This document shows positions 1 to 64,000 of a DNA stretch of 64,000 bases, piece by piece. Below the pieces are notes generated by a model. The model made no database searches, had not been told where the DNA came from, and was given only the letters and a program-made list of their open reading frames with translations. The stretch spans positions 496,001-560,000 of the forward strand of contig JARGXX010000007.1 in assembly GCA_030374765.1 (NCBI GenBank). The letters run 5' to 3'. The stretch's first letter is position 1. Every line of letters begins with the position of its first letter. Both the position numbers and the translations under genes were made by a program. Source of the DNA: Agarophyton chilense (lineage: Eukaryota; Rhodophyta; Florideophyceae; Gracilariales; Gracilariaceae).

Positions 1-2
1 TA

Positions 3-128
3 TTTGGCATAATGGGCAATGCTCCAGAAGATGTAGAAGGTGAGTGTTCGGAACTATTACAAGTCGCGGCTACAAATGATGAGGAGACAGAAGGAGAGGT
101 TGATAGCAATGGAAATGAAATGAGTTGA
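3..128 (+). CDS. 3' end of an unidentified gene (partial)
   Basis: An open frame runs in from the window edge for 41 codons and stops at TGA 126-128. It is rich in Glu, Asp and Asn (for example EDVEGE and NDEETEGEVD), as in the acidic tail of a soluble protein. It is the only stretch in the first 1.4 kb that reads like coding sequence. No domain can be recognised because only the tail lies in the window. It could also be a chance open frame; 41 codons is weak evidence. Confidence 0.3.
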   Translation, partial: FGIMGNAPEDVEGECSELLQVAATNDEETEGEVDSNGNEMS

Positions 129-1410
129 GATTGATGGGTGTTCAGCTGTGCTTGAGTCGGAGGTTGCAGCTGATGTGAGACAGAGAAAGATTTGGGCAGG
201 CGCATTGACTGCCAGTCTTTAGTTTTGTTGGAAAGGCGGTTTTAATTTGTCATAGAAATGTCGCAGAGTGGAAAAAGATGAAATTGAATGAAGCAGAAAA
301 ACAAAATAGGCTTTGGTAACAACCCTTGGTTTGGAGGATGAGTTTGTTGCACGCTACCAGTTTGGACGTTGCGGTCAAAGATAAGTAATAAAAAGTCTGC
401 AAACGATGCTGTAACGACGTCGGGCAGAATCTGAGGGATGATGGGGGTACAGAGGTCGTTGACTGGATCCTCAACGTCGGTTCAAAGTAAGCCATGAACA
501 CCCTTTGTCGAAAGCGATCAGAGAATGCTGTGGGTGTGGGGAAGCAGTCGGTGCGGGGATCCCAACAAAACGGCTTGTTGGATCGTTGGTTTCCGGAAGG
601 TGGGTGCGTAGCTTGCAGCATTGGATACCTCCTGGGTGAAAGACCTGAGGGATAAAGGGAGAAAGAAGGAGGGGCGGCAGCGGAGCGGAGATGGCGATGG
701 CAAGTTGCGGCCGCATTATGAGACACGAGCAACGCGGTAGACGTGTGGTCCATGGTGAGCTGGTGCTGAATGGTGACAAGGGTTGAGGAAGAGAGAGGAG
801 AGGGGGCCGGGAAATGGGATGGATTGGGTTGGTGGTGGTAATAGTGATGGATTGAGCAGGGTTAAGCTGAGGGTAGCAGAGGGACGGATCGGTAGCGAGC
901 AGTAGTAAGGAGAAAAAGGATGTGGCAAAGTTGTGTTGGAGTAACGGGTTGTAAGCGTTGAGAGGGAGATGACCGTGCGGGAAGAAGGAATGGTGCGGGC
1001 GGCGAAGAGTTTGGACGTTCAGGGAGCGCGAGAGGAGTGCAGACGTCCAGAGAAAGCCGTGGACGTAAGAAGTGATACCAGGCATCGATTCCGTTTTGAA
1101 AGAGCTGCACGCGAGCGCGCTTTTTCGGGCCTGCATGGCCAAAATGGACTACGTGCGCTCGGCAAGCGTGACACGCGTGGTCGTTAGTAACCTGAGACCC
1201 CCACCCTTTTCTTTTCACGGTGGACCTTATGCTCTCTGCTTCTTCTGCTACTCATCATCGCGAGGTATCTACCCAAGCTACTCTTCCTCCCTTGTCGCCT
1301 GCTTCCTTGCCTTTCGTCACACTCTTTCGTCGCGCTTGTCCAGGCCGTAGTTCTGTTTCTCACGCGCGTATCAAAGACTATGCATCCTAGAGGCTATTGG
1401 AAAAACACGC
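129..1410. other. Intergenic, no gene supported
   Basis: The + strand is purine-rich, so the - strand has long Ser/Pro/Leu-rich open frames (471-1142, 862-1218). Their composition is that of translated low-complexity DNA, with no domain. I see no RNA gene or repeat here. The stretch ends at the 5' LTR of element A. Confidence 0.5.
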
Positions 1411-2052
1411 TGTCTAGTATTCTACTATGTCGGGGAATCCGATGGGTTGGTTTTTCGCGAAATCGCGGTTGGAACTCATAAGTGAGTGTTATCATCAGCA
1501 TTGTGATATGAAACGGTATCCCGCATAGGATGCCTAGAGGCAGAATGTCTTAGTGGAACACGTGGTATCACGAGTGGAGTGGCTTGCAATGGCGCATGTA
1601 GTGGCGATCCACGTGGCTGGTTTTACTACCCTTTGTAGATGTAAGTCCATTAGGGACCATACCCATACAGTGGTTTGGCTAAGTGGCTGACCACTGGGTA
1701 TTATTTACGTATTATTTGGGCACTCACTCTGGCACACAGTATATAGTGTACCAGAGGTGAGCGCCGACTCCGAGTAAAGGAGACAACATAGGCATCATGA
1801 CTATTCTGTTCCTCGCTTAGGATTCCTTAACCGGAGATCCGGACGATCTATAATAGATATTAAGCCGCCAACCACTTCACGAGCCGTCTCGTACCTACGT
1901 TCCATCAACGTTTTACAGTTGCACTGTTCACCCTCGCTGGCGAGTAGTGGCCTTACACCGCACTTCTAGCTCGCTGGTGTTGTAGCTCTACCACCCCTTT
2001 TCCTCCGCCGCAAGCGACCCATCGGCAGTCCGAACGCTGTCTGGATACTACA
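1411..2052 (+). repeat. 5' LTR of element A
   Basis: It matches 11439-12105 throughout, including the shared ctactatgtcggggaatc block, the cattagggaccatacccat block and the ctcgctggcgagtagtgg block. It begins TGT and ends TACA. Compared with the 3' copy it lacks about 25 bases just before the terminal GGATACTACA. Confidence 0.88.
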
Positions 2053-2054
2053 AG

Positions 2055-2075
2055 TGGTCTCCCGACTTAGAACCA
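2055..2075 (+). other. Primer-binding site of element A
   Basis: Two bases after the LTR lies TGGTCTCCCGACTTAG, continuing to 2075. The same sequence sits at the same place in element B and, with a few changes, in element C. The leading TGG fits the complement of a tRNA CCA end. The tRNA could not be named, because the spacing from CCA to the T-loop-like bases is too short for a standard tRNA. Confidence 0.6.
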
Positions 2076-2267
2076 CTGTGGTCAGCTGCACTGAACAATT
2101 CGTTCCTGGAACGTGGAATCGATATCGATACTTGGAAGAAGTGGAATCACTACAGTTATTGTTTATCAAACCACCTCCGGCAATTGCGGAATTCATCGTG
2201 GTTGAACACGTGGTCGAGAAGTCGAAGGCACCATTTAGTTCGCACCTGGACTCAGGTTTGGTCTAGG

Positions 2268-4424
2268 ATGCCGAAGACCCGAAGCCAGTCGAGTACTGGT
2301 CGCCCCGGTCCTGCGGGACCACCCCCGAAACCGAGGCTCGCCTCATCTGTTGAAGCCGGAGAGCGGCTGTATCGTCAAGCGATGTCGCGCTCACGCTCGG
2401 TGAATGATGAACGAGATCTCTCGGATGTACCGGCCCCAGTGGCAGCGGCAGTCAAGCCCACCACAGAAGCCGTAGTTGACCCTGAGGTCGTCGGACCTCA
2501 AGAAGAGGATGATTTGCGCAGGGAAGTTCGTCGTCTCAAGTCTGAGTCAAGCTCTTCGAGTGTGCGCATGGTTGCGTTGGAATCGCAGATCGCTGCTCCT
2601 ATCGCTGATGTCCAACAATTACGCAGTGCGCACCAAGCACTCGTTCGTCAAGACGATGGGAAGCAGGTCTCTGCATCAGTGAAAACACTACGTGAGGATT
2701 TGAACCATCTACTGGAGAGGTACGGGAATACGCCCGATGCGCTACCCGGCTTAACCGTGGATGTAGAGAAAGTCCTTACTCGAGTTAACCCTCGTTTAGA
2801 ACGCCTGGAGGCGGCAGTTCATGCGCAGACTGCTGCTAAACCAGTCGTGCTGGAAGAGGAAGGAGCTCCTTTGGAGGAAGCTCGTTCGAAGAAGTCGAAG
2901 TCACGACGTAAGAAGCGGAAGTCAGCACGTGATTCGAGTGATGAATCGTCAAGTACGGAGGGTTTCAGTTCCAGTACTGATGATTCTGATGATTCAGATA
3001 CGTCAGATGGCGGCGACAGTGATGATGGTCATCGAAGGTCCCGATCTCGGAAGAAGAACACGTCTTCGTGGTTAATGAGAAAAAAAGGCTCACCTTACAG
3101 AGGATTGAAGGTGCTCCCGTGCACTAATCCGCTTTATCGGAAGGTCCTGAATTACAGGTACTACCGTCTGAAGGCGAAGAGCAAGAAGCGCTCAGGACGC
3201 GAAACCGCGAAGGTGAAGGATCACATCAAATGATTGAAGATCGGCCTTAATGATTTAACATTTGATGGGAAAACCCCCATTCTCGTTATCGAGTTTCTCA
3301 CTCGATTCGTTGCCGAGGCAGACACTCCAGAGACGAGTGCACCACAGGCATTTGTGTCTTTACCACACTTCCTGAAGGGTTTTGCTTTAGAGCAATATCA
3401 TTCCGTATGCGGATCATTGACAGCCGATGAAGGCGGCGTTACCTCATGGCCAGAGGCGGTGCAGTATTTGCTGCGCAGTTACGCGAATTCAAACGCGATA
3501 CGTCAGGCGATCCTGGACCTAAGGGATGTGACCCAAAAGCCTGAGGAGGGCGAAGCTGAGTACAGCTCAAGGCTTCACAAAGCTTCAGTCCGGTGTGGAA
3601 ACGTCCACTCGACGGAGGACAAGACTACCTTGTACATCGACAGGCTGGACCCGAGCATCAAGTCGTTGGTAGCTCGATATCGAGAGAAGCATGGAAGAGT
3701 CTCCTTTTTGGAGTTAGTTCAGTTTGCGAAAGCTGAAGGAGACGCGGCCAGAGCGCGTGGTAGCCCCCGTCGTTCAGTGGCTTTTGGAACCTCAATGGGT
3801 AAGGAGAAGATCTCCGCCAGAGTTAATCAGCACAGCAAACTGCTACATCTGGAATCTCCAGTTGACTCACGAGACTCGTCGTTGGCACCCAAAGGGAGTG
3901 ACTCGCATGAGGAGAAGGCGGTCCATTTAATAGAATATACGGACTCTTCTGTACCTACAGTGGATCTCCCACACTCGGAGTCTCAGGACGAGGAAGCCCT
4001 AATGGCTATGGAGGGCCGTAGCCCTATGTACCGTCCCTACACGGTGCCAGCAGAAGGAGGTTTTAAGAACGGGAAACCCGGATGGGTGGATACTCGCACG
4101 GCATACCGTTCACAACCTATGTTGACCAACCGTCGTGACGGTTTGATATGTTATTCATGTTATGGAAAACACCATTTTAGTGCAGAATGCACGCTTCCTG
4201 CAAAGGATCTGAGTCGTATCATGACGAATTATGAAGCACTCTCAGAAGAGGAAAGGAGCAGCGTACCGGCGGGCATGTATTGGAAAGCCAAAAGTTGGTT
4301 GTCCCTGACACCAATGCGCCGGACGGACAAGCCGGTTGCTCAGAATGCTGAAGTGTTACAACCCGGAACCCCAGTAGGAAAAGGCGCCTTTGAGGCGAAT
4401 AAGCAGGTGCAACCGGAAAACTAA
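2268..4424 (+). pseudogene. gag: gag of element A (one in-frame stop)
   Basis: The structural capsid/nucleocapsid protein. The start chosen is ATG 2268 (MPKTRSQS), about 215 bases after the LTR; the open frame extends further upstream without an obvious reason. The parts in order are a Pro/Arg-rich N-terminus, a helical stretch, a basic/acidic Ser-Asp tract (KKSKSRRKKRKS, then DDSDDSDTSD), a capsid-like domain (LPHFLKGFALEQ, AVQYLLRSYA) and a CCHC zinc knuckle C-x2-C-x4-H-x4-C near 4150-4190. A TGA at 3231-3233 interrupts the frame where element B reads through with Arg in the same context, so this is a nonsense mutation. The frame resumes directly and ends at TAA 4422. Confidence 0.85.
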
Positions 4425-4465
4425 GTGAGGGAGCCGCTAGGGGGTCGGCACTAGTCGATCCCGTA

Positions 4466-7400
4466 GTGCTGACCAGGGAGAGCTCGCCTCCCTGCTCCCG
4501 CGCTTGGAAGCCCAAGATTCTCTTGAGACCTCAGAAATTTCCTCCGTACGGAATCAATCAGCCGGACGGAAAGCGAGTACAGTTTGACTGTGAGTTTCAT
4601 CGTCCTTGGAGACGTTATACTTGCCCGTCGAAACGGGAAAGTTACCTCATGGTAGTGTCTAAAAGAAACTATAAGGTCTATGCCGACATGGACTCTGACA
4701 GGAATCTGTTATCTCGTCGATTGACTATCCTGGACACAGGTGCTGGTCCGAACTTTATACGGGAATCGGAGCTCACTCCTGCTGATTTAGAACGTATTCG
4801 ATACGGTCCTTTACCGGACATACGGGATGCCAACAAAAATGTTGTGAAGACACTGGGAACAGTTCGACTGGTGGTGCGTTTGGGACGCTTTGTAGTCCTA
4901 GTCGACTTCATCGTCTGTAAGACGTTAGCTGCACCAGGGGTACTGGGATGTGATTATTGCGACAAGTTTGTCGAAGCCATTCGCTCGTGAAGGAAACTAG
5001 GGGAACTAGATGATGTACCAATGGTACCAATTGTTGGCAAGCCAATGCGTCGTTGCCCCGAAGCACCTCCACTTCCACCATCTATGTAATACGCGAAATC
5101 CCGAGGACGTGTCTCGCCGAGGATTGGAGTAGCGAAGAGTGCCATGCTGAAGGCGCAAACCCAAACTTGGGTTCAAGTAAGAATTGAACGACACGGACTC
5201 GTGGTAATTCAACGGAATACTAGGATGTACGCATCCCGTGGATTGCTAGTCGCTAACGGCATTGTTCAGGTTGATTTTGGTAGCCCTTTTTGGATACTAG
5301 TGAGTAACTTCACCGATAACGATTACCAGATACCGAAGAATCAGGTTGTTGCAACAGCTTTGCCTCATCCCACAGTGGTGGTCCCTACTCATATTTCTAC
5401 TGCAGAAGTATTGGGATTAACCCATGTCGGTGACACAGACGACGAACTGCAAACTCCGTCTGGAGATCAATTGCAAACGGCAAAGGATCCAGAGAGCCTG
5501 GTCGATGAGCTAGACTTAGCACATGTGTCGGAACACTACAAAACGAAGATCAGGTCTATGCTGAAGAAGTATACATCCATGTGGAGTGGAAATCTAGGAG
5601 AGATGTCCGCTACGGAACACCACATTGATTTTGTCCCAGGGTCACGACCCATCTCCCAACCACCGTACAGAGCGGGATCGCGAACTCGCCAAATCGAGGA
5701 GGAGAATGTCAGCAAAATACTGGAAGAAGGAGTAATCGAAGCAGCTCAATCTGCTTGGGCCTCACGAGTGGTGCTGGTTTCGAAACCTGATGGTTCTTTA
5801 CGATTATGCATCGATTATCGAAAACTGAACGCAGTTACAGTTCGGGATACATACCTGTTGCCTCGAATGGACGAATGTATTGACAGCTTAGGAGAAGCGA
5901 ACGTGTTCACCACGTTGGACGCCAACTCTGGCTATTAGCAGGTGCCTGTAGCGGAAGAAGACCAAGAAAAAACCGCATTTGCGTGTCACGCCGGTCTCTA
6001 CCGTTTCAACAGGATGCCCTTTGGCTTAACGAATGCACCGGCTACTTTCCAGCGTACCCTGGACATGTTGCTCTCAAGATACAAGTGGAAGACTTGTTTA
6101 GTCTATTTGGACGATGTGATCATCTTTTCCCAGGATGTAGAAAGCCATTTTCGGCTTGTCGAGGAGATCCTCAAAGCACTACAGAGCACAGGTATCACCT
6201 TGAAGTTCAAGAAATGCGAATGGCTCGCTGGCACCGTCCGGTACTTAGGACACGTGATCAAACCGGGACAGCTTGCCATTCAAGAGGCACAGACAGCGGC
6301 TCTCCGCGAAGTACAACCTCCGTCGACACAGAAGCAATTGCGTTCTTTCCTCGGCTTGTGCAACGTCTACCGACGATTCGTGCCGCGATACTCGCATATA
6401 GCGGCACCGCTCAACGCAAAGCTGCGTAAAGGACAACCAGTACAGCTGGAACAATTCAGACAAGCTGAAGTGGAAGCGTTCGACACGTTGAAGACAAAGA
6501 TTATTACAGCCCCAGTCTTGGCGCTGCCCATCCCAAACCTTCCATACTCAGTGGATACCGACTCTAGCGAGTACCAAGTAGGGTGTTCCCTTTTTCAAAC
6601 ACACCCTGATGGTGAACGCAAACCCATTGGTTACTGGTCAAGATCGCTGAACGCAGCTGAGAAAAAGTATTCAGTTTCAGAAAAGGAATGCCTTGCAGTC
6701 GTTTAGACTCTAACCACATTGCGACCGTATCTCCAAGGAGAGCGTTTTACCGTCAACACTGATCATTCGTCTCCACGATGGTTACTGTCCATTACAGACC
6801 CGTCTGGTCGTCTCACACGAGCGCGCTTACGCCTTTCTGAATTCGATTTCGAAGTGAATTATAAGAAGGGACTGGCCAATGTCCAAGCTGACGCGCTATC
6901 GCGACTCAAAACACTGGGCGAAACCCAAGGCGAAATCGATGAAGAGATTCCTTGCTTCTACATGGAGACCCATTCACCATCTTTTGAAGAAGAGGAACAA
7001 GAGACCCTTGATGATTATTCGGATGCAGACTCGTTCCTTGCATTAACAGACACTGACCCTTCAGTTCAACTCGAGCAAATCTCGTGCACTGAGCTCCTCA
7101 ATGAGCAACACGCCGATACGTTTTGTGCGTCGATACGCTCTCGTCTTAACGGAGGGGAGGAGCTCCCTTTTTCAATCGATTCACGAGAAATACTGTTAAG
7201 ACATGTCGAAAAGCATGATCAAATCTTGATTCCATCCTGATTCCACAAGCCTTGAAGAGTCGAGTACTCCATCTGGCACAATACAGCAGATTGTCTGGTC
7301 ATTCAGGAGGAACGAAGTTGTTCATGACTCTAAGAAGAGATTTTTACTGGCCTACTTTGGCAATGGACTGCCATGCTACAGTGAGGTTGTGTACAACATG

Positions 7401-9255
7401 TGCGAAGAATCGCTTGAAGCTTTACAGGAAGCGGAAACCGATGAAGTTATTCCAGGCGAAAGCGCCTTTACAATACGTCAGTATCGACATCCTAGGGGAA
7501 TTGATTCGCTCAAGGCGAGGTTATCGCTACCTATTGGTAATCTCCGACCGCTTCTCGAAGCTAGTGCGGACTGTGCCGCTGAAGCGAATAACCGCAAACG
7601 TTATCGCACAGGCGTTTATCAAACACTGGGTATTTATATACGGACCACCAGAAGTTGTGTTATCAGATAATGGGAAGCAATTCGTTGCGAAGTTCTTTCA
7701 GAATGTTTGCCGCACTATGGGCATTCGAAACGTGTTTACCACGACCTATCATCCGCAATGCAACGGTCAGGTGGAGCGTTTCAACCGCACGCTGATAGCA
7801 GCACTACGACACTACATCGCGGACCACCCGAAAGAATGGGACATGTTTACTGATACTCTGTGCTACGCGTACAATACGTAAGTGCATACCTCTACGAAGA
7901 CGGCACCGTTCGACCTCGTGCTCTCACGTAACCCTCCGGCTTTACCGGTTGCGCTCGACGACGAGACAGAATTGGACGCGCCGACCCCGGCTAAGTACCA
8001 TCTGAAATGGAGGAATGACCTGATGGCCAGACCGGAAGAAGCCGCTAAAGAGTTATCAAAGACGCAAGCTCGCTATAAGCGAAACTATGACGCCAAAAGG
8101 CGAAGAGGAAATCCGGCAATCCGAGTAGGAAGTCACGTCTTCCTTCGAGTTGAAAGACCGGACAAACAGGAAGAATCTCGTCATAAGTTGTTGCCGATAG
8201 CGGCTGGACCCTTCAAAGTGGTGGACCTTGATGAAGACACAGTGGTCATCAAGACAGGTGAAGACGTTGAACGTGTATCGCGCGATCGCGTTGAAGTCGC
8301 GCCTGACCCGCAAGTGGAAGTCCAGGTCTCTGGTAGAACTAAGGAGGCAAGTGCGACGGAACGTTAAGGCAAAAGCCCAAGTGACTCTGGGGAGAGTGAA
8401 TCGCCACCAATGGCTCGAGTGGAGGAGAAAGCTCCTGATCTCCCACCGCCGGCGGTTGCGTACGCCAATCACGGACAGCTTCCAAAGTATCGGGATATGC
8501 CCCGTGGCACGCACACACCCGTAAGTACAGAAATGGAACCTGAAAGCAGGAAAGATGTTTTGGAATTTGGCCCCAAAAACTTGGAAACGAGTGCACGCGA
8601 ACACGCGCCGTTGCCGCTTCAGGCTGAACCGTCAGGTGAAGCGCCACTCGCTGTTCCGCCGATATCGGCTCCCACCCCTCGTGGGCAGGAAGAAGAAGAG
8701 GTATCGCCTCCTGTCGTGGTGCAAGCACCATCATTTACCCAACAGCGGTCAGAATCGGATAAACCGAAGGAAGTTCATCCACGAATGGAATTGAGAAGTA
8801 GCAAGAAGTACGCTTCTATGGAACCTGGAAAACAGGATAGCTCTTTATCTGAGAAAGGTTCTCAAGGAATGAGTACACTGCCCCTGCGGGCAGAACGACA
8901 GTTAGTCGACGAGCCAACGCTTAGCGACGCGGAGACTGCTAACACAGAGACGCTTGGGTCAGCCCTAAGGCATTTCAAACCTGTTAACAGGAGTCTTGCG
9001 CCAACAGCGAAAGCATTGAGAAACGCCCAGGAATATGTTATGGATCGCATATGTGAACATGGCGAGCATGAAGATACTAGAGAATTACTGTATCGAGTCC
9101 GTTGGTACGGTTTTCCTCCGGAAGTGGATACGTGGGAACCTATAGCTTATATCCCCCGTTCGCAACTCGTGCGATATCATCGACGCATGCGATTACCACT
9201 CCCCAGGGAGATCGACTTCTCGATAGTCGGGCTCATGGGCACATCCCATTTCTAA
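4466..9255 (+). pseudogene. pol: pol of element A: PR-RT-RH-IN-chromodomain (multiple stops)
   Basis: The frame begins just after gag. Aspartic protease: LDTGAGPNF near 4733. Reverse transcriptase: LRLCIDYRKLN, FGLTNAPATFQ and the catalytic YLDD at 6104-6115. RNase H: VDTDSSEYQVG, WSRSLNAAEKKYS, NTDHSSPRWLL. Integrase: an HHCC finger near 7266-7400, then catalytic Asp (SIDILG), Asp (LSDNG) and Glu (QVERFN), and a GPY/F-type module (AAGPFKVV). The chromodomain at about 9025-9190 has YRVRWYGFPPEVDTWEP. Stops at 4988, 5087, 5936 and 6704 lie in one frame; a shift near 7240 leads to a second frame with stops at 7879 and 8365. The stops at 5936 and 6704 are TAG where element B keeps Trp TGG. All integrase and RT catalytic residues are still present, so decay is by nonsense and frameshift only. 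Confidence 0.92.
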
Positions 9256-9279
9256 GTATGGGCTACCAAGGCAGTAAAA

Positions 9280-9500
9280 ACTCGAAAGGCGAGAAGAATA
9301 CAAGAAGTCATGTGGAAGAAAAGTGAAAACACGCAAGCACAGGACATTTACTGATTATCACCTAGGAAGAACTCGAGAAGCGAGAGAAGAAGGATTGAAG
9401 AACTCGAGAAGCGAGAAGAGATGATTGAAGAACTCGAGAAGCGAGAAGAAGAAGTTAAGAACTCGAGAAGCGAGAAGAGATGAAGACTAGAAGATAAGAA
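9280..9500 (+). repeat. Purine-rich direct repeat between pol and the antisense ORF
   Basis: Four or more copies of ACTCGAGAAGCGAGA, spaced about 28-30 bases apart, are joined by GAAGAAG-type fillers. The block lies exactly between the stop of the chromodomain frame (9255) and the 3' end of the antisense ORF (9588). Element B has a polypurine simple repeat of different sequence at the same place. It may serve in 3'-end formation for two converging transcripts, or as an internal polypurine tract; both are inference. Confidence 0.75.
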
Positions 9501-9587
9501 GGGAACTTGAAGACACGAAGTCACCGGAGTTTATTGGTATCAAGATATCACTGCAAGAGTGTTGAATAGGAGTCTTTTATAGGATTG

Positions 9588-11414
9588 TCAAAGAGACGTG
9601 CGAGCACGCAGGTTCGCAAGAAGCTGTGCTCGATCACCCTCAACTTGGTCCACGGGAAAGCCCGCATCTAAGAGGAACTGCCTCAGCGGATCCAAGCCTG
9701 GATCTTCGACCGGCACTGCACTCGGTTGTTGGGTAAACCCATGAGAGTACTCTTGAGCAACTCCCGCCGCTGCGGATTGATCGACGGAAGTCGCTACGCC
9801 TGCCAGCTCTGGCTCGTCCTCGTAACCGAGATCAGCCTCAGCTCCCGGCGCTTTCTCATACGGTTCCTCTCCGTTCTCGGATGGAGTAGCATTGTACACG
9901 TATCCAGTAAGATGGTTCGGTGGCATGTCACGCGGGTTCTCCCGAAGAAAGCGAGCCTGCTCGGAGGTGATCAACTGGCGCGTCCAGGGGTCGTACCAAA
10001 CGAAATCTCCAGCACTTGCTATTCGTCCAGGAGAATGGTCGTAGTGTCTTGCACGGGTTCCGCGAGCGGATTGATCAGCTGGCACTCCAGACCAGTCGAC
10101 ACTCTCGATTACATCTACAAGATGGAGGAAGTCGGCATGGTTCGCACGGGATCCCAGGACAAGGGAAAGATCGAGTTCTCTCGCATACTTTCGCGCTGTG
10201 GGCGACATGTACCAAACTCTAAAGGTATCATAAGCATCTCACAGGAGGAAGACGGCCATCTTGGCGATAAACTCGGCATAAACCACCGTCCCATATCCCG
10301 AGAACGGGTCGTTAACCAACGCGGACCCGATGTAGGAGATAGCCGGTGGGAGCTCCACAGGGCAACCACGAGGACTCTCGATCGCCGCCCAAAGCACCGG
10401 AATACCGATGTAGCGCCCGAAGCGCGCGTTTCGCCGGATGCGGTCAATCTCGATCATTTGATACGGCACCAAATAGCCCAAACGTGATCGAGTACGACGT
10501 TCCCAACGGGGATTATTCCAATAGGGAATGTCACGCTTTCGAAGGAAGCAGAACTCCGCACGGAGAAGAGGTTGCTGAAAGCAGAGAGCTGCATCACGCA
10601 CACCGCGCACACAGCGCCAACCGCTAACATCGACTTCAACGAGTGTCTCGATATACGAGTAGCCTTCACTGTCGGTACGGTCTTTCCAGGTATCTAGTTC
10701 CCAGTCCTGCGGGAGGAGAACCGTACTGATGAATCGGTGAAGACGCTTGTAAATCAGCTTGGTGAACCGCGTACGGGCTTCGGACAAGGTTTCCGTTGAA
10801 TATCGCGCAATCTCGTTGTCTGGCAAAGCAATATGGCTCGCCCAGTCGTCGCTATAAATCGCGTGTTCCGGAATACCGTCAGGGAAGTACCCACCGTGTA
10901 CAAACTGTTGTATCAACGCGTCATCGTGGATAGCAACTGGATCAAACCAGGGCGCTTGCGCGAAAAGTTCAACGTTGTCGAGAGGATCTCGTCCATGAAA
11001 ATCCGCAGGGTCCGGGTAGCTCCGCTGAGCACGACGAGAAGGAGCTCGAATCACACCCGCAGAGGCGACGTAAGCCGCGTTCGGCATCGGAGCCACGGTT
11101 GGCTGAGGTAACGGTACCGACCGGAATCCGGCGTACGGGGTGTGGAACGAACGGTATGGACCGAGTTGAGCAGTAGGCTGCGACGCAGAACCAGCAGTTT
11201 TTGACGGAGCCCCAAAAGGCACATCCTCAGAGTAGGGCTGAAATGGGTTGGACCCGGCGTTCGAATCCATCGCGAGAGATCGAGCTGAAGAGCGGTGAGG
11301 AAAAGAATGCTGTTGAGAACTGTAAGAGTTGGTCGTGCGGCGAGGAATTCGTGATGACGATGAGTACCCGGAACACCGGTCCGACTGCGTATAAACGCTT
11401 CTTGCGTCCCTCAT
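9588..11414 (-). pseudogene. Antisense env-position ORF of element A (one in-frame stop)
   Basis: On the strand opposite to gag-pol, a single frame of about 608 codons starts at 11414 (or ATG 11270, MDSNAGSNPF) and stops at 9588, interrupted only by TGA at about 10239-10241. At that site the homologue in element B has Trp TGG. Conserved blocks shared with B are APWF-P (near residue 150), the stretch LLRAEF then RTRSRLGYLVPY, ESPRGCPVELPP, YIGSALVNDPFSGYG, then after the stop VDVIE, HSPGR, a FVWYDPW-like block, SEQAR and a C-terminal DAGFPVDQV. No signal peptide or membrane segment is seen, so it is not an envelope protein. The homology suggests selection in the past. The function is unknown; I recognise no domain. 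Confidence 0.8.
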
Positions 11415-11428
11415 GGTTCGAGCTTAAC

Positions 11429-11438
11429 GAGGGGGGTA
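11429..11438 (+). other. Polypurine tract of element A
   Basis: GAGGGGGGTA lies immediately before the 3' LTR (TGTACTATTC...). It is the expected primer site for plus-strand DNA synthesis and helps fix the LTR boundary. Confidence 0.7.
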
Positions 11439-12105
11439 TGTACTATTCTACTATGTCGGGGAATCCGATAGGATGATTTTTCGCGAAGTCGCGGTTGGAA
11501 CTCATAAGTGAGTGATGTCATCAAACTTGTGATATAAAACGGCACAGCGCGTAGAATGCCAGGAGGCAAGGTACATTAGTGGAACACGTGGTATCACGAG
11601 TGGACTGGCTTGCAACGGCGCATGTAGTGGTGATCCACGTGGAGGGCTTTACTACCCTTTGTAGCTAGACGTCCATTAGGGATCATACCCATACAGTGGT
11701 TTGGCTAAGTGGCTGACCACTGGGTATTATTTATATATTTATTTGGGCACTCACCCTAGCATACAGTTTATAGTGTACAAGAGATGAGCGCCGACTCCAA
11801 GTAAAGGAAACAACATGGGCATCATGACTATTCTATTACTCGCTTAGGATTCCTTAACCGGAGATCCGGACGAGCTATAATAGATAGTCAGCCCCCAACC
11901 ACTTCACGAGCCGTCTCGTACCTACGTTCCATCAACGTTTTACAGTTTCACTGTTCACCCTCGCTGGCGAGTAGTGGCCTTACACCCCACTTCCAGCTCG
12001 CTGGTGTTGTAGCTCTACCACCCCTTTTTCTTCGCCGCAAGCGACCCATCAGCAGTCCGAACGCTGTCGCAGTTGTCTGCTCTCTCCTCTACAGCGGATA
12101 CTCCA
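11439..12105 (+). repeat. 3' LTR of element A
   Basis: It matches 1411-2052. It contains about 25 extra bases (from about 12068) before the terminal GGATACT block, absent from the 5' copy. In the antisense direction this LTR lies directly upstream of the antisense ORF, whose first ATG is only 25 bases away. Confidence 0.85.
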
Positions 12106-13180
12106 GTTTGGTCGTGATTAGGCAAAGTTTGGTAATAGTTCTCAAAAAGTTGGCCTTTTGTTTGAAGCTGAAAAGAGTACTCTGCAAAATGGGATGAATA
12201 TTTGCGAAAGACGTTCGAACGGAGTTAAAAAGAACAAATTGAGCGCAAATTTGGGAAAACAGAGAGGTTTCGGTTGTTTTGATACTTTGTTTCGAGTAGA
12301 TGTGTTCGAAAGATAAATAGAGCGGATCAATGTGGCCAGGTTCCGTCGTCCGTTGTTGCTGAAAAGGCTGGGGCGCGGCGGCATGAGTATAGAAAAGCTG
12401 TAATGAGGGCAAGAAGGCAGGGTTGTTTCAGATTTTTTGCACAACATTTGAAATCGTTGAAAGGTTCAAGTCTGTGCATAGTAGCGGAGTGACATTGCCT
12501 GCGATAATGGACCGGCTCGAAAAGCGTATCGTTTAGAAATATCTATCTTTTTGGAAAAATGTAAACTATTACGTTCAAGGATGCTCTTGTTGACGGCTGT
12601 TGAGACAGACCCTGAGGGACGGTGTTAATATCCGTACACCTCATGAAAGGCGAAGGCGCGGCACGACACACGCATCATTACGTGTACACTGCGCCTTGCT
12701 CTGTAGCTTGCACTGAAACCAATAAAATGCACGGCCGGCGACAGTTGTCACACCCAACGTCGGAGAGGCCAAAGAAGGGAGGCTCCAACGCTCCAGTTCC
12801 AACAGCATAGACACTAGCTACTGTAATGCCGATTGACATTCAGCAAGGTCAGAACGAAGAAGGGCAAATCGGAATGATTTGGTGGGCATCTATTGGTCAG
12901 AATTCCATATTTTTTCCTACGCTTGAGACGTCGGGTTTTTGTGCTTCGAGCGCATGACATGATTCTCGTGGGCGTTTGCTGTACCGCGTGGCGCTTCGCG
13001 GCGCCAGCGAGGGACGATTTGAATTCGACGGTGCTGGCGCTACGGCATTCCGTGCGTCTCCGCCGGTGCTTTCAAACCTCGCGCACACATTCTCCTCGCT
13101 TCCCAAGTCATCTCTGCGCCATCCTCGCGTTATCCGCGTGATCTGCGTCATCTGAGCCTTTTCCCAAACCTTCCCCGCGC
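12106..13180. other. Intergenic upstream of the glutaredoxin gene
   Basis: No convincing gene is present. The first part is AT-rich and gives - strand frames at 12089-12447 with no protein-like composition. The last 250 bases are GC-rich and probably hold the promoter and 5' leader of the + strand glutaredoxin gene; I see no TATA box. Confidence 0.5.
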
Positions 13181-14463
13181 ATGGATCAGCAGAAAAGTGC
13201 TGGCAAAAGCCACGGAGTGCACGCTATATGCACGGATCAGCAGCTGGACTCGCTCATCTCGGTAAGTGACCCGCTTTGGTGCTCGTACGGCGGCATGCTT
13301 CGAGCGCTTTTTCAGCGCGCTGACGGTCGCGGTTTGTGTTTGTTGCGCGCGCGCAGAGCGGGGTCCGCATGGCGGTGAACTGCTGGGCGCCATGGGCGGC
13401 ACCGTGCCATCAGATGAACGCGGTGTTTGACACGCTGCAGCAGCAGCACGCGACGCGAGTAGCCGATGTAGTGGTGGATGAGCTGGTATCACTGGTTTTT
13501 GCGTCGATGCAACCGGAGAAACTGCCAGCGGCCATGAAGCGCTTCAATATTGGGACGGTGCCGACGTTTCTACTGTTTGCCAACCGGCGATTGGTGCGAC
13601 GCAGCTCGGGCGCGGACGCGGCGCTGCTGGCGGACAATTTGGGCTGGCTAGCGCAGAGCTCGGACGCGGCGCTGCTGAACGGCGCTTGTGACGTGGTAAG
13701 CTCACTGGACGAAATCACGGTTGTGATGAAGGGGACGGCGGACGAGCCCAAGTGCGCATTTAGCCGACAGGCGGTGCAAGTGTTGCGCTCGGCCGGGGTT
13801 CATTTTGCTACGTTTAATGTGTTGGAGGACGAGCAGGTGCGCAGTGCGATGAAGGAACGGTTTGAGTGGGCGACGTTTCCTATGCTGTTTTGCAGGGGCA
13901 AGCTGGTGGGTGGGATTGACCTGATGCGTGACTTGGCGGACGAGGGGAAGCTGGTGGAACATCTGTCGGGCGGGGAACGGGGCGAGGGCGCGCAGGAGGA
14001 AGAGGGGGTTGGTAGCGCAGCGAAAAGCGGCAGCGCGGACGGGGAGGCGGCATTGGAAAAGAAAAGTGTCGAGGTGAATGGGGACGTTGGACGGGACGGG
14101 GGCGAACATGAATCGCAAGAGCAGCAGCAGGGAAAGAAAGAGGAGGAGGGCATGCGGACGGAGGTGCGCGAGCGGCTGACGAGGCTGGTGAGCGGCAGCG
14201 AGGTAATGTTGTTCATGAAAGGAAGTCCAACGGCGCCTCGTTGTGGATTTTCTCGGCGAATTGTGGAAATTCTGCGAGAAGAGGCGGTGCAGTATGAGCA
14301 TTTTGACATCCTGACGGACAATGAGGTGCGACAGGGGCTGAAGAAGATGTGGGAGTGGCCGACGTACCCGCAGCTGTACGCGCACGGCAAGCTGGTTGGC
14401 GGGCTGGACATTGTGAAGGAGCTAGTGCAGTGCGGCGAGCTGAAGCGCGAGCTGGCGGGGTGA
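13181..14463 (+). CDS. Monothiol glutaredoxin 3-type protein (Trx-Grx-Grx)
   Basis: Multidomain monothiol glutaredoxin of the GLRX3/PICOT, yeast Grx3/4 and plant GrxS17 family. These proteins bind Fe-S clusters with glutathione and take part in cytosolic iron handling. Exon 1 is 13181-13261 (27 codons, ATG 13181); a 95-bp phase-0 intron (GTAAGT...GCGCAG, 13262-13356) leads to exon 2, 13357-14463; the product is about 395 aa. The thioredoxin-like domain has W-A-A-P-C with Cys44. The first Grx domain has CAFS at Cys160 instead of the usual CGFS, with the TFP cis-proline and a GGID motif. An acidic Glu-rich linker follows (about 235-300). The second Grx domain has a canonical CGFS at Cys323, then TYP and GGLD. 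The intron rests on splice consensus and on the WAPWAAPC start that it restores. Only the CAFS variant is odd. Confidence 0.93.
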
Positions 14464-14740
14464 GGGCGGCGCGGGGGCAGTGCGGCGCGGGGGCAGTGCG
14501 GCGCGGGGATGACGGCTTGTGGAGAGAGAGAGAGCGTGGCACGGCGCGCACCGGTGCATTGCGCGTCATCATGGATGGCGTCGTTAGGTGACGCTGCTGC
14601 GGCCCGTTGAAAGTTGAAAAAAGAAACGGCCGCCGCGAGCGGCTTTGTTGTTGACACGCCAAGGTAACCATCGTTACGACGCTTGGCGCGGCGCTCAGCT
14701 GTCTTGTTCGCGGCGCCCAACTGCTCGAGCTCCTTTTCCT

Positions 14741-15251
14741 ATGGCGGTGCCTGGCGTGCTTGGCGACTACATTGCCAAGAATTACAAGCGTTTGCTGGTG
14801 TGCGTAGCGCCTCCGTCGTCGCCGCGTGGCGACGGCGATGCGGAGCTCACGTCGCACTCTTCTCCCCCGCCATCGCCACCGCCGCCGTCTTCACCGCCGT
14901 CGTCTTCACCGCCGTCGTCGTCACCGCCGCCGTCTCCACCGCCGCCGCCGTCTCCACCGCCGCCGCCGTCGCCGCCGCGGCGCCGACGCAGGACCGCTGG
15001 CGCCGCGCGCTCCAGACGTGCGCGGCGTCGACAGCACTCGCCGCCGCCGCGCGTGCTTTGCGAGCTAGACGGCCACCAACTTGTGCGAGGTATGTTGAGT
15101 TTGTTTTTCTTGTTGATGGGGAGTTAAAGTACTGACGGGATGCGGCGCGCATTTGGTTACAGATGACCCATTTCGCGGGTGCGTGTCGTCGCGCTCGGTG
15201 GGACCGCGTCACAGCGGCGACTTTGTGGTGATGGGTTGCATGCATGTGTAG
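14741..15251 (+). CDS. Small proline-rich protein of unknown function (two exons)
   Basis: Exon 1 (14741-15089) starts at ATG 14741, MAVPGVLGDYIAKNYKRL. It runs through a long Ser-Pro tract encoded by CCGCCG/TCACCG repeats and an Arg-rich stretch, then CELDGHQLVR. A 73-bp intron (GTATGT at 15090 to TTACAG at 15162) joins to exon 2 (15163-15251), which ends VVMGCMHV at TAG. The product is about 145 aa. The N-terminal and C-terminal ends look like ordinary protein around a low-complexity middle. I do not recognise the family. The gene lies 277 bases after the glutaredoxin stop and on the same strand. Without splicing the frame ends shortly after the intron donor, so the intron is a reasoned choice, not a certainty. 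Confidence 0.5.
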
Positions 15252-15372
15252 CATAGCAGACGCTGGGTTGCCAGCTCACAAGCTAGGTAGCTAGCTAGCT
15301 AGACAATCCTTTCGGCGCTTGATATTATCCTTGCGTGTACGCTTTCGGCACTGCACTTGAGAGTTGTGCTAC

Positions 15373-15402
15373 TTTGTTTGTTTGTTTGTTTGTTTGTTTG
15401 TG
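15373..15402 (+). repeat. (TTTG)n microsatellite
   Basis: About seven tandem TTTG units lie in the spacer upstream of the transporter gene. A cytosine-rich tract (CCCCTTCCCCC type) follows at 15489-15522. Confidence 0.9.
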
Positions 15403-15599
15403 TACAATTACAAGAGTGTGAAGCGGCGCTTCGCCGTTCCCAATTGCGCAATTACCATGCGCGCGCGCCATTTGCGCAACGTCAAGCACCCCTTCCCCCT
15501 TCCCCCTCCCCCCCTCCCCCCCACGTATGACCGCCTCGCGCACTTCCGTACGTTGCATGAGCGTCAGTCCTCCGCTGCGCTAATGCGTCCCCGCCCGCT

Positions 15600-16384
15600 A
15601 TGTACTCGCCGCTCGCGTCGCTCGCGCCACCCGATTCGTCTGAGCTCGAGCCCTTCGAGCCGCTCGAGTCCTTCGAGCCGCTCGAGCCCTTCGAGCCGCT
15701 CGAGCCGCTCGAGCCCTTCGAGCCGCTCGAGCCGCTCGAGCCGCTCGAGCCGCTCAAGCATACACGCGCGTCTCCGTCACCGCCGCCGCTCGCACGCCGC
15801 TGCATAGAGCGCACTCCGCCGCGTATCACCGTCGCACACTGCTTCCTATCGTTTGTCATCTGCAACATGGACCGCATCAATCTATCAGTGGCCATCATCC
15901 CCATGGCGGCGCACTACGGCTGGACGCAGACGCAAAAGGGCGTCGTGCAGGCCGCCTTCTTCCTGGGCTACATGAGCACGCAGATCGCCGGCGGCAAACT
16001 GGCCGATGCGCACGGCGGCCGTCGCGTGTTGGCCGCCGGCGTGTTGCTGTGGAGCGTGTGTACTGCGCTCACGCCCATCGCCGCCGATGCGTCGCTGCCC
16101 TGTTTGCTGGCCGTGCGCGTGGTCATGGGCGTGGGCGAGGGCGTGGCCATGCCCGCCATGAACGCGCTTGTCACTGTGGCCATGGGTTGCGATCATGCCA
16201 CGCGCGCGCGCGCGCTCGCCTTTGTGTACTCGGGCATGTACGCCGGCTCCATCGTCGGCTTGCTCATCACCGCCGCCATCGTGCGCCTAGCCGATTGGCG
16301 GCTGGTGTTCTACGTGTGCGCGCTCATCGGCGTCATTTGGAGCGTCGTGTTCTACGTGCACGCCGCGCCAGTAGTACAGCCACC

Positions 16385-16418
<34 letters not shown>

Positions 16419-17036
16419 GCAGCGCCTCCAAGCGTGCGCGAGATGCTGTCGCGGTCGTGCGTGTGGGCCATCATCGTGGCGCACTTTTGCTGCACGTGGG
16501 GCTACTTTGTGTTGCTGAGCTGGCTCCCAACGTATCTCAACTCGCGCTTCGGTGTGGACAGCACACACTCCTCACTACTATCCACTGTGCCGTGGGTGGC
16601 CATGTTCATGACGGCCAACATCGGCGGGCAGATAGCTAGCTGGTTACAGCGCGGTGGGCTGAGTCGCACGCACACGCGCAAGGCAATGCAGGCGGTGGGC
16701 TTTGTGGGGCCGGCGCTGATGCTGGCGTTGCTGGGCGGCGCGCGGCGACGCACGAGTGCCGTGGCGCTGGTGACGGCGGCGCTGGCGCTGGGCAGCTTCT
16801 CGCAGTCGGGCGTGTACGCCAACCACGCCGAGGTGGCGCCCACAGCGGCTGGCACGCTGTTGGGCGTGTCCAACACATTTGCGTCGATGCCCGGGCTGCT
16901 GGGCGTGGCGCTGTCCGGCTGGCAGCTGCAGCGCAGCGGCGACGATTGGGCGGCGGTGTTTGCGGTGGCCATTGGCTTTGACATACTGGGGCTGGTGGTG
17001 TACACCGCGCTGGCGACCTCGCGGCGGCAGTGGTGA
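15600..17036 (+). CDS. MFS anion/phosphate transporter (SLC17/PHT4 type)
   Basis: A 478-aa major facilitator protein with about 12 membrane segments. The first segment carries the SLC17/PHT4 signature CNMDRINLSVAI, followed by YGWTQTQKGVVQ, GYMSTQIAGGKLAD and the A-motif-like DAHGGRR. These transporters move phosphate or organic anions with Na+ or H+; in plants and algae PHT4 members sit in plastid or Golgi membranes. The N-terminal 80 residues are unusual: a Glu-Pro-Leu/Phe tandem repeat, then a Pro/Arg/Ser stretch that could act as a targeting region. A run of 11 Gln (CAA repeat, 16386-16418) sits in the central cytosolic loop between segments 6 and 7. ATG 15600 is the first in frame; an upstream exon cannot be excluded. 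The gene converges on the - strand gene ending at 17190, leaving about 150 bases for both 3' ends. Confidence 0.88.
15642..15755 (+). repeat. Coding tandem repeat (Glu-Pro-Leu/Phe)
   Basis: Nine-base units GAGCCGCTC and GAGCCCTTC alternate for about 110 bases, each encoding E-P-L or E-P-F. It lies inside the N-terminus of the anion transporter and keeps its frame because the unit is a multiple of three. Confidence 0.9.
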
Positions 17037-17189
17037 ACGCTTGGAATGAATGAGTAACAAGTAAGGAGGATAGTAGTTGCAATACAAGTAGCACTAGTAA
17101 TAGTAGGGTTATGTAAACTTTTTTTTTCTTTACTCTTTATAGTCTCTAGCGTGGTTGGTGGTTGGTGGTGGGTGGTGGGTGGTGGGTGT

Positions 17190-18429
17190 TCAGAGCAGCT
17201 GCTCGCCGTCGGAAAAGTCGAGCGACAGCGGGGGCAGCTTGGCAAGCAGAGCGCTGTCGTCGGCGTCGTCGGCGTCGACGTGCATGCGGCGCAGCGGCAC
17301 GGGGCGGTGGCGCGGAGAGTTAGAGCACAACGAATTGTTGAGTTGACGCAGCGAGTCGTCGGCGTGATGAGCGTCGGCATCGGCGTCAAAGCCGCCGCGT
17401 AGCGACGGGTGCAGTTGGCCGCTGACACCGACGCGGCGCAGCCGGCACGTGTACGACGCGCACACGGTGTGAAGTCGCGTGGCCACGTGGCGCGCCCTTT
17501 CGCGGCGGTACACGCAGTACACCACGCGCGCCATGTCGCAGCACGGCTTGTGCTGAGCGTGATGGGAGTGATGGTGGCGATGGTGGTGATGGTGGCGGCG
17601 ATGGTGAGGTGAGGGGGAAGCGTGCGACTGCTGCTGTTGGTGGCGCCGCTGCTGCTGCTGTTGATACTGCTGCGTGGATTGCGTCTGTCGTTGCTGATAT
17701 TGAGTTTGTTGTTGTCGGCGGTGGTGATGGTGGTGCGGCTGCGATTGCGATTGCGATTGCGATTGCGACTGCGACGGCGACGACGGCGACAACGAGTGGT
17801 ACGTGTGCGCAAAGAAGCGCATGCGCGCGCGCACGTCCTCTTCGGACGGCTCGGCCACGCGTAGGCGTTTCTTGATGAGCTTCCGCGGCTTTTGACCCGG
17901 TTTCAAGTCCTGTGCCACGTACACCTCGCAGTCCTTGTGCTTGTTCAAGTACGCCTGCACATTGCGCCGCAGAGGCGCGGCGTTTCCGGCGATCTTGCGG
18001 CGCTCCAGTCGGTTCCAGATGGTCACGTGCTCGTTGGGCGCGTCGCGCTCGGCGTCTGCCTCAGCGTCGGCATGCACGTTGGCAGTGGTGAGGGGGGCGG
18101 CGGCTGCGGCGGTGGCAGCAGAGGCGACAGCTGTGACGGGGTCGCGCGACAGGCGCGTGCAGCAGCTGGCCGTGACGGAGCAGGAAGAGGAGGAAGACAA
18201 AGATGACGACGATGTGGACGACGGCGACGGGGGCGATGAGGCCAACGTCGAGGTGGAGCACTTGTGCGACAAGCGCGCGGCCGTCGACGCCGACGCCGCC
18301 GCGGGCGCCGCGTTGGACGGCAGCGAGTCGGGAGGTGGGCGGCCGTGTACTGAGACGGGGTGCTTGTGCTGGCGCGGCGGCGGTGGCGGCGACGGCTGCG
18401 AAGGCGCGGCGGCAGCACCGGTGACAGCG

Positions 18430-18465
<36 letters not shown>

Positions 18466-18626
18466 GCAGAGGCTGCAGCGGTGGTGGTGATTGTGGTGGT
18501 GGTGACAGAAGAGGAGGAAGACGGCGGGGCGGCTCGCGCGAATTGGGGGCGGCGCAGCGGCAGCGACGCGGCGGTGGACGCGCGCGGCGAGGCGGGCACG
18601 ACTTGTGGCGCGCGACGGGCTGCCAT
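17190..18626 (-). CDS. Low-complexity protein with a conserved-looking WNRLERRK motif
   Basis: A 478-aa frame from ATG 18626 ([10 protein letters not shown]); the frame stays open to 18992, but the upstream part is a Pro/Ser-coded GC repeat, so the shorter start is preferred. Long homopolymers of Ala, Ser, Thr, Gln and His are encoded by trinucleotide runs. One ordered segment stands out near residues 215-295: [16 protein letters not shown], then [18 protein letters not shown], and [16 protein letters not shown]. It looks like a short nuclear regulatory domain, but I cannot name the family. Near the C-terminus is a Cys-containing basic stretch and an acidic tail ([20 protein letters not shown]). 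A nuclear or regulatory role is only inference from composition. Confidence 0.6.
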
Positions 18627-19000
18627 GGCGGGAGCGGCGGGCGGGGGAAGGACGGGAACGGAGAAGGGGGGGGAGGGGGAGGGGGAGGGGGAGGGGGAGG
18701 GGAAGGAAGGCGGGAAAGGATAGCGCGCGAAGAAGGGGGAGGCGTCGACGGCGGCAACATTGTGTGGGTTGCAACAGCGCAAAGCGGGCGCGTTATGAAG
18801 GCGGGCGAGCTGCGCGAGCGTCGCTGGCGCGGCGGGCACGGGTGCGGCGCCCGCGGGGGGGCGAGCGCGACGGGTGCACAACGACCGTTCACGCGTGCCA
18901 TAGCTAAGAAGCCAACACGCAGTGCGCTCTGAAGCGCAAGGCGACCACAAGCCGTACGCGCGCGGCGCGTGCGCGCGGCACCGGAGCGGCAAACTTCAGC

Positions 19001-19051
19001 GCGCACGACGCCACAGCGCGCACGACGCCACAGCGCGCACGACGCCACAGC
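19001..19051. repeat. Triple 17-bp tandem repeat
   Basis: Three exact copies of GCGCACGACGCCACAGC in the GC-rich spacer between the two - strand genes. A CCTT run (19262-19277) and CGCCGC runs occur in the same spacer. No gene is supported between 18993 and 19550. Confidence 0.9.
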
Positions 19052-19550
19052 GCTGCCGCCGTGCGTGCTGCTGCGTGCCAGAGCACGTACTCGCCGCGCT
19101 GTGCGGCGTATCTATCTACTCCCCACCCCCGAAACGCGCTGTTTGTATTTTGCCCCAAGATCATGCCCCATTTACAGCTTACAGCGAGCGCGCTGTAAGG
19201 CCGCTGTAAGACTGTAAGATCGCTGTAATCCGTCGCACACGTGCCACCCCCCGATCCGCTGCTTCCTTCCTTCCTTCCGTCCGTCGTGGCGCCGTTGGCC
19301 GCCGCCACGCTGCGCGTCGTCCGCGGCCCGTGCCGCGCGCCGCCGCCGCCGCCGCCGACACCACCGCTTTACACACAGCGAGCGCGCGCTCGCCCGCCCG
19401 AAATGCCCACCCGTGCAACAGCAAAACACCACTCCTCACACCATCGACCCAAAATACCTTCGCCAATTCCCCGACCCCCCCCCCACCACGACTTGCTGCC
19501 CCCAACGCCGCCTCCCCTTCTCCCGTCTTGAGACTCTCCGCGCTCCCAAG

Positions 19551-22500
19551 TCACTCACAGTGCCCCCGCCGTTTCTCCATTGCTCCTCCGCCCACCGGCC
19601 CCATCCACACCGTCTCTCCCCTCGTAGTCGTTGCCGCCCCCCCCACCCTACCCTCCACGTCACCACCACGCTCGTCCTTGCCCGCGCTCTCCCCCCCGCG
19701 TCGCACCCCACACACCCTCCCAACCGCCGCCGCCACCACCGCCCGTACTGATCCCGTCGCCCCCTGCGGCCCCACCACCATCAGCACTGCCGGTAGCAGC
19801 ACCAGCGACCACATCGCACTCAGCAACACCGTGCACACCAGCAGTCCCCCAAACTTGACGAAAAACGTTATCATCGCCGCAAACAACACCACCGCCGACG
19901 TCAGCGTCGACAACGCCCCAAACCAGATCGACACCCCCAACGTCAGCAGCGCGTGCCGCGTCCGCTCCACTCGTCCTTCCTTGCCGCACTCCACGTACGC
20001 CGTCGCCATGTGTGCCACCCCGTCAAACCCGTACCCAATGCTGATCACCACAGCAATCGTCTCCGTCGTCCCCAACTCCCAACCCACAGCGTGCATCACC
20101 CCAAGCAACATGCTCACCAGCCCGCCAATGCAAACCGTTGCAATCAGCGATACCGCCCAGTTCATCGTGCACACCGTCAGCGTCACCAACGCCACCCCCA
20201 CCATGATCCCCACCCCACTGAACATCGATATAACCAGCGTCTCCTGGCTCCGCATCCACGACCACACGTTGATTCCCCCCTCCACGTTACCCGCTACTCC
20301 GCTCGTCACAAACGCACCCCGATCCCCGGACGCCTCCGGTCCAATCGCGTTCAGTCCCTCCGTCGCCGCCTTCCACTCGTTGTAGATCGGCCGCATGAAC
20401 TTGGCCGTCAGCGCCGGCTTCTTGCCCGTCACGAACCGAATCTCTGTGAACACCACCCGCTCCTGCTGCGCCGAAAACCCGATCGCCTGCGACTTTATGT
20501 ACCGTTCGTACGGCCTGCTGTTGTCTGCCGCCTCAAACGCCCCGAACCGCTTCAGCTCCTCCGCCAGCTGCGCGTGCGTCTCAAACGACTCCAACCCGTC
20601 CTTCTTCAGCTCCTGTTTGCGCCACTGCTCGTAGTCGCTCACCCAGCAGTCCACCGCCTCTTCCATCGCCGCCTGCTGCGTCACCAACCCCTCCCGCCTC
20701 ACAAACCACCCGCACGCCCTCCGCACCTGTTCTTGCACTTCCTTGCGCCGCAGGTCAAACCTCTCGTCCAGCACCGCGCGCCCGATCGACTCGGGCTGGA
20801 AGCGCGACGTGCCGGATCGATCAATGTCCGAAATGCCCCACGTTACCCGCGCCTGTAGCGTCACTGCCCGTCGCTCCTCCCCGAAACCGTCTGCCAAAGT
20901 TGTCTGCAACACCCTCAGCGGGTGGTCGCTGGGCAAAAACTGCTCCGTTTCCTGGATCGGCTCCAACTTGGTCGCCCCGTACACACCCAGGCCCGCCAAA
21001 ACCAGTGCCAACACTACCAGCGCGTATCGCCCTCGGTATATCAGTTTGGTCCATATCCCGCCGAAAAAGCGCTCCAGAAAGCTGTAGTGCAAGCCCGCGG
21101 TGTCGTTCTTCTTCTGCCATTTCCCCGGCAGAAACTTGAAGTAGAACGGCATGTTGCTGCTGCTGCTGTGATTGCTACTGCCGCTGCCGCGCTCGCTCCC
21201 GCTTTCAGTCCTCTTGAAGCACGGCAGGCAGCTGCGTTGTGACCAGAATCGGTGCCAAAGTATCACGGCCGAAGGATACGCCGTGATCACCAGCGCAAAC
21301 TGCACCAGCACAAGCAATCCTGCCCACACGCCCAGCGTGCTGATGGGCATAATGGGCGAGGCTGCCGTCACGAAGAACGCAGCAGCCGTCGTCACCGACG
21401 TCACCATCATCGCCCTCACGGCCCGCCGGTACGTCCAGTCCATCCTGGTGATGACGTCAGCTTCGGTTCCCAAATCTACCAGCGACTGCTTCCACGCGTC
21501 TGTGAATACAAACACGTCGTCTGCGCCGATTCCCAGCAACAGGAAGATGGCAAGAATCTGCAGCGGCGCAAAGTACTTTTGTTGGAACACGAAGTGGTAA
21601 AGCACGTACGCCACCGGGAACGAAAAGAATATTTGACCCAGCGCTGCGACCGCCAAGAATGCACTGCCCGTGTGGAACCAGATAACCAGAAACACGAGAA
21701 CAATGGCCACCACGCAAAACGACAAATCCCTCAACGCCGTGTCAGAGAACGCAGCGTTTCCCAGTTTTACACTGGTTAGTGTGACATCGTATGCTTCTGT
21801 GGATAGCTGCTCGACCGTGTCTGTTTCGCGCAGACCCCACTGAACGTATTGGTCTTCTTGTTCTGCTTTTCTGTCGTCAATGGCAGTGTAGCCTCGAAAA
21901 GGACCTCCGATGCGCAAAATGCTGCGCATGAGCCAGGTGCCGTTGCCTCCAACCGAAAATTCTTTTCCAACAAACTCCTTGTACGCCGCATTGACGACGG
22001 CATTTCCCTCGCTGTCCGTGTCGACTAGCGAGTTCAAAAACGAGGCAAACCGCTCTTCCGCTGGCGGTTCACTCGTATTCCTTCGGCCACACAAACGGCC
22101 TTCCTCCCATATTCCGTAGAGGAATGGGCTGTTGGTGAGTGACAACGGATGGGCGCATGCAAGGTTGCGGCCAGCGCAATCTTTGGCAGTTTCGTCAAAG
22201 TAGCAATATGAAGGATACTCCGCTGTGCCCAGAATATCGTCCTCGATTTGCTTGAGCAGAGCCAAGTTGTTGCGAGTTAATACATTGGAAGCTGTTTGCT
22301 TTTCGTCCGCATTGGAAGGGAGTTTTTCAAATTGCGGCGGCAACTTTCCGCGAAACAAAACGTTAAGGTGAAATTCAGGTCTCTCGGTGGCTCTTTCCAC
22401 AACAGAGGCTGATGCGCCAAACGCATATTGTTCGCGAGCAGCTTCTCGTGCGTCGAAAAGGCGGGTTAGTTCATCGTTGCGAATGAAAAAGTCAACACCG

Positions 22501-22664
22501 TTTGGGTCATCAAACGCGAACTGACGCGAAAGGGCAATGATAGCTATGGAGAGAAAAGGAAACGCGTACGCAAGCAGACAGGTCTTCTTGGTGTGGTTGA
22601 CAGATAAGCGCGTCCACAGACAAGGTTTGGCGACGGCAGCCGCCGAGCCGTCACTAGTAGCCAT
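19551..22664 (-). CDS. Dispatched/Patched-like RND membrane protein with sterol-sensing domain
   Basis: A 1037-aa single-exon protein of the eukaryotic RND superfamily (Patched, Dispatched, NPC1). A first membrane helix lies at about residues 28-46, then a large extracytosolic loop, then a sterol-sensing-like block of helices (about 300-470) with the signature GIGADDVFVFTDAW near residue 378. A second large loop is followed by a second helical block with GYGFDG near residue 877. The paired Asp residues in helix 4 and the single Asp in helix 10 match the proton/cation relay of this superfamily; the GIGADD-F-D-W form resembles Dispatched more than NPC1. The C-terminal tail is short and cytosolic. 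In this organism it probably moves lipids or sterols; a Hedgehog role is not implied. ATG 22664 follows a TATA box by about 70 bases. Confidence 0.88.
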   Translation of the reverse strand: MATSDGSAAAVAKPCLWTRLSVNHTKKTCLLAYAFPFLSIAIIALSRQFAFDDPNGVDFFIRNDELTRLFDAREAAREQYAFGASASVVERATERPEFHLNVLFRGKLPPQFEKLPSNADEKQTASNVLTRNNLALLKQIEDDILGTAEYPSYCYFDETAKDCAGRNLACAHPLSLTNSPFLYGIWEEGRLCGRRNTSEPPAEERFASFLNSLVDTDSEGNAVVNAAYKEFVGKEFSVGGNGTWLMRSILRIGGPFRGYTAIDDRKAEQEDQYVQWGLRETDTVEQLSTEAYDVTLTSVKLGNAAFSDTALRDLSFCVVAIVLVFLVIWFHTGSAFLAVAALGQIFFSFPVAYVLYHFVFQQKYFAPLQILAIFLLLGIGADDVFVFTDAWKQSLVDLGTEADVITRMDWTYRRAVRAMMVTSVTTAAAFFVTAASPIMPISTLGVWAGLLVLVQFALVITAYPSAVILWHRFWSQRSCLPCFKRTESGSERGSGSSNHSSSSNMPFYFKFLPGKWQKKNDTAGLHYSFLERFFGGIWTKLIYRGRYALVVLALVLAGLGVYGATKLEPIQETEQFLPSDHPLRVLQTTLADGFGEERRAVTLQARVTWGISDIDRSGTSRFQPESIGRAVLDERFDLRRKEVQEQVRRACGWFVRREGLVTQQAAMEEAVDCWVSDYEQWRKQELKKDGLESFETHAQLAEELKRFGAFEAADNSRPYERYIKSQAIGFSAQQERVVFTEIRFVTGKKPALTAKFMRPIYNEWKAATEGLNAIGPEASGDRGAFVTSGVAGNVEGGINVWSWMRSQETLVISMFSGVGIMVGVALVTLTVCTMNWAVSLIATVCIGGLVSMLLGVMHAVGWELGTTETIAVVISIGYGFDGVAHMATAYVECGKEGRVERTRHALLTLGVSIWFGALSTLTSAVVLFAAMITFFVKFGGLLVCTVLLSAMWSLVLLPAVLMVVGPQGATGSVRAVVAAAVGRVCGVRRGGESAGKDERGGDVEGRVGGAATTTRGETVWMGPVGGGAMEKRRGHCE

Positions 22665-22727
22665 GGCGAGTCGTCGCGTTCACATTGCGGGCGTTTGGAA
22701 GCTCACGCTCATGCTAAAACGCGCTGG

Positions 22728-22741
22728 AGCTTATATAAGCA
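22728..22741 (-). promoter_or_regulatory. TATA box of the Dispatched-like gene
   Basis: On the - strand the sequence reads GCTTATATAAGCTC, about 65-75 bases before the start codon at 22664. The TATATAA core is near-perfect, stands in otherwise GC-rich DNA and is itself palindromic. Confidence 0.6.
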
Positions 22742-22877
22742 TATGACTAGCTCGTGCAGGGCTGCGAATCGCCGAAGGGCCGAAGACCGTTGTCGGGGAG
22801 CGCAAATTAACAAACCGCATATGTGCCTCCGTCGTGGTCGAGAGTGGGACGCGCGTCACGCCCAAAACGCGTCATGT

Positions 22878-22914
22878 CTAGTGTCTATACGACCACTGGC
22901 CTCATATGAGGCCA
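22878..22914 (+). repeat. Left terminal repeat and palindrome of P1
   Basis: CTAG (22878-22881), TGTCTATACGACCAC, then the perfect 18-bp palindrome at 22897-22914. The downstream 60 bases (gtaaactttgtcaatttcc and onward) are nearly identical in the copy at 62894. Confidence 0.8.
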
Positions 22915-23072
22915 AAATTACAAATCGATAATTTTTGTAAACTTTGTCAATTTCCTTAAATTTTTGTGCCTAGACGTTGTCAACACTTGGCGTCAACCTC
23001 AAAGATCACGAACGATCGTCCACAACCTGAAAACACACATTCTTTACTTCATTCCTTCATAATTTATCAAAT

Positions 23073-24261
23073 ATGTCATCATGTATGGATCCCCGTCGTG
23101 TAGTGGGAAATAGAGTACATACCCGCCCACGTCTCACCATTTCAGAGAGCGACTGTAAACGCTTCTTTGTCACGCAATGAAAAACGAAACCGGTCAGCGG
23201 AAGTGTTACGTAGACGTTGCTTTCAAGAACAATCGGAAACACACTTTTGTCACGATAAACTTCGAGATACCTGGTCGCGAGAAAATATTCCCTCTCAAAT
23301 ATTGTAATGTAAAAGCCAGCGATCATGTCACGGTTAAGGAAACTGCTCAAGAATTCATTAATTCCAAAGTGGAGATAAATGGTGCTGCTTTTACTAATGA
23401 AGTTTCGAACCATGAAGAGCAACATACTATCACGGATGGCGATCAATGTCACACAATAAATCCGTTGAGCCCTCCTAATGTGACAAATAGTGACACGCAG
23501 GACATCTTTGTGGAAGTTCATTCGACGAAACGAACAACTGAAAATGTATCCTTGACTCTGAATGGTCCAGTGCAAATGCATCAATGGAAAGTCACGGAAC
23601 CTGTTGGAAATTTTACCTTCGCCATTTATGCACCTTCGGGACTCCTTCTTTATGATATCTTCATGTTGATGTTTCCTGTAGCTCATTTGGAAAAAATAGT
23701 TCGATCTAATAACTTTCGGCTCGAAGAAAAAGGCTTAAAGCAGACTACAGGAGGTGAAATTTGGAAAGTTTTTCGGTTTGATTGTGTTAATGACACGCTT
23801 CGAGTTTTCAAATAGAAGATCGCTTTGGTCTTAAGACACGTTTTCTAAATATATCGAATCTCCGCAGCTCGGAAAGATCATGTCACGGAATCGGTTTGAA
23901 CATATACGGCAATTCATCGTTTTCAGTGGCTCTGAAAACGATCAAAAATCAGACGAATGCAGACGGTAATGCATTTTTGAGTTTGTGAAAGCTATATTTG
24001 ACCATCGGAAAGCGTTCGTAACTCCGTCACACACTTTTTGCGTGGACGAAAGTATATCACGTTGGTATGGACTTAGAAGGAACTGGATTGATACTGGACT
24101 TTCCCACTGCACTGCTCTTGATAGGAAACCTGAAAATGGTTGTGAACTAAAGACAGTGTGTTGTGGAAGGAGTGGAATTATTCTCAAAATAGAAATAACG
24201 ATGGGAGCTACGCATCCAGATGTACAGCCTTCTGAATCGGAACATGCGCAGGTAACAGGTG
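23073..24261 (+). pseudogene. piggyBac-like transposase, N-terminal two thirds
   Basis: Likely start at ATG 23073 (MSSCMDPRRVV), the position and sequence shared with the second copy at 63103. A frameshift near 23170 leads into the frame 23177-23815, then another leads into the frame from about 23860. Recognisable parts are APSGLLLYDIFMLMFP, LGKIMSRNRFEHIRQF, then the DDE_Tnp_1_7 core FCVDESISRWYG near 24040 with the first catalytic Asp, and the second block ALDRKPENGCELK. The protein breaks off at AQVTG, where chromovirus B begins. Internal stops (near 23970) and shifts make it non-functional. Confidence 0.8.
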
Positions 24262-25177
24262 TGTGGAGCAAAACCCGGCGACGGGAAGTGCTCTCAAGGT
24301 GTTCGAAGCCTTTCTCCCTGGAGGAGGCAGACTCAGAGACAGAGCCCTCCGTTCCACCCGTAGTGTGGGGTGTAACTCCCACGGGGGATTCCGGCAGTAC
24401 CGACGGAGGTGAGGGGTAGAAACCGTTGGATCGGGAATGGGTATGGGTATCCCAAAGAATTGGGGAAAATCCGGCGAAGAGGAAAAACGGGGCGAGGGTC
24501 GGGCACTAACAAGCACCGGTCCCGAGAACCAGAAAAGGGGCGAAACAACAAAAGAAACCCAAGACAGGGGCGAAAACCTGTCCTCGAAAGGAAACACAAA
24601 AAGCACGCAACAAGTAAGCAGAACCCCCACGGGGTATCGTGCACGCAGGTCGTCTGAGCGGTCCCAAGGGGGTGGTTGCACGGAACCCAAACGTGGGCAC
24701 TCTCCAAGTGGAGTCGTGTCCCTACGCAGGCGTTGCTAACCAGAGCCCGTTCCGGGTTGTAAGGCCGAAACGATGGCGACGAAGAACCTCTAAAGGTATC
24801 GAAGACCAACCTTGGCTACCATTTACTTTGAGCTTCGGACTGCCAGATCTCATCTCCCTAAGTAGGGCCCACTAACTAAACTCTACAGTAGTGCACACCT
24901 GCTCAGGGCCATACACGTGGAGATCCCACTGTCAGGGCCCAAAAGTCCAACGTTCTAACAAATATCCGAAAATCGGTGCCAAAATTAAGCCACGTGTATC
25001 ACGGGGCCAATCCAACCATGGGCCATCCGAATTTTCACTTCATAGGCGAACTCTAACCAGAAAACAGTGCCACCTCAGCACACCTTAGAGGGGATCATAG
25101 TCATAACCCTCGGAGGGTTCAATCCTCATTCTGTGAGTTGCATCTTCAAGTATCCCCTAACTGGGCGTTGCTCTACA
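24262..25177 (-). repeat. 3' LTR of element B
   Basis: About 98 percent identical by eye to 35225-36141. In the sense direction it begins TGTAGAGCAACGCCC and ends CCACA. Open frames inside it (24208-24690, 24333-24809 and others) recur in the other LTR and are not genes. Confidence 0.93.
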
Positions 25178-25191
25178 TCTCCCCCTCCTTA
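25178..25191 (-). other. Polypurine tract of element B
   Basis: Sense strand TAAGGAGGGGGAGA directly abuts the TGTAG start of the 3' LTR. Confidence 0.75.
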
Positions 25192-25238
25192 AGACGAGGA
25201 AGAACATTCCGAGCCGCGGGTGTCTCGCTTTCCGGTCA

Positions 25239-25248
25239 CTATATATAC
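25239..25248 (+). promoter_or_regulatory. Possible TATA box for the antisense gene of element B
   Basis: CTATATATAC on the + strand, 62 bases inside the 3' LTR boundary and about 140 bases before ATG 25388. It is placed to drive transcription opposite to gag-pol. Elements A and C show no equally clear TATA at this point. Confidence 0.35.
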
Positions 25249-25387
25249 TTCTCTCCCAATGCGGTGCTTCACCACTTCTGAGGATCGCCACAAAACCGGC
25301 ACATCGGTACAACTTTCTTCTACTCTTCCGACTTTCGGCGATAAGCAACTTCTCGCAACAGCAGTCTCAACCAGCCCTCTCAAGGGA

Positions 25388-27114
25388 ATGAACCCATACG
25401 TCCTCAACCCACTCTCGGGGCCATCGGCCTCCGCGCCGGCGGACAACGAAGCTCCCCAGCAGGGTGGATATTCTCCGGTTTGGATGCGGCTCCGTCAGGT
25501 ACCGAACCTTCCGCCTCGGCGAGCAACCGACATCCTCAGGAGGATTTGGACATTAACGCGGTGGCGTGGAACTCCGCTCATGCGATGCCCTTGGTAGCAA
25601 ACTCCAGAGGTTGGATCTCAAACGAATCCTTTCGAAGGTAGAGTCCCCTTACCGATCCGGTGATATATTCCCGCGCTCCGTGGTTCCATCCGACAGCGGT
25701 TCGCGACGATGAGCTCATCGACTCCTACGTGGAGGACGGCTTATTGCCCGGTGGCCTACCTGTCGAGGTTGTACGTTCTCCCGATTGGATGGCGCGGGTA
25801 GCCATAGAGCCTCAGTATCTATACCGCGGTCGCAGGGAGTCCCTGGACAAGGCGCGCGCAGCGATGGCGGCTCTGGCCTACCAGCGATTGGAGAGGTCAC
25901 GCTTTGACCATCTGGTTCCCCCGGAGTACGGGTTCGATGTCGCCTATTATCGCACGTACGGTGAGGTCTCCTACGGGGATAACCTGGCAGCCTTTCCCGA
26001 AGCCGAGCTCCGCGGACCGGGTTTTCCTCTCCGAGAAGATATGCTCCAATGGAGTCGTCCCATCCTTCGGGCTGAGTTCAGGTACCTTCAACGGCAGTTT
26101 ACCCAGTATGGGTTCGATCGACGCGTGCGCTTCGAGCGCCGTTCGCGCTCCCGTCTCGGGTTCCTTGTCCCGTATCCTCACGTGGAACTGGAGCGTATCC
26201 GTAACACGGCGAAGGTTGAGCGATTCGTGCCCCTTCCAGCTTGGTGGAGTAAGGTCGAGGTCCCCCGAGGGTGCTTTGCTGAACTGCCCCCATGCATCTA
26301 CTATATCGGGTCTCGTTTGATGCACGACCCGAACTCGGGATACTGGGCCCTCGTTGCAGCCGAGTGGGCAGCCCGCGTAGCGGCGCACCTCCTCTGGGAT
26401 GCTCATGACCATTTCCGTATCTGGTATATTCCTCCGATGCTACGGACCATCATGCGTCAGATCGACCTTGTCCCAGCGTTGGGTTCGGCCAGCAGCGTGC
26501 AGGACCTGTATCCAATCTTGGACGTGATCGACAACACCCAATGGGATCGAGTTCCAGTGGAAAATCAGCCCGCAGGGGAAGGATCCGCGCGAGACAAGTC
26601 TCCTGGCCGGTACGATCCGGGCTCCGGTAACTGGGTCTATTACAATCCCTTCGAAGGGGTTCGCATCAGCGCGGCGCAAGCACGGGCGCTGATTGACTCG
26701 CCTCGACCGATGCCGGTGGGACACCCGACGGGGTTCATTTATACCGACGATTATGAGTACGAGCCTCCAGTAGACCTGGACGATCCAGCGTTGGATAACG
26801 ACATGCCAGCTCCTAGTGGAGTACTCCCTGTGGAGCCATCTGCACCCTTCCAACCAGTGGGAACGACCTCAGCTGCGGCGGCGAATGCATCCGGTGGCGG
26901 TCCATCTGCTCCCCCTGGGTGGGGTGTGAACACCCTTGCGCAGGCGCCGGTTGCCACTCCGCAAGCGGATAGTGTGCGACACGGCCTCGTGAACGCGGGC
27001 ATTCCGATTCCCCCGGGTATGACGGATGTGAGCCAGATGTTGGCTTTCGCCTCGGCGTACCATCAGGGTCAGAATCCCAACGGTGGGGCGGGTCCCTCCT
27101 CGGGCTTTCCGTAG
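25388..27114 (+). pseudogene. Antisense env-position ORF of element B
   Basis: The long open part is 25660-27114 (about 484 codons), on the strand opposite to gag-pol. Homology to the element A product continues upstream: ATG 25388 opens MNPYVLNPLSGPSAS, like the A start MDSNAGSNPF, then a frameshift before 25597 and a TAG at about 25639 separate it from 25660. Conserved blocks are RAPWF-P, RPILRAEFRYL, RRSRSRLGFLVPYPHVELERIRN, EVPRGCFAELPP, YIGSRLMHDPNSGYW, LDVID, KSPGR, GNWVYYNPFEG, QARALIDSPRPMP and HPTGFIY, then a Pro/Ala-rich tail with NAGIPIPPG. There is no membrane segment, signal peptide or known catalytic motif. The frame ends 5' to a polypyrimidine repeat that separates it from pol. 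Function unknown. Confidence 0.82.
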
Positions 27115-27174
27115 TTCCGCCTTCGGGCAATTGTGGAGTCCATAGCTTGGCGACAATAGTAAACTTCTGATATT

Positions 27175-27345
27175 TGCATAACTTCTTTTCTTCTTCCTTC
27201 CTAGGATCTTAACTTCTACTTCTTTTCTTCTTCCTTCTTAGGATCTTCTTCATCTTCTTCTTCATCTTCTTCCCTTCCTAGGGTCCAATCTTCTTCTTAA
27301 TCTTCTTCTCCACTTCGTGGGTCTTCTTTTCCTTTTTTTCATCAT
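27175..27345 (-). repeat. Polypurine simple repeat between the antisense ORF and pol (element B)
   Basis: On the sense (-) strand this is AAGAAGAAGATGAAG-type repeat with three GATCCTA(A/G)GAAGG blocks, about 170 bases. It holds the same place as the purine repeat of element A, but with a different sequence. Confidence 0.8.
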
Positions 27346-27515
27346 AAACTGTCCCTATAACCGGTGCTGTGTTCCCCGGTTAACGGCGCTAGGCCGAGGG
27401 CCAGTAGACATTCCCTCTCAATACGTGTTCTTCGGGATACTCTCCTCAATTCCTCTTCAGAGGTCCAACATCTTCCTCACCTCGAGGTCCCATCCACACC
27501 AGTTCCCGTGGTGGC

Positions 27516-30500
27516 TTACCCGACTTGGGCACGATCCAGACTTGGAGGCAAGGTTACCCGAGCGCGTCGGTGATAGGATAAAACCTTAGACCTCGGAAGG
27601 TGCTCAATGGGTTCCACTGTATCCTCATCAGGCGAGAATCCGTACCATCGGACTTGGTAGCGGACTTCTCCCTCGGGGGTGTAGATGTGACGCACGATGC
27701 GATCGATAACGAATTCCTGCGGGTACACTTTTCCCTGTTCGGGCTTCTCTTCCATCTTGTAACGCTCTAGTTCCCTTGAGGGTGTCAACGTAGGGTCTAG
27801 ACACACCCCGGTGGGTTCTTTTCCGTGTTGCGAGCGGGTCTCAGCACTTCGTCCAAACGGCGCCGAGTGGCCTGTGGGCTACGTTGTAACTTCCGTGTAC
27901 GGAGTCAAAACGGCCCAGTTTTGGGTTCTTCTTAAAGCTGCGATCTTCCCGATAACAACAGTGTTCTTAGATTCTGTGACGGTGGAGAAACCGCGACGCG
28001 GTAGCGTTTCCAATCTCAGGGGGGTAAGACTTCAACGTCAACCCGAGCTACGGGGACGAGGGTTGCTCCCGTGCAACGCGCCGTGCTACGGAGGCGGTTT
28101 GCGCGACGGTTGGTCGTCAGAGCCTTTTGATTGGCTCGGTGCCATTCGACGTGTGCCACCCAAATGCGCGGGCGCCCCGTGTGGGGTGACCGTTCCTTGT
28201 GCGGGAAAATCTGCCTATGCCGATGTGAGGTGGCGCTTTCGACACGCGCTAGCACTCTCCTGAGCTGTCCCCGACGGGTCTCACTCATTTCTTTCCCATT
28301 CCTGAGGGTTCCAGTGTCTCCATAGGAGTTCCTATTCCCATTCCATAACGGAGAGCCAAATTTGGTCAACCTCGTCGTCGAGATCTTCCCCGTGCGGGTC
28401 CGCTGACACAGCTCGTTCCCGAGAAAGCGGGGTTTGAGTGTGTGACACCTCAGTGTCTCGTCCGAGGCGGCGGGTGATCGTCGGCTCTCTAGGCGTTCCG
28501 GGTGCGTAGTTCTCCACACGACTCTCCCTAGGCGGGGTTTCGTCATCTTTTCTGACGTCGTGCTCGGCTGGGTCGGCGGTGGTGTCGCTACCCATACGCT
28601 GGGGTTGTGACTTCTCTGTCGCCGGCTCGGTCGGGCTCGCCGTCTCACTGTGAGAACTAGATTCCCTGTTAGGGCAACTGGCTGACGCCGAAACATCGTC
28701 CTGCGAAGGAACTAAGTCCTCCTCCCCCTCCTTAGGCGGAGAGCCAGGAGGCTTGATTACCTCCGGTGGGGGAGTAACTCTGTAAGAGTTCGTTGACTGG
28801 GCCCTTGAGGGAGCGGGCCCAGGTTCGGGAGTATCCGAAGTTTCCGGTAGGTCGGTTAAACCACGTTCCGGGTGCGGAAGTATAACGGGGCGGGTGTTCG
28901 AATCTCCGCCTGACGGGTTAACTTCCGTTGAATCATCCCCTGTGGAGGGCGTTGGTGCCGACACCACTTCCACATTTGGGTTGGGCGCTCGTGTGATGCG
29001 GTCCCTGGAGATACGTTCGTGGCGGTTAGCGATATCCAATACCACCGTGTCCGGGTCTACAGAAACCACACGATAGGGTCCGTCCACAATTGGCGAAAGC
29101 TTGTGCCTACGTTCCTTTTCAGGATTGTAGTATTCCTTTCGAAGGTAGACGAAGTCGTCGGGCTCCACCTGAGGTAGAGGTTTGCGAACCCGATTGTCAA
29201 AGTCCTTCTTGTAGGCACGTTGAGCTTTGTCCATTGCTTTCCGGGCTATCGGCATCATCTTCGTAAGCCACTCCTTCCAGCCTTTTCGGTACAATCCCGG
29301 TGACGAGTACGTCGACAGCGTCGGTTGAGCCTCGATGGCGACCGGCGGCGGTGTCCTCGACAGTACCAGTTCGAATGGGGATAACGATGTAACCCGATGT
29401 ACCTGGGTGTTGTATGCATACGTGATAGCGTCTGTGTACAAGTCCCAATTTTTGGGGTGATCCGCAACATACGATCTCAAAGCGTTGAGTATCGTGCGGT
29501 TAAACCTCTCCACCTGGCCATTCCCCTGAGGGTGATACGTAGTAACAAATAAATTCCTTACATCAAGGATTCGACATACATCCTGAAAGAACTTTGATGC
29601 GAATTGCCCTCCGTTGTTGGATAACAACTGCACGGGCGGTCCATATACGAACACCCAATGGGTCACGAACGCTTGCGCGACGGTAGCGGCGGTGATCCGC
29701 TTCAGCGGCACAGTTCTCGTTAGCTTAGAGAATCTGTCAGAAATGCCAAGCAGATACCGATGACCTCGGGGCGTCCTGATAAACTTCCCTAGGATGTCTA
29801 TAGCCACGAATTCGAGTGGAACCCGTGTCGGGAACAGCGTCAACTTCTTAGAGTGCTTTCGAAGTTTGACGTCATTCTTGGCGCAATTGGCGCAGGCCCG
29901 CCCGTCTGACGGCGTAACAATCGAATGCCATTGCCGGCCAGTAAAAGTCCCTTCTCAACGTGAGGTACAGTTTTCTTCCCCCGGGGTGGGCGCCAATCTT
30001 CACATAGTGAGTGAGGTGTAATACCCTCTGTTGTAGGGTGTGCGGCACCACTTTTTTCGGGCGAGGTCCAACGGTCCTGATTAGGTAACCCTGATCGTCG
30101 TCCTCGAAAGGTAACTGAAATCCTCCGTTGAGGCGAGCCCGAATCCGTGTACAGAATGGGTCGAGCTGTTGCTCGCGTATCATCTCCTCTGGAGAGATAG
30201 GTATAAAAGAGCCGGTCGGCGAATCCAGTCTCTCGTTGACGAGTATATCGTCACAAACATCATCCGTCAGCGGTTGAGCTCCTCCCTCGAGGTCCGATAC
30301 CATAAAACATGGGATGTCATCGTCCTCGTAGGGTTCCGTTTCCGCTGTGGTTCCCAAGCGAGATAGTGCATCAGCCTGAGTGTTCAGCTTCCCTTTCTTG
30401 TACAGGATCTCAAAGTCGAATTCCAACAGTCGGAGACGCCAGCGCATAAGGCGGCCCGAGGGTTCGGAGATCTCCAGAAGCCAACGCAAGCATGCGTGGT

Positions 30501-32868
30501 CCGTATGGACTTTGAAACGAGTACCCATCAGATAGGGGCGAAGTGTAGCTAAGGCCCACACAACGGCTAAACATTCTTTCTCGGAGACCGAGTAGTTCCT
30601 TTCATGGACACTCGGGGAACGTGACCAGTACCCAATAGGGTGACGTTCACCATCCTCAGAGGATTGGAACAGTGCAGACCCTACTTGGTTTGCACTAGCA
30701 TCGGTGTTCACTTCGTAAGGGAGGCCAGGATTGGGTAGAGCCAAGATTGGCGGTGATGTTACGGCATTCACCAGTGCCGTGAAGGCAGACGCTTCCGCGT
30801 CGCCAAAAGGTTCCAGTTCAACTGGTTGTCCCTTCGTCAGGAGCCTGTTGAGGGGGGTGGCAATATCCGCAAAGTTCGGGACGAATCGGCGATACACGTT
30901 ACACAGACCTAAGAAGGATCGCAACTCCGTTTGAGTTTTCGGGTGTTTTGCTTCCTTCAAGGATTTCACTCGTACTTCATGGATTGAAAGCTGTCCGGGA
31001 CGGATGATATGACCCAGATACTTAACCGAATCGGGGAAAAACTCGCACTTCTTGAGTTTCAAGGTGATTCCCGCGTCGCGGAGTATCTTCATTACGTCCC
31101 TGACGTGTTCGAGGTGGTCATCCAGGTTGTTGGAGAAGACAATAATGTCGTCAAAATACACTAGACACGTCCTCCACTTGAAGGGAGCCAACAGAATGTC
31201 TATCGCCCGTTGAAACGTTGCGGGGGCATTTGTCAACCCAAAAGGCATCCTCCGGAATCGGAAAAGTCCTTGGTGACACACGAAAGCCGTTTTGTCTCGA
31301 TCTTCCTCCCTAATAGGGACTTTCCAGTAGCCAGAATTGGCGTCGAGGGTAGAGAAAACAGTAGCGCTCCCAAGGGAGTCGATGTATTCGTCCATCCGAG
31401 GAATCGGGTACACATCCTTCATGGTTACCTCGTTCAGGCGGCTGTAATCGATGCAGAAACGCCACGATCCATCCGGTTTCGGAACTAACACCACTGGTGA
31501 GGCCCAAGCGGACTGGGCAGGTTCAATTACGCCCGCTTTAAGCATCTTCCCCACCTGAGATTTCTCCTCTTCCCGAGCTTTCGGTCCAGCCCTGTAAGGG
31601 TGTTGGGCAATAGGCCGAGTGTTCGGTAACAAGTCGATGCGGTGTTCTGTAATCCCAATAGTTCCAAGGGAAACATCCCACATGGGGGTAAATTCACGAA
31701 GCATGTGCCTCAGCTTCTCCCGATGAAATGCAGGTACATGGTTGAGATCCCATTTCTCCAATTCCTGAACAGGATCCGTCTGGTCTGCTCCTGTGATAGG
31801 GGCCGTAACCTTCTGAGGTTTAAAGTGTTCAGCGTGTGGAGCTGCAGTCGTATGCTCACCGTCTTCCGCGATTTCGGCAGTGTCCTCCCCCTCCTTAGGG
31901 TCCGCCACACCAAGGACCTCTGCGATAGAGATCTTTGTAGGTACGACCGCATGCGGGTGTGGAAGAACAGAACCCAGGATCTGGTGTTTGACCAAATGCT
32001 GCGTTGTCTTTCCAAACTTGGCTACCAAAACCTTGAAAGGTTTATCCGGTTCCACGGAGACAACCCCATTCGCAAGGGCCAGTTGACGCCGCGTATACAG
32101 AGACGGGTTCGGTTGTACCACATGCACACCAATTTGCTTGGTAACAACTGTGACCCAAACCTGGGTTTCTGGCGGGATAGCCACTGACTTCGCAACCTTT
32201 ACCCGTGTAGACACCGGGTCCTTCTTCACAGATTCCTGCGCGACAGGGAGAGGAACGCGTGTTCGCGCTGCTCCCTGTAAGGGTTTACGAACGATTGGGA
32301 TCGTAGACCCCTCTTCGAGTTCCACAGTTCTATTCCGAGGACGGATAGCTTCCACGAAGCGGTCGCAAAAGTCACAACCCAGTATGACTGGTGCTGCAAG
32401 TGACTTGCATACAATAAACTCTAGCTGAACGAGATAGGAGCCTAACCTAACCATGAGGGAAATTGTACCCAGTGTCCGTAGCGGGTTGTTGTTCGCATCG
32501 GCGATATCCAAACGTGGACCGGTACGAACTTGAACCCGGAGCAGCGGGGGTAACAATTCAACATGAATTAAGTTAGGAGCGGCTCCTGTATCCAGGACAG
32601 ATATTTGACGAACCATAAACTGGTTGGACAGGCCGAAGTCGGCGAATACTTTATAATTCCGCTTGGCCATTACCATAACTCGATCCGGAATACGGAGATT
32701 ACGGGACCGTATCCACGGGCGACGGAGGACACTAAAGTATCCCGAGTTAACGTCGGTGTCAGCCGTTCTCCTTGAAAGGATAGTCACAGCTGGGGAGCGA
32801 AGCTGGAGCGCCTCGGGAGTCTTCAACTCCGGCTTAGAAGACGCCCCTCCCGCAGGGGATACTCCCAA
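27516..32868 (-). pseudogene. pol: pol of element B: PR-RT-RH-IN-chromodomain
   Basis: The first frame (32868-29872, 998 codons) holds protease VLDTGAAPNLI, reverse transcriptase with YFDD (31158-31147), RNase H (VNTDASANQVG, TDHACLRWLL) and the start of the integrase finger. A one-base shift near 29905 moves to the frame 29843-28332 with the integrase core. There the first catalytic Asp is present (AIDILG), the second is changed to Asn (LSNNGGQF, codon 29618-29616) and Glu is present (QVERFN). A GPY/F-type module (VDGPYRVV) and a Pro/Ser/Thr-rich linker follow. After stops between 28331 and 27807 the same frame reopens with the chromodomain (27806-27516), FVIDRIVRHI then YQVRWYGFSPDEDT, where the usual Trp before EP is Val. 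pol begins right after the gag stop in another frame, which suggests frameshifting or a separate start. Confidence 0.93.
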
Positions 32869-32870
32869 CT

Positions 32871-34996
32871 TTAGTTTTTCGAAGCGGACCCCACCGAATT
32901 CGGTGCAGCTGCCTCGAACGGGACCGGTTGTTCCCCGTTCGCGGGTACAAGTTCTTTATCCCTGTCAGCAAGGTGAGCTCGGAGTATCCTTTGTTCCTCA
33001 TAGGACCTACTCGAGACTCGAGCTTTCTCCTCAGCGGTCAGAGCCTCGTACTGAGCGTTAATTCGTGAACCCTCCCGCAGGGGAAATGTGCAGTCTGGTG
33101 CTTTGTGACCACGGAGGTAACGCAAATAGCAAATCAGCTCTGCTGGGTTCGGTTGTGGACGTGAATCCACGCGACGTGGTGCTGTATCCCTCCAATTCGG
33201 TTGTGGACGTGAATCCACGCGACGTGGTGCTGTATCCCTCCAATTCGGTTGTGGACGTGAATCCACGCGACGTGGTGCTGTATCCCTCCATCCGGGGCGA
33301 GAGAACCGAGCAGCGGTATTCGCAAAAGGTAGCGATGCGGCTGGCATCCTCCGTCCTTGGGTATAGAGCGCAGGGTCTTCATCCGTAGTCGGAGCGGATG
33401 TCGACGGCAACTCAGACGTACCCATAGATTCGGGGTTACTTCCCATGAAGTGAATGTTATCATTGACCCCCACAGGGGCAGGGCCTCCTGCGAGTGACAA
33501 AGACGAGTTACCTCCATCGGCGAGGAGTGCACGTGTCGGCCGACTCTTTCGGTTCTGCCGGGCACGGAGAGTATCCCCCTCAGCCTGGGCGTACTGAACC
33601 AGTTCCAAGTAGGTCAGCTTGCGCTTCTCTTCCCGATGTCGGGCAACCAATGCCCTTATCGAGGGGTCCAAACCATCCACAAACATGGTGCATCTCTCGT
33701 AGGCGGGGAATACATTCCCGCATCGGTGAAACGCTTTATTCAAGCGAGTTGAATACACCGTTTCGGTTTCCATCGGCTTTTGCCGCGTATCCCTTAATGC
33801 AAGGATTGCTTCCTGATCGCATTTCCAGTAGCGTATGACCTCAAGAGGTACTGCACCGCTTCGGGCCAGCACGTGACTCCCCCTTCCGAGGCTCGGGATG
33901 ATCCACGGACGGAGTTGAACTGGTCTTCAGCCATCCCCTTTAAGAAATAGGGTAATGCCAGATACGCTTGCGCTTCACTCATACCGAGGATGTCAGCCTC
34001 CTGGACGTACCTCGCAAGGAAATCGAGCACCAGAATTGGGTCTGTTCCTGTGAACTCCCTCTTCTGTAGGGTGATGCTCAGCCTTTTGATGTAGTCCTTG
34101 ACCTTACCCGTTCGGCGGGATGTTCGATCTCCCGAAGGGTTATCCAACCGGTAATAGCGGTACGATAGCAGCTTCCGATAGAGAGGATTCGTCGGCTTCA
34201 GCTCCCTTAATCCAAGGTGTTTCCTACCCTTCTTCCAGGTACGGATTGCCCCTTGAGAGGTGTAAGTAGCCTTCGACCGAGTCGCCCGGGATGACCGGCG
34301 TCCATCTTCACTATCCGAAGATTCGGAGGACGAACTCGATGACGAGCGATTGGGATCGGAATCCGATATATCCTCTTGGAGGTGAACCCTCTTCTTGGAC
34401 TTGCGGCGGTCCCGTTTAGCGGAGCGGTGTTCTTCGTCTTCCGAAACGTCGGGTTTATCCTTTGAGGCTTCTATGTCTCCGGCCATACGGATAATGGCCT
34501 CGAGGGTGTCCAGCCGAGCTCGGAAGCGTTCCGCTTGCACGCGGTGTTCCTCCACGAGGCTCCGGTACTCCTGGATAAAGACCCCAGGGGTACCAAAGCT
34601 TTCCAAAAGGGAGTTCACATCCCTCCTCAGGGTACGAAGGTCATCGGCGACTCCCCGCACCGGGGCGTCCTCCACCTTGAGGCGGAGGGTAGTAAACTTT
34701 TGAAGGAGCTCGACGTGAGCCGCGTTGGCGATATCGATTCGAGTCTCCAGGCGCTGTAATTCAGGGTCGGCCCGACTTCGGGGTCCTGCTGAGGGGGTCT
34801 CCACCACTGGAGCTGGGCCCATAGCCACGACCTCTCGAGGACCTGAAACCACTGAGGGGGCTCTCCGAGTGTCCGGATCGATACCGGAATCGTTCCGATC
34901 TTCGGGAATTGAGCTCCTCGACCTAGGCGACGCCGGGGGCACTGAATCCGCTTGACGGTTCGATCCAGTCCTGGAACCACGGGTAGGCGGCGACAT
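32871..34996 (-). pseudogene. gag: gag of element B (one frameshift)
   Basis: The start is ATG 34996 (MSPPTRGSRTG). The N-terminal part has Arg/Ser/Pro-rich and coiled-coil-like regions, then DISDSDPNRSSSSSSSESSDSED. The capsid-like domain matches element A (YLALPYFLKGMAEDQF, WPEAVQYLLRSYA). A one-base deletion near 33813 shifts the frame; the remainder (33872-32871) reads EAILALRDTRQKP onward. Near 33140 the zinc knuckle has lost its second Cys: CYLR replaces the C-x2-C pair, by a TGT to CGT type change. Three exact 16-residue repeats precede it. Confidence 0.88.
33148..33291 (-). repeat. Exact 48-bp triplication inside gag of B
   Basis: Three identical 48-bp units, in frame (16 residues each, containing WRDTAPRRVDSRPQPN). 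They sit just before the degenerate zinc knuckle. Exact identity points to recent slippage or unequal exchange. Element A has no such repeat. Confidence 0.92.
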
Positions 34997-35201
34997 GCTG
35001 CAGACACGACACCGACGATTCGGGGTAACGATGAAATTCGATCACGAGATTCCCGGAGAACGGATGACGTAACACAAAACAAAAAATAAAAACCAATTCT
35101 ACCCTTTCCAAAGGGGACCACTACAACAAATCTTCACGACGGTGCTTCCTCTTCCAAGAGATATTCCAACACGTGAATGACCAACCCAAAAGTCCGAGAG
35201 C

Positions 35202-35222
35202 GGATTCTAAGTCGGGAGACCG
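35202..35222 (-). other. Primer-binding site of element B
   Basis: Sense strand CGGTCTCCCGACTTAG and onward, two bases after the 5' LTR. Apart from the first base the first 18 bases match element A, although LTR sequences differ completely. Confidence 0.6.
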
Positions 35223-35224
35223 CT

Positions 35225-36141
35225 TGGGGAGCAAAACCCGGCGACGGGAACTGCTCTCAAGGTGTTCGAAGCCATGCTCCCTGGGGGAGGCAGACTCAGA
35301 GACAGAGCCCTCCGTTCCACCCGTAGTGTGGGGGGTAACTCCCACGGGGGATTCCGGCAGTACTGACGGAGGTTAGGGGTAGAAACCGTTAGATCGGGAA
35401 TGGGTATGGGTATCCCAAAGAATGGGGGAAAATCCGGCGAAGAGGAAAAACGGGGCGAGGGTCGGGCACTAACAGGCACCGGACCCGAGAACCAGAAAAG
35501 GGGCGAAACAACAAAAGAAATCCAATACAGGGGCGAAAACCTGTCCTCGAAAGGAAACACAAAAAGCACGCAACAAGTAAGCAGAACCCCCACGGGGTAT
35601 CGTGCACGCAGGTCGTCTGAGCGGTCCCAAGGGGGTGGTTGCACGGAACCCAAACGTGGGCACTCTCCAAGTGGAGTCGTGTCCCTACGCAGGCGTTGCT
35701 AACCAGAGCCCGTTCCGGGTTGTAAGGCCGAAACGATGGCGACGAAGAACCTCTAAAGGTATCGAAGACCAACCTTGGTTTCCATTTTACTCTGAGCTTC
35801 GGACTGTCAGATCTCGTCTCCCTAAGTAGGGCCCACTAACTAAACTCTACAGTAGTGCACACCTGCTCAGGGCCATACACGTGGAGATCCCACTGTCAGG
35901 GCCCAAAAGTCCAACGTTCTAACAAATATCCGAAAATCGGTGCCAAAATTAAGCCACGTGTATCACGGGGCCAATCCAACCATGGGCCATCCGAATTTTC
36001 ACTTCATAGGCGAACTCTAACCAGAAAACAGTGCCACCTCAGCACACCTTAGAGGGGATCATAGTCATAACCCTCGGAGGGTTCAATCCTCATTCTATGA
36101 GTTGCATCTTCAAGTATCCCCTAACTGGGCGTTGCTCTACA
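35225..36141 (-). repeat. 5' LTR of element B
   Basis: Matches 24262-25177 at about 98 percent by eye. Its outer edge, gttgctctaca at 36141, abuts the resumed piggyBac-like reading frame. Confidence 0.93.
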
Positions 36142-36142
36142 G

Positions 36143-36553
36143 GTTGTTGCTTGGAATCTTTACAAGGAGGCATACGGAAACACATTGACCCTTACACCCA
36201 ATAATTTCTATTTTGATTTCGCAGACGAATTAACATATAACAACTGGGATGCTATTCGAACTATGAAAAGAAAATGTAAGGAGGAAGATGAAATAGAAAA
36301 TCCATATATGGCTGTTACCGGCATTCATTTAACGGAGACAAATCGAAAAAGAAGGAAATTGGATAGTTCTTTGACGTCTCAAACATATCAAGGACGATGC
36401 AAAGTCTGCAAGACCACTTACAAATCCAAATTTGTTTGTTCAGAATGCAAAAAGTACAATGATATGGATGTTTATATATGTAAGAGTGGAACCGGTCAGG
36501 AGTGTTTTATAGATCATCTGCGTGATATTCATCACATTTCGAGCAACATTTAG
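36143..36553 (+). pseudogene. piggyBac-like transposase, C-terminal part
   Basis: The frame resumes immediately after the LTR: VVAWNLYKEAYG is the usual last helix of the catalytic domain, and the C-terminus carries a Cys-rich finger (CKVCKTTYKSKFVCSECKK, then CKSG, C, and H-x3-H). This ribbon at the C-terminus is standard in piggyBac transposases. Compared with the family, the second half of the catalytic domain (of the order of 150-200 residues) is missing between this part and the upstream half at 24261. Confidence 0.75.
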
Positions 36554-37036
36554 TCAACAACATTGACTTTCGTGTGTCAACATGCGTTTTTAAGGCTTTT
36601 TAGAGGCATCTTTTAAAAGTATAAAGCAAAAGTTCAAATTACCTTAAGCCCCCTACTAATTCAATCCGCGTTATTCAACTTGCTAGATATATTATGGTCT
36701 CTTACGAAACAATCCCTTTAGCAGATGTCACCTTCTTATGTCTGCTGTTCAAGTGGACGCAAATGCGTTCTTAGACCAAAAAAATTTTTAGAATTAGTCG
36801 AGCTCCCATAGGAGTTTTTGAGTTACACTGAACTCAGCGAGGTTTGAACACTGTTTTTATCAGTCTCCAAGCGGTCGTGAAACCACTGAGCTGCTGTTAC
36901 TGAAGACAACTGTCTAAGGAATGTACTTTAAAGCAGAAGGAACACGGTTAGAAAATTAGTTTTTTATTTAGAAAATAGAATACGCCGCTGCAGTATGGTA
37001 ACCAGCGACTTTTACTAATTTTTTGGAAAATACAAC
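36554..37036. other. 3' flank of P1, no gene
   Basis: AT-rich sequence between the transposase stop and the right terminal repeat; no protein-like frame. Confidence 0.6.
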
Positions 37037-37099
37037 TGGCCTCATATGACGCCAAGCTGGCCTCATGTGAGGCCAATCCGCCGGGCGTGTAGACACTAG
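37037..37099 (-). repeat. Right terminal repeat of P1 with two palindromes
   Basis: TGGCCTCATATGACGCCA (37037-37054, one mismatch to the palindrome) and TGGCCTCATGTGAGGCCA (37058-37075), then CGTGTAGACA and CTAG (37096-37099). The terminal ten bases are the inverted complement of the left end with one change. Confidence 0.75.
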
Positions 37100-37267
37100 T
37101 GCCCTTTTTTGTAGATAAATTCCACATTTGGCGCGACCACAAACTTCAAATAGATATGAACTCGAGGTACAGGGCGTCAGAGGAGCTTATTTTACAAAAA
37201 ATAAAAACCACTCTAGTCCAAAACACTGTTTCAAAAATCAATCCTTTATATAATCCATAGCTCAACC

Positions 37268-38060
37268 ATGGCTCGTGGCCGGCCTCTGACACGTTCTGAA
37301 CAGCTGTAAATCATGCGAATAATAGGTCAGGGCATGATTCTAGCAGATATAGCCCGAAAACTCCAGCGCAGCACAAAAACAATCAGCAACGTGATCAAAA
37401 AGTCTTCGACACACAAAAATTTTTCAACCAGCTCTCCTACGTTATTTTACTTTTTGCAGACTAAAATCGTAGAATAAAGCAAAACTGTGCCATTAGTTTT
37501 AGTCTTGTACAAAATGATGATAAATCTGAATTTGTTACTACCAAATTTTACAATACAGTGTTGGGTGTAACCTCAACATTTTTTCATGTACACAAAAATT
37601 TGAAAACTTCTTTTAAAATATTATGACAAGACCAACCATTTAAATTTATGTGCGTAAAACGAGTACTAGAAAAAATATTTAAACAATGTTTTCTTTTCGG
37701 ACGAAAAAAGTTTAACGTTGATGATCCAGATTGTTATAAAAACCATTTGCATGATTTAGAAAAAACAGAGCAATTATAGACGAGGCATTCGGGAAGATTT
37801 ATGATGTTTTGATCGGGTTTTTGTACAACAGAAGAAAGGGATACCGTTTCAATCGAATTACTATAAGATCTGAGAAGTGTGCTGAGTTTTTATAAAATTA
37901 TTTGTTACCGTTTTTTTACTGTACAAACGGAGAACAATTCTTTTTCAGCAAGATAATTTACATGCGCGTGATTTTAATTCTATAAAACCTTGGATTTAAT
38001 GCATTGAATAAGTTAGTTATTTAATACCATACACGCTCTCCGTAGCATTCGAGATGCATA
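37268..38060 (+). pseudogene. Tc1/mariner-like transposase remnant
   Basis: Starts MARGRPLTRSEQL, a stop, then IGQGMILADIARKLQRS, a helix-turn-helix typical of Tc1/mariner N-termini. Further on are KKFNVDDPDCYKNHLHDLEK (37700-37760, the block after the first catalytic Asp, preceded by a shifted FSDE) and QDNLHARDF (near 37950, the block with the second Asp). There are many stops and shifts. No inverted repeats were found. Confidence 0.6.
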
Positions 38061-38223
38061 TTGATTAGAATGATCGAAAATCATCAAAGTTGATAAACGG
38101 CATTCATTTGTGCAACCTACACTCCAAAACGTGTGACACGTGTTAAAACACAAACTTCTGTCGGAAATCACGTGTACGGCTCCCAAGACGCTAAAATAAA
38201 CCCCGGAGCGGCAAATTTAAATA

Positions 38224-40541
38224 TTGCAGCTCTACACGGACACCGGATGTACTAGGTTCCGTTTTATGATTTTGCACGCGCGCTACGATTGTCCGACTGC
38301 GATTCATTGCACAAGAACTACCAAAGTTATGATCCCAGTACTGTTTGATGGGGCCATGCATTCTCCATTACACCAGCCCATGTTTTCAGTGGATGAAGAC
38401 CATTATCTGTGGCGTGGTCTTGTCTCCAGTTGGGTTGATTTAATGAAGATTGCTGCTGAAAAACAAACCGACGAGTCATGTACATAGTGTCCACCAATTA
38501 AGGCGACAACTTAACGATCGTGGCCAATCTGTTGCTCAGCAGTTTGTTTTCGATAAAGCTCAACTCAAAGCATGAATTACATGTAAACAAGAATTCCAGG
38601 TTAAAGCAGTCAAGAAAATTGTGAACGTAGTTGTAGTAGACTCGCAAACTGCAATAGTAACCCGACTGATCGATTCTTTCTACAAGGTCACAAGCTGTCG
38701 TCACCGGAAGCAAGACGACTTGCAGACTTTTGTTGCTCGCTTTCGGGGCCTTGCTTCGGAACATTTTATGCGCACTGCAGGAACCTCTTTGTCCCAAATG
38801 AAATAATTTCTTGTCATCACGTTGCTAAAAAACTCTTATTTTCCAAAAAGAACGCTTAATAATGCTGTCCTGCATTTAACCGGGTAAGCAGACCATCGAT
38901 TGAAAACACCCAGCAAGTTTAGTGAGCGTGTTTCTGTTCGTTCCAAGGTTCTTATGCAGATTCACGATTGTGCGTAAAAACTTAAAGATGCTTTTGGATC
39001 TTTTCAATACAAAGAGAGCGACCTGAGCCTTACAAGAGTTGTAGGAAGTCTTCGTGATATGGGGAAGCGAGTTACAGACACTCTTCTATAAGTCGTTTCC
39101 AGGCTTCCAGGTGGCACAGAAGAAGTCGACGATGGTCCCATTAGGGGCATTCGTTCTCCTTCCTGGAGTAGTTGGGTTTTACACTTGGATGATGCTGTAA
39201 AAGTGCTTCGTTCCTTAAGAATTTTTAGTAGGGCACCGAACCCCCACCTTACTCGTGAAAATGCAGATTAGATGATTGAGCAAAACCTCTAGACGTCACT
39301 TTTAAGCCTAGGAGCTCCTGTAGGCTCCGCTTCAGGAGCGGACAGAGCATCAGGCCCTTCGAATTACAGTCCTCAACTGAAGAACAAGAAGAAGAAAATA
39401 TCAATTTAAAGAAGGCTCGCCCTTCGCAAAACGATGCTGTGCAATCTTCTGTCTCCAAAAAAACATCTTCAGAAGTGAACTGCTTCGACTGCGGCTCTAA
39501 AACCCATATTCATGGAGACCAGGAATGCCAATTCTACAGCTGGCTGACGAAAAAGCGCAAACTGGAAGCATCGGTTAATGAAGGAAAGATGGATGGTGAC
39601 AACAGGTTTGTTCAGGGAGGATCTAATTCTTCGAAAAGCGACAAAGTTTAGTCGCTGGATATAGAGCTGACCATAAGGTTTCCATTGCCGGAGATCCGAA
39701 CCCCGTGATAGACATCTTGTGTCCACGGAATGTCGGAGGAGTAAGAGCCGCCGCGAAACTGGCCTTTCACTTGTCAATTTCCTTTCAGCTGCCAAAACTG
39801 GACCGAGATTTGTTCTTTCAAGGCAAAGGAGTCAACTGTGACGACGACCGGCTTGTGTTTTCTATGTGAGATCTGTCAATGATTTATATAAATGGGAATA
39901 AGAAAACGATTCTATTCTACGTTGTTGATGGAGCTCGACCCTTGTTGCTGAGAAACAAGATATCTCACGAGTCGAACCTAATAGGTGAAGAGGACTTGCT
40001 TGTGAATCAGAAAGAAGTTCATGGTTTCTCAAATAAGGTTCTCTATTTTTCCACCTACCCTTCTCGTCTCGTTGAGGATTCGGAAAATATCATTCGTACA
40101 AGGCTTTATGTTGAGCCGGTCAACGAAACAACTATCCGGTTCTTTTTCTCGTTTCACAGAACATTCTTCTCGAACCGCTTGGAGAGGGATTCCAAGGCGA
40201 AGTTCTCTGACGGAGAAGTGGCGAAGATGTTTTCATCCAGGCTCCATGTAGACTCATACCTTAAAAACTATTCAGTTAAACCGAAACATAATGGTATCTA
40301 GGTGTTCAAACGGTTTTCATGCTTGTCTCCATCTACTCTTGCAAAAAGCCAGCGGAAACCACCTTGTAACAAAGGATCAAAATCAGATTGTCAGATGCGG
40401 TTCTCAACTCTCAAGAGTGGTTTCATGTCCAAAAAAGTGCACCTAACATGTGCTTTTTATCCCAACATAACGCTTTTACAAGCTTGTAGCACACCAGCCA
40501 CTCAATCCTGCGCCTCCCCCACGACCTTAGTACTGATGTAA
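38224..40541 (+). pseudogene. Decayed retrotransposon gag/protease remnant
   Basis: Fragments in several frames. DDLQTFVARFRGLASEHF (38720-38770) resembles Ty1/copia-type gag, NCFDCGSKTHIHG (39478-39516) a CCHC-like knuckle, and ILFYVVDGARPLLLRNKI (39907-39960) the end of a retroviral-type protease domain. No reverse transcriptase or LTRs were recognised. Assignment to copia is tentative; a gypsy relative is possible. Confidence 0.4.
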
Positions 40542-40885
40542 AGTTTTGTCGGATTGCTGATCTGCAAAGTTTGAAATGTTAAAAAACGAATCGCCATAGA
40601 AAAGCCCATAATTGGACAAAAGATAGCTGCAAATAAGCCATAGTACGACTGATACTGCCTTTATGATGGCTCTGGCTCTAGGATTCATTTTTTCTCACAT
40701 AAGAGGAAAAATTGGGTTTCGTCATTCATTCTTTGGTGCGATTTCTCGCACCTAGCATTGAAGATAGAATAAGTGTGGTCCAGGTACAAGATATCGTCAA
40801 ACACAGGCTCAATTTTCGCAGTTGCTTTGGCAGTAGTAAGTAGCACCAGTAAACCAAAAGTAGCAGATGATTTTTTGTAGCAAAC

Positions 40886-41331
40886 TGTAACGTAATGACG
40901 GGTGGTTCAGCGTACGGGTCGCAACCGGTAGTAGCGGTGTAGAACGGGTCCTAAAGTTCGATTCTTTGGCGGCGGCACTCCCAGAGTACTTGGTGCGATG
41001 GGCTGGCGTTTACTGCGTAGTCCTGTAGGTTGGAGCTATGGAAACGATGGCTTGAAGATCAAAGGGTGGAATTCATATACCAAAGGGGTTTATTTAGTAT
41101 CCTAACGGTGCCTGCCGTATTCTAAGGGAGAAGCGTCACTCGAGCCAAGTAAATAGTATTGGCAAGGCGCTGTGATTTCCCTGGCACCGTAATGCTAATC
41201 TACTACACTAATTTAAATAAATTAATAATCTGCATGAGTCCACCTGAGGTCGGCACGTCCACGTATCTCCTGTAAGAGATCTCAGGGCCCGGCGGCTTAC
41301 AGAGCTCAACCGTTATCATCGCTCCTTTACA
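40886..41331 (-). repeat. 3' LTR of element C
   Basis: Matches 50468-50915; sense start TGTAAAGGAGC, sense end CGTTACA. Shared blocks include accaaaggggtttatttagtat and ggagaagcgtcactcgagcc. Confidence 0.87.
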
Positions 41332-41344
41332 TATCTCCCTTCTT
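41332..41344 (-). other. Polypurine tract of element C
   Basis: Sense strand AAGAAGGGAGATA directly before the 3' LTR. Confidence 0.65.
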
Positions 41345-41608
41345 AGGATTCGGCCGTCACGGCGAAGTCCAGATGGCCTCATGCTGTACCCAAGGGACGC
41401 GAGCACTTCGTTGCTCCCAGTACCATTGGGGCGACGGGACGTCGCATCGTCATCGCCTGGCTGGGTCCATTGGCTTCTTCCTTAGTCTCCGTTCTTCCTT
41501 TGGCAACCCTCTGCGCTTCGTCCACCGTGGTTCACGGCTTTCAGTCCGTCCGGGTCGATTCCGTCACCTCGCCTTATCATCGTGGTACTTTTCCATTGGT
41601 TGCGCGCG

Positions 41609-43690
41609 ATGCCGAAATCATCTTATAAACCCGCCGGATACGCCGTACTTCCTTTGGATTTTGTCGCCTCCACCGGCTCTCCCATCTATTTCCCGGCGGA
41701 CCACCCGGGGACCAGCGGTACCATGATCTCAAACAAACCAGCGGGGAGCTCCTCGGGATACCAAGTGGCCGACAAGCGTCCGGGGGACCGCTATGACCGT
41801 ACCACCGGAAGAAACCCGCGGGCAGTGCGTCATGCCATTCTTCCGTCCTCTTTGGAAGAATACCAGCGATTTTGCCCAATGTATCTCGACGCCCGAAGGT
41901 TTCCCAAGATACCCGATTTCCGGAGGGGCAGCAAGAACGCGCGCAGCATTTCGTGGTTTAACCGATGGTTGCATTGTGCTGTGGATCCGCGTTCGGCGCC
42001 ACGATGTCGCACCTTCATCCAAGCGGACATCCCATACGTCCGCTGCGACGAAGAAGCCGAATACCACTTCAGGGTGAAAAAACTCCTTTCAAACCTATAA
42101 ACGGACTTCATCTCACCTCGTGTGCGCTTTCCTACGGCTGGTCACGATCTCTTGGCGCTTACGTGCTTCCAGCCGCCGTAAGACCGCTTGTTCTGTATGT
42201 CCAAGTGGGTCTGTTGGAACGAGATGCACGAGCCCGATGGTCGTCTGGGTCCATCCCTGCGGTTCTTCTTTTGTTGGCACCAGGTGGAGTTTCACGACAT
42301 GAGCGCAGACAAACGCCTTCCGTTGTAACTCTCGCTTCCCCACGAGAATCAGAACCAATGGGCCATGTATTGGCGTGTCTCGCCGCTCCTACTGGTTCCC
42401 ACGCCGTCCGAGGTGGCGTACCACTCGTCCCAACTCATGGGCGACGACAGTGACCGAAGGTCGTGGCTGTCCAGGCAGGCACTCTTCGTTGAGTTCGGCG
42501 TGATGTTCCTTATGGCCTTACTGGATACCGCGGAGTACGAAATCCGTGGTAATGTCCGTTCGGTGGATTGGAGGGTGTGGTACGATGAGAACATACCCCG
42601 TCCTCGAGGTCGCCTAATCCCACTTCCGGTCGTCATGATCCGTTTTCTAAGAAACCTGGGCATCCAGATTATCGTCCGTGGAACCCAGTTCAACGTCGAG
42701 GAGACGGAGGCCTTTTTGGAAAATGTCCTACAAATGGAGTGGGGCAAGACTTCCGGGCGTCTTTGGTATGTTTGGGATACCGACTCATTCACGCCGATTG
42801 CGCTGCATCCGCAGTGTCGGGACGACGTTCGTGCCTATCCCGCCAATCCTTTGAGGAATCAAATATCGGACATCCCGAGGCGTCATGTGCCCAACTATTA
42901 TACGAAGACCATTGGTTTCGATCCTCTGTGCTTCGAGCCTGATGGGGAAGCCACGCCGTTGGTTCCTGCTGGTATGTCCGATGTAGAATCCTTCGGTGAA
43001 GATCTTTTCGCCCCATCCGTGGAGGGCGTTCAACGTCCGGTCGAGTCCTCTGTTGTGTTGGCGACCGCTTCCACTCCTCCAGCTCCTCCGGGCGCTGCTC
43101 TCCAAGATGAGCTTTCGTATGAACAGCCCGTTGCCCAACCGTACATTCCTCCTGGCGAGGTTACTGTCGAAGCCGAAGGTCATGTAGGCGAGGCACTTGC
43201 TCAAACGTTCACTGGGGGCGTCAACATCGCTCCATCCGCCCCATTTCCAAACTTTCCTGCTTCTGTCACGGCTGCAGCCACGAATCTCCGTCATGTCTGC
43301 CGTAACGTTGGTAATACGGCCTCGAAGGACATTGCGACAGTCTTGGGCGAGGCCGGCTTCTGGGCGCGTCGCTCAGCTTGCTACGCCGCGGTTGTCGAAC
43401 AGGGTCAGGATCTGAAGACCCCCATGGTCAATATCCTCCAGCAGAATGCGCAGGCGATGTCCCAGAGAGTTACTAGCGACTTGGATGCCCGGTATGGTCA
43501 GAATATGAGGGACCAGAAGGCTTTCGATAGTGACTATAGATCAACATGCGAATCTCCGCCGAAGAAGCGTGCTCGGCTCGCTTGGTCCACTTCTGGTGGT
43601 CCAGTCGGCTCCTCGGGTGACCGTAGTCCCAGTTTGGCTCTTCCAGGTTCCAATGAGGACAACGGAGCTACTCCTCCGCCGCCCCCGTGA
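41609..43690 (+). pseudogene. Antisense env-position ORF of element C
   Basis: One frame of 693 codons from ATG 41609 (MPKSSYKPAGYAVLPLDF) to TGA 43688, opposite to gag-pol, broken only by three TAA codons (42098, 42179, 42326). Position, direction and size match the antisense ORFs of A and B. Sequence similarity is weak but ordered: SWFNRW near the DWM/DW block, HFRVKKLLSNL then DFISP near the RLERSRFDHLVP block, and RPRGRLIPLPVVMIRFLRN near RSRLGFLVPYPHVELERIRN. The C-terminal third is Pro/Ala-rich with VLGEAGFWARR, similar in place to the NAGIP tail. No membrane segment. It ends only 40 bases from the pol stop, without the purine repeat seen in A and B. Confidence 0.7.
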
Positions 43691-43729
43691 GTCTTTTTGG
43701 TGTTCCGAGCGCTTACGCGAACCTTGAGG

Positions 43730-46700
43730 TCATGGTGGGAGCCGTTTACCTCTGTTAGTGGTCAAATAAATTAATGCTTGTGCTTTCCCAAGGTCGTTTT
43801 TGTATCTCAAACGTACGTACCCCGGGACTGCGTCCAATCTTGAGAGCGTCTCGGGTCTTCCTGAAGTGTTTCCGAAGGACTGACTTTGTTCCCTGATGCG
43901 GGAGCTACGAAGAATCATCGTGCTCCAGCGAATTATCGTGTCGAGAGGCGGTTTGGGAGGCGTTTTGGGATTATTTGGAACAATGGTTGCCCCCTCCTGA
44001 AGGCCGCGCTCCGTGTGGCTGATTCTACGCCAATAAAGGGCGATAAAATTAGCCGGGATGGTTTGAGACTCTTGCCAAGTGTCTTCCTCAGGTGTGTAGC
44101 CGAACCAAAGGACGCGATAGCGCAAAGTTCCATCTTCTCCCCGAACGGCGGAGATGATGCGCTCAATCACATATTCCGATTGGAGTTCATTCTCCGGAAG
44201 GAGAGTGTGGTCCACGGGGCGAATCCATTGGAGTCGGTTGGGAGCGATGGGTCATAGTAGCAGGCATTAACCATCATCTCCATGGGGCTAGTCGAGTCCG
44301 CGGGAACTTTCTTAGGGGGTGTGGAGGCTTGCGCGTCGACCTGAGGTCGTGGTGCTTCGGTTGGGTTAGGAGGCTGGGACTTTGGTGGTCTAGAGGAACT
44401 GGGAGCTCGGGTCACGCGGTCAATAGACACGGTGTCCAGTAGGACGTCAATTAGCAACGTGATCGTGTGATCATTGGCTTTAAGAACTTTTTATCGTCCC
44501 GTAGAGCGGGGTAAGAGCTTCCGCGTAGTGTCCTCGAGTTCGTCACTGTCTTTCGGTGACCCGTCCAGGTAAACAAGGTTCTTTTCCCAAAGGTCGGTGT
44601 ATGCAAAACGGCTTTGTCGATATTGAACTTGTAACGCCGTTGGGCTCTAGTCAGGATGGTTTTAGCCGATTGGATAATGCTGTCGATGAGTCGGCGCGAG
44701 TAGCGCTTCTCCTGGGTAGTAGAAATTTCTTCCGTTATGTTCTGGGGTATGATAGACTCCTGAAGGTCAACAGCTATCGGGGGCGGCGCTCTCGTTAGCA
44801 TTAAGTCGAACGGTGTTGTCCCCGTGCAAGCGTGCACCTGCTTGTTGTACGCATAAACCAGTGACTCAACGTAGTCGTCCCAGTCCAATTTGTGCTCCAA
44901 TACGTAGTGTGCCAATCGGTCCAGAAGGGTGCGGTTGAAGCGTTCGAATTGGTCATTTGCCTGCGGATGGTACGCCGTGGTGGTCACATGTTGGATTCCT
45001 AAGGTAGCACAAACGTGTGAGAAGAATTTGGATACAAACTGGCTGCCCTTATCCGTAAGGAGGTAGGGTGGCATGCCATATGGATATACCTAGTGGGACA
45101 AGAATGCCGTGGCGACATCCGTGGCTGTTGTCTTCCCTGGGGGTAGGGCTCGGGTAAGTTCGGTAGACCTATCGGTTATAACCAAAACAAACCGTTTCCA
45201 ATTGGACAAATTAGGCAGAGGCCCAACTAAATCCATTGGCACAAATTCCATCGAACCTGCGACGGAGAAGAGATTCAATTTGGCCTGATGGCTGGCGCGA
45301 GACTCTCCGATCTGTGCGCATGATGCACAGTTCCGTGTAGTTTGCCATAGGTCTGAAGCCATTAGTGGCCAGTAGAGGAACTTCCTTAGGGCCTGGTACA
45401 TTTGTCGGCCTCCAGGCTGACCAGCCAAGCGGGGGAATTGGGCGAGGTATAGGAATCGCGCTTTTAGCAAAGTTGGGATTACCGGTGGGAGTGCGCCATC
45501 CAGCGGTGAGCGGCGACATAGTACTCCAAATCGGTCATAGTTAAACAGGCATCCTGGGGTTCCTACCATTTGGGCTGTTTCCTTGCAGTACCCATCTTCG
45601 ACCTGCGCCTGTAAGAGTTCCTCAATAGTTAAAAGGAGGAGCACTTTTTCCTCCGGGGATATCGCATCAACCTGAGGTGGTGCCTAATTGGGCGGTACTG
45701 TCTCCCAGTCCAATAGGTATACTTCGTTCTTCTTTATCTCAGGATCCTCCGATTGCACCTTATTCATAAGGTCATCTGTTTCCGTATAGTTCTGAGGTCC
45801 ATCATCTATAAAGGGAGGTGGGGATTAGGTCATCGAATGGGGTTTCTCAGTTCCGTCGGTAATGATTCGCAAGAGGGCATTTGCTACCTGGTGCTTGACG
45901 GCTGGCCAATAGGTTATTTCGTAGTCATATTCGGAGAGCCTGAGGTGCCCCCTAGCGAGGCGACTCGATGCATCGCTCATATTGTGTAACCAGCGGAGTG
46001 AATCATGGTCTGTTCTAATGGTAGACCTGGTTCCCCTGAGGTATGGACGGAGTGTCAATACAAACCAAACGATGGCTAGACATTCGTTTTTGGTCGTACT
46101 GTAGTTTCGCTCCGCGCTGGTGAGCGTTCTGCTCCAGTAGCCAATAGGTCGGTATTCCTTCGGTGACTCCTGTTCCTGTAGCAGTGCACACCTCACTTGG
46201 ACATCGGTGGCATCTGTGTTCAGGACAAAAGTCCTATTGGGCTTTGGTAATGCCAATATGGGGTGGGTTCAGCAATTTGTCATTTAGGGTCTGAAATGCC
46301 TGGTACTGGTCGTCGGTAAGAGCTTCGAACTCCAAAGGTGTTCCCTTCTTCAGCATCTCGTTCAGAGGGGTCGAGATCTTGGCAAACCCTTGGACGAACC
46401 GTCGGTAAACGTTGCACAAGCCCACGAAGGATCGTAGTTCCTTGTGGGTCCGAGGAGGCTTAGCCTGGCGAATCGCATTTGTGGTCCGTGTGGCCACCTT
46501 TAGCTTTCCTGGGAGGATGAAGTGACCGGGATAGGCTAATGAGGCCTGGGAGAAGGCGCATTTGCGGAGTTTCAGTGTTACTCCAGCGTCCTGTAAAATT
46601 GGTATCACCTTCTTCAAGTGGACAAGGTGTTCCTTTACGGTCCGTGAGAAGATTAAAACGTCACGCAAATAGACCAGGGTGACCTTCCATTTGACTATGG

Positions 46701-48200
46701 ACAGTATAATGTCCATCACCCGTTGGAAATTGGCTCGTGCATTCTTCAAACCAACGAGCATGCGAGTAAATCTGAACAGACCTTCATGGGTGGTAAAGGT
46801 TGTCAGCGCTCTCGCATCTTCGGCCAAAGGAATTTGCCAATATCCGAAGTTAGCGTCCAGTGTAGTAAAGAAGACCGCTTCGCCTAAATGATCCAGACAG
46901 TCTTCCATGCGGGGTATCGGGTATGAGTCCCTCTTGGTTACTGCGTTCAGCTTCCTGTAGTCGACAAAGAACCTGATGGAGCCATTTTTCTTCGCCACGA
47001 GGACAAGGGAACTTGCCCATTCTGATTGGTTCGGAGGCACCGGTTCTATGACATGAGCTTTGCGCATCTTGTCCATCTGGTCGGCGACAGTTTCCCTACC
47101 TTTAAGGCCGGTACGATATGGGTGCTGGAACTGTTGTCTAGCATCATCCTGAAGGTCTATGCGGTGTGTAGTGGCTTTGATTGTGCCCAGTCTACCTGAA
47201 CAAATGGTCTGGTATTCCCTGAGGAGATCAGGTATCTGGGGCTTGTAGGATTCGAATTCTGCGCCAATGGCGACCGTCCCCTCCCAAGAGTCGACAACCT
47301 CGTCGAGAGTTGGGGTTTCAAAGTTATCCACTTGGGCCTCCATAATGGCCACGGGCGCGGGTAGAGTGATACAAATCACTGTATCTTTAGGTAACCGCAC
47401 TTGTTTATCTCGGAAGTTGCTGATTGTGACCAAAAAGGACCTGTTGGGGTGGATTTCCATTACTCCATTGGCCACCAAGGTAAGGTGCTTCAGCATCGTT
47501 TTCAGGTGGTTCTGAATCGTTTCGAGATCTGAGGATTGGGAGTGGACCGATACTGCGATTTGGGTCATTGGGGGTATTTTTATGGCCTTTGACAGGAGAA
47601 CCTTATTGGACTTCGTGTTTTCGGAGACAATCGTTCGTTTGCGGTTAGCTTCTGGCCCTGGAGCTGAACCAGTTATGGAATTGGAAGGTGCGCGGTAGAT
47701 CGCGAATTCTCTAACGCCTGGATAAATGGCCATGATGTATCGATCGATAAAGGAGGCTCCTAGAATTCCCTCAGAGGCCAAGTTAGGACATACAAGGAAC
47801 GACGTGCGTACTTTGAACTGTCCAAACTGCGGTAAAGTGGTACAATCCCTTTAATGTCCATTGGTCTACGTGACGCACCGGTAATCCTTGGAGTTTTCCT
47901 TGCCTGAACGAAATCTTGCCAGCCCAGTGTGAGTGGCTGAGGATGGACCAGGTTGGGACCAGCACCTGTGTCGAATACAGCTGTGGTCACTCGAGAGGTG
48001 TTGGAACGAGGTCTTACGGTTACTCGAACCTTATATTTCTCTTTCCTGAGGATACAGACGGGGTCTTTATTGTGTTCCAATTGTGGTTCATCCTGAGTGG
48101 TCCATTGTGGGTGGTTCGTATTAGGAGATGAGCAGCTCTTTGGCTCATGACTGTCCAATAGGTTGAGGCAGGGGCTTAAAGAGGGAGTATTTGCCTCCAT
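43730..48200 (-). pseudogene. pol: pol of element C
   Basis: Protease VFDTGAGPNLV (near 47960), a frameshift near 47780, reverse transcriptase (FVDYRKLN; active site YLRD instead of YLDD near 46660), RNase H in a separate frame (46256-45825; LNTDATDVQV, RTDHDSLRWL) and integrase (45644-44451). The integrase finger has AGQPGG where the family has a His, and the core keeps PMDLVG, LLTDKG and QFERFN, interrupted by TAG at 45087-45089. After a shift near 44200 the chromodomain follows (YVIERI, YRVLWFGYTPEEDTWQE), in a frame ending at 43730. Loss of the first Asp in YxDD alone would abolish activity. Confidence 0.9.
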
Positions 48201-48208
48201 TCGTCCCT

Positions 48209-50120
48209 CTAGGAGTTCTCCGATGGGGTTTCCGTTTTGTCATGAGTATAGGATTCTTCCACGGGGTTGTCAGTAGGATCTACAATGGCATGGACCAGTG
48301 GGGCTTCGATCGGAGTATCAGGAGGCGTGGCATAGCGTGAGCTTCTAGGGGTCCCTGTGATTCGTTTCTGTGCCCTCTTATACATTCCTTCGGATCTTCG
48401 CACCGAGAAATTCTCTTCTTTTAGGGCTAGAAAGTTTTTGCATGCATCCCCAAACAGATACCTCGTACAGTCACAAGGTTGGGTCACTGAAAGGCAGAGG
48501 ATGCAAGCCCTTGGGAAGCGAACGAAAACGTCCTTGCGGGGCGGAACATAAGAATACGTGGGTGTGGGTGGTCGAGTGGTCGCTGTAGTTCCCTGGGAGG
48601 TATATAATGGGGGCTCGGACGGAGGAGCACTGAAATTGACCGCGAGGACATCTCCCGGATCGGCGTAATGGAGTGATGCATCCATGTCCGACTTGGTGGA
48701 GCTAGCCAAATGGGCTTGGTTGGCTTTACGAAATGGAGTTGGGTGTCCTTCGGTTACATCATCGTTGCATCTGGAGGTCCTGTAGGTTTTTCCATAACAT
48801 TCGGCGTAGGCAACGAGCCTTCGGAAGAAGTATTGCGGGTTTTCCGTGTGTTAATTGCGCACATGTGTCCGAATGGCAGGTAGTAATCCCGTGATGAAGT
48901 GACGCTTGAGCCGTTCTTCGGAGAACACGTTTTCACATCGGTAATCCTTCTTCAATAGGTCGTCTGCGAAAGCCGATTCGGCCATGTTGGAGCTATTCCA
49001 AAAGGAAATTACTTCCTGGTTTGCATCCATCAGAACCTCATCCGTGGCATAATTTTCCAAGAGGTAATGAACAACCTGACGATATGATATGAGGAGCTCA
49101 CAGTCTTGAGCATCTACGAGGTCGGTTTTGCCAGATATTTTCGAAACCACTCGATCACGCGCCTGTCCTGTAAGGAAGAATTGGAAAAGGTACAAAGCGG
49201 CGCCCTCGTGGACACCGTTCTGATCACAGCCCCAACGGAACAAACTGAAAAACCTAAGGACAGCAATGGGATCGGAACCCGAGAGCTCGTCCGTAATGGT
49301 TTAATGCACCTGTTTGGCCCACTTCGCCACTCTTCGCGCCACCGAAACAGAATATTTCGGGGATCTGTCGTCCAGCCGATAGTTCCGGTAGTCTAGAACC
49401 TTAAGGAAAAGTTCGTTTGTGTTTGTCAGTGGTTGAAGGCATCGGACGGCAGCCTCATCCAATTCCGAGTCCGTCGTTTCGGTCGAGGCCGGTTCGGAAT
49501 CAATCATGTCCGATTTGTCTCTTACTTCAATCCCTCTGTTCATCGTTTTCCAGCGTTTACTTCTGTTCTTTCCAGCGGAATAGGGACTTAAACGAACAAT
49601 CTATCTATCAGATCCGATGGAGCACTGAGGTCGCTGTACCTCATATTGTCCTATGGGAAGGGCAATATGTCTCTCTTATGGACGCGGAGCCTCTCTGCTC
49701 TTTGATTTCTTTGCTATTGGATTTTTCTGATGGTGTTCCCGGCGCGGGGCGGATGATACGCGCCACTCCTGGGGGTTCGGTAAGGGTGGCCATATGGGAG
49801 CCGGATGGTTAACTTGTGAAGTGGTCCTAGGGACCGTATTGCCTGTCTGGCTGGTGACTGCTCCTTGAACGGCCTGAATGCGGGGTTCTAAGAGTAGCTC
49901 AGACTCCATAACCTTGGGGACGAATTGCGTAACGAGGTAATCCGTATGGTCAGCGATTGCCGTAGCGAGTCGCATGTCCACAATGGAATCCACGTGGGCT
50001 GACCAGAGCTTACGGAAGCGGGGCCAGGGAAGGTCGGCAAGCCCGGCGGGAATGTTTTCTCTAATTTTTTTGGGTCTTACGGGGTTCTCCTTGGGGTGTT
50101 TCTGGCCTAGAAGTTGTCAT
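48209..50120 (-). pseudogene. gag: gag of element C (fragmented)
   Basis: A candidate start is ATG 50120 (MTTSRPETPQGEPRK). Pieces follow at 49993-49676, 49543-49301 (LFLKVLDYRNYRLDDRSPKY, matching the block before the capsid domain of A and B), 49243-48851 (YLFQFFLTGQARD, VHYLLENYATDEV, the capsid-like part) and 48709-48209 with a Cys-rich stretch CILCLSVTQPCDC instead of a clear CCHC knuckle. Several frame changes. Confidence 0.75.
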
Positions 50121-50443
50121 GGTGAGGCTTTCTCGTACACGCGCTGCTACCGTGGATTCTCGGCAAATACTTTCAGGGTCTTCCATGGGAGTCAGTACTC
50201 TTTGCAGTTGGCTTCTCGTGCTACTGCCGTCGCTAACAGTATTAAACTGTTGTTCAGGCGACATCGTCGGCGTTGCAGTGGCAACTGGTGCTGCTGTAGG
50301 AGTCATACACTCTGGTTGGTTGTTTGCGTTTCCTGGATCCGTAATGGCGGTTGCTTCTGTACTTTTGGTCCGTTGGGGAATTAAACCAAAGTTTAGAATC
50401 CGGATAATTCTTCGTCCTAGTGGTCCGTTCAATTCTTTCAAAG

Positions 50444-50464
50444 GGATTTCAAGCCCGGAGACCA
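50444..50464 (-). other. Primer-binding site of element C
   Basis: Sense TGGTCTCCGGGCTTG and onward, three bases after the 5' LTR. The first eight bases are those of A; later positions differ at a few sites. Confidence 0.55.
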
Positions 50465-50467
50465 AAA

Positions 50468-50915
50468 TGGAACGCAATGACTGGTGGGTCACCGTACGGG
50501 TCTCAACCGGGGTTAGCGTGATATAGAGGGTTCTAAGGTTCGAATTCTTCACGGCGGCACTCCCAGAATACTTGGTGCAATGAACTGGCTTTTATTGCGT
50601 AGTACTAGAGGTTGATGCTACGGAAACGATAGCTTGAAGACCAAAAGGTGGAACTATTCTACCAAAGGGGTTTATTTAGTATCCTCTAACGGTGCCTACC
50701 TTACTCTAAAGGAGAAGCGTCACTCGAGCCAAGTAAGTAGCAATGGCGAGGAGCTGGGATCTACCTGCCATTGCAACGCCAATAAATTACACTAATTAAA
50801 ATAAATTAATAATCTTGCGGAGTCCAGATGAGGTCAGCCGGTCTACGTGTCGTTTGTAAAATACCTCAGGCCCCGACGGCTTACAGGGCTCAACCGTTAT
50901 CGTTGCTCCTTCACA
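50468..50915 (-). repeat. 5' LTR of element C
   Basis: Matches 40886-41331 along its whole length with about one difference in five by eye. Confidence 0.87.
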
Positions 50916-50918
50916 ATG

Positions 50919-51940
50919 TTACAGAGTCTCAAGTATAACGTTACTACACGTTGGCACGCAAGACGGAGTGCCATGACGAAGTACTTATCAAAACTCTCTG
51001 ACATTTCGGCAGCTGTACAAGGTATTTCTATTTCTCAAGCATCTCTACTCTGTCCTCCGAAAGAGCAAATCATTGTTTGGTAAAGATTGTCTCGGTACTG
51101 AAGGAGGATCGGCGTGTGGCCAGGAAATTGGAGGCCGAAAAGTACGTTTCAATGTCACGAGCTACACGATTAATTTATGAACTACAAGCAACTCTACAAA
51201 ATATTGCCAGTGATATAATATTAAACTGGAGATATTTTGATATGGTGCAGAGCAATGGAGTCATCGATATGTTTTGTGAAATCTATACTGTTGCTCTCTT
51301 AAGCGTTCCAAGTTCATCAGAATCTGACACCGCATGCAACGAGGCCCAAAATATTTGGCTCAGTCAAACCCTCGCTCGAGAGCTCTGTCGTAATTTATGC
51401 TAATTCCCATGCTTCAGATCAGAGAAACTAGGGCATCGCGCCGACTCTGAATTCGACATTTAGAATTCTTTATCTCCTGGAAGTTGGCCACATGGTATAA
51501 GCACTTTTGTTGTTTCGCCAGGGGGCGCGGCGAGATGTATACTTTTGTTTCTTTTGACCGTGTTGGTTGTTTTCAACGAGTGTTAGTTGGATTTTCTGGA
51601 AGATTCTAAGAGTGCTAACGAATCGTACTCACGCTTTTTCTACGAAGCAATTATGAGAGAAATCATTGAATAAAATGAATTGGTTGCTCTTTCTGTGTCG
51701 TCTCTAAAGGTTTAGTTTGAATTGAATCACACTCAAATGCGTAAAACTCTCAACGAGGCCGAAAAGATCCTAATGAAGCACTGCTTTACTAGAAAGAATC
51801 AAACAATAGTTCTGGATTGGTAAGTTCAATACCATTTATTGTGGTCGCTCGTGTGTTTTCTGCAGCACAAGCGTCCTTTTCTTCTGCTGAACGCCTTTTA
51901 AACGACTTGGGACGTTTTCAAGGCTCCCATGGATAGTCTT
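50919..51940 (+). pseudogene. hAT-like transposase remnant (C-terminal part)
   Basis: NVTTRWHARRSAMTKYLSKL (50938 on) is the hAT TRWxS-type block; the frame continues with shifts to 51403 (SMSRATRLIYELQATLQ) and 51730 (LNEAEKILMKHC). The C-terminal dimerisation motif is VARVFSAAQASFSSAERLLNDLG (51844-51912), shown here only as its position and the key SSAER residues. It begins immediately after the 5' LTR of element C, so C probably inserted into this hAT copy, though I could not find the upstream half beyond 40886. Confidence 0.6.
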
Positions 51941-53420
51941 CGGTTTCCAGGACAACCGAAATGTGTGAGCTGGTCCGTGTGTACATTCAAAGGGAGTTAC
52001 TGACAATTAGTTTGACTCAAGGTTGGATTGCTTCACGTGAAGGGAGAGGTGCTCAAGAAAGTTACGCAGAAAACTGAGAAGTTGGTATGGCACGAGATTA
52101 GTTATTAATTTGATCACTAAAATGACTAACAAGAACTCTAAAGTACTGACTAATGAATCTAAATTGCTGATTCAGGTTGTCAGATATGCCACCTTTCTTC
52201 CTGTAGTCTTGTTGTGATACAGTTCGCCGTTACTTAGTTTTTCTGAGTTGCCGGCCTTTTTGGTTGGTATTTTCTTCTAACGGGTCCTGGTATAGATTCG
52301 ATTAAAAGCGTCGATCGTATTGGTTTTACTAATTCAATTACTTTCGGCCTCCATGGTAAGACAGCGGTTGTTATTTTTGTTCAAGTAGATTGCGCAATGT
52401 GTTGAATTATTGTTTGGATCAGTTAATATGGAGCAGGCTTGTCGCCCAGAACAAGAACGCATCTTCAAATGTCTGCAGGCCAACTTCTGAGCATACCTTT
52501 TAAAAGAAAGTGCTTCTCGTTTACGTAATGTTACAGTTTGGATTGTTTAGTGCTGGCTGTAGATCGTTCCAGAGATTAAAAATGACTTCTAGAGTTGAAG
52601 CATAGTTTTTCAGTGGGCAATGTCAAAAGCTATGGTTGGAGATCTAAAATTGCAATTAGGGGGCGCAAAAAGGTGATCTATGTCAGAGATATGCCATATT
52701 TCTTTTTATGTTGTTTGTAAAGGTATGTGTGTGTTGAAGGCTGTGAATAGCGTGTTATCGTAAAGATTGTGGTTGAAATCATTGATGGCGGCCTTGTACA
52801 TACGTCATATGTGACGGAGAAGTCTGGGATCAGTGTTGGGTGCCTTGTTGAGGGTATGTGCCCTTATTGAATGGTGATATGTTGCGTTGGGCCCTACATT
52901 TATGAGAGGAAGACTCTTGATCCTTTACTTTGCAGGTTTTTGGCATCCTGTCTTTAAGTGTATCCAGGAACTGTAATGCTGAATGACATGGTTATGGTTG
53001 TATTCGTCTGTTTGTCAGGCTCATTTATTTCTTTCAAATTAAGCCTTTTTTGAGGGGTAGCATTCAGACCGGCTTTATTTGGGAACCGGCTTTTTTGGGA
53101 CGAATAAGCCTTCATCCAATAAACGCTCAGTACGCATCATTTAGCTTGTCTTGAGATACATCGCGACTCCCTGGACCCACTACACTAAACACTTATTTCA
53201 CCCCAAACCTCACTTCCTCTAAGTGACATGCTGTTTTCCATTAGAAAGCAGACAGCGCATCTGAAGAGACAAAGTCATAACTGTACTGAAGAACAAAGCA
53301 ACCAACAATATGCATTCGAATTATTTAAACAGAATTTCCTAGTCAAGGCGTAGCGTTTATATGTAGTCCATCCCGTTCGACAGCGTATCGTATTCAACAT
53401 GCAATGAAAACCAATGAAGA
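51941..53420. other. No gene recognised
   Basis: AT-rich DNA with no protein-like frame. A short GACCGGCTTT / GAACCGGCTTT pair near 53065-53100 may be part of a transposon end. Nothing else stands out. Confidence 0.5.
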
Positions 53421-53461
53421 GCAGCATTTACAACACCACTTTTATCCTACCATGCACAAAC

Positions 53462-54492
53462 AATAAAGACCAACCATTCTGTCCCGATTAGAAGAATATG
53501 CCGTCGTTAAGCGCGCTTTATTTGCTGCTACTCAGGCCTTCGAACTTGACGCCCATGGGGAAAGTAGTCTAAAGTCTGCCATTTTCGACGATTCGAGTCC
53601 TAATTACAAGACTTTTATACCCTCCAAAGATGTGTTGAGGTCTTTCAGAGCTAAAAATCGTACGCTTATATATCGCAATGCAGAACATATGTCCCTCGAA
53701 TACTTCAAGGGTGAGAATCCATTTCTGTTCGAGACCCCTTGCGACACACTGCAAGCACTGCGGTTGAAAAAATCTCAGATATTTGCTGACCCCATGCGTG
53801 TCTGGAATCTCTACGAGACTAGCGTCAATGCCTTGAATGGTAAGCAAATGAAAATGTTCAGTTCAAAAACACTCACATCTCAGAAAGACGCCGCAATATC
53901 AAGGGAAACAGCCATTTGAATTCGTCCAAAGTATAGATCGCTGTTCAGTGACGATTGAATGCCAAACGGCAATATTTTTTGCTAGAAAAAGAAGAAGCCA
54001 ATGGATCGGGAAAATTTGTCATCGTAATAGTTGAATTTTTCGATTTACAACAGATGATTAGTACTGAAAGGAGTTTTCATTTTTATGCTTTTCGATGGAG
54101 ATAATTCTTGAATAGGTCACTGTTGGCTCGATGTGTGTCACGATTTCAGTTTTCATGTCATACAGATCCCTGAAAACCAGTCTCACTTTCTACAACCGTG
54201 CTACTCTCTCATGAACAACAGGTTCCAAAGAAATAACATATTACTTCACAAGGCCTTGCTTCTGACGAGAGAGTTCCAAACTGCAAATATTATTTTCAAA
54301 ATGAAGCTGGCTGTGGCGACATATCGCATCATCATCCGTGAAACAATTTTATGTAGCTTTAGTAAAGTTAGTTCGTGGCCGATGCAGTACAAGTTTCTCC
54401 AGAAAGTGAGGTTTCATTTGCAAATGTGTTACAGAAACGAGGCAAACCTAATGGACTCTTTTAGAAATATGCGATGTCGTTTTCACCACTAG
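53462..54492 (+). pseudogene. pogo/CENP-B-like (DDE_1) transposase remnant
   Basis: ILSRLEEYAVVKRALF resembles the CENP-B type DNA-binding helix region. In 53632-53919, FADPMRVWNLYETSVNALNG is the DDE_1 block that normally reads N-x-D-E-T: here the catalytic Asp is Tyr. In 54133-54492, IPENQSHFLQPCYSLMNNRF is the later block around the QP motif. Frame breaks lie between them. Confidence 0.6.
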
Positions 54493-55689
54493 GAAAAATG
54501 AAGAATTAGCAGACATGAGAGATGGTCCTTTTACATTTTGTTTAGCAAATTCAGAAAGAGTTAGTAGCGTTTTACGTTCTGTAACCAATAAGTGAAAAGG
54601 TATTAATAAAATAACCTTTCTGGGCCTTCAAAGTCTGTTTGTTTCTTGTATGAACATGACGCATGCTTTCGCGAAGCTAAGCACAGATATTGTCGAGTTG
54701 GGTGGCGGGTAGATGATAATGACGTTACTCTGGGACAGCTGTAGCAACGTCGTCACTGTGTGTTTCCTATGCCGATAGATGGAGGGGGAAAGTGTGGGAT
54801 CAATGTGCATATAAGAGGCGGTTAAGCAAATTCATTTCATGCGTTAGAGCTAGAACGTAGGATTTAGAACGTCAGTCGGCGGTGTTCCAAATAAAGGACT
54901 GTCTTGCGGCTGTCTTGGTCACCCTGATGTGCCTTCTGCACGATGTAAAAGGGGTTCGTCAAATGTTCTGTACGGAAGACATTCTTCAAATGGAGGGAAA
55001 AAGTTGAAAAAATGTTCATTTCTAATCACCAGCTACTTGATTCAATCTCGATCGAGAACATTGAATCAACTGGTCATCAGAATAACAAATCAAGTGTGAC
55101 GCAGACCACAGATGTTTTTGACAAGGGATCGCAAGGATTGCAGAAGTCCGACAGCACCAATATGCATTTTCAATCATCTCCTGCACAGCTCAACCGCTGC
55201 GTTCTTCCGCCCGCCGCCTGCTCTACTTGCTTTCACCGCCTCATTCTTCTTCAAACAACGACCTCGTTTGTCAAGGGCCTCCTGGTGAACTTTTCAATTG
55301 TGCGATGGTAACCCCGCCTCCTCCCACAAAACCCTCTGAAATTTCGCCTGGCGCTCCCACGAATCCCTCTACAACGCTGCCTGCTGCTCCCACATAACTC
55401 TCTGCACCCCCACTTGCCACTCTCACAAATATCTTCGCTGTGCAAAGAAATTCAGAAATGCACAAAGCGTATGTGTTTCTCTGTACCCAACCTGTGGAAA
55501 CGCTACGAGACTTTTTTAACTTTTGGAATCTAACGGACCATTTCAAGAACTGCGTATCTGATAGGGCCCTACTTATCGCCCAAATAATGACCTTTATGTA
55601 CAAGGTTTGCTTCCTAAAGCAGTTTTCAACACCACAAGATATTCTGGACGAAAAAAGAATGGGAATACAAATCGTTTGAGAAGCGATGG
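54493..55689. other. No gene recognised; possible 5' region of the Harbinger element
   Basis: Short frames at 55012-55311 and 55440-55679 have mixed composition and no known domain. The block at 55310-55410 repeats a Pro/Thr-coded unit (about 30 bases, tcccac-aa-ccctct-). It may belong to the 5' part of the Harbinger DNA-binding gene. Confidence 0.4.
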
Positions 55690-56784
55690 GTGGTAATGTA
55701 CCAAGATAGGCCGATTCCTTGCGTACCGGTGCTACGAGAAATTGCTAACACTACGCCGTCCGAAATTGGTCCCAAAACCAAACGTTTTCTAGAACTCATT
55801 CTCCGTGGGAAAAGCAGTAAGTCGCACCGTGCTAAAAGGAAGGCGGGAAGCCCTACGAAAGGAAGTAGCAGCACGCTGAAGAAGAAAGGCAAAACATCGA
55901 AATTCACCGCCATTGATCTCACGGAAGATAAAGTGATTGCGCAATTTGCACCTGAAAGAGCGAAGAAAGTGAAACAAAAGCCGTTTACGTTGTCGGAGTT
56001 TTAGCGTCTCATGCTCTTGATCAGGGACGACCCGGAATGTCGTGGTGCATTTATCGGAGCTTCTCAGACTATCACGAAGCGCGCTTTGCCCGACAAGAAG
56101 GAAAAACCTGCAGATGAATGGGTTTATGTTATTGAAAAGCGTTACAATGACGCTTCTCTTCGACCTAGAGGAGCATTAGAATTTCTGTTCGATGAGCCAA
56201 ACTGTCCCGAACCGCCACCGTCATGCCATCGCCCAGGGGCTTACTTGAGCTCGGTGTTAAACGGTTTTCCCACGTCGTCCTCTCTGCCTTTCTCGAACTA
56301 CAAGAGAAATGGGCAAAATAACCATAACTTTAAAGAATTTATGGACGAAGGAGGAAAGAAGTGCTACAAACTGAGTGTTCGGGATCGTAAAAGAGTTATT
56401 GTTCGGGCATTTATACTGGGTCTGGGATCCGAAAGTGAAGACTACGAGATTTTGAGGGCATCAGAAACAACTACAGACTATTCAGGGAGCATCGGGCACG
56501 AGGGTGGGGAAGGACAGTTTGACCTTGGCTCACACAGCGGTCTGACCGATAGGAAATCCCAATCTACGAAGCGCTCCTTTGAGGAATTCCAAGATGCAGG
56601 CTTCAAGTTTTTTGAGTCTGCAAGCAGTTTCTTCAAGTCTGAGGAGAAAGACAAAGAAGAAGAGAGAGGGATCGATAAGTCAAGACCTGTTCATGACGAT
56701 TCTGCTTCTGCGCTAGCGCGTATTGGGTACTGTCGGAAACTTTTGGATGAATTGAGTGTGGCGGAGGCCAAAGTTAGAGAATGA
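55690..56784 (+). pseudogene. Harbinger-associated DNA-binding-like protein
   Basis: One frame of 364 codons with a single TAG at 56002-56004. The core FTLSEF, stop, RLMLLIRDDPECRGAFI, then WVYVIEKRYNDASLRPRGALEFL reads like the Myb/trihelix partner protein that brings Harbinger transposase to DNA. The C-terminal half is acidic and Ser-rich with Lys/Glu-rich helices, as in the partner proteins of other eukaryotes. Family assignment is from pattern and neighbourhood, not a strong motif. Confidence 0.5.
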
Positions 56785-57259
56785 TTGCAAAAGAGATTGT
56801 GGCAGAAGCAGGTCGAGATGATAAAGAGCGCGCTTGACGCGCTGGATAACGATAGCCGTTGATTCATTGAAGTTGTACAGTTTGCACTGTTCTATATGTT
56901 GTCGTAAACCTTGAGAGATAATGTGCTTGTTCTGGTTTCCTCCGTAACTTTTGAATCTGAAATGCTTCCGCTCCTGCCCTCGGGAGCATCGTCACATGCT
57001 GACCAGCACACGGGTCTCTCCCATCCATTTCACGATATCGCTGAATAGCATTGTTTCCATAAGTAGATACTCCCACTGTAACTTGGTACATTAGAGCACC
57101 CCTAACCCTAAAAGAGACTTTCCTAGTTCAGTTTCGGATGAAATTGAGCTTCGTGGCCTTGACAGCGCGTGAGAAGAGCCTGTTCCACCACAGGCAGGGC
57201 TTGAGATGTTTAAAGTAAAGAAATTCTCTTCGAGTTCCCGTCCCTGGCTACTATATAAG

Positions 57260-58493
57260 TTACGGCGGTGATGGTCGTGTGAACCGATATATCTCGGTTA
57301 TCATGCAAAGCCGCACACGAGTGAGAGAGTAAGTATCCAAAAACCCAGTTGAGCAGCTCGAAAGACTACTGACAGACTCCATTGTTTCTTGTCCCTCTAC
57401 TGCTGGATCAAACACAGAGTGGTATCCATTTTCGAACCAGGAAAGCCACATGTCAAGACAGGCCCGAGCCTCGGATTGACAAGTAGCACCAGACGGTGTG
57501 TCCAAGTTTCTCGCATCCCCAGAATTTATGTAGACATTTTCGAGACTCATAGCTGTATTGACAATAACTAGAGATGTCTGTAAAATAAATTGTAAAGCCC
57601 GCCACAGTATGCCCCACCTGCTCTTGAGACGCCCAAATGCCTGCTCGACGTGAACGCGATAACAAGACAAACAAAAATTGAAACTGTCCTGGTACCTGTG
57701 ACAAATTGATCGCGGAATTGGGGTAAAAATGAAATCAGTGCACCTGTATGCTTCATCTCCTGAAAATCAGAATCCCTTTGGTAGACCTTCATGCAAAAGA
57801 AACTGCCTAATGTTAGAATGAGATGGTGCTGCTCCATATACAGTAGAATCTACAGAAAAAGCCGACGACGAAATAAATCTGTATTTCCCGTCAACCGGTG
57901 CCTGCATTGGAACACCGAAACCCCTTTCCTTGTGAAAAACTGTTGGTTGCATAGCTCCTTCGGCGGATTTTGCACATAAATTAGAGTCCCATCCAGGGCA
58001 CCAACGACTACAGGTAATAGATTTAAATGGTTCTACGAAACGGCGAATTCCATTGCTGAGCGGTAATACTGCGCCACGTCAGACTTTGGCGGTAAGGTTT
58101 CAAATTCCAAAACTTCGTCGCAAACAGCAAACACTTCTTGAAACACATTGTAACAAGTTGATCTACCTACATCATAGGTAGTCATTAGGTCCCAATAGCT
58201 TGCTCCGGACATGAAACGCAAAAATATTCCTAACTTAGTCGCTGCCTCGAAAGCCTCCCCTTTTCTATGTGTTTCTATTTCTTGATCATAATCATGTTCA
58301 TTGAATTGTGAAAGAAATGGCCTGAACCGCAACAGAATTGTTCGAAATGTTTCACGGGAAACTTGATAGACCGATCGAAACTGAAACTATTTGAAGGACA
58401 TGCATACCTCTGCGAATGTTCGACGATCTCTCCGTATTTTTCTGCGAGTCGAGGGTCGGTAACAGAAGTCAATGAACAAAAGAAGAGCTCCAA
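57260..58493 (-). pseudogene. Harbinger-like transposase (DDE_Tnp_4), fragmented
   Basis: Pieces in three frames: FMSGASYWDLMTTYDVGRST (58230-58170, helix-turn-helix-like), VVVGALDGTLIYVQNPP (about 58015-57970; first catalytic Asp), GDEAYRCTDF (about 57760; second Asp) and RVHVEQAFGRLKSRWG (57660-57610; the catalytic Glu). All three acidic residues are present, but frameshifts and stops break the gene. Confidence 0.7.
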
Positions 58494-60181
58494 AAATTGA
58501 AAGGATTCTGTTCACCTCTTTGCGGGATCGTTTGTGCATCGCTTTCATTGCCAAGAAGTGCTACTCATGACATGACTAGCACTCCTTTGCAAAAATAAGA
58601 GAAACTGTAAACACATTGTGTTTTCAAGTTGCCTGTCAAAGTAGGCTTTAAAATTTTTTGCGGTTTGGATGTCACGTTTGGAATCTGAAAGGCGTTTTAA
58701 TCACGATGGGATGCAGCGGACTGGATCCAATCCGTTTGAAGTGCTTTCGAAACGATAGCGAAGTTTTATGAATTCTTGAGCTATTCCCACAAAAAGTTTT
58801 GACTGAGGGCTATATCAAGGCAAGACAGCCCTTTAACCCACTGGCCATATTGTGCGTTTTTGCTTTAGACGAAATCTGTGCTTTTGACTGCAAGGAGCAA
58901 TGGTTTGGCGGTTCAAAATTTGTCCCAACTTAACCCGCTGGGATTGCTAGTAACGACATCCGGCAATCCTGTGTGAGAGAAGAAGACTCTTGACTAGACT
59001 TTACTTCGATCTCGTTTCTGTCCGCAGTGTTAATTACTGGTACTGTTTGTCGCTTGTGCGGAAGTCAGTGCCATAGTATAATCTCTACGGGGAAGGTTAG
59101 ACGGCTGCAGCCGAGAGACGCAGCGTCTCTGAGCAAAGTTTTACGACCAAGAATCTAATCCCCTTCCTCTCTCTCTTTTTTCTCCCGTTGCCCTCGATCC
59201 TCCCGTTTTTCCTCTATTATCCCCCTTAAGTAGACTAATCTGTCTCTTTCGTGTCTCTTCTAGTCTCTTACGTTTTTGCATTATACCGTTTTCTCGCCAC
59301 GTCGCTTCCGCCTCTTCCAGGCTGTGTCTGCATTTTCAGCTGCCGCCTATTATCGTGCCTCTAGTGCTATTCTAGCTCCTCCACTCCGCTTTCCATGTGC
59401 TTTTATGCATTCGGAGCATCCCATTCTCAAATGCACTCTAAATGCTCTCTATCTGTTCTACCTCTGCCCTCTTGCCTTGCTCCTCTCTTCGTTGGCGCCT
59501 CAATATCAATTCCATACGACCTCCTGTTCTTGCATTGTTCATGCGTGTACTGGATGCCTCTGCACGTGCCCTACCTGGCAGTCATTTTTCCTTCTGGAAT
59601 CTCACAACTGTAATGTTTGAGACTGCACAAAGGTGGAAAGAGTTTATATCTAAGAAACAGCGTCTCAGAACAACTGTTTTCATTGGCTCTACGAATCGCT
59701 AAACCATATGGAAGCCAATGAGGTACCGAGGAGCTTAATGCTACTATAGTTTTTGTAAGCGACGTAAACACTTGGCAGACTGACAACCAAATGCTCTCGT
59801 CGTCACCCAATCATATACATACCCTGACTCGGTTTTAGCAGCATTATGCTTCCAGGGCCAAAAGACAGGCCCTCATCAAGACGATGCACATGAAATTGCC
59901 GCATTATTCACGGTTACAAGTGAGATCAGGTCCATGATATGATAGGCTTCTTGCGGAAACCAACCGAGCTGGACTCGTGCCGAAGCCACCGGGCGAATCG
60001 AAGGACATTGTTGTTGAACAGCTGTATCAAGTGCCGTGCAAAATTCTAATCGTGGTTTTCCGTGTGAAACAATATCGTCGAAGACAAGAAACCGATACTC
60101 TTGGAAATGATCTTGGGAGTGGAAAAGACGAAGCTCTCGTGACGAGACCGAAATGAAATCCACTTGGATTCATTAATTTGA
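58494..60181. other. No gene supported
   Basis: 58.5-59.1 kb is featureless. 59160-59560 is pyrimidine-rich, giving Ser/Leu/Phe/Cys-rich frames that look artefactual. A small hairpin GAGACGCAGCGTCTC lies near 59115. A - strand frame at 59876-60163 directly follows the SETD3 stop and is most likely its 3' flank. Confidence 0.5.
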
Positions 60182-61750
60182 TCAGTAATCGCCATGTGCC
60201 GCACAACAACTGCAATCCTGAATGCCCTCAACTTCGACCACTTCTTGTTGTTGAGCATGAGTGTTCTCCAGGATGTTCAGGTCGGCTTCGAGCAACTTCT
60301 TCTCATTTAGAAGCAATTTGTGCACCTCAGGGGTCATATCTATTGTGTTATTTGTACTTCCGTCGCTCCCATCTCCAAGGAAAGAGTACAGTTTCAATTG
60401 CTCTCGCACCACCTTTGCAAGCCTCTGTTTGGCATCTGCTTCAGCGTGGGAATTAACTGCTGTGCGTTCTGGCAAGGACGCGCCTCTTTTCAACCAGTCA
60501 GTGAAAGCAGGTTTGTCCATAGAAAGTACTCTGGCTACTGCCAATGCTTCTGCGACGATTGCCTTACCTACACCAACATTGCACGCCCAGCTTTTCTTCC
60601 CCTTGTCACATTCAGACCCAATTTCGTCGACAACTACCTGGACATCGACTCCCAACTTTGCAAGAGCTCTTGCCTTCAAAGGCGCGAGCGGCTCCTCACC
60701 AGATATTGTCAGTGAAACGGGAAGCATATCGTATGCGTTGTCTACTTGAACAAACCCAGAAAACAAGAGCAGTTTGACATTTGGCCTTGGGCCGTAGAAA
60801 ATTGTTATGGGCTCTCCAGGTTGGAATGATCTCATCGCCCTGCATTCCACAGTCACGGTGGTGTCCACCAGAACTTGAGTGGTGAAGTGGCCAGGCTCGT
60901 GATTGCAAAGATCCCAGAGGGGTACAAGCGCAAGCGTTGGCGGATCCGTAGATGGAAGAGCATTCTGGCGGGTCATAACCACCGAAAGGGCCCAGACAAA
61001 GTTTTTGAACGTCAGAATTCTTGGGGAGATAATTGGCGCTCTCTGTGACGATAGAATACTGTAGATGTACGTATAGTTTCTAATTTGGGCTCGAAGAGAC
61101 TTTATCGCAGCGCCAGAAGCGTGCGATGGACGTAACGAAAGCATGTGTTGTGGAGTGAAGTTAGCGAATGGAGTGGTGAACTTGTTTGGAAGAATATCAA
61201 TGTATGGCTTGAAACGGCTCTCTGGATTGGATGCTTCATACAAAAGGTGCAAGGCTAATGATAGAGATGGCATTGTCGCTAGTGCAGGCATGAGGCTTTC
61301 CAATGCTTTGATGGGGGAATTCGACGCCGTGAGCATTACTGAAGATGGAATAGACATGATGAGTTCGTCCTCCGTGATTAATCGCGTGGCAAGCAAAGTA
61401 ACATCATTGTTTTCGGAGCCCGGGGTAAAGTCAATCCGGAATGGTGCTTCATCAAGTTCGATTCCGTTGGAGGACAACCAGCCACAAAAACCCGAAAAGC
61501 TATCTGAGTTTCTTCTTGGAATGACGTTTTCTTGTCCTTCCTTCTGAAGCTTTCGTAGATTCACAAGCATTTGTTCCAGCTGAAGTAAAAGCACTTTCTC
61601 GTCCTCCGCAGCCCACTTGTCATGATCTTCTACGAAATACTGGAGCGATTCCACTGCCTTCAGAATTGCTGGCGAAACTTTCCACGGTTTTGGCTGCTTA
61701 GCGGACTTTTTGCGACTCAGGTTCTTGGAACGGACTTTCGAGTGGGGCAT
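60182..61750 (-). CDS. SETD3: SETD3-type actin-histidine N-methyltransferase
   Basis: A 522-aa single-exon SET-domain protein. The N-terminus is Lys/Arg-rich (SKVRSKNLSRKKSAKQ), as in SETD3. The split SET domain runs from about residue 88 to 330, with the diagnostic blocks WALSVVMTRQN (about 249-260), LALVPLWDLCNH (about 275-287) and ITIFYGPRPN (about 318-327). In human SETD3 these blocks hold the substrate-pocket Asn (N256), the SAM-binding Asn-His pair and the catalytic-pocket Tyr (Y313); all are conserved. A Rubisco-LSMT-type C-terminal helical domain follows. SETD3 methylates a histidine of actin in the cytosol; the match at these blocks is closer than to lysine methyltransferases. A TATAACC motif lies about 30 bases upstream (61783-61777). 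A Cys-Cys pair near the very C-terminus is unusual. Confidence 0.92.
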   Translation of the reverse strand: MPHSKVRSKNLSRKKSAKQPKPWKVSPAILKAVESLQYFVEDHDKWAAEDEKVLLLQLEQMLVNLRKLQKEGQENVIPRRNSDSFSGFCGWLSSNGIELDEAPFRIDFTPGSENNDVTLLATRLITEDELIMSIPSSVMLTASNSPIKALESLMPALATMPSLSLALHLLYEASNPESRFKPYIDILPNKFTTPFANFTPQHMLSLRPSHASGAAIKSLRAQIRNYTYIYSILSSQRAPIISPRILTFKNFVWALSVVMTRQNALPSTDPPTLALVPLWDLCNHEPGHFTTQVLVDTTVTVECRAMRSFQPGEPITIFYGPRPNVKLLLFSGFVQVDNAYDMLPVSLTISGEEPLAPLKARALAKLGVDVQVVVDEIGSECDKGKKSWACNVGVGKAIVAEALAVARVLSMDKPAFTDWLKRGASLPERTAVNSHAEADAKQRLAKVVREQLKLYSFLGDGSDGSTNNTIDMTPEVHKLLLNEKKLLEADLNILENTHAQQQEVVEVEGIQDCSCCAAHGDY

Positions 61751-61913
61751 TTTGCAATGAACGCCTGCTTGTTCACGGTTATACAGGGATAGTGGTCACA
61801 GTGGCTAAAATGAAACAAGAATTTATCGGCCACGTACGCCCTGTTGATAATCTGGTTTAGGCTTTGGGATCAAGGTAGTTAAGATTCTCTTCTAGTTTAG
61901 AGGGAATGTCAGG

Positions 61914-61981
61914 GAAGAAGACGAGGGGGCGAGGAAGACGAGATGGCGAGGAAGACGAGATGGCGAGGAAGACGAGATGGC
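61914..61981. repeat. Four 17-bp tandem units
   Basis: Three exact units GAGGAAGACGAGATGGC preceded by one degenerate unit, about 160 bases upstream of the SETD3 start. Confidence 0.9.
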
Positions 61982-62893
61982 GAATGTGAGAATATGTTTG
62001 ACCGACGCGTTGACTAGACCTGATATCGATGCATCGCGCATCACAGAGGTACGGCCACTTGCTAGCCTGGGATAGATACTTACTATGAGCGGCAGCGCAC
62101 TAGTGCGTGATCCCACCAGCGATTCGCATTTTGTGAGACACGTGTACAAGTGTACACAATGCTTTACTTCCCTGAAGCATCGATTGTACCTGGAATTTCT
62201 CAAAGTGTATGCTTCCGGATCACACGTGGAAAATTTGGCTCAAGAAGTGTTTGATATCTGAAGGTGTTGTCTTCTTTTCTGTGAAAAATGCGCTTGCATT
62301 CTGCAAAATCATGACTTGAGTGACGAAGAAAAGAGACGGGAGGTCGACTGCTATGTAAAGAGCTTCAAACAAATGCATCACGTTCTTTGTGACTATTTTT
62401 GTGACTGTTTATGACTGACTGCGCTCAAAGGGCATGGACTCAATGACCTTGAGCGGGAATGAAAAAAAGGCAGAAGCACGCCCCTGCTAGAATCGTTGTG
62501 GAGCAAAAATCTGCCCTCGCCATTCCTCATAGTGTTGTGGGTATCGTGTTCAAATGTATTGGGCTAATTCTCCAAGTTTAATATTCCTATTCGAAAGAAA
62601 TTTTCGCTATAAGTGAAGATTCACCCATACTTCCATCTTCAGTGTGGGTTCACATTTCTAATTCTAACGCGGACCCGACAAAAGGCTTATTTTTTAACTT
62701 TTGCAAAGCCAGGGAAAGATAGGCCTGAAACAATATATCGTCCGTGAATACTGGCGCTGATGTGCGAGTTTTAGTTGATGCAAAAACCGTAACAATCACG
62801 AAAGATTATTGAGGGTTTTCAATTCTCCGAAAAGAATCGAGACGTTTTCTGAAAAGGGGAAAGTTTTCTTTGTAGGATGCGCTCTCGAGCTCT
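61982..62893. other. No intact gene; possible transposon debris
   Basis: A + strand frame around 62095-62260 (HFVRHVYKCTQCFTSLKHRL) has a Cys pair but no clear domain. The rest is AT-rich with no recognisable feature. Confidence 0.4.
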
Positions 62894-64000
62894 CTAGAGT
62901 CTATACGACGACTGGCCTCATATGAGGCCAAAACTACGACATCAATATTTTTTGTAAACTTTGTCAATTTCCTTAAATTTTTGTGCCTAGACATTTTCAA
63001 CACTCTCTTCGTCTCGGTCATTAACTTCAAAGACAACGAATGATCGTTCATAACCTGTAAACAACATCATCTCTACTTCATTCTTTCATAATTTATCAAA
63101 TATGTCATCATCTATGGATCCTTGTCGTGTAGTAGAAAATAGAATAAATATCCGCGCGCTTCTCGTCGCATCAGAGAGCAAATGGTAATGCTTTTTTGGA
63201 ACGCAATCGAAGACGAAACCTATCAGCAAAAGTGTCACAAAAGTAAACTTTTTCTCAAAAATAAGCATAGACACACTTTTTTCACCATCAAATTCGAGAT
63301 ATTTGATTGCGAGAAAATATGCACACTCAAAATTTGCAATATGAAAACCGATGATCATGTCACGATTCAGTAAAACTGATCAAGAATCCATCGATCCAAA
63401 AGTGGAGATGAATAGTGCTTGGTTTACTAACAAAATTCGAACAATGAAGACCAGCCTTTTTTTACGGATGACGATGTGAACCACACAATGAATCGGCTGA
63501 ACACTTTTACTGTGGCAAAACAAGACACGTAAGACAGCTTTGTCGAAATTCATTCGACGAAACGGACAAGTGAAAATTTATTGTTGAGTCTGAATGGTTT
63601 ACTGCACTGCATCAAGGAAAAATCATGGAACCTGTTAAAGATTTCATCTTTTGTATTCATACACCCTCGAGAATCTCTTTTTATAATATTTTTATGTGGA
63701 TGTTTCCTGTAGCTCATTTGGAAAATGTTTTTCGATCTACCAACTCTCGGCTGGAAAGAAAAGGCTTAAACCAGGCTACACGATGTGTACTTTTGAAGTT
63801 TTTCGGTTTCATGGTGTTAGTGACAAGCTTAAAGTTTTCATATAGAAGATCACTTTGGTCTAAAAATACGATTCCTAAATGTATTGAAGCTATTCAGCTC
63901 GGAAAGATCATGTTGGGCAGTCGCTGTGAACATATACGGCAATTTATCGTTTTCGGTTGCTTTGAAAACGATCGAAAATCAGATGAAATCGGGTGGTCAT
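62894..64000 (+). mobile_element. Second piggyBac-like copy P2 (truncated by window end)
   Basis: It begins CTAG (62894-62897), then AGTCTATACGACGAC and the perfect palindrome TGGCCTCATATGAGGCCA at 62913-62930. It follows P1 base for base over long stretches. The transposase begins at ATG 63103 (MSSSMDPCRVVEN) and is full of shifts and stops; MWMFPVAHLENVF and LGKIMLGSRCEHIRQFIVF (63690-63950) match P1. The window ends before the catalytic block. Same direction as P1, 40 kb away. Confidence 0.8.

Follow-up and report, generated by a model that had tools for sequence, protein, structure and literature searches.

In the red alga Agarophyton chilense, three divergent chromodomain retrotransposons (elements A, B and C) that lie in a 64-kb stretch of DNA, referred to below as the window, each contain a long frame antisense to gag-pol, between the chromodomain and the 3' LTR. 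This frame keeps the same place and strand in different element families, encodes proteins that are homologous between families, is constrained at the amino-acid level and has its likely start beside the polypurine tract. We propose that it is a protein-coding accessory gene of a red-algal chromodomain Ty3/gypsy lineage, whose product may be a trans-acting nuclear factor, a reading to which, taken as a whole, we would give about an even chance.

Antisense frames and their host elements

The genome comprises 80 Mb in 135 contigs. Blastn of LTR pairs placed element A on the plus strand of the window and elements B and C on the minus strand. RT and integrase stretches are present in each and, by domain content (RT, RNase H, integrase and a C-terminal chromodomain between LTRs), all three are Ty3/gypsy elements with a chromodomain, which Pfam recognised as PF00385. 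Since RT identity is 60% between A and B and 52% between B and C, they represent divergent families, in agreement with an earlier note on this DNA, which had called them divergent chromoviruses and had judged the LTRs of A and B to be unrelated. Indeed, no LTR similarity between A, B and C was detected by blastn at E <= 0.1. The landmarks of the elements and of their antisense genes are as follows.

1415-2041, plus strand: 5' LTR of A (blastn, 90.4%; boundary approximate, TG..CA ends suggest to ~2052)
2055-2071, plus strand: primer binding site of A (17-mer)
8368-9255, plus strand: end of A pol including the chromodomain (PF00385, E 1e-6)
9588-11270, minus strand: antisense gene of A, read from a likely start codon at 11270; the window copy has one in-frame stop just below 10239 (sequence, alignment)
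11428-11440, plus strand: polypurine tract of A, beside the 3' LTR (sequence)
11441-12068, plus strand: 3' LTR of A (blastn, 90.4% like the 5' LTR)
24262-25177, minus strand: 3' LTR of B (blastn LTR pair, 97.7% over 917 bases; TGT..ACA ends)
25178-25191, minus strand: polypurine tract of B (sense strand), abutting the 5' side of the antisense gene (sequence)
25388-27114, plus strand: antisense gene of B, likely ATG at 25388, stop at 27112-27114 (sequence)
27516-27878, minus strand: chromodomain frame of B (PF00385, E 2.8e-8)
28332-32955, minus strand: RT/RNase H/integrase frames of B (28332-29954 and 29872-32955; PF00078, PF17917, PF17919, PF17921, rve)
35206-35222, minus strand: primer binding site of B, one change relative to the A 17-mer (sequence)
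35225-36141, minus strand: 5' LTR of B (blastn, 97.7% like the 3' LTR)
40881-41331, minus strand: 3' LTR of C (approximate; blastn, 80%)
41609-43690, plus strand: antisense gene of C from its likely ATG, several stops in the window copy (sequence)
43730-44251, minus strand: chromodomain frame of C (PF00385, E 9.6e-8)
50463-50915, minus strand: 5' LTR of C (approximate; blastn, 80%)

The 17-base primer binding site of A and B has 1053 exact matches genome-wide, and its reversed pattern has 0. Three perfect 48-base tandem copies lie in the gag region of B (33148-33290). Outside the three elements, direct repeats 73-78% alike lie 40 kb apart (22877-23772 and 62893-63803) and are perhaps remnants of another repeat family. 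The stretch between elements at 13324-22679 carries host genes (glutaredoxin/thioredoxin, MFS transporter and sterol-sensing/Patched-like) and has a GC content of 59-70% across 14001-22000. Scans of the window for tRNA and Rfam matches found none. Elsewhere in the genome, on contigs C44 and C49, Ty3/gypsy-family RNase H matches are spaced at exactly 6523 bases, like a tandem element array.

The antisense frames lie where the earlier note had reported them, though the window copies of all three are damaged. In A, the minus-strand frame is open over 10239-11423 (394 codons) and, past one in-frame stop, over 9588-10238 (216 codons). In the window copy of B the N-terminal part is out of frame and 25639-25641 is a stop, after which the last 490 codons (25642-27114) are open; many other B copies are open for 640-650 codons from stop to stop. 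In C, the open pieces span 41486-42100 and 42329-43690 (453 codons). When each region was re-sampled 500 times under an order-1 Markov model, the longest frames obtained were 313, 337 and 389 codons, compared with the observed 394, 490 and 453 in A, B and C, respectively.

The antisense proteins of A and B belong to one family. They match over most of their length by blastp (E 7e-87) and over 495 columns by hhalign (E 3e-66), at an identity of 35-40%, which bears out the ordered blocks they had been said to share. The best other pair of frames, a sense one, gave E 5e-36, as expected for a shadow of the antisense frame. At the level of antisense DNA, only A and B could be aligned by blastn (58-70% alike), with no match between A and C or between B and C. 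The protein of C had been described as matching weakly but in the same order, and this description held. The initial alignments of C with A/B gave an hhalign E of 0.0016 and a probability of 16% (E 0.095 with A alone); once two further families (D and E; see below) and database proteins had been added, the match reached E 2e-5 and a probability of 77% over 212 columns, in order. In a shuffled-alignment test, seven pairs of A/B/D proteins with C gave z values of 4.1-13.1. With a HMMER profile of A/B/D, the best true match among C-type proteins scored 5.9 bits and the best decoy 3.4; in the reverse search these scores were 2.7 and 2.0. On account of the final hhalign value and the shuffled alignments, and with direct HMMER scores close to those of decoys, we consider it very likely from sequence comparison that the C-type protein is a distant member of the A/B family. 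From the N- to the C-terminus, proteins of the family consist of a region of low complexity, a conserved core of ~350 residues, a linker that is again of low complexity, and a short motif that is conserved. C-type proteins have a basic PKKRARL-like motif at their end, which varies among copies.

Copies, families and amino-acid constraint

The antisense gene is present in the genome in at least 105 copies of A type, 87 of B type and 93 of C type, as counted among the best-scored candidates (with the 394-codon part as the query for A). The match is free of internal stops in 56 of the 87 B copies, 26 of the 105 A copies and 7 of the 93 C copies. B elements were also selected by their integrase: of 40 listed places, the eight ranking directly below the window copy were taken, with one place at a contig end left out. 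All eight fetched elements carry the antisense gene; seven copies of it are complete, five of these without a stop, and one is cut by a contig end. Allowing up to 3 mismatches, B words from the antisense gene occur at 299 places and those from the integrase at 228, which may reflect unequal conservation of the words or partial elements that retain the 3' end. Among 100 listed integrase places, 61 are on contigs C1-C37, and an exact antisense word lies on the proper side of 47 of these and on the wrong side of none. Since the antisense listing shows exact words only, 47 of 61 is a lower bound, and 4 of the other 14 places adjoin B antisense matches.

Beyond A, B and C, the survey covered 150 chromodomain matches, and the 2.5 kb beyond five of them was fetched. 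One of these (L079, family D) has an A/B-type antisense gene with one stop (E 3e-100 to B) and another (L077, family E) a damaged C-type gene (E 3e-18); no antisense homologue lies within 2.5 kb beyond the chromodomain in L075 or L078. The fifth, L076, is presumably a host SNF2-type helicase gene, judging by motif, and not an element. The gene is present in two of these four further presumed chromodomain elements; for L078, a long open frame is the sole reason to regard it as an element. The status of D and E as families is based solely on the distance of their antisense proteins from those of A, B and C, with identities of ~38-42% and 24-30%, respectively. Most of the B elements checked thus carry the frame, though not every chromodomain element does. 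Nor is it a capture limited to the window copies; it recurs in five element families, and other homologous proteins exist in Gracilariopsis chorda and Agarophyton chilense. Indeed, all named homologues are from these two species of the Gracilariaceae, where they are known as proteins.

Pairwise dN/dS of the antisense frame lies below 1 in every set (0.44-0.72), though constraint within families is modest. It was 0.44 (0.35-0.58) among 30 copies of B, 0.48 (0.41-0.56) among 7 copies of C, 0.64 (0.54-0.76) for the first 394 codons among 30 copies of A and 0.72 (0.56-0.95) for the 3' part of A (29 copies). These values are biased downwards, since the B and A sets are the 30 best-scoring protein matches out of 87 and 105, respectively, and long frames were the criterion for the C set; the integrase-selected copies of B gave 0.60 (0.44-0.87, 7 copies). 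In the same sets, the remaining two antisense frames gave 0.78-1.23. One sense frame was low as well (0.51 in B, 0.73 in A and 0.59 in C), as expected because it mirrors the same third positions, and it is broken by 19 stops per copy in B and by 24 in A. The antisense frame of A, at 0.64, is hardly set apart: of the five other frames, three lie at 0.73-0.78, among them a second sense frame with 0.75 and the antisense +1 frame with 0.78. As sense-frame yardsticks, the chromodomain of B gave 0.78 (0.58-1.07), the chromodomain end of A 0.74 (0.59-0.93) and the integrase C-terminus of B 0.92 (0.68-1.26). In the B set, with copies chosen by the antisense frame, that frame diverges less (0.022) than any of five other compartments (0.041-0.091).

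A null distribution was obtained by relocating every variant at random among sites with identical neighbours, the statistic being the observed over the expected N:S ratio. This was 0.67 for the top 30 B copies (0 of 2000 simulations as low), 0.78 for the 7 C copies (0 of 600) and 0.88 for the 30 A copies (P 0.03). Considering variants found in two or more copies, it was 0.60 in B (P 0.02) and 0.74 in A (P 0.008), and in the 7 integrase-selected B copies it was 0.77 (P 0.057, above 0.05). Under the same null, the two other antisense frames gave 0.89-1.73, none of them low at P < 0.05. Stop gains within families were not clearly depleted relative to expectation: after insertion, copies decay freely. 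Between families, the codon comparison of A and B gave pS 0.78 and pN 0.44-0.47, with identities of 0.55, 0.59 and 0.29 at the three codon positions; the corresponding values were pS 0.73 and pN 0.44 for B and D, and pS 0.72 and pN 0.46 for A and D. Amino-acid constraint is plain between families and modest within them, where it is clear in B and C and weakest in A. Being strongest in the antisense frame, this constraint, together with the presence of the gene in the fetched B copies and in several families, upholds the claim of a retained accessory gene.

Expression and possible roles of the antisense protein

The likely ATG lies 210 (B), 170 (A) and 277 (C) bases inward from the polypurine tract/3' LTR edge and, in D, where the LTR is not mapped, ~97 bases from the presumed polypurine tract. 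An ATG reading M-N-P or M-D-P is common to A copy L038, B and the database protein P0001, and absent in P0002. The candidate signals in the window, and the repeats that follow the gene in B, are these.

11388-11395, minus strand: TTTATACG, TATA-like, upstream of the A antisense gene (sequence, weak; in 27 of 30 A copies)
25240-25247, plus strand: TATATATA, candidate TATA box for the antisense gene of B (sequence, weak)
27181-27282, no strand: pyrimidine/purine-rich tandem repeats of B, from the antisense stop to the chromodomain (sequence)

The word CACTATANATA is present in 21 of 30 B copies, and the one D copy has a TATA-like CATAAAAG between polypurine tract and ATG. Such words lend a promoter weak support because they are common by chance, and the window copy of C has none upstream of its ATG. 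Upstream of the C gene are CCATTGG words instead: the window copy has three of them, and six other stretches, which extend unequally far upstream, have between 0 and 3 each. At the other end, the poly(A) word AATAAA occurs 3' of A only, and none of the poly(A) words tried occurs in B. Purine/pyrimidine-rich short tandem repeats equivalent to those of B lie at 9366-9483 in A, again between the antisense stop and the chromodomain; these two repeat regions are where the convergent genes would end.

Judging from this arrangement, it is fairly likely that the antisense gene has its own mRNA. This would be transcribed from the integrated copy under a promoter located at its 3' end, adjoining the U3 of the 3' LTR. 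Since such a promoter would adjoin U3, the U3 signals that drive gag-pol from the 5' LTR could also switch on the antisense gene.

The antisense protein had been put forward as one not known from other antisense ORFs, and we found no relative of it in Pfam, NCBIfam or PDB sequences. The best matches there were non-significant and were not used (E3_binding, E 0.06; DUF3905, 0.21; C_LFY_FLO, 0.39; PDB 7tem, 0.42; 9vyh, 4.3). PF04195 (TRP28) in Pfam had no match in the five window frames or in 13 aligned members of the family. No relative was confirmed among viral contigs searched with an A/B-type alignment, or among prokaryote genomes searched with one protein as the query. Derivation from gag or pol was rejected, alignment z values being -1.1 to 2.0 over 12 comparisons with A and B frames. 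The statement that the protein has no membrane segment stood for the A/B type, in which the maximum 19-residue hydropathy is 0.93-1.33 in four proteins, and needs qualification for the C type, one of two proteins reaching 1.82 (five of all six proteins lie at 0.93-1.36). An envelope gene was rejected on the antisense orientation and the absence of a clear membrane segment in A/B types.

Since the gene lies outside the gag-pol message, and since its product has no clear membrane segment, showed no enzyme signature and has, in the C type, a basic PKKRARL-like motif, the protein might be a nuclear factor that acts in trans on elements of its own family and would raise their transcription, counter silencing or aid integration, as has been proposed for Grande gene23, the TRP28 proteins of Retand and HBZ of HTLV. 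By analogy we rank this as the likeliest role, while giving it somewhat less than an even chance. No classical NLS was found in four A/B-type proteins.

Next in rank would be a protein of the virus-like particle, either structural or packaged, translated from a separate message and assembled with Gag. The size of the protein and its conserved core with low-complexity tails would fit, the short C-terminal motif could be an assembly contact, and the lack of an enzyme signature is equally compatible. However, the protein has no sequence relation to the A or B gag and pol frames, the genome also has presumed chromodomain elements that lack the gene, and the basic motif of C-type copies is of a nuclear type, so that we regard this role as rather unlikely. 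A narrower version of the nuclear reading is that the protein is not simply an activator of transcription but protects the element from silencing by the host. The VANC proteins found in plant transposons would be the analogy, and the trans-acting layout, the chromodomain of the partner elements and the high copy number agree with it; however, no domain evidence points to it, and in this specific form it seems unlikely.

The gene could also be a captured host or viral gene carried as cargo, and capture followed by retention would accord with the lack of a relative among the families searched. Against this, the gene sits at one place and on one strand in the three window families as well as in D and E, A and B diverge in it in the direction expected from pol (35-40% identity for the antisense protein, 60% for RT), and no single-copy host version was seen among the best-scoring copies; we consider capture improbable. 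Least probable of all, and quite doubtful in our view, is that the selected product is mainly an antisense RNA pairing with gag-pol RNA, limiting copy number or feeding silencing, with the frame partly a by-product: the layout has a built-in convergent overlap with the genomic RNA, and such roles are discussed for elements of this kind (PMC7264820), but it is the amino acids of one frame that are constrained, and this among families in which the antisense DNA is only distantly alike (A-B) or unmatched (A-C and B-C).

Comparison with known antisense genes

We favour the reading of a protein-coding gene with a nuclear, trans-acting product, and its closest parallels in layout are found in land plants. 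Antisense additional ORFs between pol and the 3' LTR (aORF-3R) occur in plant Ty3/gypsy elements, including Grande gene23, RIRE2 and Retand ORF4, and are kept in most copies and across species; for the Grande gene a promoter of its own is reported, and the role of antisense genes in plant retrotransposons is stated as not determined (passages of PMC7264820 and PMC11963269). The A/B/C gene has the same position and strand, with presence in most copies found for family B only, and homologues beyond one species are known here too, as proteins of G. chorda and A. chilense. The likeness to Grande gene23 and RIRE2 is one of layout. Retand belongs to a non-chromovirus lineage in which 97% of clusters encode PF04195 (TRP28), and about half of its elements have tandem repeats in the interval from pol to the 3' LTR (the same passages of PMC7264820 and PMC11963269). 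Short repeats in this interval are also present in A and B; in contrast to Retand, A, B and C carry a chromodomain and their antisense proteins do not match PF04195.

Outside land plants, as here, an antisense extra gene is found in an LTR element of a fungal host, and it is likened to ours in layout. This is brtn of the Boty-like elements of Botrytis cinerea, reportedly described by Zhao et al. in 2011 (as cited in PMC8365987; PMC7264820). In HTLV, HBZ and other antisense genes have an mRNA from the 3' end of the provirus (parts of PMC7264820 and PMC11963269). We infer both a 3'-end antisense mRNA and a trans-acting nuclear protein for the A/B/C gene, as in HTLV, and assume that the viral and red-algal genes arose independently. 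HBZ itself is a trans-acting nuclear protein.

Among the best full-text literature matches, a set with subscription papers mostly outside it, none described an antisense gene in a red-algal retrotransposon, and the parts covered of PMC2864245, PMC5408684 and PMC6317226 contain nothing on antisense retrotransposon genes. The antisense position, then, has already been described, whereas the host phylum is probably new and the protein family lacks known relatives outside it; we therefore regard the red-algal gene as a variant of the described antisense-gene layout. More tentatively, and with some doubt, these elements may form a red-algal ambisense chromodomain lineage with a second gene that is switched on at the 3' LTR end of integrated copies and controls the silencing or expression of its own family, with an origin independent of plant TRP28 and fungal brtn. 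If this is true, antisense accessory genes have evolved several times at the same place. The many copies and two deep subtypes of the gene offer material for testing its role, and some red-algal 'hypothetical proteins', such as BWQ96_10156, may be transposon genes. Another protein family at the same position, in five element families of a red alga, suggests that the layout known from plants and fungi recurs in distant hosts.
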